Assembly: GCA_947561395.2 (NCBI GenBank)
Contig: OX387194.1
Location: 16,292,048 to 16,356,047, forward strand
Reading direction: 5' to 3'
Source: Buxus sempervirens
Taxonomy: Eukaryota > Streptophyta > Magnoliopsida > Buxales > Buxaceae
DNA: 64,000 nucleotides
Part shown: one piece after another, positions 1 through 64,000 of the stretch
Numbering within the stretch: position 1 is the first letter of the stretch
Layout of the letters: each line of letters starts with the position of its first letter
Position numbers and translations under genes: made by a program
Notes under the pieces: model-generated
What the model saw: the letters and a program-made list of their open reading frames with translations, nothing else
Databases searched by the model: none
Told to the model about the DNA's origin: nothing

Positions 1-540
1 ACTTGGGTCCGTTAAACTTGAGAACTGATTGAACCAAACCAACTTTTTGAGTTGGGTTTCAACTCATTTGGTTTGGTTTGGGTCCAAATATTTAAGTGAA
101 TTTGGTTTTTCATTGGTGCCTCTATGAATTGAACCGAAACCCAACTTATAAATGTAATTTACTAAACCGGACTGAACCATTTACTAAACCAGACTGAACC
201 GATGCCTATATATTTTGTGTATGATTTTTTTATTTAATTATAAATATTCTATAGTTATGGTAAAAAGGACAAGGCTTGTATTAATGATACGCCTTATACA
301 CTAAAAAAATTAGAAAATCCATTTAATGTGCATAAACAAACCAAATTCATAATTTGGGTTGGGTTGGTTCAGTTTTAGGGCTCTTAATTTAATTTTCGTT
401 CATTTTCCAGGTTTGAATGGTCATAAAAAATTCGGTTTGGTTGGGTTTTGGGTTGACAATCAATAATTTCGATTGGTTTTGGGGTCGATGTCAACCCGAA
501 CTAAAACAAACAGAGTTAGACCCATTGGAAAGAGTATTTA
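1..540. repeat. Low-complexity repeat rich in GGTTTGGTT / GAACCAAACC
   Basis: The stretch is full of short imperfect motifs such as TTTGGTTTGG, GAACCGAAACCCAAC and TAAACCGGACTGAACC on both strands. No open frame or known gene was seen. Such motif-rich blocks are common in non-autonomous plant elements, but no terminal repeats could be defined, so the class is open. Confidence 0.45.
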
Positions 541-569
541 AAATATACATAAATGAAAGATAAGATGAA

Positions 570-2216
570 GACAATTGTGTGGAGTGTGAATATTGAAGGA
601 AAAAGGAGGGCGGGAGGAAGCCTAAGAGGACTATGAATAAGTCAATCAAGGATAACTTTAATTCACATAATTATAACGAGCAGGGTACACGTGCGGTACT
701 GCATGAATGTATAAACTGAATAGATGTAGACGGATGGTAAGGGAAGAAGTGGGAGGGAACGATTTTGCAACTACTGAAATTTTAAATGAATTGAGATTGG
801 TATGACTATTATAACCCTTAATTAACAAAGCTTAGCAATGAAGTATAATGGTATTTTGGGAAGTCGAACATAATAGTTTCAGGTTTTGACAAGAAAATTT
901 TCTAGAAATGCATTATGGAAATACCCAGAGAAAACCATGTAATAGACTGAAGATTTTACAAACTCTCCTAATTGAACTCTAGTCTGTTGGCAATATCAGA
1001 GACTTTAGATCCCTATCCACTTAAGAAACTCATGTCAGGGAGTGAAATTACTCAGAATGGTTTGGCAGTGTTCCAAATCCACAGGTATCAATCAATGAAT
1101 ATAGATGCTTCCCTCAGTTTTATAAACAAATTGTTATTTTTTTAAGGTCCCAGAAGAAGAATTATCAAAAGAGAATCAACAACGAAAAGTAGGCATTCAC
1201 CATTGGGGCCTCAAGTCCCATTTCATTTCCACTTACTATTAACAGAAAATTAAAATAAAATAAAGGTCAAAACTCCCATATCATTATCAATGAAGAATCA
1301 CCATTCAGAACCCTACCATAACAATAGAACCTTGGTTTATGGTACAACTTCTCATAAATGACTGAAGGTAAAACTCCCTTCTGAACTTATATCAAGGGAT
1401 CAATTCTTAGGTTTTGATCTCCAATTCTCACAAGAATTGTTATTTTATGAAAAAAAAATGGGAAAAGAAGGGAGAAGACACTAAATTCTCATAATCCCTA
1501 AGAATTGAAGTTCATATTTAAAAGAATGTTTATGACAATTCATGTAAATCTATTATACTTTGTGTGAAATATATATATATATATATATATATATCTATAC
1601 TTTTTATTTCATCTTATTCCATAAAATTTGTTTTGCATATTCGTGGATTTGCACGGAACACCAATTAGACTTGATTTAAGAAAAGAGAAAAGTAGGAAAC
1701 CCTTCATAGATCACATATCTAAAGATATTTGTCTTCATCAAATGGTTAAAAACACTTGATCAGAGGACCCATGAAATAGTAGCCCTGATTCTTAGAATAG
1801 AAAGCCATGTGGTAAATATAATGCCCAAACAAAAATTGTGGCACAATTGAATAGCCTATATATTGCCAAAAATATATACTTTTTATTTCATCTTATTCCA
1901 TAAAATTTGTTTTTCATATTATGTATGTGTGTGTGTGTGCTTGTTTTCTTTATTCTGCTCTATTTAGTAACAGGACTTATAGACATGAGAAACCAGAATT
2001 TACATACCAAATCACCAAAAAAAGGTTGCTGAATTGGAAGAAGAAATAAAAAAGTACAAAATAAATACACCCAAAACAAGAGAAGTAAGACCATAACTCC
2101 TTACTAACAAACACTGTAACTATAGGAACACCTCATTCTCTCATCTTGGAAAAATTAGAGAATGACAAGAAGCCAATATACCAAGGCAAGAAAACCTTTA
2201 ATAGCAGTCTTGTGAA
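570..2216. repeat. Unit 1 downstream flank (paralogue of about 25160-26690)
   Basis: Apart from small indels this stretch aligns along its length with 25160-26690 and more loosely with 5985-8060 and 12940-16440. Shared landmarks are the AATATTGAAGGAAAAA start, the GTTTTGACAAGAAAATTTTC block near 885, and the GT microsatellite before the DUF247 3' end. It is non-coding 3' flank of the tandemly duplicated DUF247 unit. No gene is seen in it. Confidence 0.8.
1569..1594. repeat. (AT)13 microsatellite
   Basis: Uninterrupted AT dinucleotide run. The equivalent site in unit 4 (about 26079) has only a few repeats after an A tract, so the run has expanded in unit 1. Confidence 0.95.
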
Positions 2217-2786
2217 TCCATAGAACATCTGGCGTGACATAGACAATGAATAAATAGGAGTTAATATCATTCCAATTGCCATTACAAAATTAATTAGTAT
2301 TTTTGGCATTAAAAAATATTTTTGGTTGGTAATTATTCCAAAAAAGACTATCAATTCTGCAACAAAACCACTCATTCCCGGCAATGCAAGAGAAGCCATC
2401 GAGAAGCTACTGAACATCGTAAGTATTTTTGGCATTTGTATGGCTATTCCGCCCATTTCGTCGAGATAAATAAGACGTATTCTATCATAACTCGTTCCTG
2501 CCAAGAAAAAAAGTGCAGCGCCAATAAATCCATGAGAGATTATTTGTAAAATGGTTCCATTGAGCCCCGCATAGGTTATGGACCCAATTCCTATAATTAT
2601 GAAACCCATATGCGATACGGAGGAATAGGCTATTCTTTTTTTTAAATTGCGTTGACCGGGAGATGTTGAAGCTGCATAGATTATTTGCATTGTGCCTACT
2701 ATCACCAACCAGGGAGAACATATAGAATGGGCGTGGGGTAATAATTCCATATTAATACGAATCAATCCATACGAATCAATCCATAG
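2217..2786 (-). pseudogene. ndhD: Plastid ndhD fragment inserted in nuclear DNA (NUPT)
   Basis: The minus-strand frame encodes a central part of NAD(P)H-quinone oxidoreductase chain 4 (NdhD), a proton-pumping subunit of the plastid NDH complex. Recognisable pieces are [14 protein letters not shown], the [15 protein letters not shown] helix, [14 protein letters not shown] and SMSRQMFYG. The frame is uninterrupted for roughly 180 residues of a protein of about 500, so both ends are missing. After the codon for G of MFYG the sequence turns into DUF247-unit flank. At the other end the piece TATGGATTGATTCG occurs twice in tandem before host sequence resumes. Compared with unit 4 (26690-26730) the insertion replaced about 15-20 bp. 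It is a nuclear plastid-DNA insertion, not a working gene, and its intact frame suggests it is young. Confidence 0.93.
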
Positions 2787-2831
2787 AAACTAGTGACATA
2801 TCTCCCTCCATGGTTGAATCCAAGAGAAATC

Positions 2832-4253
2832 CTAAAGCTCCAATTTTCGACGAACAAGTCTATCTTTTACAACTCTAAGGGGAACTCCAACATCTGAAAC
2901 AGGGGAAATACCTGGTTCTGGCTTTTGGTGACAATTCATGACGAGAGTCAGAATTTGCAATACAACTACAACCAACAGTAGAATGGCTACTGCCACCATT
3001 GGGAACATTTCCCACATAACACGATGACCAGTAAATCTTCGGTAGCTGCGAATTTGATTGCGAACACGACAGACATTGTGATTACATTCCACATGAGGAA
3101 GGGAAAGCCTATTAAATATTTTGGGCAACACCTTCTCAAGTGTAGGATGGCAACAGATGATGCCATGGTCAGCAAGAAGCTTTGCATCATCCGGAGTGCT
3201 AATGAGTTCACACATCAACTGAATATAAGAACATGCCTCACGACAATTTGGACCCATTTGTTGTGGAAACTCATAACACATCAGGTTCCTCAGCAAAACC
3301 TCCATAGAAGAATTGATTACAATGGAAGGCAAGGAAACAGAAGCACTAAACCAAGTCTTATTGAACCTTACACCTCTTGTACCCATTCCTCCATTGTCCA
3401 CGAAAGAGATGCCTGATAGTTGCAGCTTCGTTGCATTAGGGATAACATGGAGTGCATTGTCATCCTCATCGTCGCTACTACTTTCATTGCCGTCATCCTC
3501 TTCACTAGCATCATGAGTCGAGCATTTTGGCCCAGCCAGTAGTAGCCAAAAACCATGCAGAAAATCTGATGGTTCATCCATATTCCTTCCAGTCATTGCA
3601 GGCACGATCAAGAAGTCGAACAAGGCCCTCCGTGGCAGGTCAATTGGCCGCTTCCATTTTCCTGAGTGAAGAACCTTCTGAAAGAAGCTTTGTTTCATTA
3701 ACTCCTTCAGAATTATGAGAGGGATCTAGTTGCCCATCACAAACATGGCACTAACTATTAGCTTGATTTTCTCTCTATCTCTTTGCTCACCAAATATAGC
3801 ATCCTCTGGGGGATAACCCAGTAGCTTCCAACCACCCAAAGCACAGATTGCGGCTTGTAACATAAAGCAGCCATCCTTGATCATCATTGATATGAAATTT
3901 TCTTGGGAAAGAAAATTTAGTGAGTCATCGTTCTCGTAGAGAGCTCTAGCTTCAATCTCCACCATTTTTATGGCTTCTGCATACAAACGAGTAGTATCCG
4001 GATCTTTGATGCTTCCTAAAACATGTTTCCAGGACTGATGTTTTATTGCTTGCCATTCAGGATTAGGATCTTTGGAGTGGAATGGTCCGAAACTAATTGG
4101 TGTGCCTGGATTACCCAGATGCTTTATAGCTTCACTGTCACTAGTAGGTTTGTTGCTAAAGCAGAACTTGCATATGAGAGGCCTCTGAAGCAACTCTTTG
4201 CAGCCCTTACGCCTCTTGTAGTACCTGCCGGTGATGGTGGTAGGCGCAGCGAT
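2832..4253 (-). pseudogene. DUF247 family gene, copy 1 (broken)
   Basis: Minus-strand copy of a plant DUF247 (UPF0481) protein, closest to copy 4. Family marks are present: SFGPFHS, KDGCFML, IPLIILKELM, SLPSIVINSS, LLADHGII and a C-terminal hydrophobic helix. Two lesions break it. The start codon seen in copy 4 is ATC here (4251-4253). The conserved NQIP glutamine codon is TAG (3726-3728), splitting the frame into about 155 and 288 codons. The rest is open to the stop at 2832. DUF247 proteins are plant-specific, membrane-anchored and mostly of unknown biochemical function. Frame preservation outside the two lesions suggests recent loss. Confidence 0.9.
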
Positions 4254-5985
4254 TGCAGATCAGAATTCAGATGAGAGGAACTGAAAAAATAAGAATGACC
4301 ATAGTTGGTGAAAAACAAGAGATAATTGCTGCAAATTTTTCTTCTCTGTCTACTACTTTAATAATGTAATGTGTTGCTTTGGATTCTCCTAATAATAAAA
4401 AGATGACTAGCTAGTGGGTTCTGTACTATACAGACAGGTAAACAGCTGATTTCTTTTTGGAGGAAAAAGGTGGTGATTCAACAAACCAGAGCTCATGTGA
4501 ACTAGAGATCTGAACCGTCAATCTCCTTGAGCCTTGTCATAAGAGTCAACAAAAACCAAGTGGAATTAAAAAGCAGAAGCAATTGGATGGCCCAAGGCTT
4601 GAGGATACATCAGCTTGAGCTTTCTGAGTCACAACTCTAGAGAAAAAGCAATCTTGACTAGCCTAGTAATGCCTTCTTCTATCACCATATGACTAGTGGG
4701 CTATGTACCATGCAAGTAGAAAAGCAATTTAAGGAGGAAAGATTAGTAAATGAGAAAAAAAAACAAAGATGGAGAAACCATACAAATAAGTAAAAGAATA
4801 GGCAAGGGTAATGTCAGTTTATCAAACTTGTAGAGATTCTAGAGAAGAAAAAATACAAGAAAAGTGATCCACCTTCATGAAGTGTGTACTTGGAGCAGCA
4901 AAGGATAGTAGTAAGTTAGTATATCCCACCACTGCTCCAAAAAGAAAGATCAATGCCCACAGCCCAAAGGTACTGTAAGTTTATTAAACTCGTAGACATT
5001 CTAGAAAAGAAAAAATACAAGAAAAGTGATCCACCTTCATGAAGTGTGTACTTGGAGCAGCAAAGGATAGTAGTAAGTTAGTATATCCCAACACTGCTCC
5101 AAAAATAAAGATCAATGCCCACAGCCCAAAACTCCAGTAAAATTGAACAGCAATGAATAGGTGCTCAAGAACCATTCTTTGCATATGCAACACACTAATC
5201 TTCACATCATTGAATGATGGGGGATGAACTTGGATGCAAGAGTTTGGCCATCCTAACAAAAAGGAAGAACTGACAATGAAGAATAGACTAATAGCAAGAA
5301 CATCACTTAACAGAATTCACTCTGTGTCTAATACAGGCTCCTTGCTAGGCTCCTATCAAATGCCTTAGATTTCAAGTTTTTGGAACTTTTCTAGCACAGG
5401 TTACTTTCCATAGGTCTCTTAATGCCAATTACTAATAACTTACTGGAAAAAGAGCATTAACATGCCATATTATGAATCTTAGGTCCATTAAAGGAGAAGG
5501 TGTGAGGTTGCAGGCCTCCGGGAGTGATTGGGTATAAGAAAATTGTACGCATCTATCTGATTTTGGTTGGCCATTGTTTATCTTCTTCTTCAGAGACAGC
5601 TTTTATTGCTCAAGCTTCTGATAATACTTAGAAAGATTATGACTCCCCACACAACCCCAGAAAGCCAATTGCAATCACCCAACCCATTATAAGGTCAGAA
5701 AAAGCAAATCAACTTAATTCCAGGAAGCATTAGGGCTTGAAATGCATAATGATAAAGTAATCCTGCATATATCCTTTCAGTCCCCAGGGAGTAGACAGAC
5801 TATGCATGGATCCCAGTGATATGAAAAGAATCCCTTTTTTATGCCAATGTTTAGACATTCAGATTATAGTATGCAGTGCTGAGAAGTTAAACGGCTCAAA
5901 TCTTAGCATAGTTCTGGCAAGGCAAGCCATTATAGGAAATGAAAAAGAAAAAATCCTAGGCTAATTTTTGTTTGTTTTTTTCTTT
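4254..5985. other. Unit 1 upstream spacer with a conserved exon-like remnant
   Basis: The spacer upstream of DUF247 copy 1 matches spacers near 9500-12500 and 18000-20900. On the minus strand at about 5037-5253 an open segment ends in AAG followed by GT and starts after an AG. It encodes LGWPNSCIQVHPPSFNDV and a hydrophobic helix. A second conserved piece at about 5480-5690 reads IAIGFLGLCG. Related pieces recur near 12130-12320, 12490-12680 and 20427-20640. I do not recognise the family. It may be a second, decayed gene of the duplicated unit. Confidence 0.5.
4816..5130. repeat. 153-bp tandem duplication (162-bp offset)
   Basis: Copy one (4816-4968) and copy two (4978-5130) are nearly identical, from AGTTTAT through CCCACAGCCCAAA. 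The duplication repeats the 3' end of the exon-like remnant and its GT donor. The region is too diverged or deleted in the other units to tell whether they carry it. Confidence 0.9.
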
Positions 5986-8064
5986 TTTTAAGGTTTTGAC
6001 AAGAAAAACTTTTGGAAATGCATGATGGAAATACCCAAAAAAAAAACCATGTTATTTGTTTAAATTCACAGGTACCAATCAATCCATAGAGATGCTTCCC
6101 TCAGTTTTCTAAAAAAATTTTTATTTAAAGCCAACAAGATGAATTATCAAAAAGAATCAAGAAAGAAAGTATAAATTCCCCATTGGAGCCTGAAGCCCCA
6201 TTTCATCTCCACCTACTACTAACAGAAAAATAAAATAAAATAATACTCCTATAGATCTTCATCCAAGGAAGTCAATTTGGTGCACCATTCCAGGAAATGA
6301 TTCTCAAATCCCAAATCAATTTAATGTTAATCCAGATTACACATTGACATAAATTTATCAAACAGAACATTGCATTCTTGAAAATCTAAAGAAGGATGGG
6401 ATACCTATAAGACTAAATCCATCAAATATAAATTTTGCATAGATAAAAACAGAAATCAAATGAAACCATCCTAATTAAACAACATGACCTACAACAGAGC
6501 ACTTAGCTTCAAATTTATTTCCCCAGTAGTTAAGAATTCTCATCACATTCTTAGCAAGATCATCGAGTAAATCAGAGATGTCCTCTTGGCTTTTGCTTAT
6601 CTTGGCCAAAGCTCACTCATAGTAATATGATAAGATATAGAAATTTACTTTATGAAATGGTATAAAATCTAACAGTAAACTGACTAAGAATAAGTACATA
6701 ACATTGTCAATGAAAAATTCCATCAAGAACTTTACCATAAGCATAGAATCTTGCTTCAGGTACAACTTCTCATAAATGACTGAAGGTAAAACTCCCTTTC
6801 TAATTGGTATTAAGAAGCAATCAATTCTTATATTTGGATTTCCATTTCTCATAAGAATTATAAATCATGCAAAAAAAAAAAAAAGGAAATAAAAGGGAAA
6901 AGATACCAAATTTCCATGATCACTAAGAATTACAGTTCATATTTAAAAGAATGTTTATAACAATTTTCATTTAAGTTTATTAAAATTTGTGTGGAAAAAA
7001 AATTAAAAATTATATAGTTTTTTTTTTTCAACTTGTTCCATATATATTGCATATTTTTCGATTTTCATGGAACATCAATTAGACTTGTGATTTAAGTAAA
7101 ACAAAAAATAGGAAACCCCCCATAGGTCACATACCTAAAGACATTTTTCTTCATCAAATGGTTAAATACACTTGATAGGATCCTTGAAATAGTAGCCTGT
7201 TTCTTAAAATAGAAAGCCATGAATTTAAATACAGCACTCAAAGAAAAATTGTGACACAATAGCCTACATATTGCAAAAACGGCTTGATTTGGGAATTGGT
7301 TACTCTATAAAATATCCGTAATAGGATGACTAATGTAAAATTGGGTTAGGTTCAACCTGTGACTACTACTTCCAAACCAACTGTTGGCATGCACATTGGC
7401 TGATATAGATAAAACCAAGATAGTTTAGCTAAATCATAAAACAAATATTATCATTTGGACAAATATAGGAAACATGTCCTGATTCATAGAATTATCCAAC
7501 TACCCTGATACCAGTGGTACAACACAAAGGAAATGATGGATACAAGACCTAGCATTTAACTGAGAATCATATCAATGCTTATGAATACAAGCCTCAAAAT
7601 GATGAACAAACTTCAGACTCTAGTTTTCATTTAACAATATATGATAAAGGCCAGCAACAATGTAAGAAACTTGCACCTCATAAAGCTCAAGGATGTGTGT
7701 GTGTGTGATTTTTTTCTTTTTTCTTTTTTCTCCCCTAATTAATAAGAGGACCTTATAAATATGAGAAACCAAAATATACATACCAAGTCACGAGAAAAAG
7801 TTTGCCAATTAGGATGAACAAAAAAGAAAAAATTACAAAATAAGCACTCACCTAAACAACAGAGGTGAAAGACCATAACTCCTTACAAACAAACACCTGA
7901 TCTATAGGAACACCTTATTCTCTCATCTTAGCACATGAGAGAATGACTACAAGCCAAAAGACCTAGATAAGCCAATCTTTAATAGCAGTCTGGTGAGTTG
8001 AGCTAGCAAGGAAACAACTAGTGGCAAATCTCCCTCCATAGTGAGGTGAAATTCAAGAGAAATC
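5986..8064. repeat. Unit 2 downstream flank
   Basis: Non-coding flank paralogous to 880-2216, 12940-16500, 25460-26758 and 28423-30211. It keeps the GTTTTGACAAGAAAA block, the microsatellite near 7693 and the AAAACGGCTTGATTTGGG block near 7277. GTTAC at 7299-7303 is the empty target site of the solo LTR found in unit 5. No gene seen. Confidence 0.8.
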
Positions 8065-9492
8065 CTAAAGCTCCAGTTTTTGATGAACAAGTGCATCTTT
8101 TACAACTCTCAGGAACCCTCCTACCTCTGAAAGAGAGCAGGTACCTGGTTCTGGCTTTTGGTGAAACTTCAATATGAGAGTTAGAATTTGCAATACTACT
8201 ATAACCAACAGTAGAATGGCTGCTACCACCATTGGGATTGTTTCCCACTTAACACGATGAATGGTACGTGTTCGATAGCTGCGAATTTGATGGCGAACAC
8301 AACGGACATTGTGATTACTTTGCACATCTGGAAGGGAAAGCCTTCTAAAGATATCTGGCAACTCCTTCTCAAGTGTGGGGTGGCAATATATGACCCCATA
8401 ATCAGCAAGAAGCTTTGCATCATCAGGTGTGTGAATGAGTTCACACATCAACCGCAAATAAGCACATGCCTCGCGACCATTTGGACCCATTTGTTCCACA
8501 AACTCATAACGCATCAGGTTCCTGAGCACAACTTCTGTTCCAGAATTGATTACAATGCAAGGCAAGGAAACAGAAGCACGAAACCAAGATTTATTGAACC
8601 TTATACCTCTTGTACCCATTCCCCCATTGTCCTCGAAAGAGATGCCTGATAGCTGCAGCTTCGTTGCATTAGGGACAACAAGCAATTCATTGTCATATTC
8701 ATCGTTGCTACTACTTTCATCGCTATCATCATTTTCACCAGCATCGTGGCTGGAGCATATTGGCCCAGCCAGCAGTAGCCAGACACCATGTAGAATATCT
8801 GATGGTTCATCCATAGCCCTTCCAGTCATGGCAGGCACAATCAAGAAGTCGAATAAGGCCCTCCGTGGCAGATCCATTGGCCGGTTCCATTTTCCTGAGT
8901 GAAGAACCTTCTGAAAGAAGCTTTGTTTCATCAACTCTTTCAGAATTATGAGAGGGATCTGGTTCCCCACCACAAACAAGATACTGACTATAAATCTGTC
9001 GATTGCATCTCTGTTTCCTTGCTCACCAAATATATCATCCTCTGGGGAGTAACCCAGTAACTTCCAACCACCCAAAACATAGATTGCAGCTTGTAACATA
9101 AAGCAACCATCCTTGATCATCATTGATATGAAATCGTCTCCAGAAAGATGATTGATTAAGTCATCATTCTCGTAGAGAGCTCTAGCTTCACTTTCTACCC
9201 TTTTTATGGCTTCCACATACAAACGAGTAGTTTCCGGTTCTTCACTGCTTCTTAACACATGTTTCCAGAACTGTTCTTTTCTTGCTTCCCATTTACGATC
9301 AGCATCAGGACTTTCGGAGTAGAATGGTCCAAAACTAAGCACTGTGAATGGATTACCCAGATGCTTTATAGCTCTATTTTCACTTACAGGTTTGTTGTGA
9401 AAGCGGAACTGGCATATCAGAGGCCTATGAAGCACCTGTTTCCAGTCCTCACACTTGTAGTGCTTGCCGGTGATGGTGGTAGGCACAGACAT
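8065..9492 (-). CDS. DUF247 (UPF0481) membrane protein, copy 2, intact
   Basis: A single-exon gene of 475 codons from MSVPTTITGK to QKLEL. DUF247 marks are in order: SFGPFY (53-58), MIKDGCFML (125-133), NQIPLIILKEL (177-187), NATKLQLSGI (275-284), SLPCIVINSGTE (309-320), RNLMRYE (324-330) and a single membrane helix at about 419-441 followed by a short basic tail. An acidic, serine-rich loop lies at about 250-269. Length and layout are normal for the family, which is plant-specific and usually anchored at the plasma membrane with its bulk outside the membrane. The molecular function is not established; two DUF247 genes are male components at grass S and Z self-incompatibility loci, but nothing here shows that role. 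The start matches ATG in copies 3-5. Confidence 0.93.
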   Translation of the reverse strand: MSVPTTITGKHYKCEDWKQVLHRPLICQFRFHNKPVSENRAIKHLGNPFTVLSFGPFYSESPDADRKWEARKEQFWKHVLRSSEEPETTRLYVEAIKRVESEARALYENDDLINHLSGDDFISMMIKDGCFMLQAAIYVLGGWKLLGYSPEDDIFGEQGNRDAIDRFIVSILFVVGNQIPLIILKELMKQSFFQKVLHSGKWNRPMDLPRRALFDFLIVPAMTGRAMDEPSDILHGVWLLLAGPICSSHDAGENDDSDESSSNDEYDNELLVVPNATKLQLSGISFEDNGGMGTRGIRFNKSWFRASVSLPCIVINSGTEVVLRNLMRYEFVEQMGPNGREACAYLRLMCELIHTPDDAKLLADYGVIYCHPTLEKELPDIFRRLSLPDVQSNHNVRCVRHQIRSYRTRTIHRVKWETIPMVVAAILLLVIVVLQILTLILKFHQKPEPGTCSLSEVGGFLRVVKDALVHQKLEL

Positions 9493-10320
9493 TGCAGATC
9501 GGAATTCAGATGAGATGAACAGAAAAAAATAAGAATGACCATGGTTTTGGACAACAAGTGACAGTTGGTGGAACTTTTTCTTTTCTGCCCACTACTTTAA
9601 TAATGTAATGGCTTTGGATGCTCCTTTTAATAAAAAATATGACTAGTGAGTTCTGTACTAAACAAACAGTTAAATAACTACTTTCTTTGTGGAGGAAAAT
9701 TTGGTGATTCAACAAACCTGAGCTCATGTAAACTAGAACCCTGAACCATCAATATCCTTGACCCTTGTCACAGGAGTCAACAAAAACCAAGTGCAATAAA
9801 AAGGCAGAAGCAATCAGATGGTCTAAGGCTCAAATATAGCAGCTTGAGCTTTCTGGGTAAATAACTCTGGAGAAAAAGCAAATTGAATAGCCTAGTCATG
9901 CTCTTTCTAATCACAACTTGACCGGTGGTCTGTACCATACAACTAAAAAGAGCAACTTAAAAGAGGAAAGGTTGGAGATTCAGCAAGCCTGAGCTCATGT
10001 GAGCTCAAGCCCTGGACTGTTGATATCCTTGTGCTTTCTGTATCATAACCTTGAAACTATGTACACGGACTTGCCTGAGTCCAGATTGCTTGTCGCATAA
10101 GGGCACTGGACAAGTTGTTGGCATGAGATTAGCCAAATGGATGGTTGCTGCGTAATGTATGATTTGACCCAGTGAAAAAATCTGGACATCAGATAATCAA
10201 AAGTTTAGGATCTGATTATCAATGAAATTGGGAACACTTAATTACAGAAGAAAAAGATGCTTTAAAATTCTGTATAATATATGGTACTCAATACGGCATG
10301 TTATTGTACTATATGCTTAT
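9493..10320. other. Unit 2 upstream spacer
   Basis: Spacer upstream of DUF247 copy 2, holding its presumed promoter. It matches 4254-4750, 17916-18700 and 31632-32357 with scattered differences. No further gene is seen. Confidence 0.6.
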
Positions 10321-10598
10321 TGTTAAGGGATAAATTAAATATATAAATTTCACCCCTAGTATCAGCTTAAGCTTTTGGTAGGAAAGGTGTTCTACATGGT
10401 ATCAAAGCCTTAGGCTAACGGCGAGATCCTGGGTTCAAACCTTCACTCCACCCGTTGAGAAAAAAAATATTCCACCTGCTCCCCAAAAATGGGTTCTAGT
10501 CCGGCCAGCACGTGAGGGGGAGTGTTAAGGAATATATTAAATATATAAAGTTCACCCTTACCATCAGCTTAAGCTTTTGGTAGGAACAGTGTTCTACA
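10321..10598 (+). mobile_element. TRIM retroelement with 76-bp LTRs
   Basis: Two direct 76-bp terminal repeats (10321-10396 and 10523-10598) start TGTTAAGG and end TTCTACA. Right after the first is TGGTATCAAAGCC, the primer-binding site complementary to the initiator methionine tRNA 3' end. Before the second is the purine tract GAGGGGGAG. There is no coding capacity in the 126-bp interior, which is typical of terminal-repeat retrotransposons in miniature. The LTRs differ at about 8 of 76 positions, so the insertion is old. The flanks CTTAT (10316-10320) and CTCAT (10599-10603) are the 5-bp target duplication. The empty site CTTGT is preserved at about 18723 in unit 3. Confidence 0.93.
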
Positions 10599-10603
10599 CT
10601 CAT

Positions 10604-12940
10604 TAGCATGATAGACAAAAACTTTCCCATGTATTGTGACAGATTTTTGTATTTTGTTTTCGGTGATTGATTAACACACACCAAGTCCCAATAAGAGAAC
10701 GATCTCTTTTCTCAAAAACCAAGTGCAATAAAAAAGGCAGAAACAATCAGATGGCCCAAGGCCTAAGGACACATCATCTTGAGCTTTTTGAGTCACAAAT
10801 CTTGAGAAAAAGCATCTTGACTTGCCTAATCATGCTCTTTCTATCAAAATATGACTAGTGGGCTCTATGCTATGCAAGTAGAAAAGGAAACTAAGGAGGA
10901 AGGGTTGGTGACTCAGAAAGCCTATCCTCATATGAGCTCAACCCCTGAAGTGTCAAGCTTGAGGGAGAAGCCATATAAATAGGAAAAATAATAGAAAAAA
11001 GGTACTATAGTCTTTATCTTTACTACTATAAAAGGCACGAAGCTCCTTGTTGTTTGTTGATTTTTGCTTTCCCATACTATCCTTCTCCTTTTTGATATTG
11101 CCTCAGATGCCCATTTCCAAACTGCCTTAATAACCGTCCACTATCAAACATCACACTTTCGCCCCCTTTCACTTCCAACTGTTATCTCCCTTCAAACTCC
11201 ACATCGTTATCAGAATACATATCTTTATCTTTACTCTCTTTGACCATAAGTATCCCCATAGCTAAACACCATATTTTAAACTTTATCTTCTTTCAAATGT
11301 ATAAATAATATGTTTCAATTTGTCTTCTTTATGTCCCAACACTCTAAGAGAATCTATCCTCTATCACAAATCTCCAAAGAGAAGTGTAAGAACCACAGTT
11401 TAGTTTCTTTTTTCCTTTTTTACTTTTTCATGTCATTTATCTCTTGATTAGTATCTTAACGTTAATTGATGTTATTTAATATAATCGATTTTATTTAATT
11501 CATCTTCATCTTATCTTTTTTTAGTGTGTTTCTTTTTTCCCATGTCCTAGTTAGTTTACTTTTTTGCTTTTTTCTCCCATGTCGTTTATCTCTTGATTAG
11601 TATCTTAACATTAATTAATTTTATTTAATATGTAATCAATGTTATTTTATTCATATTCATCTTATCTTTTTTTCCTTTTTTTTTTCATGTCATTAATCTC
11701 TCAATTAGTATCTTAATTTTGGCTCCTATATATCAGTATAGGAAAACACTCTATAATCTATTTAATAAGAATGAATATAAAAGGAGCCATAATTAATATT
11801 TTAAAAACTAAAGATAACTATATATATTCTGAACAAATATAACTTCAAATAACTATAAATAATAATTCAAGGACTTCCAGAATACCATATTCTGGAAATA
11901 ATTATTCTAATATATTTAAATAACATGAAAAATCTTAATAAACAAATAAACTAACAATTATCTATATAATAATTATCTATTCACATAATTCCAATACATA
12001 CGAATTTTATTTCATGTAAGAAATATGAACATTTGTTTTTATAATAGAATATAATAATTTAGTTTCTTATAATAATAGGAGCCTTATTATAGGAACGAAT
12101 ATAATAGGAAACTCAATAATAGGAGATACGAGCAGCCCAAAACTCCTGTAAAATTGAACAGCAATGAATAGATGCTTAAGAACCATTCTTTGTATTTTTA
12201 ACACACTAAGCTTCACATTATTGAATGATGGGGAATGAACTTGGATGCAAGAGTCTGACCATCCTAACAAAAAGGAAGAACTGACAATGAAGAATAGACT
12301 AATAGAAAGAACCTCACTCAACAGAATTCACTCTGAGATGGTGTCTAATACAAGGTCCTTCTAATGCCTTCCTTCAAGTTTTTGGAACTTTTCTAGCATG
12401 GGATAATTTCCATATATCCCTCAATGTCAAGTACTAATATAATTATTGGAAAAAGAGCATTAGCATGTCATATTCAGAAGCAGAGGTTCAATAAAGGAGG
12501 TGTGAGGTTGTAGGTCTCCGGGAGTTGTTGGGTATAGAAATTGTAGGCATCTACTTTTGGTTGGCCACTGTGTCTCTTCTTCTTCAGAACCAGTTTTTCA
12601 TCTTCTGGCTTCTGATAATACTTATTAAGATCACTCCCACACAACCTCAAAAGCTAATTGCAATCAGCCAACCCATAACCAAGAAGTATTAGTGATTGAA
12701 ATGCATACTGATCAAGTAATCCTGAATTTATTACCATTTTCAAATAATCCATAATAAGGTCATAAAAAGTCAATTGCATGGATCTCATCGATATGATCAA
12801 AATCCGCTTTTATGCCATATTTTATTTAACATTCAGATTATAGGATACAGTCTCTAGAAGTCGAATGGCGCAAATCTTAGAACAGCTCTGGCAAGCCAAG
12901 CCATTATAGGAAATGAAAAAGAAAAAATTATTATGAATAT
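10604..12940. other. Unit 2 upstream spacer with an AT-rich insertion
   Basis: Unit sequence runs to about 11005. A block at about 11005-12130 then has no match in unit 1, where the equivalent flanks are near 4780 and 5120; it starts near CTTTATCTTTACTACTATAA and is an insertion of undetermined class. From 12130 the unit continues with the exon-like remnant (minus strand, about 12130-12270) and pieces of the conserved IAIGFLGLCG segment near 12490-12680, now frameshifted. No intact gene. Confidence 0.5.
11405..11720. repeat. About 2.5 copies of a ~135-bp degenerate tandem repeat
   Basis: The phrase CATGTC-TTA-TCTCTTGATTAGTATCTTAA recurs at about 11430, 11577 and 11685, each followed by ATTAATT/TTATTTAATAT and, for the first two, by TTCATCTTATCTTTTTTT. 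It lies inside the AT-rich insertion. Confidence 0.7.
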
Positions 12941-15348
12941 ATATATATATTTTGGCAAGAAAATTTTCTGGAAATACATGATGGAAATGCCCACGAAAAA
13001 AACCATGTAAAAGACTGAAGCTTTTACAAACTTCCACTCAAGGAACTCATGTCAGAGAGTGAAATTCCTCAGAATAGTTTGGTGGGTAGTGTGTTTAAAA
13101 TCCACAGGTATCAATCAATCCATAGAGATGCTTGCCTAGTTTTCTGGAAAAATTCTTATTTAAGGTCCAAGAAAAAGAAATATCAAAAGACAACTAAGAA
13201 AGAAAATTAGGTATTTACCAGTGGGGCCTCAAGTCCCATTTCATTTCCACCTTCTATTAACAGAAAAATAAAATAAAATAAAGATAAAAACTCCCATTTC
13301 ATTGTCAATGAAGAGTCGCCATTTAGAACTCTGTCATAACAATAGAACCTTGCTTTATGGTAAAATTTCTCATAAGTGACTGAAGGCAATTCTCCCTTTT
13401 GAATTATATCAAGGGATCAATTCTTAGGTTTGGATCTCCATTTCTTACAAGAATTATAATTTATGTAAAAAAAGGGGAGGAAAAGAAGGAAAAAGACAAT
13501 AAATTCCCATGATCCCCAAGACTTACAGTTCATATTTAAAGAATGCTCATGACAATCATGTAAATCTATTATAAACTGTGTGAAAAAAATTATTAAAAAA
13601 TATATAATTTTTATTTCATTTTATTCCATTAAATTTGTTTTGCATATTTGTGGATTGCATGGAACACCAGTTAGACTTTTAATTTAAGAAAAGCAAGAAA
13701 TAGGAAACCCTTCATAGATCACATACCTAAGACATTTTAGATATGTGATAGAGGACCCATGAAATAGTAGCCCTGGTTCTTAAAATAGAAAGCCATATGG
13801 TTAAATACAGTGCTCAAACACAAATTGTAGCACAATAGCCTACATATTGCCAAAAATGGTTTGATCTGGGAAATGGTTACTCTATAAAATATCAGTAATA
13901 GCGGGGCTGATGTAAAATTTGGTCAGATTCAGCCGGTAACTACTTCCAACCCAATGGCAAGCATATTGGCTGATATAGATAAATCCAAGATATTATAGAA
14001 ATTATAAAACAAATATTACCGTTTGAACAAGTAACATACTCTAATACACTGAATTATCCAAATACCCTCGCACCAGGGGTACAGCACAAAATAACAAAGA
14101 ACACTAGACAAAAGAGGAATGCATGACCTAGTATTTAACTGAGAATCTTATCAATTCTCTTAAATATGAGCCTCAAAATGCTACACAATCTTCAGACTCT
14201 AATTTTCATTTAATGATATATGATACGGGCTAGCAAAAATTTAAGAAACTTGCACCTCCTAAAGCTCAAGGATATGTGTGTGTGTGTGTGCTTGTTTCAT
14301 TTATTCTCCCCTAATTAGTAACAGGACTTTATAAACATGAGAAACTAGAATGTACATACCAAGTCACCAGAAAAAAGGTTGCTGTATGTTTATATCTGAT
14401 TGTTTTGAAGCTTATGTAACTTAAACCTTTTTCAGGTTCAACACTTGGGAGAGAGCTCTAAGTCTTTGGGAACACCTAAGTCATCAACAAACTACCTTGT
14501 CACAATAATGGCTACTGTATGTTTATTGTGTTATTAATGTATATATCCGATAATGCAAAAACACATTATCAAAATTCAGTGAAATGGAGGATCCTTCATA
14601 GATACTCTCATATCATTAGCATCAGATGATTATTTCCTTGAATTCTAGACTAGTGCAAAGTCATTGTCTATAAAACACGTTTCAGACCAACCAGAACTTT
14701 AATGTGTCCGGCACACTTAAAAGTCGCCATTGCTCCTCAATATATCTGGTTTGAATATCAGTAGTAATAGTTTCAAGAATCTGGTCTTTAACTTGTTTTG
14801 GAACAATCCCTTGTTTCTTTCACACCATATATATGGTATACAGCAGTAAAAAATTAGAGCTCTTGATATAAGAAATAAAATCTGCTCCACAAAAGCGCAA
14901 ACTCAGCCATTAAAAGTACGAATAGGTCATATTTTCAAAACAAAATGAAGGTACTGCAGATTTGGAGCTGGAAGCGACCATGATTGATGAGTTACTTATC
15001 TAACTAACTGTAGCCATTGAAAATAAGAAGTGCCAATACATTGTTATTCAAAAGGATACCTGTATTAATTACATTTCTATAAACCAGTCTTCCTCTTAGA
15101 TGTTAATAATATAAGAACAAATGCTACAATTAATTCACATAAGATACAGCAAAAACATTTTTCAGGTAGTACACTGCTCTACAAGAAATCATATTTAAAA
15201 CTCTGCCATAACAATAGAACCTTGCTTTATGGTAAAACTTCTCATAAGTGACTGAGGGTAAAACTCCCTTTTGAATTATATCAAGGGATCAATTCTTAGG
15301 TTTGGATCTCCATTTCTTATAAGAATTATAATTTATGTAAAAAAGAGG

Positions 15349-15381
<33 letters not shown>

Positions 15382-16505
15382 GGTGTGGTGTTTGGGGTGC
15401 GCGGTGGGGAAGAAGGGAAAAAGACTCTAAATTCCCCTGATCCCTAAGCATCTAAGCATTACAGTTCATATTTAAACAAATGCTTATGTAAACCTATTAT
15501 AATTTTTGTGAAAAAAAATGATTTAAAAAATAAATACTTTTTATTTCATCTTATTCAATAAAATATGTTTTGCATATTTGTGGATTGCATGGAACACCAA
15601 TTAGACTTTTGATTTAAGAAAAGCAAGAAATAGGAAAGCCTTGATAGATCATGTACCTCAAGACATTTTAGGTATATGATGGAGGACCCATGAAATAGTG
15701 GCCCTGGTTCTTAAAATGGAAATTCATGTGGTTAAATACAGTGCTCAAACACAAATTGTGACACAATAGCCCACATATTGCCAAAAATGGTTTGATCTGG
15801 GAACTGGTTACTCTATAAAATATCAGTAATAGGGGGCTGATGTAAAATTTGGTCAGGTTCAGCCTGTAACTACTACTTCTAACCCAATGGCAAGCATATT
15901 GGCATATACAAATAAATCCAACATATATTAGAAGTTATAAAACAAATATTACCATTTGAACAAATGTGAGTAACATACTCTAAGACACTGAATTATCCAA
16001 ATAACCTGGCACCAGTGGTACAGCACAAAGTAACAAAGAACACTAGACAACAGAGGAATACATGGCCTAGAATTTAACTCAGAATCTTATCAATGCTCAT
16101 GAATATGAGCCTCAAAATGCAAAACAGTCTTCAGACTTTAATTTGAATTTAATGATATATAATACAGCCTAGCAAAAATTTAAGAAACTTGCACCTCCTA
16201 AAGCTCAAGCATGTGTGTGTGTGTGTGCTTGTGTCCTTTATTCTCCCCTAATTAGTAACAGGATTTTATAAACATGAAAAACCAGAACGTACATACCAAG
16301 TCACCAGAAAAAAAGGTTGCTGATTAAGTACAAAATAAACACTCACTAAAAGCAAGTGAAGTAAGACCATAACTCCTTACTAACAAACACTTTACCTACA
16401 GGAACACCTCATTCTCAAATCTTGGCACATGAGAGAATGACTACAAGCCAGAATACCTTGGTAAGCCAACCTTTAAAAGTGACAATCTCACTCCATGGTG
16501 AAATC
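12941..16505. repeat. Unit 3 downstream flank, itself partly duplicated
   Basis: Paralogous to the other unit flanks but longer. The stretch about 13312-14384 is repeated at about 15196-16322, both running from the TAACAATAGAACCTTGCTTT block to CACCAGAAAAAA-GGTTGCTG. The roughly 800 bp between them (14385-15195) matches nothing else I can see in the window and has no evident gene. Confidence 0.75.
15350..15380. repeat. G31 homopolymer
   Basis: Thirty-one consecutive G followed by a GT-rich tail. Sister copies have only GGGGAGG at the same place (about 13469 and 25957). It is either an extreme slippage expansion or a sequencing/assembly error. Confidence 0.8.
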
Positions 16506-17915
16506 CTAAAGCTCTGGTCTTTGGTGAACAAGTGCATCTTTTACAACTCCCAGGGGCATTCCAACATCCGAAACAGAGGAGGTGCCTGGTTCTGACTTTT
16601 GGTAAAACTTCAATATGAGAGTCAGAATTTGCAATACTACTAGAACCAACAGTAGAATGGCTGCAGCTACCATTGGGACCATTTCCCACGTAACACGATG
16701 ACTGTTACATCTCCGATAGCTGCAAATTTGATTGCGAACAAGATGGACATTGCGATTACATTTGACATCTGGAACCTAGAGACTATTAAAGATTTCAGGC
16801 AACTCCTTCTCAAGTGTAGGACGGCAATAGATGATGCCATGGTCAGCAAGAAGCTTTGCATCATCCGGTGTGCGAATGAGTTCACACATCAACTGCAAAT
16901 AAGCGCATGCCTCGTGACCATTTGGACCCATTTGTTGTACAAACTCATAACGCATCAGGTTCCCGAGCACAATCTCTGTTGTAGAATTTATTACAATGGA
17001 AGGCAAGGAAACAGAAGCACCAAACCAAGTTTTATTGAACCTTATACCTCTTGTACCCATTCCTCCATTGTCCTCAAAAGAGATGCCTGATAGCTGCAGC
17101 TTCGTTGCATTACGGACAACAAATAATTCATTGTCATATTCATCGTTGCTACTACTTTCATTGCTGTCATCATTTTCACCAGCATTGTGAGTTGAGCATC
17201 TTGGCCCAGCCAGCAGTAGCCAAAAACCATGTATAATATCTGATGGTTCATCCATAGCCCTTGTAATGGCAGGGACAATCAAGAAGTCGAATAAGGCCCT
17301 CTGTGGCAGGTCCATTGGCGGTTCCACTTTCCTGAGTGAAGAACCTTCTGAAAGAGCTTTGTTTCATCAACTCCAGAATTATGAGAGGGATCTGTTCCCC
17401 CAAACAAACAAGATACTGACTATTCTTTCGATTGCACGTCTGTCTTCTTGCTCACCAAATATATCATCCTCTGGGGGGTAACCCAGTAGCTTCCAACCAC
17501 CCAAAACATAGATTGCAGCTTGTAACATAAAGCAACCACCCTTGATTATCATTGATATGAAATCGTCTCCAGAAAGATGATTGATTAAGTCATCATTCTC
17601 GTACAGAGCTCTAGCTTCACTCTCTACCCTTTTTATGGCTTCCTCATACAAACGAGTAGTTTCCGGTTCTTCACTGCTTCTTAACACATGTTTCCAGGAC
17701 TGTTCTTTTTCTGCTTCACATTTACCATCAGGATTTTTTGAGTAGAATGGCCCAAAACTAATTGGTGTGGCTGGATTACGCAGATGTTTTATAGCCCTAC
17801 TTTCACTGACAGGTTTGCTATGAAAGCAGAACTGGCATATGAGAGGCCTAGGAAGCACCTGTTTGGAGTCCTTATTCTTGTAGTTCCTGCCGGTTATGGT
17901 GGTAGGCACAGCCAT
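16506..17915 (-). pseudogene. DUF247 family gene, copy 3 (broken)
   Basis: Minus-strand DUF247 copy with an intact start (MAVPTTITGRNYK). The first 178 codons are open through SFGPFYS and CFMLQA, but the family DGCF aspartate is G (KGGCF). Between about 17300 and 17400 several small deletions, compared with copy 2, destroy the NQIPLIILKEL-KQSFFQ segment. The frame resumes (PMDLPQRALFDFL) to about 16776, where a TAG follows FNSL. The remaining C-terminal helix and tail are recognisable down to 16506. The density of lesions marks this as the oldest of the broken copies. Confidence 0.9.
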
Positions 17916-20900
17916 TGCAGATCAGAATTCAATTGAGGGGAACAGAAAAAATAAAAATGATCATAGTTGTGAACAAGAAGTGATAATTGATGCAACTTTT
18001 TCTTTACTCCCTACTGCTTTAATAATGTAATGTTGCTTTGGATGCTCCTTTTAATAAAAAGATGACTAGTGGGTTCTGTACTAAACAAACAGGTAATCAA
18101 CTACTTTCTTTGTGGAGGAAAATTTGGTGATTCAACAAACCTGAGCTCGTGTGAACTAGAGCCCTGAACCGTCCATCTCCTTGACCCTTGTCATAGGAGT
18201 CAAAAAAAACGAAGTGCACTAATAAGGCAGAAGCAATCAGATGGTCTAAGGCTTGAGGACATAGCAGTTCTAGCTTTGTGGGTAACAACTCTGAAGAAAA
18301 AGCACATTCGCTAGCCTAGTCATGCTCTTTCAAATCACAACATGGCTAGTGGTCCATACTGTACAAGTAAAAAAAAAAAAAAAAGAAAAAGCAACTTAAA
18401 GTAGGAAAGGTTGGAGATCCAGCAAGCCTGAGCTTATGTTAGCACATGCCCTGGACTGTCAATATCCTTGAGCTTTCTGAATCACATCCTTGAAACTATG
18501 TACATGGACTTGCCTGGGTCCAGATTGCTTGTTGGGTAAGGGTACTGAACAAATTGTTGGAATGATGTTAGCCAAATGAAAAATCTGGGCATATCATATA
18601 ACCAAAAATTTATGACCATTAATGAAATTGGGAACACTAAATTACAAACGAAAAAGACATTTTAAAATTCTGCACTATATATGATACTCAATACAGGCAG
18701 GGCATGCCATTGTACCATATGCTTGTTAGCATGATATACAAAAACTTTCCCATGTATTGTGACAGATGTTTTCATATATTGTTTTGGGTATTTGATTAAC
18801 ACACACCAAGCCCCAAAAATAAGGGGGTCTAGGGGCAGCCATCCTTGGGTGGATGGATCACAAGAGGTAGCATCCCCCATTAGAGGGTTGTAGCCAAAGT
18901 CCTTGATACACGCGCGCGCACACACGTGTAAGCACACGTACACAAACAAACTCAAGCGTGCACACACACAATCACGTGTGTGTGTGTGTGTGTGTAGGTA
19001 AGTGTCTTTTTGGATTATGTCTTTCTTTTAATTGTTCTGGTCCGAGAGGTGGCATAGAAACTTGTAAACCTAATTCCTCAGAGATTCTAATGTCTACCAT
19101 GAACATAAACATAACACTGAACCATGTAAGACTTGCTATGTTCTATCTTTTTTTATTTTATATTTGCTAATATCCATGGTTTGAATTCACAACATGACAT
19201 TTACTCTTAAGAAATTGGGTTTATCATTCTCTTCATTACTGTTGAAATTGTTTATGGATTTCGACAAGAAAGCATATCATGCATAATGAGCAGATCTATT
19301 TAAAACAGAACATGCCAACAATATGTTATTAATCAAATCAGAGAAAGCCTAATAAAACCAAAATGAATCACACAAGCTTACGCACTGTTCCTTAATCTAT
19401 GCTGAAGTAAAATTATATCTTGAAGATTTCTTGCTATATTTTTTTTTTAATTGGGAAACCAGATTAAATAGTCCATCCATACCAGGGTAATCCACATTCA
19501 AATCAATCCGGAAATTCTCACTGAATAAGCTAATTTTAGGATCCACTGCAAGCTTAAAACCACAATGGGAACTCAATCATGGGAAGGATTAGTTAGGATG
19601 ACTCCACAATGTGTAAGTTAAGACGGGTAAGCCATGGTTAGTCAAACATTTTCAGAATGACCCATTTATGAATTAGGATTTCCAACCAGTTCGCAAATAA
19701 GTCTGCAAATGGTAAGAAATTCAGATTATAACCCGAGTGGGATTCTGAAAGTTCTTGAATAGAAATGACAGAAATCTCTAACCTTGGACCTGGAGCCCTT
19801 CATTTTCTTCTTTATTTGAATGACTATGGTAAGAACTTCCATACTGTGTCAAGTCACTAATTTGAGGAATCCACCTGTGGCTGTGTAAGTTGCAAATACC
19901 AAAAGGGTAAGAAACAAAGTGTCCTCCCTTTATAACATCAATGATTATGTGTTCCACATCAACTTTAGCTTTCAAAATCCATCTAAATATCGTGTTGTCT
20001 TCTCTCCATCTCACTGTGGCTTAGATCTAAAGAAAGATAGAATCAAATTGTTCCCAACATTGGTGTATGAAAGAAACTTTTATAGGTGCTTAAGAACCAT
20101 TCTTTGCCTTTTTACCACACTATGCTCCATACCTGGAACAGAAACCGGTCCCAACAAAATGAGTTGTTATCAGATAATATGAACCATTGGATAGGTATGG
20201 GGACGAATTGAATTCATGAGCCCAACCACTGTGACAAAATGCAAGAAATAAAACTGAAGAATAAACTTATATCAAAAATCTCACTCAACAGAATTTACTC
20301 TAATATGGTGTCTAATACAGGCTTCTTACCATTCTCTTATCAAATGCTTTGGTATTCAAGTTCCTGGAACTTAAAATTTCCATAGGTCACTCAACTCTAA
20401 CAGCTGAAATAGGAAAAAGAGCATTATCATGTGATATTATGAAGCAGAGGTCCACTAAAGGAGGAGCTGTGAGGTTGTAGGGACCCAGGTGTCCTTGGAT
20501 ATAGAAAATTATAGGCATCCAATTCCGGTTGACTATTGTTCAGAATCAATTTTTCTTGTTCTGGCTTCTTGCAATAGTTATTAAGGTTAAAACTCCCACA
20601 CAAACCTAGAAAGCCACTTGCATTCACCAACCCATAATAAGATCAGATAAAGCAAGATCAACTTAATTCCTGGAGACATTAGGGCTTGAAATGCAAAACG
20701 ATCAAGTAACCCCGCATTTATTGTCAATTTCAGTCCTCAAAGGAGTAGCCATACCGTTGCACTGGATCTCATTGAGATGATCAAAATCCATTTTTCATGC
20801 CACATTTCAACAATCAAATTGCAGGATACAAGCCCTAGAAGTGGAACGGCTCAAATCATAGCATAGTTCTGGCAAGGCAAGCCATTATAGGAAATGAAAA

Positions 20901-21640
20901 AAATATAAATATATTCTTGCCTAATTAATGGTTTTTTGTTAGCTTTTTACAACAAAAATTTATGGAAATACCTGATGGAAACTGAAGCTTTTGCGAACTC
21001 TCCTAACTCATTGGTCATCAATCGGACCATACTTTACAATAGATCTATAGTCAGTTAAAAGCAACCTCAGATGCTTTAGATCCCTGTCATTTCATCTCCA
21101 CCTCGTGTTTTTGTAGGGTACAAACCTAAACATTAAATCAAATAAAATAAGACTTCCTCTCGATTTCCATCCAAGAAAGTCAATTTGCTGTAATATTACA
21201 CGAAATGCTTCTCAAGTCCCAAAGCCATTTCATATTAATCTGGCTTGACACATTTTCACAAATTGATCCAACAGAATTTTTTCATTCTTGAAAATCTAAA
21301 TGGGGATGAGCTACCCATAAGATTCATCTATCAAACTGTATAAATTTCCACAGATAAGAACAGAAATCAAACGAAAACATCCAAACTACAACAACGTGAC
21401 CGACAACTGGGCACTTCGCTTCCAATTTCCTCTCCCAGTCGTTAAATAAAAAATGTCTAAAATAAAAAAAATATATCCTCGTTTTTGAAAAGAGAGACCG
21501 AGAGAAAAGGGGAAGGCGGACTGTACATTTACAGTTAATCACGTGATGGCTTTCCGGTAGGTTGTTGATGGAAACGAGAAGTGAAATGGGTCGACCGGGT
21601 CCTCGACCGATTTGGTCCATTTCCAGCGTTCATGCCTAAT
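17916..21640. other. Unit 3 upstream spacer and a truncated next unit
   Basis: It begins with the usual DUF247 upstream spacer, including the TRIM empty site near 18723. CA/TG tracts lie at 18911-18995. The exon-like remnant LCGSFNLNNYC is open on the minus strand at about 20427-20630. From about 20940 to 21440 the start of another unit flank is visible (matching 5990-6545), but it has no DUF247 gene. No complete gene. Confidence 0.55.
18911..18995. repeat. Alternating purine-pyrimidine tract (CG/CA/TG)
   Basis: CGCGCGCG runs into CA repeats, ACACGTGT, further CA repeats and then (GT)n. Such alternation can adopt left-handed DNA and is unstable in length. Sister units lack it. Confidence 0.75.
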
Positions 21641-23371
21641 AGTGTAAATGGGTCAGATTTGGACCGGATCCACTAAGATTTGAATCCGATTAAGTTGTAG
21701 GTATTCGAATCCGATTAAATATCCGACAAATCCTTCATATTTGTTATTGAATCCGAATCCTAATATGGTTATAAAATTTGTACTTGAATCTGATTAATAC
21801 TCAGATCCAATTAAATTTGCCTTTTTCATACCTACTACTTTTACATATATAGTATGTTTGTCTATTTACTTATATAGTATGTTAGCCTATTTACTTAAAC
21901 AACTTTATAAAATTCAAAAAATTTCAATCATACTTTAAATTTAATCAGATTCGGATTTTTATCAGACGCATATAGTAAGATCTAAATCTGAATCCGATTA
22001 TTAAATGGAACTAATCTTTGCATCTGTATTTGATCCACTAAACATTTATTCAAATAAAGATCCGATTAAACCGGATAAATTTAATCGAAACCGAACGATA
22101 ATCAGATCAGGATCTGACCAATTGACAACCCTAGTTCATGATGTTTCTACCGGGTTGTGGAGAGATGATCCAAGTAATTTGATTGCTGGTGGTGTTGCCA
22201 CCTTATCACGGATCAATGCCACCGATTGGCCTCTCTGGTTCAGCCCTTGAATTAACCCATTAACCCTCCCAACCGGCCGGTTGTTATATCGCAAGGTAGA
22301 CTGAGACAGAATTCTTTTTTAAGGTCTGGGTTGCCCCGGCTGGGATCAATCATATCATCGAACCAATCCGGTTCACATCATGCCATTGGTCTTCAGTTCT
22401 TTTAAAATGCCATGGTCACCTCTGTAGGTTCACATACCCTCACAAGCAACTTTTGAAGCATAAATTGAATTTTGCCAAACTGCATAACCCAGGCAAGTGT
22501 ACCATGCATGGGAAACATGCTCAAAAGTTCTTAAAAATTAAGGACCACATAATTCTCAGTTAATGAGGCTCATATTTGCCCTGTTGCAATGTAGGAAGAT
22601 AAGCAACTGCTTTGCTTGTTATCTTGAAAAAAAATATATGGGTAGAGTCACTGAATAATCATGGAAGGTGCACCTACCATAAGAATCATGACAAACTTTG
22701 TTTGCTTCCATTCCCAGAAGACCACATCATATGGTCAATGAAATCAAAACAACCATATCTTTTTGTGGTTTATTCCACAAGAGGAGCAACACAGTACAGG
22801 CCTCAGCTCCAAGAGCAGCCAAGTTCCATCCTACCCCAGTAGCTTCCTGCTCGCACTTCACCTGCTCTGGAGAATTTCGTTCGTGGCTTTTACCGGGCAC
22901 AAGAATTAACCAAGTGGAAAACCTCCGCCGGAATATTCAACCTCCTGAAAATCAAATAAAATTCCTGCATGTTAGAACAACTGCAGAAACCACCCAATTC
23001 TCAATCCGGTTTTTGTTTATTTTAACTCAGAACAGAGGCTTTACTATCAAGTTTGAATTCTCTGCATTTAGTGATGAGGTATGTCACTCATCACAGTAAT
23101 TCTAAGGAGTCACACAGACTCCCAGAACTTCAAAAGATGCAATCACTAACACACTAGTTTAAAATTTTTGTTCTCAATAACCCCAACGTCACCTAATGAG
23201 CAACAGCAGCTGGTAAGTCATCTTTTTCTTGGGTCCATAAAGATTGCAAAATTTTTTGATGAATCATGAAGATTGCAAAATAAGCATGACAAGTTGCCAT
23301 TAACTCTACTTCATTCAATCGGCAATGGTTTTTATAGAGAGCACTGAAGGGTAAGGTTTTTTTTTTTTTTC
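21641..23371. other. Non-genic DNA with ATCCGATT-rich block
   Basis: About 21650-22110 is dense in motifs such as GAATCCGATTAA and GATCCGATTAAA. The rest, to the LINE, shows short open frames without recognisable products. I see no supported gene. Confidence 0.4.
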
Positions 23372-25159
23372 CCACTTCTCAATCAGGCTGGGAGGGTCAC
23401 CTTATTCAATGTTGCTCTCCTTAGTGCATCTCAATTCTGTATGGGAAGTCAAAACATACCTAGCTCAAACACTGAAAAAATAGATAAGGAGGCTAGAAGA
23501 TTTTTTTGGTAACGAGGAGAGAACTCTGCATGCTGTCAGCTGGGGAAAAATTTGTCTCCCCAAGAGAAATGGGGGACTCAATGTAAGAGACAAGAAAAGA
23601 TTTAATAAGGCTATGTTCTCAAAAATTGCTTGGATCTTGGCAAACAATGATAGCAAACTGTGGGTAAAGCTATTGAAAGCCAAATATTTCTCCAAAGAAG
23701 ACTTCTTCCAAGCTAAATACAGAGAGACTTCATCATGGCTCTGGAAGCAGATTTGTAAAGCAAGACTTACCCTTGAAGTGAGCAAAAAATGGCACATTGG
23801 TACGGGAGAGCGGATTGATATTCAAGATAAGGCCTTGGTTGCACAAGCTAGTCTTGAGGATCAAATGTGGAATGATCAGCTGGAGGGACTGAAAGTGGCT
23901 GAATTAATAGATCAGAATACAAGAACGTGGAACATTGAAAAATTAAGAAATGTGGCCTCAGCAAGTGGTGGAACAAATTACTAATATTCCCATCAGTAAG
24001 TTTGCTATGGGGGATAAGCAAGTCTGGACAGGCACATCATCTGGCCGATTCACTGTGGCTTCAGCCTATCGTCTTCTTACCAATGTGACTGAAAATCAAC
24101 CCGAGGAGGCAGTGGCTGAAGACCTAGCGCATCCCTTGTGCTCAAACAATCAGATTCTTCCTTTGGAAACATATCCAGGGGGTAATGTAACCAATGAAAT
24201 TCTCCATAACAGAATAGGAGCCCCTTTTGTGGTACGTGTTTTATGCAACAAAGAACAAGATTCTAACAATCATCTATTTCTCAGGTGTGAATTCATGAGA
24301 GCCTTGTGGTTTGAGCTCACGGGAGGGAGGCTTCCAGAGGAGAATCAAGTTCAACCATGCAAGGAGTGGGTTTTCAACCATGTAATGAAAATGGAAACAA
24401 TGGGAGACCTAAGCAAGGAGCAAATTCTGGCAACCTGGGCAAACCTTCGTTGGATCACATGGAATGCAAGACACAAGGTATTGTTTGAGAACATTAAACC
24501 TGAAATTGAACTGATATCATCCTAATTTTATGCTCTGCAGGCTGATTCTAGGATACTGCAACAAAGGAAAAACTTGCCCCTACACAACCCAAGGAGTAAA
24601 GGTTCATCAGGTGGAGTAGACCAAGGGATGGATGATGTAAATTGAATGTAGATGGTGCCAGGTGCAGCAGCTTAGGGAGCAGTAGTAAGAAATGCTGACG
24701 GAATTGTTATGGGAGCGTTCGCACATAGGATTGGCTCTGCTAATGCTATCATGGCAGAGGCAATGGCAGTTGTGGAAGGACTAAAACTAGCTATAGCAGT
24801 GCAGTGTAATCAGATTAAAGTTGAAAGCGACTCGAAAGTGATCATGGATTGCTTACAAAACAGATGTGGATCTACGTGGGTTATCGAGCATATCATGGAG
24901 GAAGCAAAGCACCTGATCGGTCTATTTGTATCAGACTTCAGGTCTCAAAGATTTTTTGTGAAGATAACAGTGGCCGATTGTCTAGCCAACTTCGCTTTAG
25001 ATCAATTTCCCTGTTTTTGGACTGCTAATGTCCCTCCAGAAATCAACTGTTGTGTAATGGACAATTTTATGGGTCGGACTCATGGCCAACTTGTTCCAGG
25101 CTGAAAACTTTTTACGCTGATTAATAAAATTGTTCTACTCTTTATATATATAAAAAAAA
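23372..25159 (+). mobile_element. 5'-truncated L1-type LINE (RT thumb, zf-RVT, RNase H)
   Basis: The plus strand encodes the 3' part of a plant non-LTR retrotransposon ORF2. At about 23375-23520 is LLNQAGRVTL and the EARRFFW region that follows the reverse transcriptase. SSWLWKQICKARLTLE and WHIGTGERIDI follow. A zf-RVT domain is at about 24000-24310 (VWTGTSSGRFTVASAY, NHLFLRCEFMRALW). A C-terminal RNase H is at about 24640-25000 (LNVDGA, AEAMAVVEGLKLA, VESDSKVIMDCL). There is a frameshift near 23955 and stops near 24523, so it is dead. The element ends in an A-rich tract at about 25152, directly beside the left edge of DUF247 unit 4. The endonuclease and most of the RT are missing, as expected of 5' truncation. 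Confidence 0.9.
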
Positions 25160-26758
25160 GAGAATATTGAAGGAAAAAAAAAGGGCAAGAGGAAATCTAA
25201 AAGGACTATGAGTAAAGTCAATCAAGGATAACTTTAGTATACATAATTATAAATAGCGGGGTGTACGTGCAATACCGTACGTATGTATAAACCGAACAGA
25301 TGTAAACAGATAGTAAGGGAAGAGGTGGGCGGGAACGGTTTTGCAACTACTGAAGTTTTAAATGAATTAAAATTGTTATGAATATTATAACCCTTAATTA
25401 ATAAAGCTTAACAATGAAGCATAATGGTACTTTGGGAAGTTGAACATAATAGTTTCAGGTTTTGACAAGAAAATTTTCTAGAAATGCTTGATGGAAATAC
25501 CCAAAGAAAACCATGTAACATACTAAAGCTTTTACAAACTCTCCTAACTGAACACTAGTCAGTTGGCAATATCAAAGACTTTAGATCCCTATCCACTCAA
25601 GAAACTCATTCCAGGGAGTGAAATTACTCATAATGGTTTGGCAGGCAGTGTGTTCCAAATCCATAGGTATCAATCAATCAAGAAAGAAAAGTAGGCGTTC
25701 ACCATTGGGGCCTCAAGTCCCATTTCATTTCCACCTACTGTAAACAGAAAAATAAAATAAAGGTAAAAACTCCCATTTCATTGTCAATGAAGAATCACCA
25801 ATTATAACTCTACCATGACAATAGAACCTTGCTTTATGGTACAACTTCTCATAAGTGGCTGAAGGTAAAACTCCCTTCTGAACTTATATCAAGGGATCAA
25901 TTCTTAGGTTTTGATCTCCATTTCTCACAAGAATTATAATTTTACTTAAAAAAAAGGGGAGGAAAAGAAGGGAAAAAACACTAAATTCCCATGATCCCTA
26001 AGAATTGAAGTTCATATTTAAAAGAATTTTTATGACAATTCATGTAAATCTATTATACTTTGTGTTAAAAAAAAAATATATATACTTTTTATTTCATCTT
26101 ATTCCATAAAATTTGTTTTGCATATTTGTGGATTTGCTTGGAACACCAATTAGACTTTTGATTTAAGAAAAGAAAAAAGTAGGAAACCCTTCATAGATCA
26201 CATATCTAAAGATATTTGTCTTCATCAAATGTTTAAAAACACTTGACCAGAGGACCCAAGAATTAGTAGCCCTGCTTCTTAGAATAGAAAGCCATGTGGT
26301 AAATACAATGCTCAAACACAAATTGTGACACAATAGAATAGCCTACATATTGCCAAAAATATATACTTTTTATTTCATCTTATTTCATAAAATCTGTTTC
26401 GCATATTGTGTGTGTGTGTGTGCTTGTTTTCTTTATGCTGCCCTAATTAGTAACAGGCCTTATTAGAAACCAGAATTTACATACCAAGTCACCAAAAAAA
26501 GGTTGCTGAATTGGGAGAAGATCAAATAAAAAAGTACAACATAAACACATACCCAAAACAAGAGAAGTAAGACCATAACTCCTTGGTAACAAACACTATA
26601 ACTATAGGAACACCTGATTCTCTCATCTTGGCAAAATTAGAGAATGACAACAAGCCAATATACCAAGGTAAGCCAACCTTTAATAGCAGTCCTGTGAGTT
26701 GAGCTAGCCAGGAAAAACTAGTGACACATCTCCCTCCATGTTGAATCCATGAGAAATC
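25160..26758. repeat. Unit 4 downstream flank (closest paralogue of 570-2216)
   Basis: Near-collinear with unit 1 from AATATTGAAGGAAAAA to the DUF247 3' end, but without the plastid insertion. GTGAGTTGAGCTAGCCAGGA at about 26695 is the empty site of that insertion. No gene seen. Confidence 0.85.
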
Positions 26759-28177
26759 CTAAAGCTCCAATTTTCGACAAACTAGTTCATCTTTTACAAC
26801 TCTCAGGGGCACTCCAACATCTGAAACAGAGGAAATACCTGGTTCTGGCTTATGGTGACACTTCATGATGAGAGTCATAAGCAATACTACTACAACCAAC
26901 AGTAGAATGGCTATTGCCACCATTGGGACCATTTCCCACATAACACGATGACTAGTAAATCTTCGGTAGCTGCGAATTTGATTGCGAACACGACGGACAT
27001 TGTGATTACATTCCACATCTGGAAGGGAAAGCCTATTAAATATTTTGGGCAACTCCTCCTCAAGTTTAGGATGGCAACAGATGATGCCATGGTCAGCAAG
27101 AAGCTTTGCATCATCCGGAGTGCGAATGAGTTCACACATCAACTGAATATAAGAACATGCCTCACGACAATTTGGACCCATTTGTTGTGCAAACTCATAA
27201 CGCATTAGGTTCCTCAGGAAAAGCTCCACAGAAGAATTAATTACAATGGAAGGCAAGGAAACAGAAGCACTAAACCAAGTCTTATTGAACCTTATCCCTC
27301 TTGTACCCATTCCTCCATTGTCCTTGAAAGAGATGCCTGATAGTTGCAACTTTGTTGCATTAGGGATAACATGGAGTTCATTGTCATCGTCATCGTCGCT
27401 ACTACTTTCATTGCCCGCATCCTTTTCACCAGCATCATGAGTTGAGCATCTTGGCCCAGCCAGCAGTAACCAAAAACCATGCAGAAAATCTGATGGCTCA
27501 TCCATATGCCTTCCAGTCATTGCAGGCACGATCAAGAAGTCAAACAAGGCCCTCTGTGGCAGGTCAATTGGCCGCCTCCATTTTCCCAAGTGAAGAACCT
27601 TCTGAAAGAAGCTTTGTTTCATTAACTCCTTCAGAATTATGAGAGGGATCTGGTTGCCGATCACAAACATGGTTTCAACTATTAGCTTGATTTTCTCTCT
27701 ATCTCTTTGCTCACCAAATATAGCATCCTCTGGGGGATAACCCAGTAGCTTCCAACCACCCAAAGCACAGATTGCAGCTTGTAACATAAAGCAGCCATCC
27801 TTGATCATCAATGATATGAAATTTTCTTGGGAAAGACGATTTAGTGAGTCATCGTTCTCATAGAGAGCTCTAGCTTCAGTCTCCACCCTTTTTATGGCTT
27901 CCACATACAAAAGAGTAGTATCATGATCTTTGATGCTTCCTAAAACATGTTTCCAGGACAGATGTTTTACTGCTTGCCATTCAGGATTAGGACTTTCGGA
28001 GTGGAATGGTCCAAAACTAATTGGTGTGCGTGGATTACGCAGATGCTTTATAGCTCCACTGTCACTGGTAGGTTTGTTGCTAAAGCAGAACTTGCATATG
28101 AGAGGCCTCTGAAGCAACTCTTTGCAGCCCTTACGCCTCTTGTAGTACCTGCCGGTGATGATGGTAGGCGTTGCCAT
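26759..28177 (-). CDS. DUF247 (UPF0481) membrane protein, copy 4, intact
   Basis: A single-exon gene of 472 codons from MATPTIITGR to RKLEL, sister to broken copy 1. Family marks are present in order: SFGPFHS, MIKDGCFML, NQIPLIILKEL, NATKLQLSGI, SLPSIVINSS, LLADHGII and a C-terminal membrane helix within VPMVAIAILLLVVVVLL, with a short tail. The acidic loop (DDDDDNEL) is the most variable part between copies. The start is fixed by the in-frame ATG at 28177, conserved in copies 2, 3 and 5. With copy 2 it is one of only two copies with an undamaged frame. Function beyond the family level cannot be read from the sequence. Confidence 0.93.
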   Translation of the reverse strand: MATPTIITGRYYKRRKGCKELLQRPLICKFCFSNKPTSDSGAIKHLRNPRTPISFGPFHSESPNPEWQAVKHLSWKHVLGSIKDHDTTLLYVEAIKRVETEARALYENDDSLNRLSQENFISLMIKDGCFMLQAAICALGGWKLLGYPPEDAIFGEQRDREKIKLIVETMFVIGNQIPLIILKELMKQSFFQKVLHLGKWRRPIDLPQRALFDFLIVPAMTGRHMDEPSDFLHGFWLLLAGPRCSTHDAGEKDAGNESSSDDDDDNELHVIPNATKLQLSGISFKDNGGMGTRGIRFNKTWFSASVSLPSIVINSSVELFLRNLMRYEFAQQMGPNCREACSYIQLMCELIRTPDDAKLLADHGIICCHPKLEEELPKIFNRLSLPDVECNHNVRRVRNQIRSYRRFTSHRVMWEMVPMVAIAILLLVVVVLLMTLIMKCHHKPEPGISSVSDVGVPLRVVKDELVCRKLEL

Positions 28178-28685
28178 TGCAGATCAGAATTCAGATGAGA
28201 GGAACTGAAAAAATAAGAATGACAACAGTTGGTGAAAAACAAGAGATAATTGCTGCAACTTTTTCTCCTCTGTCTACTACTTTAATAATGTAATGTGTTG
28301 CTTTGGATTCTCCTAATAATAAAAAGATGACTAGCTAATGGGTTCTGTACTATACAGACAGGTAAACAACTGCTTTCTTTTTGGAGGAAAAAGGTGGTGA
28401 TTCAACAAAACCAAGTGGAATTTGTTTTGCATATTTGTGGATTTGCATCAAACACGAATTAGACTTTTGATTTAAGTAGGACAAAAAAATAGGAAACCCC
28501 TCATAGATCACATACCTAAAGACATTTTTCTTCATCAAATGGTTAAATACACTTGATAGGATCCATGAAATAGTAGACCTGTTTCTTAAAATAGAAAGCC
28601 ATGTAGTTAAATACAGCACTCAAACACAAATTGTGACACAATAGCCTACATATTACCAAAACGGCTTGATTTGGGAATTGGTTAT
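28178..28685. other. Junction of units 4 and 5 by deletion
   Basis: Unit 4 upstream sequence runs to CCAAGTGGAATT (about 28422) and then switches to the middle of a unit flank, TTTGTTTTGCATATTTGTGG (equivalent to about 7045-7070). Several kilobases of spacer and flank present between units 1 and 2 are gone. A second, about 70-bp, deletion lies between TTCAACAAA repeats at about 28400. Confidence 0.65.
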
Positions 28686-29441
28686 TGTTGGGAAAATATA
28701 TTTTCCCATGTGACAAATTGCATGACAATACTTATTGAAATTTGTTAAAAATTCTGTGTGATTGAATGATAAAAGTGTTGTGTTAAATGAATGATGAAAA
28801 GTTAAAATTTGAGTATGGATGTGTGAATGTGGCTTTTGTGTGCTATTGGCAGAGTTAATTGTAACTTGCTGTAGTTACAGGCCCAACTGAAATCCCAGGT
28901 TGTTATGAGATTCAGTTGGGTTGGTTTAAAATCAGTTACAGCCTGTTACAGTTTGTTAGAGTAGTTTTCAAGGTGGTTAAGAACCCTTGATTTAAAGGAT
29001 CTTGAAGCTTCTGGGAAGGTGATTTTTCGTCCAGGAGAGCTTGGTGAAGAGTGGAGCTGGAGGAGAACAGTGAGGTGAGGTTACTGCAGATTTCTGGAAG
29101 ACTGAGAAAGCTTTCAGAGAAGTAACATTCCAGATCTGTGAAATATTGGAATGGGAACCTGAGCTGTCCCATGGTGATCGTGTGAAGCCTTGAGACTGCT
29201 GAAAAGGTTGAAGATCAAAGTCTTGCTGACAAAGGTTGTGGAATCAACTTTGTGAGTTAATCTTTAGTTTGTTACAGTTTGATGTATGTCTGAACAATTT
29301 GTAAAGTACATTTCATAGAAATGAAATTGTTTCCAGGCTTGGTCTTGTGTCCCCTTGTCATTGTTTTAAGTTCTTAGCATTTTAACTCTTGATTGTTGAC
29401 AAAGAATCCTAGAGAACAGGGGCTTGAGATTAGAAATCTCA
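28686..29441. mobile_element. Solo LTR, 756 bp
   Basis: An insertion with TGTTGGGAAAA at one end and GAAATCTCA at the other (TG...CA). It is flanked by GTTAT (28681-28685) and GTTAC (29442-29446), a 5-bp target duplication with one mismatch. Unit 2 has the uninterrupted site GTTAC at 7299-7303. No internal retroelement domain is present, so it is a solo LTR left by recombination between two LTRs. The family is not identified. Confidence 0.88.
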
Positions 29442-30211
29442 GTTACTCTAGAAAATATCTGTAATAGGATGACTAATGTAAAATTGGGTTAGGTTCAACC
29501 TGTGACTACTACTTCCAAACCAACTGATGGCATGCACGTTGACATTGGCTGATATAGATAAATGCAAGATAGTTTAGTTAAGCCATAAAACAAACCATTT
29601 GGACAAATATGGGAAACATGTCCTGATTCATAGAATTATCCAAATACCCTGACACCAGTGGTACAACAAAAAGGAAATAATGGATACAAGACCTGGCATT
29701 TAACTGAGAATCTTGTCAATGCTCATGAAAAGAAGCTTCAAAATGAAAAACAACCTTTAGATTCTAGTTTTCATTTATCAAAATATGATCAAGCCCAGAA
29801 AAAATTTAAGAAACTTGCACCTTATAAAGTTCAAGGATATGTGTGTGTGTGTACTTTTTTTTTTTTTTCAATTTTCTCCGCTAATTAATAAGAGGTTTTT
29901 ATGAATATGAGAAACCAGAATGTATACACCAAGTCACCAGAAAAAAGGTCGCTGACAAGGATGAAGATAAAAAGAAAAAATTACAAAATAAACACTCACC
30001 TAAACAACTGAGGTGAAAGACCATAATTCCTTACAATATACAAACACCTGATAGGAACACCTCATTCTCTCATCTTAGCACATGAGAGAATGACTACAAG
30101 CCAAAAGACCTAGATAAGCCAACCTTTAATAGCAGTCCAGTGAGTTGAGCTAGCCAGGAAACAACTAGTGGCAAATCTCCCTCCATAGTGGGGTGAAATT
30201 CAAGAGAAATC
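29442..30211. repeat. Unit 5 downstream flank, right part
   Basis: Continues the flank after the solo LTR and matches 7300-8064 closely, including a GT microsatellite at about 29837. No gene. Confidence 0.8.
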
Positions 30212-31631
30212 CTAAAGCTCCAGTTTTCGATGAACAAGGGCATCTTTTACAACTCTCAGGGACCCTCCTACCTCTAAAACAAAGCAAGTACCTGATTCTG
30301 GCTTTTGGTGAAACTTCAATATGAGAGTCAGAATTTGCAGTACTACTAGAACCAACAGTAGAATGGCTGCAGCTACCATTGGGACCATTTCCCACGTAAC
30401 ACGATGACTGTTACATCTCAGATAGCTGCGAATTTGATTGCGAACAAGACGGACATTGCGATTACATTTCACATCTGGAAGGTAGAGCCTATTAAAGATT
30501 TCAGGCAACTCATTCTCAAGTGTAGGACGGCAATAGACGATGCCACTGTCAGCAAGAAGCTTTGCATCATCCGGTGTACGAATGAGTTCACACATCAACT
30601 GCAAATAAGCACATGCCTCGCGATCATTTGGACCCATTTGTTGTGCAAACTCATAACGCATCAGGTTCCTGAGCATAACCTCTGTTCTAGAATTTATTAC
30701 AATGGAAGGCAAGGAAACAGAAGCACCAAACCAAGCTTTATTGAACCTTATACCTCTTGTACCCATTCCTCCATTGTCCTCAAAAGAGATGCCTGATAGC
30801 TGCAGCTTCGTTGCATTAGGGACAACAAGGAATTCATTGTCATATTCATCGTTGCTACCACTTTCATCGCTGTCATCATTCTCACCAACATCGTGAGTTG
30901 AGCATCTTGGCCCAGCCAGCAGTAGCAAAAAACCATGTAGAATTTCTGATGGTTCATCCATAGCCCTTCCAGTCATAGCAGGCAAAATCAAGAAGTCAAA
31001 TAAGGCCCTCCGTGGCAGGTCCATTGGCTGGTTCCATTTTCCTGAGTGAAGAACCTTCTGAAAGAAGCTTTGTTTCATCAACTCTTTCAGAATTATGAGA
31101 GGGATCTGGTTCTCCACCACAAACAAGGTACTGACTATTCTGTCGATTACATCTGTCTCTCCTTGCTCACCAAACTTATCATCATTTGGGGGGTAACCCA
31201 GTAGCTTCCAACCACCCAAAACATGGATTGCATCTTTTAACATAAAGCAACCATCCTTGATCATCATTGATATGAAATCGTCTCCAGAAAGATGATTGAT
31301 TAAGTCATCATTCTCATAGAGAGCTCTAGCTTCACTCTCTACCCTTTTTACGGCTTCCTCATACAAACGAGTAGTTTCTGGCTCTTCACTGCTTCTTAAC
31401 ACATGTTTCCAGGACTGTTCTTTTCTTGCTTCCCATTTACCATCAGGAGTTTTTTAAGTGGAATGGCCCAAAACTAACGTGTGTGCGTGGATTACCCAGA
31501 TGCTCTATAGCCCTACTTTCACTGACAGGTTTGTTGTGAAAGCAGAACTTGCATATCAGGGGCCCATGAAGCACCTGTTTGCAGTCCTTGCTCTTGTAGT
31601 TCCTGCCAGTGATGGTGGTAGCCACAGCCAT
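30212..31631 (-). pseudogene. DUF247 family gene, copy 5 (frameshifted)
   Basis: Minus-strand DUF247 copy, most similar to copy 2. It starts at ATG 31631 (MAVATTITGRNYK) and is open through VSFGPFHLKN. One extra base at about 31448-31456, compared with copy 3, shifts the frame and gives an immediate TGA. In the other frame the gene is open from there to the stop at 30212, with KDGCFML, NQIPLIILKEL, SLPSIVINSR and the membrane helix (VPMVAAAILLLVLVVLQI) intact. It is either a young pseudogene or a single sequencing error in an A run. If the base is spurious, the gene would be complete at about 473 codons. Confidence 0.88.
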
Positions 31632-32357
31632 TGCAGATCGGAATTCAGATGAGACGAAGAGAAAAAATAAGAATGACAATGGTTGTGATTTGTGAACAAG
31701 AAGTGATAACTGATGCAACTTCTTATTTTCTCCTTACTACTTTAATAATGTAATGGGTTGCTTTGGATGCTCCATTTAATAAATAGATAATTAGTGGGTT
31801 CTGTACTAAACAAACAGGTAAACAACTACTATCTTTGTGGAGGAAAGTTTGGTGATTCAACAGACCTGAGCTCATGTGAACTAGAACCCTGAACCGACCA
31901 TCTCCAAAGCCTGTTTTAATTACTCAGCTAAAAAAATTTAATATGCAATAACTTTTATCGTAATCGAGATCAAACTTGAAAGGCTGGTTCAGATTACCAA
32001 AACCACAGATATGTGAATAAAAAGGCGGGAAGACGACGTTCCTCATTCCCGAAATCTGAAATTCTCTCGTCGATTCGAGCGAACGAAAGAGCAACTTCTG
32101 AGTTGAGTCGACTGTGCAGTAATACTAAAAAGGAAAAAAAATACTAACCAATACCAGAGCTGCATATGTTGCATTGTCTTCCCCACTTGAGCTGTCACTC
32201 GACCCAATGAAAAAAATCTGGACATCACATAATCAAAAGTTTATGATCTGATTATCGATGAAATTGGGAACACTTAATTACATAAGAACAGGACATTTTA
32301 AAATTCTTTATAATATATGGTACTCAATACACCTTGTCATTGTACTATATTTCTTAT
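31632..32357. other. Unit 5 upstream spacer
   Basis: DUF247 upstream spacer matching 9493-10320 in outline, with a divergent patch at about 31910-32200. It leads into the same TRIM insertion found in unit 2. No gene. Confidence 0.55.
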
Positions 32358-32543
32358 TGTTAAAGAATATATTAAATATATAAAGTTCATCCCTACTATC
32401 AACTTAAACTTTTGGTAGGAAAGCTGTTCTACATGGTATCAAAGCTTTAGGCTAATGCCGAGATCTTGGGTTCAAGCCTTCACTCCACCCATTGAGAAAA
32501 AAAATATTTCACGTGTAGGACCTCCCTGAAAATGGGTTTGAGT
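32358..32543 (+). mobile_element. TRIM element, left part only (cut by CACTA)
   Basis: The first 76-bp LTR (32358-32433) and TGGTATCAAAGC primer site match the element at 10321. The flanking CTTAT and upstream unit sequence also match, so this is the same ancestral insertion carried by duplication. The interior stops after GGGTTTGAGT and CACTACAAAAAA begins. The missing part corresponds to 10501-10598. Confidence 0.9.
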
Positions 32544-33485
32544 CACTACAAAAAATCTAGTTTTTACCGGCGGTAGATTACCGCCGGTAAAGGAGCATTA
32601 CCCGCCGCTAATTGATTTAGGGGCGGGAAATGACCCAGCCTTTGAAAGCATCGACGGTAATGGAATTACCGTCGCTACTTACGGCGCACAGAGTCTACCG
32701 CCGCTATTGGACGTCCAATAGCGGCCGTAGGCTACCGCCGCTGATTTAAACAATTAACGGCAGTTATATACCGCCGTTATTGGATGCCCAATAGCGGCTA
32801 CAGCCTACCGCCTCTGATTTAAAACATTCCCGGCGGGAGGTTACCGCCGCTATTGGATGCCCAATAGCGGCTGCAAAATACCGCCGCTATTGGATGCCCA
32901 ATAGCGGCTGCAAAATACCGCCGCTATTGGATGCCCAATAGCGGCTGTAAAATACCGCCGCTATTGGATGCCCAATAGCGGCTGCAACATACCGCCTCTG
33001 ATTTAGACCATTCACGGCAGTTAATTACCGCCGTTAATGAGCATAATATAATAACAGGCGGGATTTTGTGGCCGGGGATTCAGCAAAATTACCGGCGGTA
33101 GATTACCGCCGACAATTATCAAATAATAACAGGCGGGAGTTAATTGCCGGTGATTCAATCCTTTACCGGCGGTAACTATCGCCGTTAAAAGGGCTATATA
33201 GCGTCTGTATACTTCCCGCCGGTAAAGGCTCCACATAACCGGCGGTAAAAACCGCCGGCTTTTTCTAAATTAACGGCGGGTTCTACCGCCGCTAGAATAC
33301 ATCACGGTCGGCTCGTTCATCGTTCTCCGGCGGTATATGTTGACGCTAATATTCCTTCCATTATTAGCGGCGGATATTTACCGCCGGAAAAACCGAAGGT
33401 TTCGTTTCCTCCCACTAATCACAGGCGGCGATTTGCCGCCGTTAATTATAATTAGCGGCGGTAAACTGGGTACCGCCGCTAATTC
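32544..33485. promoter_or_regulatory. CACTA terminal and GC-rich subterminal region
   Basis: After the CACTA tip, about 940 bp are packed with ACCGCCG / CGGCGGTA motifs in both orientations, in strong contrast to the AT-rich surroundings. In En/Spm elements, short repeated subterminal motifs are bound by the element's own regulatory protein, and these motifs are the natural candidates here. Sequence after about 33490 returns to AT-rich composition. Confidence 0.85.
32842..32989. repeat. Four 37-bp tandem repeats, each a palindrome
   Basis: Units start at 32842, 32879, 32916 and 32953. Each contains CCGCTATTGG, a short ATGC-type centre and CCAATAGCGG, which pair as a 10-bp perfect stem. Diverged copies of the palindrome occur at about 32700 and 32770. 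Units differ by one or two bases. Confidence 0.95.
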
Positions 33486-33839
33486 ACTTAACCTGCATAT
33501 AAAAATTATTGTTAGTAATTGCTTTTCTATTTAAAAAATTACCTGTAAGAAATCCATACAATCACCCATAAAACATACAAACACTATACAAGATTTCATT
33601 GTTTAAAATGAAATCTATAAACATAATCAACAAATGAAACTGAAAAAATATAAACAATGAAATCCATATTTTATCGAAATGTTGTTTTGATGCATATAAT
33701 CCAACACGCAATTAAACTGTTGTGCCTGGCCTTCCTACAAGGAAAAAATTAATTCATTACTTGATATACAATATGTAAAGAAAAATAAGTTAAAATCTTA
33801 TATAATATGATACAAACATCTTCTAGACAAATTGGGCAT

Positions 33840-34046
33840 TCTCCCTTCATCAATAAGGACTGAATCAACTTCATCAACTATTGCAAAATGAAATGGTTTT
33901 GGCCTATTATAAATGAAGAAAACAGCTAATTCTCAAAAATAAAAACTAAAAAAAATTTAAAAATATATACAAAAAAGAATATAAGGTTTATATGATTTTT
34001 CACATTACCATCTCATAACAAGTTGTCCACTATTTCCAGCAAGATA
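33840..34046 (-). pseudogene. SecA fragment (plastid-type), two partial exons
   Basis: Minus-strand pieces encode YLAGNSGQLVMR (34046-34009, ending at a GT donor) and, after an AG acceptor at 33903, WPKPFHFAIVDEVDSVLIDE followed by GR. This is the SecA motor region with the DEVD Walker B box. Plant SecA ATPases drive protein transport across plastid membranes. Splicing keeps the frame across the intron (AGATG joined to GCC). Nothing else of the roughly 1000-residue protein is seen, so it is a captured or shuffled fragment. SECA1 versus SECA2 origin is not decided. Confidence 0.8.
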
Positions 34047-34511
34047 TTACAAACTAGAAACTATAAAGGATCTATATTATCCATAAACATATGTACAACC
34101 ACTTTATACAGATCACTAAAGCTACCACCTGATGTAAAAACAAACAAAAATTAGAAGTGATGGAAATGCCTTACTGAGTTATTAAGTACACGTTATATCA
34201 CATTTATAGTTGGATCTTCTTTCATCAGCTGTCATTCCCCTCTGTAAACACATATAACAGACTATAAAGTCCATTAAAATGAAAGAGATGTATTCATAAA
34301 ATATATATATATTGAAAAGAGATGCATCTAATTATCATTTTGGTAAAGGAATGGCTCCTAAGTAATGAAAGATTTTCCAGAACTGAGCATAATCTACCTC
34401 ACATTTATGATAAATACAATATCCTTACAATCAACATGTATACCTCAAATATTTCAATGTCAAACATGGAGAACATTTTTTCTCGAGTCGTTAACTACTA
34501 AAAGTAGCCAC

Positions 34512-37757
<3,246 letters not shown>

Positions 37758-37791
37758 CTGCTCAGAAAGCAGAAACACAAAATCAGAATCT

Positions 37792-40700
37792 TGAGGTATC
37801 ATTTGGAGCCATGACAATAGCAATAGCCTCCGGTAGCATTACCTGCGAATGAGAAAAATATAAGGTAATTCAAGTAAGAATGACTAGTGAGGAACAAATG
37901 CAAAATTTGGCAACATGAATTTCTGGTTATCCAAGGATTCAAAAGAATAGATTAATGGAATAAACCATTACACGCACATATTATGTATCTATGCATTTAT
38001 AAAAAAAAAAGGAAAGAGATATATTAATGAGTCAAAGAATTAGAGTTAAAGAACTTAGGTGGAGGGGCACTTCTAGAGTTTTATATGATTTTGTTCCAGT
38101 TAAAATAAAAGGAAAATTTTACATGTGTACACACTAATTTCATGTATTTTGATTTTAAACAAAATATGGCGTCCAAATTACAAAAATAATAGAAATTCAA
38201 TGAAATTAGGGATTTGACTCTTTTTTATGATTACTTGAGCTTCCTTTGATTAACGAGTGATTGTGGATATTTTCCACTTAAAGTTTTGTGTTTGCTTCAA
38301 CTTTGATGACGACGAGAGCCTCTTCAGGAAAAATCCTGGTGATGGCATTTTCCTTCGAAGTCTTTCTTGAGGGAGGTTTTTTTTCTACAAAAAATTTCTC
38401 CTTTGCCTCTTGGGTGGAGGATTTTCTTTTCAAAAGAATTTTTCTTTTGCAGCTTTGAAAATAACCCCGATGCATTATCTGATATATATTTTTCATCTTC
38501 TTCTCCTAGTAATCAATCTTCCTATTTCTAGACGTAGAATTACAAGGATTTGCCCAATTTACACTTTAGATGATAATTAGCAAATTTTAAAGAAGTAGGG
38601 CCCACATATTTTATGGACATATGGGCCTGTAATTTGGCTTCACTACTTGTTCTTTTACAAGCCCATTTTAAAATTATGGTTTTAGGCCTTGTATAAAATT
38701 TTGATATCTACAACAGGATAACTATTAAACCTCTTATGATGCATGAATTAGAATGTTTGACAACAAAGAAGCAAAATATGCATAGGATGCGTTGCTTGGA
38801 TCTGTGGGAAGACTATATAAAATAAGGTATGGAATGAACATACACCTAGGTGTTTCCCATATATGAGATAAGACAAAGAAAAGTGGGTTAAGATGGTTTG
38901 AGCATGTCAAGTGAAGGCCCAAAGAGATAGTTATAAGATGTAATAGGGTGTTTACTTGGATAAAGCAAGTCACTAAAGTATGCTTATTATCCGATTAAAG
39001 ATGTGATTTTTCGTATGTTATGGTGGAAGAACAAGATTCGAATTGCTGATCCCAACTAGTTGAGATATGGCATTTTTTTTATTGCCATTTTTATATACAT
39101 ATACATACATATGTATGTAAAGAGAGACATACAGAGACAAGACATAGAGGGAAGATAAAGAAGAGAGAGAGATCTTGCACTTCCTTTTTTTCATTTTTTA
39201 ATGAATAACAAATCTTTAAAAAGGGTAACATAAGAAACAGTCACTGGAAGTGGCCAAAAATCAGAATAGAAGGAAATATAAGACTGGATGCTAAGCTAAA
39301 CCCATCAAATGATGAGGACGAATTATGAGACATCAGATTTCCGAGGACTAAAGCTAGCTCTCACTCGAATCAATGTCATACTTGCTTTTAATGCCCTGAA
39401 CCAAAGATTTTTTTTATCCTTGCTAAAACTACATAGTCATTTGCCTAGCAAACAAAATTGTCAATTCCCCACTTAACCTCCTTTATCCCTATGTTCACAA
39501 AACTCCATCCAACTAACCAAGAAATATTTCTTAGCATCATCAATCCTCTCAAAAGAAATCATTCTAAATTGCCTAACCCGCTAAAATGTTAAATACCTGA
39601 AGGAAATACACTAGGAAATTATGCAAGAAGACCTTGGCAAGAGTGATGTTATCTCCTTAAAATAAATATCTCTTGAAGTGGCAAGCTTCCTTATGAACAT
39701 CTTACAAAGCAGCCCATATTCCTCATGTTGATAATTTACAAGTGGTAGCTGTGTAGGTAAGTTTGGTCCTCTTGTTTCTCCATTCAAATACAGATACAAC
39801 CACCATTAGCAATAATGTCTTGCCCAAATAGATGGGTCACCCATAAGAACCCTGCTCCCGAGTGAGACAAAAAAATTCAGTCCACCTTTTTTGAGAACTG
39901 TATTAGAGCAATAGAAAATATTAAAAATTTATAGGGTTTCCACCTCAAAAACAAATTTGAAAATTGTCTGGTATGTCCACAGGATTCCTACCAGATAAAA
40001 GGTCTATATTTTCCAGATCAGTCCTCAATCTTGCAAAGAAACCGTGCATCATATTCCACCAGAAATAAAATGTGGCAAGCTTGCCTTTAAAACACACACC
40101 CATGCAGAGATGTGTATTGAAGCAGTTTCATCCTAACTATATTCATACAAGAAATATTTGAGACCAAAAAAAAATTAACATAATAGGTATGTAGGTGCAA
40201 TTTATGATCTGAAACAGAAATATATTCATTCATGAGCCACCATCAATATTTTAAACAAAATATGCAAGGGTTGACAAACCAACATTTTGGTCCATAAATG
40301 AAAAAGCTCTATTTAAAGACCACAAATGTTCAAGATATAAGTGCTGTTATGTTAATCTCGCATTTTCCATGATCACAGTCTTCTAATTCAAAATTTCTAT
40401 ATTGAGTAAGAAAGTTGGTCTTAACAAGATTACATAAGAAAAACAAGATTCTAGTTTTTCAGGAGAAATCATAGTTCTTTAATCTACAGTTAATGTATTC
40501 GACTCACCTGATAGGGATAGTGAGTGTGCAAATCTATTGATGACATAAAACAACTTTGGGAAGGGTGCGTCTGCAAAAAGAAACAATTAAATAGAAACAT
40601 TATATAATAAAAAATACTGCAAAAATTCTAACAAGAAGAATATTACTGGATAATCTTACGATGTGCAAATAGTTTAACTACATATAGAGGCATAAAAAGA

Positions 40701-43700
40701 TAAAATAGGTTTGGTGAAAGACTCTCAGCGTGATTAACTAAGCCAGAAATATGGTGCCCCATATTTCTGGCTTAGTTAAATCTAAATACATGTCTCTACA
40801 TTTGTGACATCTCTTTGAACTTACTGCCTCAGAGTAACATTGTGCATCTACAAATGCATATCACATATAATTTGTACATGAGATCCTGGTGTTGTAGCAG
40901 CAATGATGACACTATGCTTCACTTAAACCCTTTTTCCTTTTAGAAGGCTATAACATTATCAATTCCTTCGACTTCCATTTCTTTAGTCTTGGAGGGTTTT
41001 AGGCTTGTAGCTGTTGAAATCTAGGCATTTAGCTCTTTCTGATTTCATAGAGTTGACTAGAGTGAAGCTGAAGCCCATCATGAACGAAACATCACCATCT
41101 TAAAAACTTTTTGAAGGGTTCTCTTCCATTATTTTATCTTCTTTTTTTTGGGTAGTTCAATACATATCTGAATATAATCAACTAATAAATTATAGACAAA
41201 CACTAGCAATAAAGCAATCAGTTACCACATAAAAAAATACCTCTAATTTTCCCATATTTTACAATTTTAATGTGACTATGGAACATGGTTCTTTGTTTCT
41301 CATTTAATGCAAGACAATAGTTCTCTTCGGCCATGATAAAAGTTGCATAGCCCAATCACATTAAACTTCTCCATCATAGATATCAAATAAGTGCATCTCA
41401 AGTCTCAAATTTGATATTACCTGAATAAAAGTGACAAGACAAAAATAGAAAAAACATCAAAATGAAATCTGCTGGATGCTCCCTTGGTAATCCTGAAATT
41501 TCAGGTCTTGGACAAGTGTTTAGAGACCATGAGAGAGGTGATACATATGTATCTTGATCTCAGTGGAATGGGCAATAGGCTGAGGATGAATCCAACCTTT
41601 TGGGTCAGGTGGGACCAATTAGTTCATGGAGATTAGGTAGCACCATCAGGATGGTTAGATTCATTGCATAAATGTTGAATATGTGACTCTCATGTGCGCA
41701 TAGATTGTCTAATGAAAATGGTGGATTGATTGGCCAGAAGATGGAATAATCCAAAACATGAACTTTAAATGTTCATTAAGATCACTTTTCCATTACTATA
41801 GCTGTAATTGTTGGCTTGAGTTGTTCATATGTTCGCTATTGCATTTTTTTTTTTTTTTGGTGCCATATTCTTGTATTCAATAAAGTTCATGTTAAAGCAC
41901 ACACACACATAGTCACACATATAGATGCAATTGAACTCATAATCTGCAGAGCAAAATAAAAGGGGTTCAAGTAAGCAGTAAGTTCCAAATTAGAATAATC
42001 TTTAAAGCATGCTTTAATAGACATGTAAAAAACTGAATAAAATATGTAAAGAAAGTGAAAAGGAACCCACATGGATCCATCCTATAGGAAAAAGGGACCG
42101 TTCCTCTTGTATGGCATACATCTCCTCCTCATTTACTGCTTGACACTGTCAATCAGTTCAATATGTTATTTGACAGACATTTAGCAGCTTGAATTACCAA
42201 GTACCTACCACATTGGAAATAAAATTTAGCAACAAAAACAGGTTGCATAATTTAAATTTTCAGGAACTCACAGAACTGGAAGTTGATTCCTGCTTAGGTA
42301 CTATCAAGGTGGTTACATAAAAAGGACCCTTCTTCTGAGAAAAGCGAATAAGAAAAAAAATCAGTTCAATTAACAAGTTGATCCTCCACATCATTACCAA
42401 CTCATTGCTGCCTGAAAAAAAGGAGGAGAATAACAGAAGGTAACAAAAAACAATAAAGAAGATGAAACAGCAAGATTTTCACTATCCCTCATGCCGCAAA
42501 TTGTTTGTGGAATGTCCATCCTGTCCAGTGACAGGCACCCATCTAGCAGAACAACAACCCAGTACCACATTAATGGGTGTGATACAAAGATTTTGAGATT
42601 ATATGTAAAAAACTTGGAAACTTTCTTCCTCACTAGAAGTTTAAAGGATTAGCTAGGATCACTCTTCTGAGGATTCTAGTATGTTGGTCTACTAGGCGAG
42701 GCTTATAAGTGGGCACTCCTGATCAAAACAGATGTAAGTGAGATGATTAAATGAAGGTAAAGAATCACAGAACAGGATCTGTAATAGCATATACAAGCAT
42801 GCATAAATACAAATGTATATAAACATCCCATTCTGATTTTGGTGTATATGAACTTGTGCTTGTGTCTTACAAGAAAAGCACCAAGAACCCCACAAGTCTC
42901 CAGATCCATGTTTGTGTTATCTCTAGCAAGTTCAAGAAAATCTTCCATCAATCTTGTTGACTGCAAAATAAGAAAGACAGTGATGATCATAACAGATAAA
43001 TAAATTCTAGATTGTCATTTATTTCTCCAAACCAACATATGAGATGATATCCAGGCTTATAATTGCTATTGCAGTAGGTACATTTGAGGCACCTTGGATG
43101 ATTTGGCAGATATGGAATGATCATTCTGAAGCTAGTTTCTGATGGCATAACTGATATTGAATCTAACAACAGTCTCTCTTTCTGACTCAATAGTTCTTCT
43201 GATTCCCATTGAAGATGGAATGCTTGATTCTAATGGACAGAGAAGCTTTGGCTTTGATTGCCATTTCTCCGTTTTATTTTGGGGATGGATCATTATATAA
43301 TGGCTTTGGTATTGTTCACTTGCATTTTCTATAGTTCCTCTTTGGACAGATTTCCTCATAGCTGCAAGTATTTATATTACCCCTATCTAGGTGTAAAATT
43401 TCCCATACACTTAGGAATTTACCTCAACCCCTCCTATTGCAAAGGCTTTTCTCAAGAGATAGAGAGAGAGAATGATGAGACCAAGCAACTGAAGTTCATA
43501 AGACAGGATCAAACCAGCTTTCCTATGAATCTGGTTGGTTTTTGCAAAATAAACAAAGCTGAAAAGGTTCAGTGCTTACTATATGCACATCTTGAAGTAA
43601 CTTGGACTTGCTGAATGGAGACTTTGGCTTCCCATTTCTTGAATCAGGAACAGTGACATGTGATACAATGGGAGCATGAGGTGCACTCTGTATGAAGGAA

Positions 43701-43850
43701 AGTACAGGAGAAGGCGAAGACTGTGTAGCAGTATTTACGTTGAATTTCCAATCCATGGAGTAAGGAGTTAGAGGATGTCGAACAGAGTAAATCCCTTGGT
43801 GTGCAGCTAGTGTTAGACTTCGGCATAATACTAGATGCAAACCCAATATT
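37792..43850 (-). pseudogene. AMSH-type deubiquitinase fragment, six exons, truncated
   Basis: Minus-strand exons with consistent GT/AG borders and phase are at 43850-43580 (ending SKLLQDVHI), 42960-42871 (STRLMEDFLELARDN...LETCGVLGAFL), 42334-42272 (FYVTTLIVPKQESTSSS), 42145-42071 (CQAVNEEEMY...LFPIGWIH), 40570-40508 (THPSQSCFMSSIDLHTHYPY) and 37842-37792 (VMLPEAIAIVMAPNDTS). This is the MPN+/JAMM domain of AMSH, a zinc protease that trims ubiquitin chains during endosomal sorting; the wording is closest to short AMSH2-type proteins. The zinc motif (HTHPSQSCFMSSID) is intact. The C-terminal part after MAPNDTS is missing and replaced by NEK sequence. Start and 5' exons were not identified. 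The intron between the last two exons holds LINE debris. Confidence 0.87.
38770..39075 (+). mobile_element. RTE-type LINE 3' end
   Basis: Plus-strand residues KIRYGMNIHLGVSHI, DKTKKSGLRWFEHVK and RPKEIVIRCNRV match the well-known tail of plant RTE-type reverse transcriptases in the same order. TCCCAACTAGTTGAGATATGG near 39050 is a typical 3' end. It is interrupted by stops and sits inside an intron of the AMSH fragment. Confidence 0.7.
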
Positions 43851-46104
43851 CTGCTCATTCTTGTCGTAAAAACTATGACATATCACAAAAGATGAGCGAG
43901 ACCCAGAATGTGAAATACCAACAGCACTGTAGACATTCCATTGTTTAAAAAAAAAATTCTATTGGCAATTCTTTTTTTTTTTTTTCCAGCTTCTACAAGC
44001 ATCACCAAATGAAATCCATTTATGGAGAACAAGAGGAATATTGTACCTCTCACTTCTCATATCTGGTATGCCACAACAACTGACCTGCAAAACAATTTTT
44101 ATAGTCTATAAGAAGCAGCTTCATTATAAACTAATTTAAGGGTAATATTTATTATTTGCCCTATACAAAACCTTATGCAAAGCTTGATCATGGAACACTG
44201 GATAAACAATAAACAAATATCGGTTCAGATAGTTTGTGCATAAAAAACAGAGACCAATAGTTGTGACTACAAGAAAGTACAACATGGTGCAAGTCAAGGG
44301 AGACTACAGGAAGACCAAAAGGACCTGGACAGATCAATGAAGAAATGATTTGAAGATATGTAAACTCAGTGAAGATTCTTTTTGGTAAATTCACATTGCG
44401 GAATGAGACCATATAGCTAATGGGATTTGACATCTTCTTTTGGATTCATGTTGCTGAAGAGGGCTATATAGCTGACGGGATTTGATATCTTCTTTTGGCA
44501 GATTCATTCAATGTAATAAAGGATAGTAATTGGTTTAAGGCCACTAGTAAACACAATGATCTGACAGAAATTTTCCGGTGATGCCAAACAAGCATGCATA
44601 ATACTGTCAATAATTCTCTTTTTATTTCCTCCTCTGTTCAGTTTCTCCATTATGATATTGATATCTTTTGCCACCTATTATTTGGTGGACTATTCTACCC
44701 CTTCCAACAGCACATTTGATTTGTTTACTTGAATTATAATTCTGAATGAACGAAGAGAGAATTTTTGTACCTTTGGCCTAAGGAAGCTTGAACCAACATA
44801 ATTATCCAAATCATTTTTAAGAACAGAGAGGAAAAGAAAAACAGCTTTTCTATGAAACAAAATCACTAAACAATTACAATATTGTTCAAAATAGTTAGAA
44901 AGCAGGAAACTGCCATCATCAAAACACCTAATAACTTAAATGGAAGTACTATGAAATCCATAGGAAAAGAACACAAACACAATTTTATATATACGGAAGT
45001 ACTATGAAATCCATAGGAAAATAACACAAACACAATTTTAAATAAACGCAAGGATTCAAACTTCCATTTAACGCATCGACAAAAAATAAACAAAGAAAGT
45101 AAGAAAAAGTCAACAATAAAAGACCCATGTAAGATACAACCTTCTACACCTAAGAGATTACCAATAAAAAAAAGTATCAATAAAAATAACAAAAAAGAAA
45201 GAGGGTAACTATAAGATAATATCAATCAACTCCTGTGCTACAGAACATCACCTTTCTCCTTTCCACCTCAAACATGGTACATAGAGTAAAAGAAAGTAGA
45301 AATGCAGGAACAAACATATAATAAACAAAACGCAAAAGGTCACCTTGATTTCTAAGCAAAATCAAAATCCCTTTCCTTTTTTACTTTTATTTATTAACAG
45401 TTTTGCACGGGATCTTGTCCTTTTATTCGCCTTGCACTTAGAGAATAAAGACTTCATATAAGATAATTATGAAAGGTTGAAAAACTAATTTTGAGTAATT
45501 TCCAATTGAAGGAGGTGAATAGCTATTGAGAATCAAATAAAAACATGGACAAGTGAAACTACAACTGCTTAATGTAGTCCTCAATATGTGCCATTTTTAA
45601 AACATTTTATATAGTTCAAACAACATGTGTTAGAGATAGCAATTAAATAAGTTAATATTGAAACAGGGAAAACAAAACCTGACTACATTTATATAAGCCA
45701 AAACTACAGCTGTTTTTGCAAGGGGGTGAAACAAAGAGAATTGGATCAGAACGACCCAGCATTAATGAACACATCAAGTTGTCCATGTCATATCCCTTTG
45801 AAGCTTGAGATATATTAGTTGATATAAACAAAGACCAAGTATTCCTAAGTCTGTGAAGTTGACAAATCCTACGAAAGGGAATCAAGCACATAAACAATTA
45901 ATGTTATTAGAACTCCGAGCTAAAATCAGTTTTGTGAAAAATAATTTTATTGCTTATCAACATCTGCTTGAGAAAAGAATAAAAAGAAGGTCATGGAAAT
46001 AGTAGCACCTAAAAATAAAGGAAAAGCATTGTAAAGATTATTAACTATAATAATTTTCTTAAAAAGAGTTAACAAAAATGCCTCAGCGAGAGAAAGGCAA
46101 AGAT

Positions 46105-46200
<96 letters not shown>

Positions 46201-46494
46201 CGCACACATACCTTCAACTGGGGAAAAAAAAAAGCTTCAAAGACTATAAACAACAAAATTAATAGAACAAAATGTAGTAGATATAAAAAAAACAACAACC
46301 GGACCATGCATCCTTGTTCCGATTGTTATAGATATCTATTACATGTAATAGATATAAAAGAAAACAACAAAATGTGTAAGGAACATCAATGGGAGCATCC
46401 TTGCTCATTCCTGCATAAAAAATAAAAACACCAAAATTAGTATCTAAACCCAAATTAATTTTTAGACATAACTAGAGAAGAAACATGGGATTAC
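43851..46494. other. AT-rich CACTA interior without a recognised gene
   Basis: No supported exon was found between the AMSH fragment and the receptor-kinase fragment. A local duplication of about 40 bp (ACGGAAGTACTATGAAATCC type) is at about 44938-44980 and 44993-45035. Earlier AMSH or later kinase exons may be hidden here, but I could not recognise them. Confidence 0.4.
46111..46198. repeat. (GA)44 microsatellite
   Basis: Uninterrupted GA run of 88 bp. It creates artificial RE/LS-repeat open frames on both strands that should not be annotated as genes. Confidence 0.97.
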
Positions 46495-46586
46495 CCAGTA
46501 ATATTTGTGCAATGCTATTGTTTTCCATGTATTCAAAAACCAAAATTCGGGTTTCTCCATCAACCGAAGGCCCGTGGAGCTTAAAT
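46495..46586 (-). pseudogene. Receptor-like kinase exon fragment
   Basis: On the minus strand, KLHGPSVDGETRILVFEY followed by MENNSIAQILLG and a GT donor is the kinase subdomain IV-V exon of a plant receptor-like kinase (family wording: VKL-G-CVEG-RILVYEY-ENNSL). It starts within about 10 bp of the Transposase_24 stop codon at 46594-46596, so it is joined directly to the transposase 3' end. No other kinase exon was recognised downstream. It cannot encode a kinase alone. Confidence 0.75.
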
Positions 46587-46593
46587 ATGACAT

Positions 46594-49531
46594 CTAGGTA
46601 GGATTTGAAGGACTCCCAGGTTCGGATGATTGTCCACCCTGGGAAGCATGATGATAAGGATTGCTTAATTAAATATACATATTTAAAATATAATCAATAA
46701 TGTGTTCTACTATTTCTAGTATTGGATGCAAAATACCTGTCTTGTAAATGATAAGAATAAGCGTTGAAGCTCCGCAAGTTGGGAGGCCTGTTGCAGCACT
46801 TTCTCTTGTAGCTGCTCTCGGTGGTGCATCTCCTCATCTAATCGTTCTTTTAGCTGCTCTCGGTGGTGCCTCTCCTCATCTAATTGTTCTTTCATTCGAT
46901 TAAATTCTGTCATGTCTACCGTTCGGCTGGAGGATGAGCCCCACGTCCTGTTTGGAGTCAACCCCATCCCACAGCATCTAACTCGGCCATGGGTGTCAGG
47001 TCCCATGACCTGAGTGTAGACATCATCACGCGCCATACCATCTGGCGTGCCTCCAACCATAATATTTCGCATCTGTTCCTGAAATAAAGAAAAGTATTTA
47101 AGAACCATAAGAATTACATGAATTTTATGAAATTCAAAATAAAAGCTAATTCTAGATTAGTTGCAACTTACAATCTTATCTGCTGCATCAGCGCTGACTG
47201 GGGTCCCATCCTTCCTAGTATGTGTTTCAATGAAAGTTTCTGCTCGGCCGGCCAATTGCTATATGGCACATGTATTTGGAGAGAAAAATGAGAAAAAAGA
47301 TATAATGCGTAATAACCATTACAAAAAAAAAAAATACAACTTTATTTGAAAGAAAATAATATAACAATAAAAGAATAAGCACATGTGAGGTAATACTCAT
47401 TGAAGGACTTAAGAGGGTGACTCCTTATCTCCTTTGTTGAGATTGCAGGAAATGTGGCTTATTAAGTGGTTTTGAATTTTTAATAGAGAAAATTTTAATT
47501 TTACCCCTAGGCAGCACTATAAGTGGTTGGAAAATGAGATTTTGAGAAATTATAATCCAAAAAGGCTAGCATATGACTCATGAAGCATGCAAAATTTGCA
47601 TGTTAGAAATTACAACTCAAAAAGTCACGCATGTGACTTTTTGAGTGTTTTATACATATAAAGCCTTCCTACCCAAGAATGTCAAGGCATGGTTTTGAAG
47701 TTTTTGTGTGTGGGTGTGTGTTGTTGTTTCTTATATATATATAGTTTCAATCACTATAAAGCCTTCCTACCCAAGATTTTCAAAGCATGGTTTTGAAGTT
47801 TGGGTGTGTAGTTGTTTCCTTATTTTTTTCCTTAAAAAAATATATATAGTTTCAATCCCTATAAACTTAGTGAAAGCACCGTATGGTAAATAATGACACT
47901 CAGTCAAATGATTGGTGTCCGATAGCTATTTGCATTGATGAGTAACTTGTCAAAGATTTTAATAGTTATAAAATGTTGATACCATACTTACTGTCTTAAT
48001 TGTCCTTTATTGTTCTTCAAAGCCAATTTATTAGTCTGTGTGTCGATTGCCTCACTAGCAAGAGCATCAGCAGCCATGTTTCACCATCTCAAAGTAGAAG
48101 CAATTTTCTAGCAACGTAAACCATTGGTTAAAAAATCATAAAGAAGAGCCATAGGATATTGAAATTCATAGGTTAATCAGCTTTGCTCTCCATCATGCAA
48201 TAATTTGAGGCTAGAGACATCAATAAAACTAAATTAAAAGTTTACAGTTGATGTGCAGCATGTTACTCTTTCACATCACAAAAAGTACAAGAAAGGCTTT
48301 ATTCAAACTGTTTAGTCTTTGGAACTCTTAAATCCATAGGAAAACAACGAATCTTTGAAACAAAGAGTAGTATAGAAAATATGAACTTGTCAAGAACAAG
48401 ATATCAGCAAAGAAACCAAACATGGCTTCATTTTCAGGAACAAAGGAAGTCCTTTGTCCTCACCAACGAGGATACAATACCGTGAAATGAAATAGACATG
48501 AAAGGATTATAAATCACAATTATTCGCAATAATCTCTCAATCATTTGGTTAGACAAACAAAGTCAGTTTCTTAAGCTGAAGCTGAGGTTGTTTAAACCCC
48601 AGCTAGTAACTCAGAATACAAGGCTGAGTTACTCAAATTGTAAGGCCTGTATATTGTCGGTTATAAGGAAAATAAACAAACAGATATTATTAAAAAAAAA
48701 TAAAAGAAAGAATAAAGGTTTATTAAAAGGAATTATCTCAAAGTTTCATACCTTCTCATGTCTTACTCTAGCGAAGCTCCTCGTGCCAGCTGTGTGTGTG
48801 AGCGTTTGGTGGGCACGATTTTGTTTATTCCTTGCACAAATTGCTACATCATACCAAGTACATACAAAAATGTTAGAAGCCATTTCAGATATAAAAAACA
48901 GATAGCATATGTAAAAACAATGTAAACATCTTCTTACCTGTGTAGTTTCATTATTCCAATAATATACAAGTGGCTCCCACTGGTCTGGAAGCACCCCAGG
49001 AGGACAATATCAAAATCTGTCCTCATTCGTCGTATATGGATCATAATATTTTTTCTTCAACTCTGACTTGTAGTCTTTCCATTTCTTATTCAATGAATGC
49101 AAGACATACTCTTTATGGCGCTCATCTACAACAAACTTTTCCTACATTGCACACCAAATCAATTTCCCAAGTTACAACCAATAAGTGCTGTGATGAAAAA
49201 ACATTAAAGAGATCTAATTGAACTATCTATAATCTACCTGAATACGTTGCCACGCATCGTCCTTTGCGTCTTGTGAAACCTTTTGCCATGAGAAGCGGTC
49301 AACAGGTAGAACATGGCCATCTCGAGCCAATGTCCCGCAAAAATTTGCTAACTTAGAGACATTGGGCCCGATGGGCTGCCCGTGCTCATTAATGTCTACA
49401 GGAATCTTCTCTCCAGACCTTGTTTGCCTATGGAGTGATAGGCATCGAGTAGGGCCCCTTACCTTCCTTTCAGAAGAGGAGCCCTCGCCACCAACAGCGC
49501 CTGGTTGGTTTTCTACCATATCTTCGCACAT
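46594..49531 (-). pseudogene. CACTA second protein (Transposase_24 type), damaged
   Basis: Minus-strand exons match the plant transposase family found beside TNP2 genes: 49531-49238 (RGPTRCLSLHR, GPNVSKLANFCGTLARD, VDRFSWQKV), 49141-48938 (KKWKDYKSELKKKYYDPY, CPPGVLPDQW), 48843-48752 (ARNKQNRAHQTLTHTAGTRS), 47258-47172 (AETFIETHTRKDGTPV), 47078-46737 (a GMGLTPN segment, then a coiled coil with REQLKERLDEE repeats) and 46638-46594 (GGQSSEPGSPSNPT, stop). An in-frame TGA lies at 49010-49012 in the second exon, and the third exon does not join in frame with the borders I can see. In En/Spm systems the second protein binds the subterminal repeats. This copy is probably inactive unless the TGA is avoided by splicing. 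Confidence 0.8.
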
Positions 49532-50120
49532 TTGGATGTTTAAGATAAATTCAAAGGAAAGTGACACAAATCAGAAATACGGATGTATGAAAAAATTGAA
49601 TACTAAGAACAATAAATACAAAATAGTACCAGTAACAACCCTGTGCTTACACGGGCTATGGGAAAAAGGACATGTTAAACATGTATTTTAATAACAAGTA
49701 AGAAGAAAAGAAATACCATAATATATTATGTAATAAGCAAGATTCACAAACCAAATACTATTTGAATGGATCACCTTACAACAAAATTTAGATTATACGT
49801 GCAAGGTAATATGTAAGTATAAATACATGACTTGAATCCAAAAATGATTATTTAATTTATAAGTACAAAGGATTTTATAACCTTAAGATGATGAGGATGG
49901 GGATTGGCCTGCAGAGCTCAGCAATGATGTCGAGGGCTCTTGTAGAAAGTAGGGTATTTTGTTTGGCACACTTTCCAAAGGGGCCAACTCCTTTTATATA
50001 TAGTATAGATATATATTCGATCACAACTAAGAACATTAAATACATTAAATAAAGAAGTTCCTACCAACAATAAAAATAATAATAATAACAGAAGATAAAA
50101 CAAGCAACTACAACACATTG

Positions 50121-53100
50121 TTACTCCGAATCCTCCTCGTCATGAATCGAATCGGCTAATGGACTTTGTTCCTCCATGAATGGATCAGATGGTGCATCAA
50201 CAGTTGTTGCAGGTACATCTTCCCTTGCCCAACTAACACCATCATCATCTTGGTCATTATCATGTAAATTCTGCGACCAATATGACTCACAATCAAGGAA
50301 TTTATCAACATCCACATCCATATCAAACAAGTCCCTAGGTTTCATCTTGACAACTACATTCCAATCTTTATCAATTGGATCCGCCACATAAAAAACTTGC
50401 TCTGCTTGAGATGCCAGCACGAACGGGTCATCCATAACTTGTTCGCCAGTATACAACAATCGGCTGAAATTGACTAGCGTGAACCCAAACTCATCAGTCT
50501 TAATGCCTTTTCCTTGTGCCATGACATCAACCCAATCACACTTGAATAGTATATACTTTAGGTGCTCTGAATACGCCAATTCAATCACATCAGTTAGACG
50601 CCCATAGTAAGAGATGTAGCTCGTAACTGGTCTCTTGTCCTTGGCACTTGAATAGCTAGTAGTGCTTGCTTTAACCACAACACCACTATTTTGACTCTTA
50701 GAAAATCTCTCCTTCTCTATTGTGCAGAATCGATATCCATTACTTATGTAACCCTTCATTCTTGTAGCTATTGATCGTGGACCCTGAGCGAACAACACAA
50801 TTTCTTCGGACAAATGGGATTTTGAATTTTTCAATGTCTTGACCTATTTAAGGAGATGCAAAGTGTTCAAACATACTATAAGCAATAATACAAACCAAAT
50901 GAAAACAGTCATTAATTTATATATCAACACATACATGTTCCTTAAGCCATTTCGCAAATTCTTCATTGTGCTTCTTCTGTATTACATGCACGGAGGCTCT
51001 AGAATGACACATATTAAGAATGCTAAGATGCCGCCTGCAATATATAATACAATAGTAAGCACTAGGTTTTGTTTGGTTTGCAATATATTAACAACTGGAC
51101 GAAATAAGCAATAACATCTTACTTTCGATAACTTTCAAGCCTATCATCATTGAAAAGCACATATCGATGCGCCTGTGCCCATTCTACATTTGAGATTTGA
51201 AATGGTTGGGCGCTTCCGACTGCACTTCCATCATCATTTCTCACTGGCCTATTTATTTTGGACTCTACATCGGGCAAATATCGAGAACAGAATGTAAGAC
51301 ACTCTTCCGCAATGTATCCTTCTGCAATGGACCCCTCCGGTTGCGCTCGGTTGCGCACATATGATTTCAAGGTAAATAAATACCTATTAATTAAAAGCAA
51401 TGTAAACAGCATAAATGGATTGCAAAAATTAATTACGCAAGGAAATACAATACTAATATATTGTATCACATACCTCTCTATTGGATACATCCATCGGTAC
51501 TGAACAGGTCCACCCAGCATGACCTCGTCTACTAAATGAACTGGCAAGTGCATCATAATATCGAAGAATGCAGGGGGAAATATTCGCTCCATTTGGCAAA
51601 GCACTTGCACAATACGATCTTTTAATCGCTCTAATTCCTCTACTTCACATACTTTAGAGCACACTTCGTGAAAGAAATTGCTCAATTCGATCAATGCCGA
51701 TGACACATTCTTTGGCAACAACCTTCTAATCGCAAGAGGTAAAAGCTGTTGCATTATCACATGGCAATCATGGCTTTTAAGCCCAAATACCTTGCGTTCT
51801 TTAGCACTTACACGCTTTCCAATGTTGGAAGAATAGCCATCCGGGACTTTCAAACTCTTCAGTACTTCACAAAATAACTCCTGTTCACGCTTGTCCATCG
51901 AAAAGCAGGCAGCTGGCAAACACAACTTCTTTCTATCAGGCAATTCCATTGGGTGAAGTGCATGTCTCACACCCATATCAACCAAATCTAATCGCGACTT
52001 CAAAGTATCTTTTGATTTCCCTTCAATATTTAACAATGTACCAAGCACACTATCACAGACATTTTTCTCAATATGCATCACGTCTAAATTGTGCTTCAAC
52101 AAATTATCTTCCCAGTACGGCAATTCAAAGAAAATACTTTTCTTCTTCCAATTATACGGCATGCTACATGGATTACTGTTTTTTGGACGTTTCTTGCCTG
52201 TACGCTTTCCGAATATATGTGAAGTGCCTCTTAATTGATCCAATATTTCAAACCCAGCCAGTGAACTAGGAGGTTCCCTCATCTCCACGGTACCATCAAA
52301 AGATTGCTTCTGTTTTCGAAACCCATGATTAAGAGGTAAGAACCGACGATGACCCATATAGCAGTGCTTCCTTCCATTACGTAAATAGCGACTGCATGTG
52401 TCCTTGTGACATGATGGACATGCAAACCGCCCTTTCGTGCTCCAACCAGAAAGCATAGCATATCCCGGAAAGTCACTAATGGTCCAAAGTAATGCTGCAC
52501 GTAAAGTAAAGCTCTCTTTTCTTGATATGTCGTAAGTTTCAACCCCAGATGCCCACAACTCTTTCAGCTCCTCTACTAACGGCCTCAAATAAACATCTAT
52601 ATCATTCCCAGGGCCAAGAGGCCCTGGAATAAGTAAAGAGAGCATCATATTTGGCTGCTTCATACACAGCCAAGGTGGCAAGTTATACGGAATCAAAACA
52701 ACAGGCCAAATACTATGTGTGATGCTCATACTCCTGAATGGATTGAAGCCGTCGGTTGCTAAACCAAGTCTGACATTACGAAGCTCAGAACCGAACTGAG
52801 GGTGCACATCAAGAGCCTCCCAAGCGGGAGAATCTGCGGGATGTCTTAATTTCTCATCTTTTTTACGACCCTCAGCGTGCCATCTCATGTCATCGGCCAT
52901 TTTAGATGACATATACATCCTCTGTAAACGTGGCTTCAAAGGAAAGTGGCGTAATACCTTCACTGCCTTCTTCTTTCCCTTCTGTTTCGATTGACCATCT
53001 AGGGATTTCCATCTAGAAGTTCCACATATATCACATGACTCCTTATGGGCAGAATCTTTCCAATATAACATACAATCGTTTGGGCATGCATCAATTTTAC

Positions 53101-53842
53101 TATAACTTAAACCCAAATCTGTTATTATCTTCTTTGTTTGAGAGAAATTATCTGGCAAATTTGTGTCATCTGGGAAAGCCTCCCTCAACAAGACAAGAAG
53201 CAAACTGAATATCTTGTTACTCAATCCTCCCAAACATTTTAAATGAAATAGCCTAATAATGAAAGACAATTTTGTGTGTCTTTTACACCCATTATACAAC
53301 TCTTGATCAGCAACATTTAACAGTTTTTCAAACTTACAATTCTCCCGATTTTGCGTGTCAGCTGGTGCTTTGTGTAACGAACTCACAGATGTATCTCCTT
53401 CAGTCTGAGCACCAAAAATTTCACTCAACATAACCCTAGCCTCATCACCCTTCTTATGTAAATCATCTCCACCATATGCAAACTTAGGTTGGCTAGATCG
53501 TAATCTTACCCTGTCCTCTCCATGGTGATACCAGACCTTGTAAGTCGGGTCAAACCCATTGCATATCATATGCTCGTACGCAACCCGACTGGTCTGATAC
53601 AATACGTTACAGCATTTCGGGCAAGGACACTTCAACTTCTCATTACATGTTGCACCGTGATCTTCAGCAAACTTGATGAACCCAATTACTCCATTTCTGT
53701 ACTCTGGACTAGCCCTGCATCATCCATATATTAAAACATAGCCTATTTAGTTAATATTTGATAATATTTAGCTAACAATGCAACATTAAAAAAAATTTCA
53801 GCCTATTAAATACCTAGAGCTGTGAATCCAACTTCTATCCAT
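50121..53842 (-). CDS. TNP2-type CACTA transposase, five exons, open frame
   Basis: Exons on the minus strand are 53842-53814 (MDRSWIHSS), 53714-51474, 51383-51123, 51034-50935 and 50843-50121. All introns have GT/AG ends, and the joined length of 3354 nt is a whole number of codons (1117 residues). Domains in order: Transpos_assoc (SPEYRNGVIGFIKF, CPCPKCCN), the TNP2 core (Transposase_21; LRHPADSPAW, GLATDGFNPF, LPYWEDNLLKHNLDVMHIEK), DUF4218 (FPPAFFDIMMHLPVHLV, SIAEGYIAEECLTF) and DUF4216 (YYGRLTDVIEL, FKCDWVD). The 90-nt third-position intron (51384-51473) is in frame with no stop, so it could be mistaken for coding. A C-terminal acidic tail ends at TAA 50121. No lesion is seen, which suggests a recently active source. 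It is the enzyme that cuts and moves CACTA ends. Confidence 0.9.
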
Positions 53843-55344
53843 CAGCTAATGTATTCTGTGTCACCAATGTGGGAACGCTATCCTTGTTCTTCTGCAAAAT
53901 AATACTCCATAAATAGGTTCCTTTCTAATATCAAATGGTACTCCGGTTAGTTTTAAAGTTTATGCTTGGTTTTGCCCATTCAAGAATAGCGTGCAAAGTA
54001 CTCGTTTATCCATGTGATGCATATATTTCTCTACGAATTTCTGCAGCATCTCTGCGCAACTCTCCAAATACGTAAAAGTTTCTTGACATACTATGCTTTT
54101 ATCATTCAAATTGGACGATAAATAGCATGAAGTCAAAAAACTACGTATTTGAAGAAAAAAGAGATCGATGAAACCAAAATGACATGCATTAAGAGAAATG
54201 GAAGGTAGAGTTATGCAAAATAGACCAATGGGAATTACACTTACCAAATTCAAGTTGGTGACACAAAGGACACACGATCAGATGAAGAAAGCCACCTCCA
54301 CTATAAAAATCTATAGAACCCTAACGAAATGAAATCACCAAAGGAGGAGGCTAAACATTGAGAGCTTAACCATGAAGCAAATATCAACTAACAAAATTCT
54401 TCAATGAGGATGATAAATGGAGGGTAGAGCTATGCAAAATAGACCAATGGGAATTACACTTACCAAATTCAAGTTGGTGACACAAAGGAACTCACAATCA
54501 GATGAAGAAAGCCACCTTCACTATAAAAATCTATAGAACCCTTACAAAATGAAATAACCAAATAAGGAGGAAGATAAACATTGAGAGCATCTATATTATA
54601 ACTGTTACCAAAGCTTTCACGTGAATTAAATCTTTAAAAAAGCAAGTAAAAAAAATATAACATCAGAAATTTAATAAATAGACTAATACAACATGATCCA
54701 ACATGCTCTAGAAGTACCTGAGACATAACAGTTGCTGTAACATATTTTTCTAAATAATTATGGTTCTACTTCTAATTGAAGACAGTTGGGTGCCACAAAA
54801 CTAAATAAACTTGCTTTGGGATGCTTCATTTAAACCCCCTCTTATTTTCGTATACTTCTCACACTAATATCTTTCGTTTGCAGTAACAAACAAGTATCCC
54901 AAAAAACCCACCTTGACTGCAAGTGGAAGCAAACACAGAGAGGAAAAAGACTTCCATTTTAATTTTTGTTTCTCTCCTTCCCAATCATGATCCATCATCT
55001 GCTTTGGATTCTTTCTCATTATATTTTTTTTCATTATTTCAGTAGTTTTAGTCCAAATATAATAAGTTAAGGAAGCCTTTCTTCATTCAACATTATTGAT
55101 TGCACAACTCTCCTTAGCTTTAGAACTTTCTTCTCCTCCTTTTTGCAGCCTCTTTCTTGTGCCTTTTTTTATTTTATTTTTTTCAGTTGCAGAAATAAAA
55201 TGAAAAGGGATTCAGTTTGGCCCCCCTTTAATGGGATGATTGGTGAACTTAAAGGTCCATGGCAGCTTATACATTTGAAATGTTAAATGACTTAAGCCAG
55301 ATTACATTCACTAGAGTTTAGCACTTTCAACATCTATTATAGTG
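53843..55344. other. Transposase upstream region with a tandem repeat
   Basis: Presumed promoter side of the transposase. A block of about 165 bp at 54201-54364 is repeated at 54420-54588 (219-bp offset), both with GGGAATTACACTTACC and CTATAAAAATCTATAG. No CACTA-type end or GC-rich motif like that at 32544 is seen here. No gene. Confidence 0.55.
54201..54588. repeat. Two direct ~165-bp repeats
   Basis: Copies start at 54201 and 54420 and diverge slightly (small indels near AGGAGG). They lie 0.4-0.7 kb upstream of the transposase start. Confidence 0.85.
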
Positions 55345-55659
55345 CTTTGAACATGGCTGACTCGAAAATGTTTTGATGAGTTGACATGTAAAGTTGAGTA
55401 CATAAACAATCACGCCAGGATTCCCCTCCAATGTGATTGGGCGTGGGGACTTTAAAATCCGAATATTCTCCTTATCCCTCACCCACAAATAGTATGTGTA
55501 TCCCAAATCACACTCTTATGACATCCTTATACCCTCTTATTTAAACCAAACGGCACCCACATTATATCCATTCTATTCCAAAGGCGAACAAAACATAAAA
55601 TACTTCTTTATAGCTTGTCAAGCTTCCAAAAAGATTTTCTCTTGCTTCTTTTGTCTTAA

Positions 55660-55850
55660 TCTCATCAACTCATCACACTTTAAACATATATAAACCCTTC
55701 ACCCATCTTCCTATCATCCTTACTGTTCCATAAGAACACTCCAATCTACTCCCCTCTACCTGCTCTTTTTGTTCATCACTCTTTGATTACTGTCCTTCAC
55801 AACCCAAAAAACCAAACTAAAACAAACCAAGTACCAGCATTTACTGCCGA
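55660..55850 (+). promoter_or_regulatory. Captured FPF1-like promoter with TATA box (left arm)
   Basis: CATATATAAAC at 55685-55695 lies about 160 bp before the FPF1-like ATG at 55851. The same TATA, TTTATATATG, is kept in the right arm at about 58598-58607. Both arms could therefore start transcription inward, one toward the other. Activity is inference. Confidence 0.5.
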
Positions 55851-56180
55851 ATGATTGGGGTTTGGTGTTCGAGAACGGCGTATTTCACCGCAAGGACCCA
55901 ACAACTGAGACTTCGGAAAGACGACAAGCGAACGCTCGCAAGAAGGTGCTAATACATGTCCCCACCAACGAAGTCATATCTTATTACTCCTCATTAGAGA
56001 AAACCATTTTTGGATTAGGTTAGGAGAGGTACTATGATGACACAGACCTCTTTCAGTTCCACAAGAGTATAACCGTTGATTTCATCTCTCTACCTAGAAA
56101 ATTAGGATTCTTTGGCCTAAAGAATTCTCCAAGTTCAAGTCCTTTCACGTGTATGATATTGTCATTAAGAATCATTTCCT
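55851..56180 (+). pseudogene. FPF1-like gene, left arm
   Basis: A flowering-promoting-factor-1-like protein of about 110 residues. It starts at ATG 55851 (MIGVW), then shifts frame by one base and continues FENGVFHRKDP, RKKVLIHVPTNEVISYYSSL, ERYYDDTDLFQFHK, DFISLPR and FHVYDIVIKN. The tryptophan codon in GLGWERYY is TAG. FPF1 proteins are small plant proteins promoting flowering and growth. With a frameshift and a stop it cannot make the protein. It is joined directly to MAX2 sequence at about 56181. Confidence 0.88.
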
Positions 56181-57095
56181 CCTTGGAAGCATTGGAGCCT
56201 ATCCGCAACCGCATACAGAGATTACACATTGATTGTATTTGGGATAGCTTGAAAGATGCTCAGTGACTTATCCAAGCATTCAACTTGAATGAACTTGAAT
56301 AAGATGATGCTGACTATAACGGCCCTAGCAATAACAAATGCAGATACTCAATAGATGGAGATTATTCTCTGATTCAAAACAATGGTAACGAGGTTCAGAA
56401 TAAAACCTAGGATCGATTGCGATATCATTTCTTTTGGATTGCAGTTGGGAAGCTACTAATTCCATTAGCATTGGCAGGGCTTGAGGACTACCCTCTGTTG
56501 GAGGAAATTAGTATCAAGGTTGAAGATAACGACAGGGAAGGCCTAAAGCATCCAAAAAACTGAATTTGGAGTAAGCTCTCTCGAAGTGGCATTCAGATTA
56601 AGCTCACTTATGCAGTATCCTCGCCTGTTGAAGATACAACTGGATTGTGGGGATGCAATAGGTTATGCATTGAATGCACCAACTGGGCGTACAGACCTGA
56701 GTCTGCGGAAGAGGTTTTACTTAAATGGGATTGGAATTTGAATCTCAATGAGCTTGATTACTGACCACCATATGTCATGATATGAGTATCAAAATGCGAG
56801 TAGACTTGTGCAGTTGCTTTAAGGATGTGACACTTTAATAATACAGGATGAAACAGCTATTCAACGAATCCTCAAAGTAACTGCACGAATCTACTCACAT
56901 TTTAGTACTTATATCATTCTTTGGTACAGGATACTAATCTTTTCTCACCTGTACATCCCTGAGATTGGGGATCCTGAGAAGAAACATCATAAAGTGCTCA
57001 TAGATTGTGCCATGGATGAAGAGCTTTCTGAAGGTGGCACGTTCTGTAAGCAACCCAGCACCAGGGAGAAAAAGGGTCCTTTGGTACACATCCAG
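56181..57095 (+). pseudogene. MAX2/D3 F-box gene pieces, left arm
   Basis: From about 56181 the plus strand, with several shifts and stops, encodes a MAX2/D3 middle region: LEALEPIRNRIQRLHIDC, NKCRYSIDGDYS, LEDYPLLEEISIKVE, YPRLLKIQLDCGDAIGYAL, GRTDLSLRKRFYL and LNELDY-PP (to about 56775). A 48-nt C-terminal piece follows in the same direction (56779-56826). The C-terminal segment then lies reversed (minus, about 57093-56830) with FRKLFIHGT, EHFMMFLLRIPNLRDVQ and YPVPKNDISTKM. MAX2/D3 is the leucine-rich F-box protein that, with D14 or KAI2, targets SMXL/D53 repressors for degradation in strigolactone and karrikin signalling. The F-box and N-terminal half are absent. Confidence 0.87.
56779..56915. 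ncRNA. Hairpin of MAX2 C-terminal sequence (left)
   Basis: GATATGAGTATCAAAATGCG... (56779-56826) pairs imperfectly with its reverse complement at 56868-56915, about 48 nt per arm with a loop near 41 nt. Both arms derive from the MAX2 codons for NDMSTKMRVDSCSRFED. Size and mismatch pattern resemble a plant microRNA precursor, but expression is unknown, so the ncRNA label is tentative. Confidence 0.4.
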
Positions 57096-57214
57096 TTTCA
57101 CTGCTCATTTCCATTTCTGCCACGCTTTCAAACTCTCCCTTTTTAATTTTTTGTGAACCAAATGTACTTTCTTTTTTAAATTTTTTTTGTGAACCGGATG
57201 TACTTTTTTTTTGA

Positions 57215-58100
57215 GGATGTGCAATTGGATGTACACCAGAGGACCCTCTCTCTCCTTGCTGCTGGGTTGCTTACAGAATGTGCCACTTTAAGAAAACCCT
57301 TCATCTATAGCACAACCCATGAGCACTTCATGATGTTTTTTCTCAGGATCCCCAATCTCAGGGATATACAGCTGAAAGAAGATTACTATCCTGCACCAGA
57401 GAATGATATAAGTACTAAAATGCGAGTAGACTCTTCCAGTCGCTTTGAGGATGCGTTGAATAGCCGCATCATCCCGTATTATTAAAGTGTCACATCCTTA
57501 AAGCAACTGCACAAGTCAACTTGCATTTTGATACTTATATCATGACATGTATTGGCCAGTAATCAAGCTCATTGAAATTCAAATTCCAATCCCATTCAAG
57601 TAAGACCTCTTCCACAGACTCAGGTCTGTACGCCCAGTTGGGGCACTCAATGCATAACCTATTGCATTCCCACAATCCAGCTGCATCTTTAACAGGCTAG
57701 GATACTACGCAAGTGAGCCTAATCCGAACGCAACTTCGATAGAGCTTACTCCAAATTCAGCTTTTGGGATGCTTTAGGTCTTTCCTACCGTTACCTTCAA
57801 CCTTTATACTAATATCCTCCAACAGAAGGCTGTCTTCTAACCCTACCAATGCTAATGGAGTTAGTAGCTCCCCAACTGCAATCCAAAGGAAACAATATCG
57901 CAATCAATTCCAAGTTCTACTCTGAAACCCGTTACGATTTTTTTATATCAGAGAACAATCTCCATCCATTGAGTATCTGCATTTCGTATTGCTAGGACCG
58001 TTACAGTCAGCATCATCTTTTTCATCTTTCAAGCTATCCCAAATACAATTAATTTGTAATATCTATATGCGGTTGTGGATCGGCTCCAATAACTCCAAGG
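57215..58100. pseudogene. MAX2/D3 pieces, right arm
   Basis: Plus strand, about 57219-57485: an open C-terminal MAX2 segment (QRTLSLLAAGLLTECATLR, HEHFMMFFLRIPNLRDIQL, EDYYPAPENDISTKMRVDSS, FEDALNSR, stop). Minus strand, about 58100-57552: the middle segment (LDYWPP end near 57553; CGDAIGYAL region near 57650) with stops. The layout mirrors the left arm. The C-terminal segment is better preserved here than on the left. Length is a small part of the roughly 700-residue protein. Confidence 0.87.
57405..57541. ncRNA. Hairpin of MAX2 C-terminal sequence (right)
   Basis: 57405-57452 (GATATAAGTACTAAAATGCG...) pairs imperfectly with 57494-57541, about 48 nt per arm. It is the mirror copy of the hairpin at 56779-56915, with its own substitutions. 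A microRNA-like role is inference only. Confidence 0.4.
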
Positions 58101-58433
58101 AAGAAAGGATTCTTAACGACAATAACTCCAAGGAAGAAATGACTTGAACTTGGAGAATTCTCTAAGCAAAAGAATTCTAATTTTCTAGGCAGAGAGATGA
58201 GATCAACGGTCATACTCTTGTGGAACTGAAAGAGATCTGGATCATCATAGTACCTCTCCCAACCTAACCTAAAAAGGATTTCCGCTAATGAGGAGTAATA
58301 AGATATGATTTCCTTGGTGGGAACATGAACTTAACACCTTCTTGCGAGTGTTCGCCTGTCATCCTTCCGAAGTCTCAGCTGTTGGGTCCTTGCGGCGAAA
58401 TACGCCGTTCTCAAACACCCAAACCCCAGTCAT
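58101..58433 (-). pseudogene. FPF1-like gene, right arm
   Basis: The minus strand starts at ATG 58433. Here the frame lost in the left arm is kept (MTGVWVFENGVFRRKDPTAE), followed by a TGA where the left arm has the RQAN arginine, and then frame loss. FQFHK and LISLPRK remain. The phrase CTTCCTTGGAGTTATTG is repeated at the 3' end, a short tandem duplication at the FPF1/MAX2 joint. Non-functional as protein. Confidence 0.85.
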
Positions 58434-58616
58434 TCGGCGATAAATTCTGGTACTTAGTTTGTTTTAGTTTGATTTTTTTAGGTCGTGAAGGACAGTAATC
58501 CTAGAGTGATGAACAAAAAGACCAGATAGAGGGGAGTAGTTTGGAGTGCTCCTATAGAACAGTAAGGATTATGAGAAGATGGAAGAGGGTGGAATGGTTT
58601 ATATATGTTTGAAGTG

Positions 58617-59803
58617 CAAAGAATTGTTGGAATATTTTAGGGCTTCCAACATGTCCCACAAGATATAAAATGTCTAAAATGAAAGTTTTTAGACAAATCA
58701 GGATTGTCTTCGAATTACTCAAGCTTCTAAGGGCTTATGAACTTGGAATTTAGGCTTCCAAAGCTTCCTGAAATTACGCAGGCTTTCAGGGACCTTCATA
58801 AACTTCTAGAATCACACAAGCTTCTAGAGGCTTATGAAGATAAGATTCTGAAATTTCAGGCTTCCAGAGGTCCTATGAGTTAAGGAATTAAGAGGCTTCC
58901 TTAGGCCTATACAAATTTCTTGGAATGAGCGCAAGCATCCAAGGGCTTATGAAGTTTTTGAAGAATCTGGAATTTCAGGCTTCCAGCCATCCTATGAGTT
59001 GAGGAATTACGCAGGCTTCCTCATATCTATGAAGTTTTGAAAAATCTGGAAGTTTAGGCTTTCAACAATCCCATGAGTTTCTAAATTAAGGCTTTAGAAG
59101 ACCTATGAAATTAAGAATTACTCAAGCTTTCCTAAGGCTTGTAAAAATCTGGGATTCAAAGGTTACTGGTGGCCCATGAAATCTGAAGTTTAAAGGCCTT
59201 CAGTTGTCCTATGAATTGATTGTTTGAAATTCCAAGGCTTTCAAAGGCCGAAAAAGATTGACGGAATTAGTCAGGCTTCTAAGGGCCTATGAAGCTTAAA
59301 AATCTCAAATTCAAAGGCTTTCAGAGGCCTATGATAAACTTGATAAAATTTGAAATTCAAAAGCTTTCACATGCCTATGATGTTTTTTTGAACCTTCTTT
59401 GAAACTCTTTGAGTTGAAAAAGAAGCACAAGTTGCTTTAAAGAAGTTGATTTTTTTTTTAATTTTTATTCTTTTTATTTCTGATTTTGAGTTGTTATTTG
59501 CTTGGAATTCAATCGTTTCCAAATGACCCACAAAAGGACTTCTTAAAAGCTTGGGATTCCAAGGTTCCCAAGAAACCTATGCACTTATTTGGAAGATCTT
59601 TTCTTGGGGTAGAACACGAAGATTATTTAAGTTTTGATGACTTAAAACTTGAGATTTTCTTTGAAGACTTAGCTCTGAAAACAAATCAAATATAAGACTA
59701 ATTTCTAACTCATCTCAAAGACAAGCTATAAGAAGAATGTAGCCTTATATTGACTTATTATTCCACATTTTTGCAAACTTCCCCAAAGTTAAAAGTTTAG
59801 GCA
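58617..59803. mobile_element. 1187-bp insertion in right arm, internally repetitive
   Basis: The right arm is interrupted between GAAGTG (58611-58616) and TGAGGAG (59804), while the left arm is continuous at the same point. The insert holds many degenerate copies, about 50-60 bp apart, of AGGCTTCCAGAGGCCTATGA-like sequence (about 58720-59390). It has no coding domain. It begins near TGTTGGAATATTTTAGGG and ends TTTAGGCA, reminiscent of a solo LTR, but I see no target duplication. It sits about 10 bp upstream of the right-arm TATA box. Confidence 0.6.
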
Positions 59804-60116
59804 TGAGGAGTCGATGAGCTTAAGACAAAAGAAGAAAATCCTTTTGGAAGTTTGGCAAACTATAAAGAAGTATTCTATTCCTTGTTCGCCTTTGGAATAA
59901 AATCTAGATAATGTGGGTTTCGTTTGGTTTAAATAAGAAGGTACAAGGATGTCATAAGAGTGTAATTTGGGACACACATACCATATGTGGGTGGGGGATA
60001 AAGAGAATATTAGGACTTTAAAGTCCCCACTCCCAATCACATTGGGGGAATCCTGGCGTCTACTCAACTTTATATGTCAACTCATCAAAACATTTTCGAG
60101 TCAGCCATGTTCAAAG

Positions 60117-62849
60117 TTTAGGGTTGCTTCCATGGCCTTGCAAATAGCCACAGCTAGCCTGCAATGATCTCATGGCATGTGTTTGATCAACAAATATCCA
60201 CAGCTAACATTCATAAGCAAATAGCCATAGCTAGCAGCTAACAAAAGAGGAAAATTGAAGGCGGAAGTGCAAAACCATAATATCAATTGTGACAAGGCTA
60301 TTCTTGTCCCTCTATGGCCATAATACCTCGTGAGCTCTCTTCCTATAACAAAATCTATTGTTCTTTGGTATAACACTTTTCTAATCTAACGCGGGGAATA
60401 GAAATCCCTATGATAGGTTTCAATCCCGTGTACAAAAGTTCGAGAAAGATAAAAAATTACAATATAGAGAGATCACCAGCTTCCTAGGAGCTCAGTTGCC
60501 AATAAGAACCTGATTCATGATGATCTCTAACTTGTCCACATCACTAACATGGATGTCTTTTAGGAGTTGGGATCATTTTTCCCTTAATGACCATGTCACT
60601 ATCAACAAATCATGGCTAAAATTTAAAAAATATTTTAGAGTACAATATAGCCATAAAATAGCATTAAAAAAAACTCATGAACGCACATGGAATAAAAAAC
60701 TCTCACAGAGATAAAGGATAAGATGAGGAAGAGTTTAAACTTTAAATAATTAGTATCCTTACCCATACAGCCAACCTTATGCCAGTCCAAAATGGCCTAT
60801 CCAAATCACTATAGCACTGGATTAGTTTCAGCTAGTATCAAGGGATCTTTTAAGTATTACCTAAAAAACTATGCATGCCTTTATATGTCCTACGTCTAGT
60901 CATTCTAACGCCAATACAGGTTGGCCAACCCATATCAGTATTTTGGCAATACTTTAAATCATAGAGGGAGGGAGGAGAGGCAAGTAGGCTAATACTTTAA
61001 ATCAACAGCTAGCAATAATTAATGTGTTTTACCAAATATTTAAATGCAATATTTATATTAGAAAAATATTAAAAAATGGAAATTTGAGGAAGAAGAAAAG
61101 CTCAACATTAAAAAAAAAATTCAAAATTTGAAGAGGAAAAAAGAAGATAACATTACACAAGATATCAAGAGTTGTACTGATTAATTCCAATCATTCTTGT
61201 TGTCATTGTTAGTTATTTATTTCTTTTTATTCTATGAAATACCTTGATGAACTCCTGATCAAAATCTGGGGCTGTATTTTCCAACCAAAGGAAATAGAGT
61301 GGATTGGGTGTGGTTTTTGACCTATTAGGGATTAGCCCAACTTGAAGTTAATCAGTCCAAACTGTTTCCAGTATGAATTGAGCCTGACCCCAATATAAAC
61401 CCTTCAATACCTATTTTAAACATAGGGCTTTCTATAAAACTCCCATTAACATTTTCTATCTAGCATAGATGTCTCACATAAGATCCATACAAATAAGCAA
61501 TGCAGAAAAAACCCAAAAACAAAATCCCCCTAATCTCTCTCTTATTGATGTCTCCTACTCAACCCAGATTTATCTCTCCTTCTCGTTCACATTTTATACT
61601 TCACATGAAAGTGCTTTTTATTGTCTTTACCAAACATTTTTCTTTTTTTTTAACCACATCGTATTAAATGTTTCACAAGAATTGATTCTAAAGGAATCAT
61701 GTCTCCTTCCAAGAAGCAATACGAGTTAGAAAGGTCAATAAAACTCAGAGTCTTACAATAACTTATAGGAGAACCACCAGAAAGATTTGGGTTACAGTGT
61801 GGCAACTGGCAAGTTGATCACAACATATTGCGGCCTTCTTCTTGTTAGAAGTTCATGGGCAAAATCAATATGGTATCCGGCAAGGGTAAGGTTCAAAAAA
61901 GGCCTGGCATCACAACAATAAGTTCAGTTTGAATAAGAGATGGAATAATACATTCCTCATAATAGCATAGGATCGCATGGATTGCTAAGAGAATTAAAAC
62001 ACGACGATTGAAGGCGAAAACCCCAGGTCTATGGGATTACCCCAAGACCATACCACTGACCCCAATCACCTTTAAGTACTCAAAATTAAATTACATTATA
62101 CATTCTTCATTCATTCCATATACATGCCACTAGAGCTAAAAACTATAAACATTTAAAATAAGAGGTAGAAGATATAAGGTTTTTAAACCACGAAAAGAAA
62201 GCATGTATAAGTACCTTCTACAAAACCTTGATGGTGCAATAATATTGAGATTACATAATTATTCGCATGCCAATAACACCATATATCATGATTTGCAACC
62301 TTTACATTTATAATTTCATCCTATGTCTTAAAATCATAAATTATTAGATGGTGGCACGATACCACTATGTCTAGGATCGTTAACTTAAACACACGAAGAA
62401 ATAATCTAAGCAGATAGAAAATTAGCAAATTGAATATTGAAACTATTAACTAAAAGGCAGATCTATTTGAACATCTGATTAGATCAAATAGATCAATAAA
62501 TCAGATCAATTGAAGGGACTTTCCAAATACCAATTAGTTCCCCTAGGTTGCCTTCAATCGCAGTCGGATGATAATCCGAAAGCTATTCCTCGGCAGAGCC
62601 CGGTAGGCGGTATTTGTTGAACATAGGTACAGATCTCAAGCCAGGGGGCGTCTGTTGATCTGTCTCGGTACTTCTAGAGTCCCTAAAAGAATTGATCTTG
62701 ATAAATTGAACTTATTGATCTAATCTTTTGATTTTTGAAAGAAATTGAAGACAGCAAAACAAATACCAAAAATTACAATGCATATCATATGCCATGGCCT
62801 AAATACTTACAGCATGACACATTATAGATACTAGAGAATAAATACTTAC
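60117..62849. other. Region without a recognised gene
   Basis: AT-rich DNA with only short open frames. A more GC-rich patch at about 62540-62690 (CAGAGCCCGGTAGGCGG) has no identified role. No terminal repeats, RNA genes or exons could be supported. Confidence 0.4.
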
Positions 62850-62972
62850 CCATTCTAGAGGCAACAAAAATGCAAAAGCACTTGATGATTTGCTTCCTGC
62901 TTTCAGAGCCACAGCCCTTCCTTGCCAATCAATGACTGGGGAACCACTTGACCCTCCTTTAGTTCCTAATGC
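62850..62972 (-). pseudogene. DEG7-type protease exon
   Basis: The minus-strand exon runs from an AG acceptor (TTTTTACAG, 62973-62981) to a GT donor (GTAAGTATT at 62849). It encodes AALGTKGGSSGSPVIDWQGR followed by AVALKAGSKSSS and FLLPLEW. The GGSSGSP box holds the catalytic serine of DegP/HtrA trypsin-like proteases, and the wording matches plant DEG7 (protease Do-like 7). No adjacent exon was recognised on either side. It may be a stray fragment or one exon of a gene running off the right edge, so the pseudogene label is tentative. Confidence 0.7.
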
Positions 62973-64000
62973 AGCCTGTAAAAACAGAAGAGAAAAATGT
63001 AGAAACAAAAAAAGAAAACCTAAATAGCAACCAAGACTTTACCAAACCACAGCACGTACATGAAGGATTAGAAATTCATGTTTTTATCATGAAGAAGGAT
63101 TTCTATGACAAGTGTCTTATAAATCTGGAAATTTTTGGCAACACAATAAGCATCTCTAGGCCATTTACTACCATTCTCAGGTGTCTTATTCTGTTGACAT
63201 ACAAAAGGAAAAGACTCAAATATCCTTACTAGCTTTGACGATTAAATATAAGTACATAATACAAGGAATGCTTGAGAATGGTGTAGCAAGCAGCGTACTC
63301 CAAGTACAAAGAAATAGAGATTGGAAATTTGTATTCTAATCTAACAAAAATTCCTGAATCACGCTCTTTGTGCCATAATTTAGAGCTGTTCCTCAAAGGA
63401 GGTTTAAACAAAAGTAATATACTTTGTTTTGCTATAATTAGAGGCATCTAAAAACTGTATGTTTTTTCTCTATCTTATTTCTTTGTACAACCACACAAAG
63501 CTCCTTTCTGAACAAGTCCATTTATCTTGATGCATGAAGTACACAGGAAAGAACATGTGCATGCACAGGAAGTATAATAAATTACCAACACAACATCGGT
63601 GAAGAATGATAAAAAAAATTGCTTAAACACCAAAGGACATCTCCCTAGAAGCTATCATTATGTGATAACGCTGATATGAAATGCGTTTTGCACATGTTAG
63701 AAATTAAGATAGACATGCAGGGCAGTCCATCCTTATTTACCTCCAAATGCACAAAACATGTATTCTGCAATTTCTATATATGATAGTTTATGAGATGACG
63801 TGAACTACAATACACTTTGCATCATAGCCCTCGTATTTTGTTATTGACTAATTTTGCCCTCCACGTGCTTCGCACGTGGTTGGTCTATGTACCAATATAA
63901 TTTATCTAAATATAATTGAAGTAGTTACTCCAGGCATTGCAATTGCAATGACAATATCCTAATTTATTTTCAAGGAATTTAAAACACACATTAAATTTCA
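62973..64000. other. Right edge, no further exon recognised
   Basis: If the DEG7 exon belonged to a complete gene, its earlier exons should lie to the right on the minus strand; none was recognised up to 64000. A perfect hairpin, CCACGTGCTTCGCACGTGG, is at 63861-63879. Confidence 0.4.
63861..63879. repeat. Perfect 8-bp stem hairpin with two CACGTG boxes
   Basis: CCACGTGC and GCACGTGG flank a 3-nt loop. Hairpins like this occur near the 3' ends of plant Helitrons, but no CTRR end is seen at the expected distance on either strand. Confidence 0.6.

Follow-up and report, generated by a model that had tools for sequence, protein, structure and literature searches.

A palindrome of MAX2/D3 and FPF1-like gene pieces, probably a decaying inverted duplication of a chimeric pseudogene

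Does a palindrome built from pieces of MAX2/D3 and of an FPF1-like gene act as a small-RNA regulator of strigolactone/karrikin signalling and flowering? The locus lies within a 64-kb stretch of DNA, the whole of which was analysed and is here called the window. We favor, at a probability of about 0.62, an old and decaying palindrome that was made in two steps and that now is silent or yields small RNAs only incidentally, rather than serving as a maintained regulator.

A preliminary description placed the palindrome at 55345..60116, which is correct to the base. Its parts are:

55345..57101, + strand: left palindrome arm, 1,757 bp
57102..57218, no strand: central spacer between the arms, 117 bp
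57219..60116, - strand: inverted right arm of 2,898 bp, about 1.18 kb of it extra sequence
58630..59811 (edges approximate), no strand: right-arm-only sequence, about 1.18 kb, with a degenerate repeated motif

The spacer had been put at about 120 bp, in agreement with the 117 bp found. Two arms of about 1.7 kb had also been described; the inverted orientation and the left length hold, but the arms are not equal (1,757 versus 2,898 bp), because the sequence of about 1.18 kb is present in the right arm only. The degenerate motif CCTATGA occurs seven times on the + strand of that sequence. The outermost paired block joins 55345-55400 to 60061-60116 with 98% complementarity, and the innermost joins 56296-57101 to 57219-58024 across a gap of 117 nt. 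Arm-versus-arm identity is 88.0% over 1,699 aligned positions (272/300, 523/595 and 700/804 in three segments). Minus-strand self-comparison of the 64-kb window (blastn, E <= 1e-10) gave only five inverted pairs, three of which are the palindrome itself (813, 595 and 331 nt), so that pairing of the arms by chance is excluded; the remaining two, of 165 and 46 nt, lie elsewhere in the window and are palindromes that overlap themselves. Palindromes are a known hazard of assembly, and this one could in principle be a false product of it. That reading is refuted by the 12% substitution divergence and the private indels, to which the 1.18 kb found in one arm only can be added, and its probability is negligible.

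Each arm is a chimera in which an FPF1-like frame is joined to C-terminal MAX2/D3 pieces, the last of them turned round:

55687..55694, + strand: left TATATAAA motif, preceding the left FPF1-like frame and possibly a core promoter (motif only)
55851..56169, + strand: left putative FPF1-like reading frame, broken
56180..56769, + strand: frameshifted middle piece of MAX2/D3 in the left arm, matching about residues 489-680 of chain 9kkx_C (771 aa)
56777..56827, + strand: short direct copy (51 nt) of C-terminal MAX2 sequence in the left arm
56835..57092, - strand: C-terminal MAX2/D3 piece of the left arm, running opposite to the middle piece
57228..57485, + strand: right MAX2/D3 C-terminal piece, residues 687-763 of 9kkx_C
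57494..57543, - strand: short direct copy of C-terminal MAX2 sequence in the right arm
57552..58101, - strand: right MAX2/D3 middle piece, placed by alignment to the left arm
58102..58433, - strand: right putative FPF1-like reading frame, broken, inner edge approximate
58598..58605, - strand: inward-facing right TATATAAA motif, preceding the right FPF1-like frame (motif only)

Sequence searches against solved MAX2-type chains (E = 1.3e-20, 4.3e-23 and 8.7e-31) identified the MAX2/D3 pieces, as first described, and fragments of this protein-coding gene are a source of the arms. Pfam search of two of the pieces gave no hit above a cut-off, and a viral_contigs search with the C-terminal piece (24 pattern stretches) confirmed no relative. 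The MAX2/D3 copy in the arms is not intact: its pieces, which carry frameshifts and stops, cover no more than about residues 489-763 of the chain of 771 aa, and no intact F-box and LRR frame is found in the arms. Inside each arm the C-terminal piece is inverted, which corrects the first description. We label the other frame of each arm FPF1-like, as a putative assignment. Pfam search of two FPF1-like pieces found nothing at E <= 1, their matches to solved structures were at chance level (E 0.71 and 0.72), and a viral_contigs search with the FPF1 piece (31 pattern stretches) confirmed no relative. Five FPF1-like motifs are printed nowhere in the literature searched, in which MAX2, FPF1 and strigolactone were also not found treated together. 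The FPF1-like promoters said to face inward are represented by an inward TATA motif in each arm; "promoter" is a reading of that motif, and the TATATAAA word occurs eight times per strand in the 64-kb window. In the right arm, about 1.18 kb separates the TATA motif from the part that matches the upstream segment of the left arm.

The order of events can be read from what the arms have in common. Both contain the FPF1-MAX2 join, the inverted C-terminal piece, a shift of the FPF1 frame by an insertion after ISLPR and MAX2 frameshifts at HPK/EFG and GIG/NLNL (these defects judged by eye against FPF1 and MAX2 sequence and the solved-chain alignments). Because the defects, the fusion and the inversion are common to both arms, the duplication copied a chimera that was already a pseudogene. 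In a first step, fragments of MAX2/D3 would have been joined to fragments of an FPF1-like gene, its 5' region included, to form this chimera, the MAX2 C-terminal piece being turned round with a repeat of roughly 50 bp at the join. Such an inversion and repeat could come from template switching, either in repair or in transposon gap filling. In a second step, as the shared defects show, the already broken chimera was duplicated in inverted orientation, and the arms have since drifted 12% apart without significant codon-position bias.

Among the private changes are eight gap events in the arm alignment over 55663-57101, including one 39 nt long, and stops specific to one arm. Differences between the arms by codon position are 48:31:40 (p = 0.16), and coding selection on the arms was rejected on this lack of significant bias. 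Divergence is 9.3% in the outer part, 12.1% in the leader and FPF1 part and 12.9% in the MAX2 part, which do not differ significantly (p = 0.26); the gene-derived parts were kept no better than the outer segment. At substitution rates of 1.3e-8 to 6.5e-9 per site per year, the arm-versus-arm K2P distance of 0.133 would date the duplication to roughly 5-10 million years ago. C-to-T changes were counted at 20/139 CG, 20/193 CHG and 101/1034 CHH sites, CG being only somewhat higher, and the CpG observed/expected ratios of the arms (0.48 and 0.52) exceed the upper quartile of the window (quartiles 0.24, 0.32 and 0.45). The arms thus show no clear sign of prolonged silencing through methylation, which counts against the favored reading, and methylation-driven decay was rejected.

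Transposon sequence lies close to the left arm:

50121..53719, - strand: CACTA transposase open frames (Transpos_assoc, Transposase_21, DUF4218, DUF4216)
55340..55344, no strand: TAGTG directly outside the left arm, possible CACTA (En/Spm) transposon end

The palindrome might therefore be a captured-gene transposon, either a foldback or Pack-type element with gene pieces in its arms or cargo beside a CACTA element. The chimeric gene pieces within inverted arms, the TAGTG at the left edge and the CACTA transposase 1.6 kb from the palindrome would all suit such an origin, but no target-site duplication was found at the outer edges, where the longest word common to the 30-bp flanks is 5 nt and lies off-edge on the left; a foldback or Pack element was rejected on this ground. 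Nor was a partner CACTA end with a 3-bp target duplication for the TAGTG at 55340-55344 found in the window, an end outside it being possible. Among the matches listed, CACTA words after CTT within 1-55400 stand only at 3503, 38641 and 54519, and none was judged a convincing partner. The TAGTG ends at 55340 and 11522 agree with the CACTA end at 32544 at 10/14 positions, five of them forced by the search, and the flanks differ (AGT at 32544 versus CTT at 55340). The right-arm flank does not recur to the left of the CACTA frames, and the 64-kb window holds no other copy of the left arm at E <= 1e-5 besides the right arm and short internal repeats. If the TAGTG is an element end, the palindrome would fall outside the CACTA element. 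On balance, a captured-gene transposon is unlikely. A CACTA insertion that cut the left end would hide any target-site duplication.

A decaying palindrome could still yield double-stranded RNA. A transcript across its center would fold into about 1.2 kb of imperfect duplex, a possible Dicer-like substrate. The predicted fold energy is -1,913.5 kcal/mol for the plus strand and -2,114.8 for the minus strand. Two mononucleotide shuffles gave -685.2 and -683.9, and one control stretch gave -649.1. In the plus-strand fold, 1,200 of the 1,233 pairs join the two arms. Helices of at least 21 pairs number 16 (plus) or 25 (minus), the longest being 42 and 68 pairs, respectively; their retention and the survival of both TATATAAA motifs count against plain decay. 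The better minus-strand fold results from the strand-biased transition sites described below and is hence not independent evidence. The anatomy and the predicted fold sustain the proposal that a transcript between the TATA motifs would make dsRNA, and the locus has the long inverted repeat able to form a dsRNA stem that marks hairpin-siRNA (hpRNA) loci. Rfam gave 0 matches at gathering score in the window, which weighs little because a young miRNA would not be listed.

A working hairpin-siRNA locus would go further, with transcripts from FPF1-type promoters folding, Dicer-like enzymes cutting them and the siRNAs lowering MAX2 and/or FPF1 mRNA. The inverted-repeat anatomy, the predicted fold, the retained TATA motifs and precedents in rice and soybean (excerpts of PMC2708354 and PMC3903507) speak for it. 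However, the chimera was broken before duplication, its gene-derived parts are not better conserved than the outer part and the left arm has no counterpart to the roughly 1.18 kb beside the right TATA motif; for the rice precedent, the excerpt of PMC2708354 states that parental-gene small RNAs were not detected. We regard a working locus as improbable. With no significant codon-position bias either, the claim first made for the palindrome, that it regulates strigolactone/karrikin signalling and flowering, is not supported, and it is not disproved.

The closest known kind is that of inverted duplications of gene fragments feeding small-RNA pathways. SULF of Antirrhinum reportedly acts through small RNAs. 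It serves as a comparison system as cited in PMC12371187 and PMC10673657, where, in the excerpts, phasiRNAs of YUP of Mimulus are cited as changing flower colour, whereas the palindrome is known from DNA alone. In soybean soy-miR15/49, according to the excerpt of PMC3903507, an invertase fragment was joined to unrelated sequence before inverted duplication gave a long inverted repeat; that system comprises seven repeats of about 647 nt as well as a longer repeat and truncated repeats, with sequenced miRNAs, whereas the palindrome has one copy in the window, a 1.76-kb left arm and two source genes, and its evidence is genomic. The rice inverted pseudogene pairs (excerpt of PMC2708354) likewise lie on opposite strands and can form hairpins, but the pair described has a much shorter stem (185 nt, 83% identical), one parent gene and observed small RNAs. 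Mu killer of maize is also a partial inverted duplication proposed to yield a long hairpin RNA, but it derives from a transposase gene and can silence MuDR, and its silencing was associated with short antisense transcripts unable to form large hairpins (excerpt of PMC3440606). Pack-MULEs and Pack-TIRs share captured gene pieces, with template switching proposed for Pack-TIRs (excerpt of PMC8277862), but no transposon ends with a target-site duplication were found at the palindrome. New small-RNA genes have been proposed to arise from inverted duplications of gene fragments, and here MAX2/D3 and FPF1-like parts share one hairpin. If small RNAs are made, genes of strigolactone/karrikin signalling and flowering would be tied to one locus; if none are, the palindrome would be a roughly dated example of the decay of such a locus.

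Apart from a strand bias of transitions, the arms appear to bear no sign of maintenance as a regulator. Of 141 arm transitions, 102 keep G:U pairing in the minus strand and 39 in the plus strand (p = 1.1e-7), with the same direction in 9/9 blocks of 200 bp. The bias could reflect transcription of the minus strand, selection that preserves pairing or a mutational bias of the region. It fits a transcribed minus-strand hairpin, for which it leaves room, and neutral decay alone would be insufficient unless mutation is locally strand-biased. A minus-strand transcript may thus cross the palindrome, either exposing the strand to deamination or being selected on pairing, with G:U replacing lost Watson-Crick pairs. 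The stronger minus-strand fold agrees with this, as does the distribution of stop-to-stop frames in the window: of 13 with 150 codons or more, 10 are on the minus strand, including the CACTA transposase. Against it, transitions in the outer segment show a bias (13:5) comparable to that of the inner parts, as fits mutation better than selection acting on a single RNA; base composition across the whole window points in this direction too (AT skew positive in 54/64 bins, GC skew negative in 43/64 bins); and CpG-polarised changes lean in the same direction without significance (12:6, p = 0.24). Such a transcript is a possibility that we hold to be rather unlikely. That it is a hairpin RNA from two unrelated growth-regulator genes, with the 102:39 ratio marking selection on pairing in a dual-target siRNA locus, would be a bold reading and is very unlikely; if true, the working strand would be readable from substitutions alone. 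The strand-bias count on arm differences needs sequence only and is applicable to any old palindrome.

The palindrome at 55345-60116 is real, old and decaying, and is built from a chimeric FPF1-like/MAX2 pseudogene. A repeat search paired 55345-55400 with 60061-60116 on the outside and 56296-57101 with 57219-58024 on the inside (gap 117 nt), in exact agreement with the existence and coordinates proposed in the preliminary description. Minus-strand self-comparison of the 64 kb (E <= 1e-10) returned five inverted pairs, three of them the palindrome's own; the remaining two, at other sites in the window, are self-overlapping palindromes (165 and 46 nt). The arms are identical at 272/300, 523/595 and 700/804 positions in three aligned segments, giving a p-distance of 0.120 (1,699 positions). 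Their lengths are unequal because ~1.18 kb (~58630-59811) exists in the right arm only, beginning ~10-25 bp upstream of the right-arm TATA motif; the blastn alignment stops at 58616 and restarts at 59804. Either the right arm gained this sequence or the left arm lost it. A degenerate repeated motif lies within 58630-59811, where CCTATGA occurs 7 times, versus 11 times on the plus strand of the whole window.

Three read-through pieces matched solved MAX2-type chains (E = 1.3e-20, 4.3e-23 and 8.7e-31), confirming their MAX2/D3 identity. Jointly they cover approximately residues 489-763 of the 771-residue MAX2-type chain 9kkx_C, with no counterpart of residues 1-488 among them; Pfam named neither of the two MAX2 pieces submitted. 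The accompanying frame, which we and the preliminary description take to be FPF1-like, had no Pfam match, matched solved structures at chance level only (E 0.71 and 0.72), and those of its motifs that were tried had no printed occurrence in the literature searched. From the outside, each arm runs from the outer segment through the TATA motif TATATAAA, the FPF1-like frame and a MAX2 middle piece ending at YWPP to a direct copy, ~50 bp long, of sequence from the MAX2 C terminus, followed by a reversed MAX2 C-terminal piece near the spacer. The ends of the middle and C-terminal pieces almost meet in MAX2, indicating that the C-terminal part was inverted, with a short repeat marking the junction, an arrangement that template switching during repair could produce.

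The FPF1-MAX2 join and the inversion of the C-terminal piece are common to the two arms, as are a frame-shifting insertion after ISLPR and MAX2 frameshifts at HPK/EFG and GIG/NLNL, these frame defects being judged by eye from expected FPF1 and MAX2 sequence and from the alignments to solved MAX2-type chains. These shared features indicate that the unit was a chimeric pseudogene before it was duplicated. Eight gap events separating the arms in 55663-57101, and private stop codons in each arm, were acquired after duplication. Arm differences are spread across codon positions (48:31:40, p = 0.16), and the arms have diverged by 9.3% in their outer segment, by 12.1% across the leader and FPF1, and by 12.9% across MAX2 (p = 0.26). 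The K2P distance of 0.133 places the duplication at about 5-10 million years ago, under assumed plant rates. Strand bias apart, the substitution pattern does not favor regulation.

That bias is the sole result we judge worth pursuing. In the self-folded plus strand, the 141 transitions between arms comprise 102 A:C and 39 G:T mispairs (binomial p = 1.1e-7), with the same direction in 9/9 200-bp blocks. The left arm carries A/T and the right G/C at 76 of these sites, with the reverse at 65 (p = 0.40), so the bias does not come from faster decay of one arm; it represents a plus-strand excess of G-to-A or T-to-C in both arms, equivalent to minus-strand C-to-T or A-to-G. Minus-strand transcription fits this pattern, as does selection for pairing in minus-strand RNA. 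A regional bias also fits: AT skew is positive in 54/64 and GC skew negative in 43/64 1-kb bins of the window, and the outer segment (13:5) resembles the rest of the arms, although by rough, uncomputed reasoning the mean skews (AT 0.072, GC -0.043) are mild given how strong the bias is. Repair acting strand-specifically on folded DNA may also be the cause. CpG-polarised changes run in the same direction without significance (12:6, p = 0.24), and the 63 transversion mispairs comprise C:T 21, A:G 18, C:C 9, A:A 7, T:T 7 and G:G 1.

Between the TATA motifs (55715-58565), the plus strand folds at -1,913.5 kcal/mol, with 1,200/1,233 pairs joining arm to arm, versus -685.2 and -683.9 for two mononucleotide shuffles and -649.1 for a single control segment of the window. 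For the minus strand the value is -2,114.8 kcal/mol; helices reaching 21 pairs or more number 25 (16 in the plus strand), and the longest has 68 pairs (42 in the plus strand). This better fold results from the transition bias and is not independent evidence. Long dsRNA-forming transcripts are plausible Dicer-like substrates, and a hypothetical transcript of the palindrome is plausibly one. The inward-facing TATA motifs described previously are present in each arm; TATATAAA occurs 8 times per strand in the window, which makes the motif alone weak promoter evidence and their reading as promoters correspondingly weak. Judged from sequence, a hairpin RNA is possible; the proposed siRNA regulation of strigolactone/karrikin signalling and flowering is unproven.

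The closest precedents are soy-miR15/49, in which a gene fragment was joined to other sequence and the product underwent inverted duplication (PMC3903507); rice pseudogene pairs in inverted arrangement that are associated with small RNAs, including one stem of 185 nt and 83% identity (PMC2708354); Mu killer (PMC3440606); YUP and SULF, through citing papers (PMC12371187, PMC10673657); and the formation of Pack-TIRs through template switching (PMC8277862). The palindrome is of the same kind by anatomy, known here from its DNA.

Two transposase-related features lie to the left of the palindrome:
50121-53719, minus strand, CACTA transposase (Pfam Transposase_21, E = 1e-98; Transpos_assoc, DUF4218, DUF4216)
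46719-47156, weak Transposase_24 match (E = 7e-5, under its cut-off)
TAGTG terminates exactly at 55344, one base before the left arm begins, and with the CACTA transposase nearby suggests that a CACTA end cuts or adjoins the left arm. The window held no convincing partner end with a matching flank, no second occurrence of the palindrome's right flank toward the left, and no target-site duplication around the palindrome. Upstream of the transposase, 54193-54570 holds two direct copies at a spacing of ~220 bp, in blocks of 78 and 86 nt (96% and 88%). Separately, 32544-33700 has a CACTACAAAAAATC end, for which the window offers no convincing partner; after it come subterminal repeats containing CCGGCGG-like words, as is typical of CACTA transposons.

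Other features of the window include:
2133-2789, minus strand, Proton_antipo_M frame (Pfam E = 2.4e-27)
23484-24525, plus strand, two open frames, the second with a weak zf-RVT match (E = 7e-5, under cut-off) absent from the first
46110-46198, (AG)n run of ~89 bp
62802-63038, minus strand, fragment weakly matching a trypsin-like protease (Trypsin_2 E = 0.0024, under cut-off)
The first, which we take to resemble plastid ndhD, is probably organelle DNA in the nucleus; the second is probably a LINE remnant; and the last resembles a plant Deg protease. DUF247-like frames, some broken, cluster on the minus strand at 2832-4259, 8065-9591, 16776-17921, 26759-28183 and 30212-31453, with 8065-9591 assigned by Pfam (E = 1.2e-46) and the other four by eye from translations.
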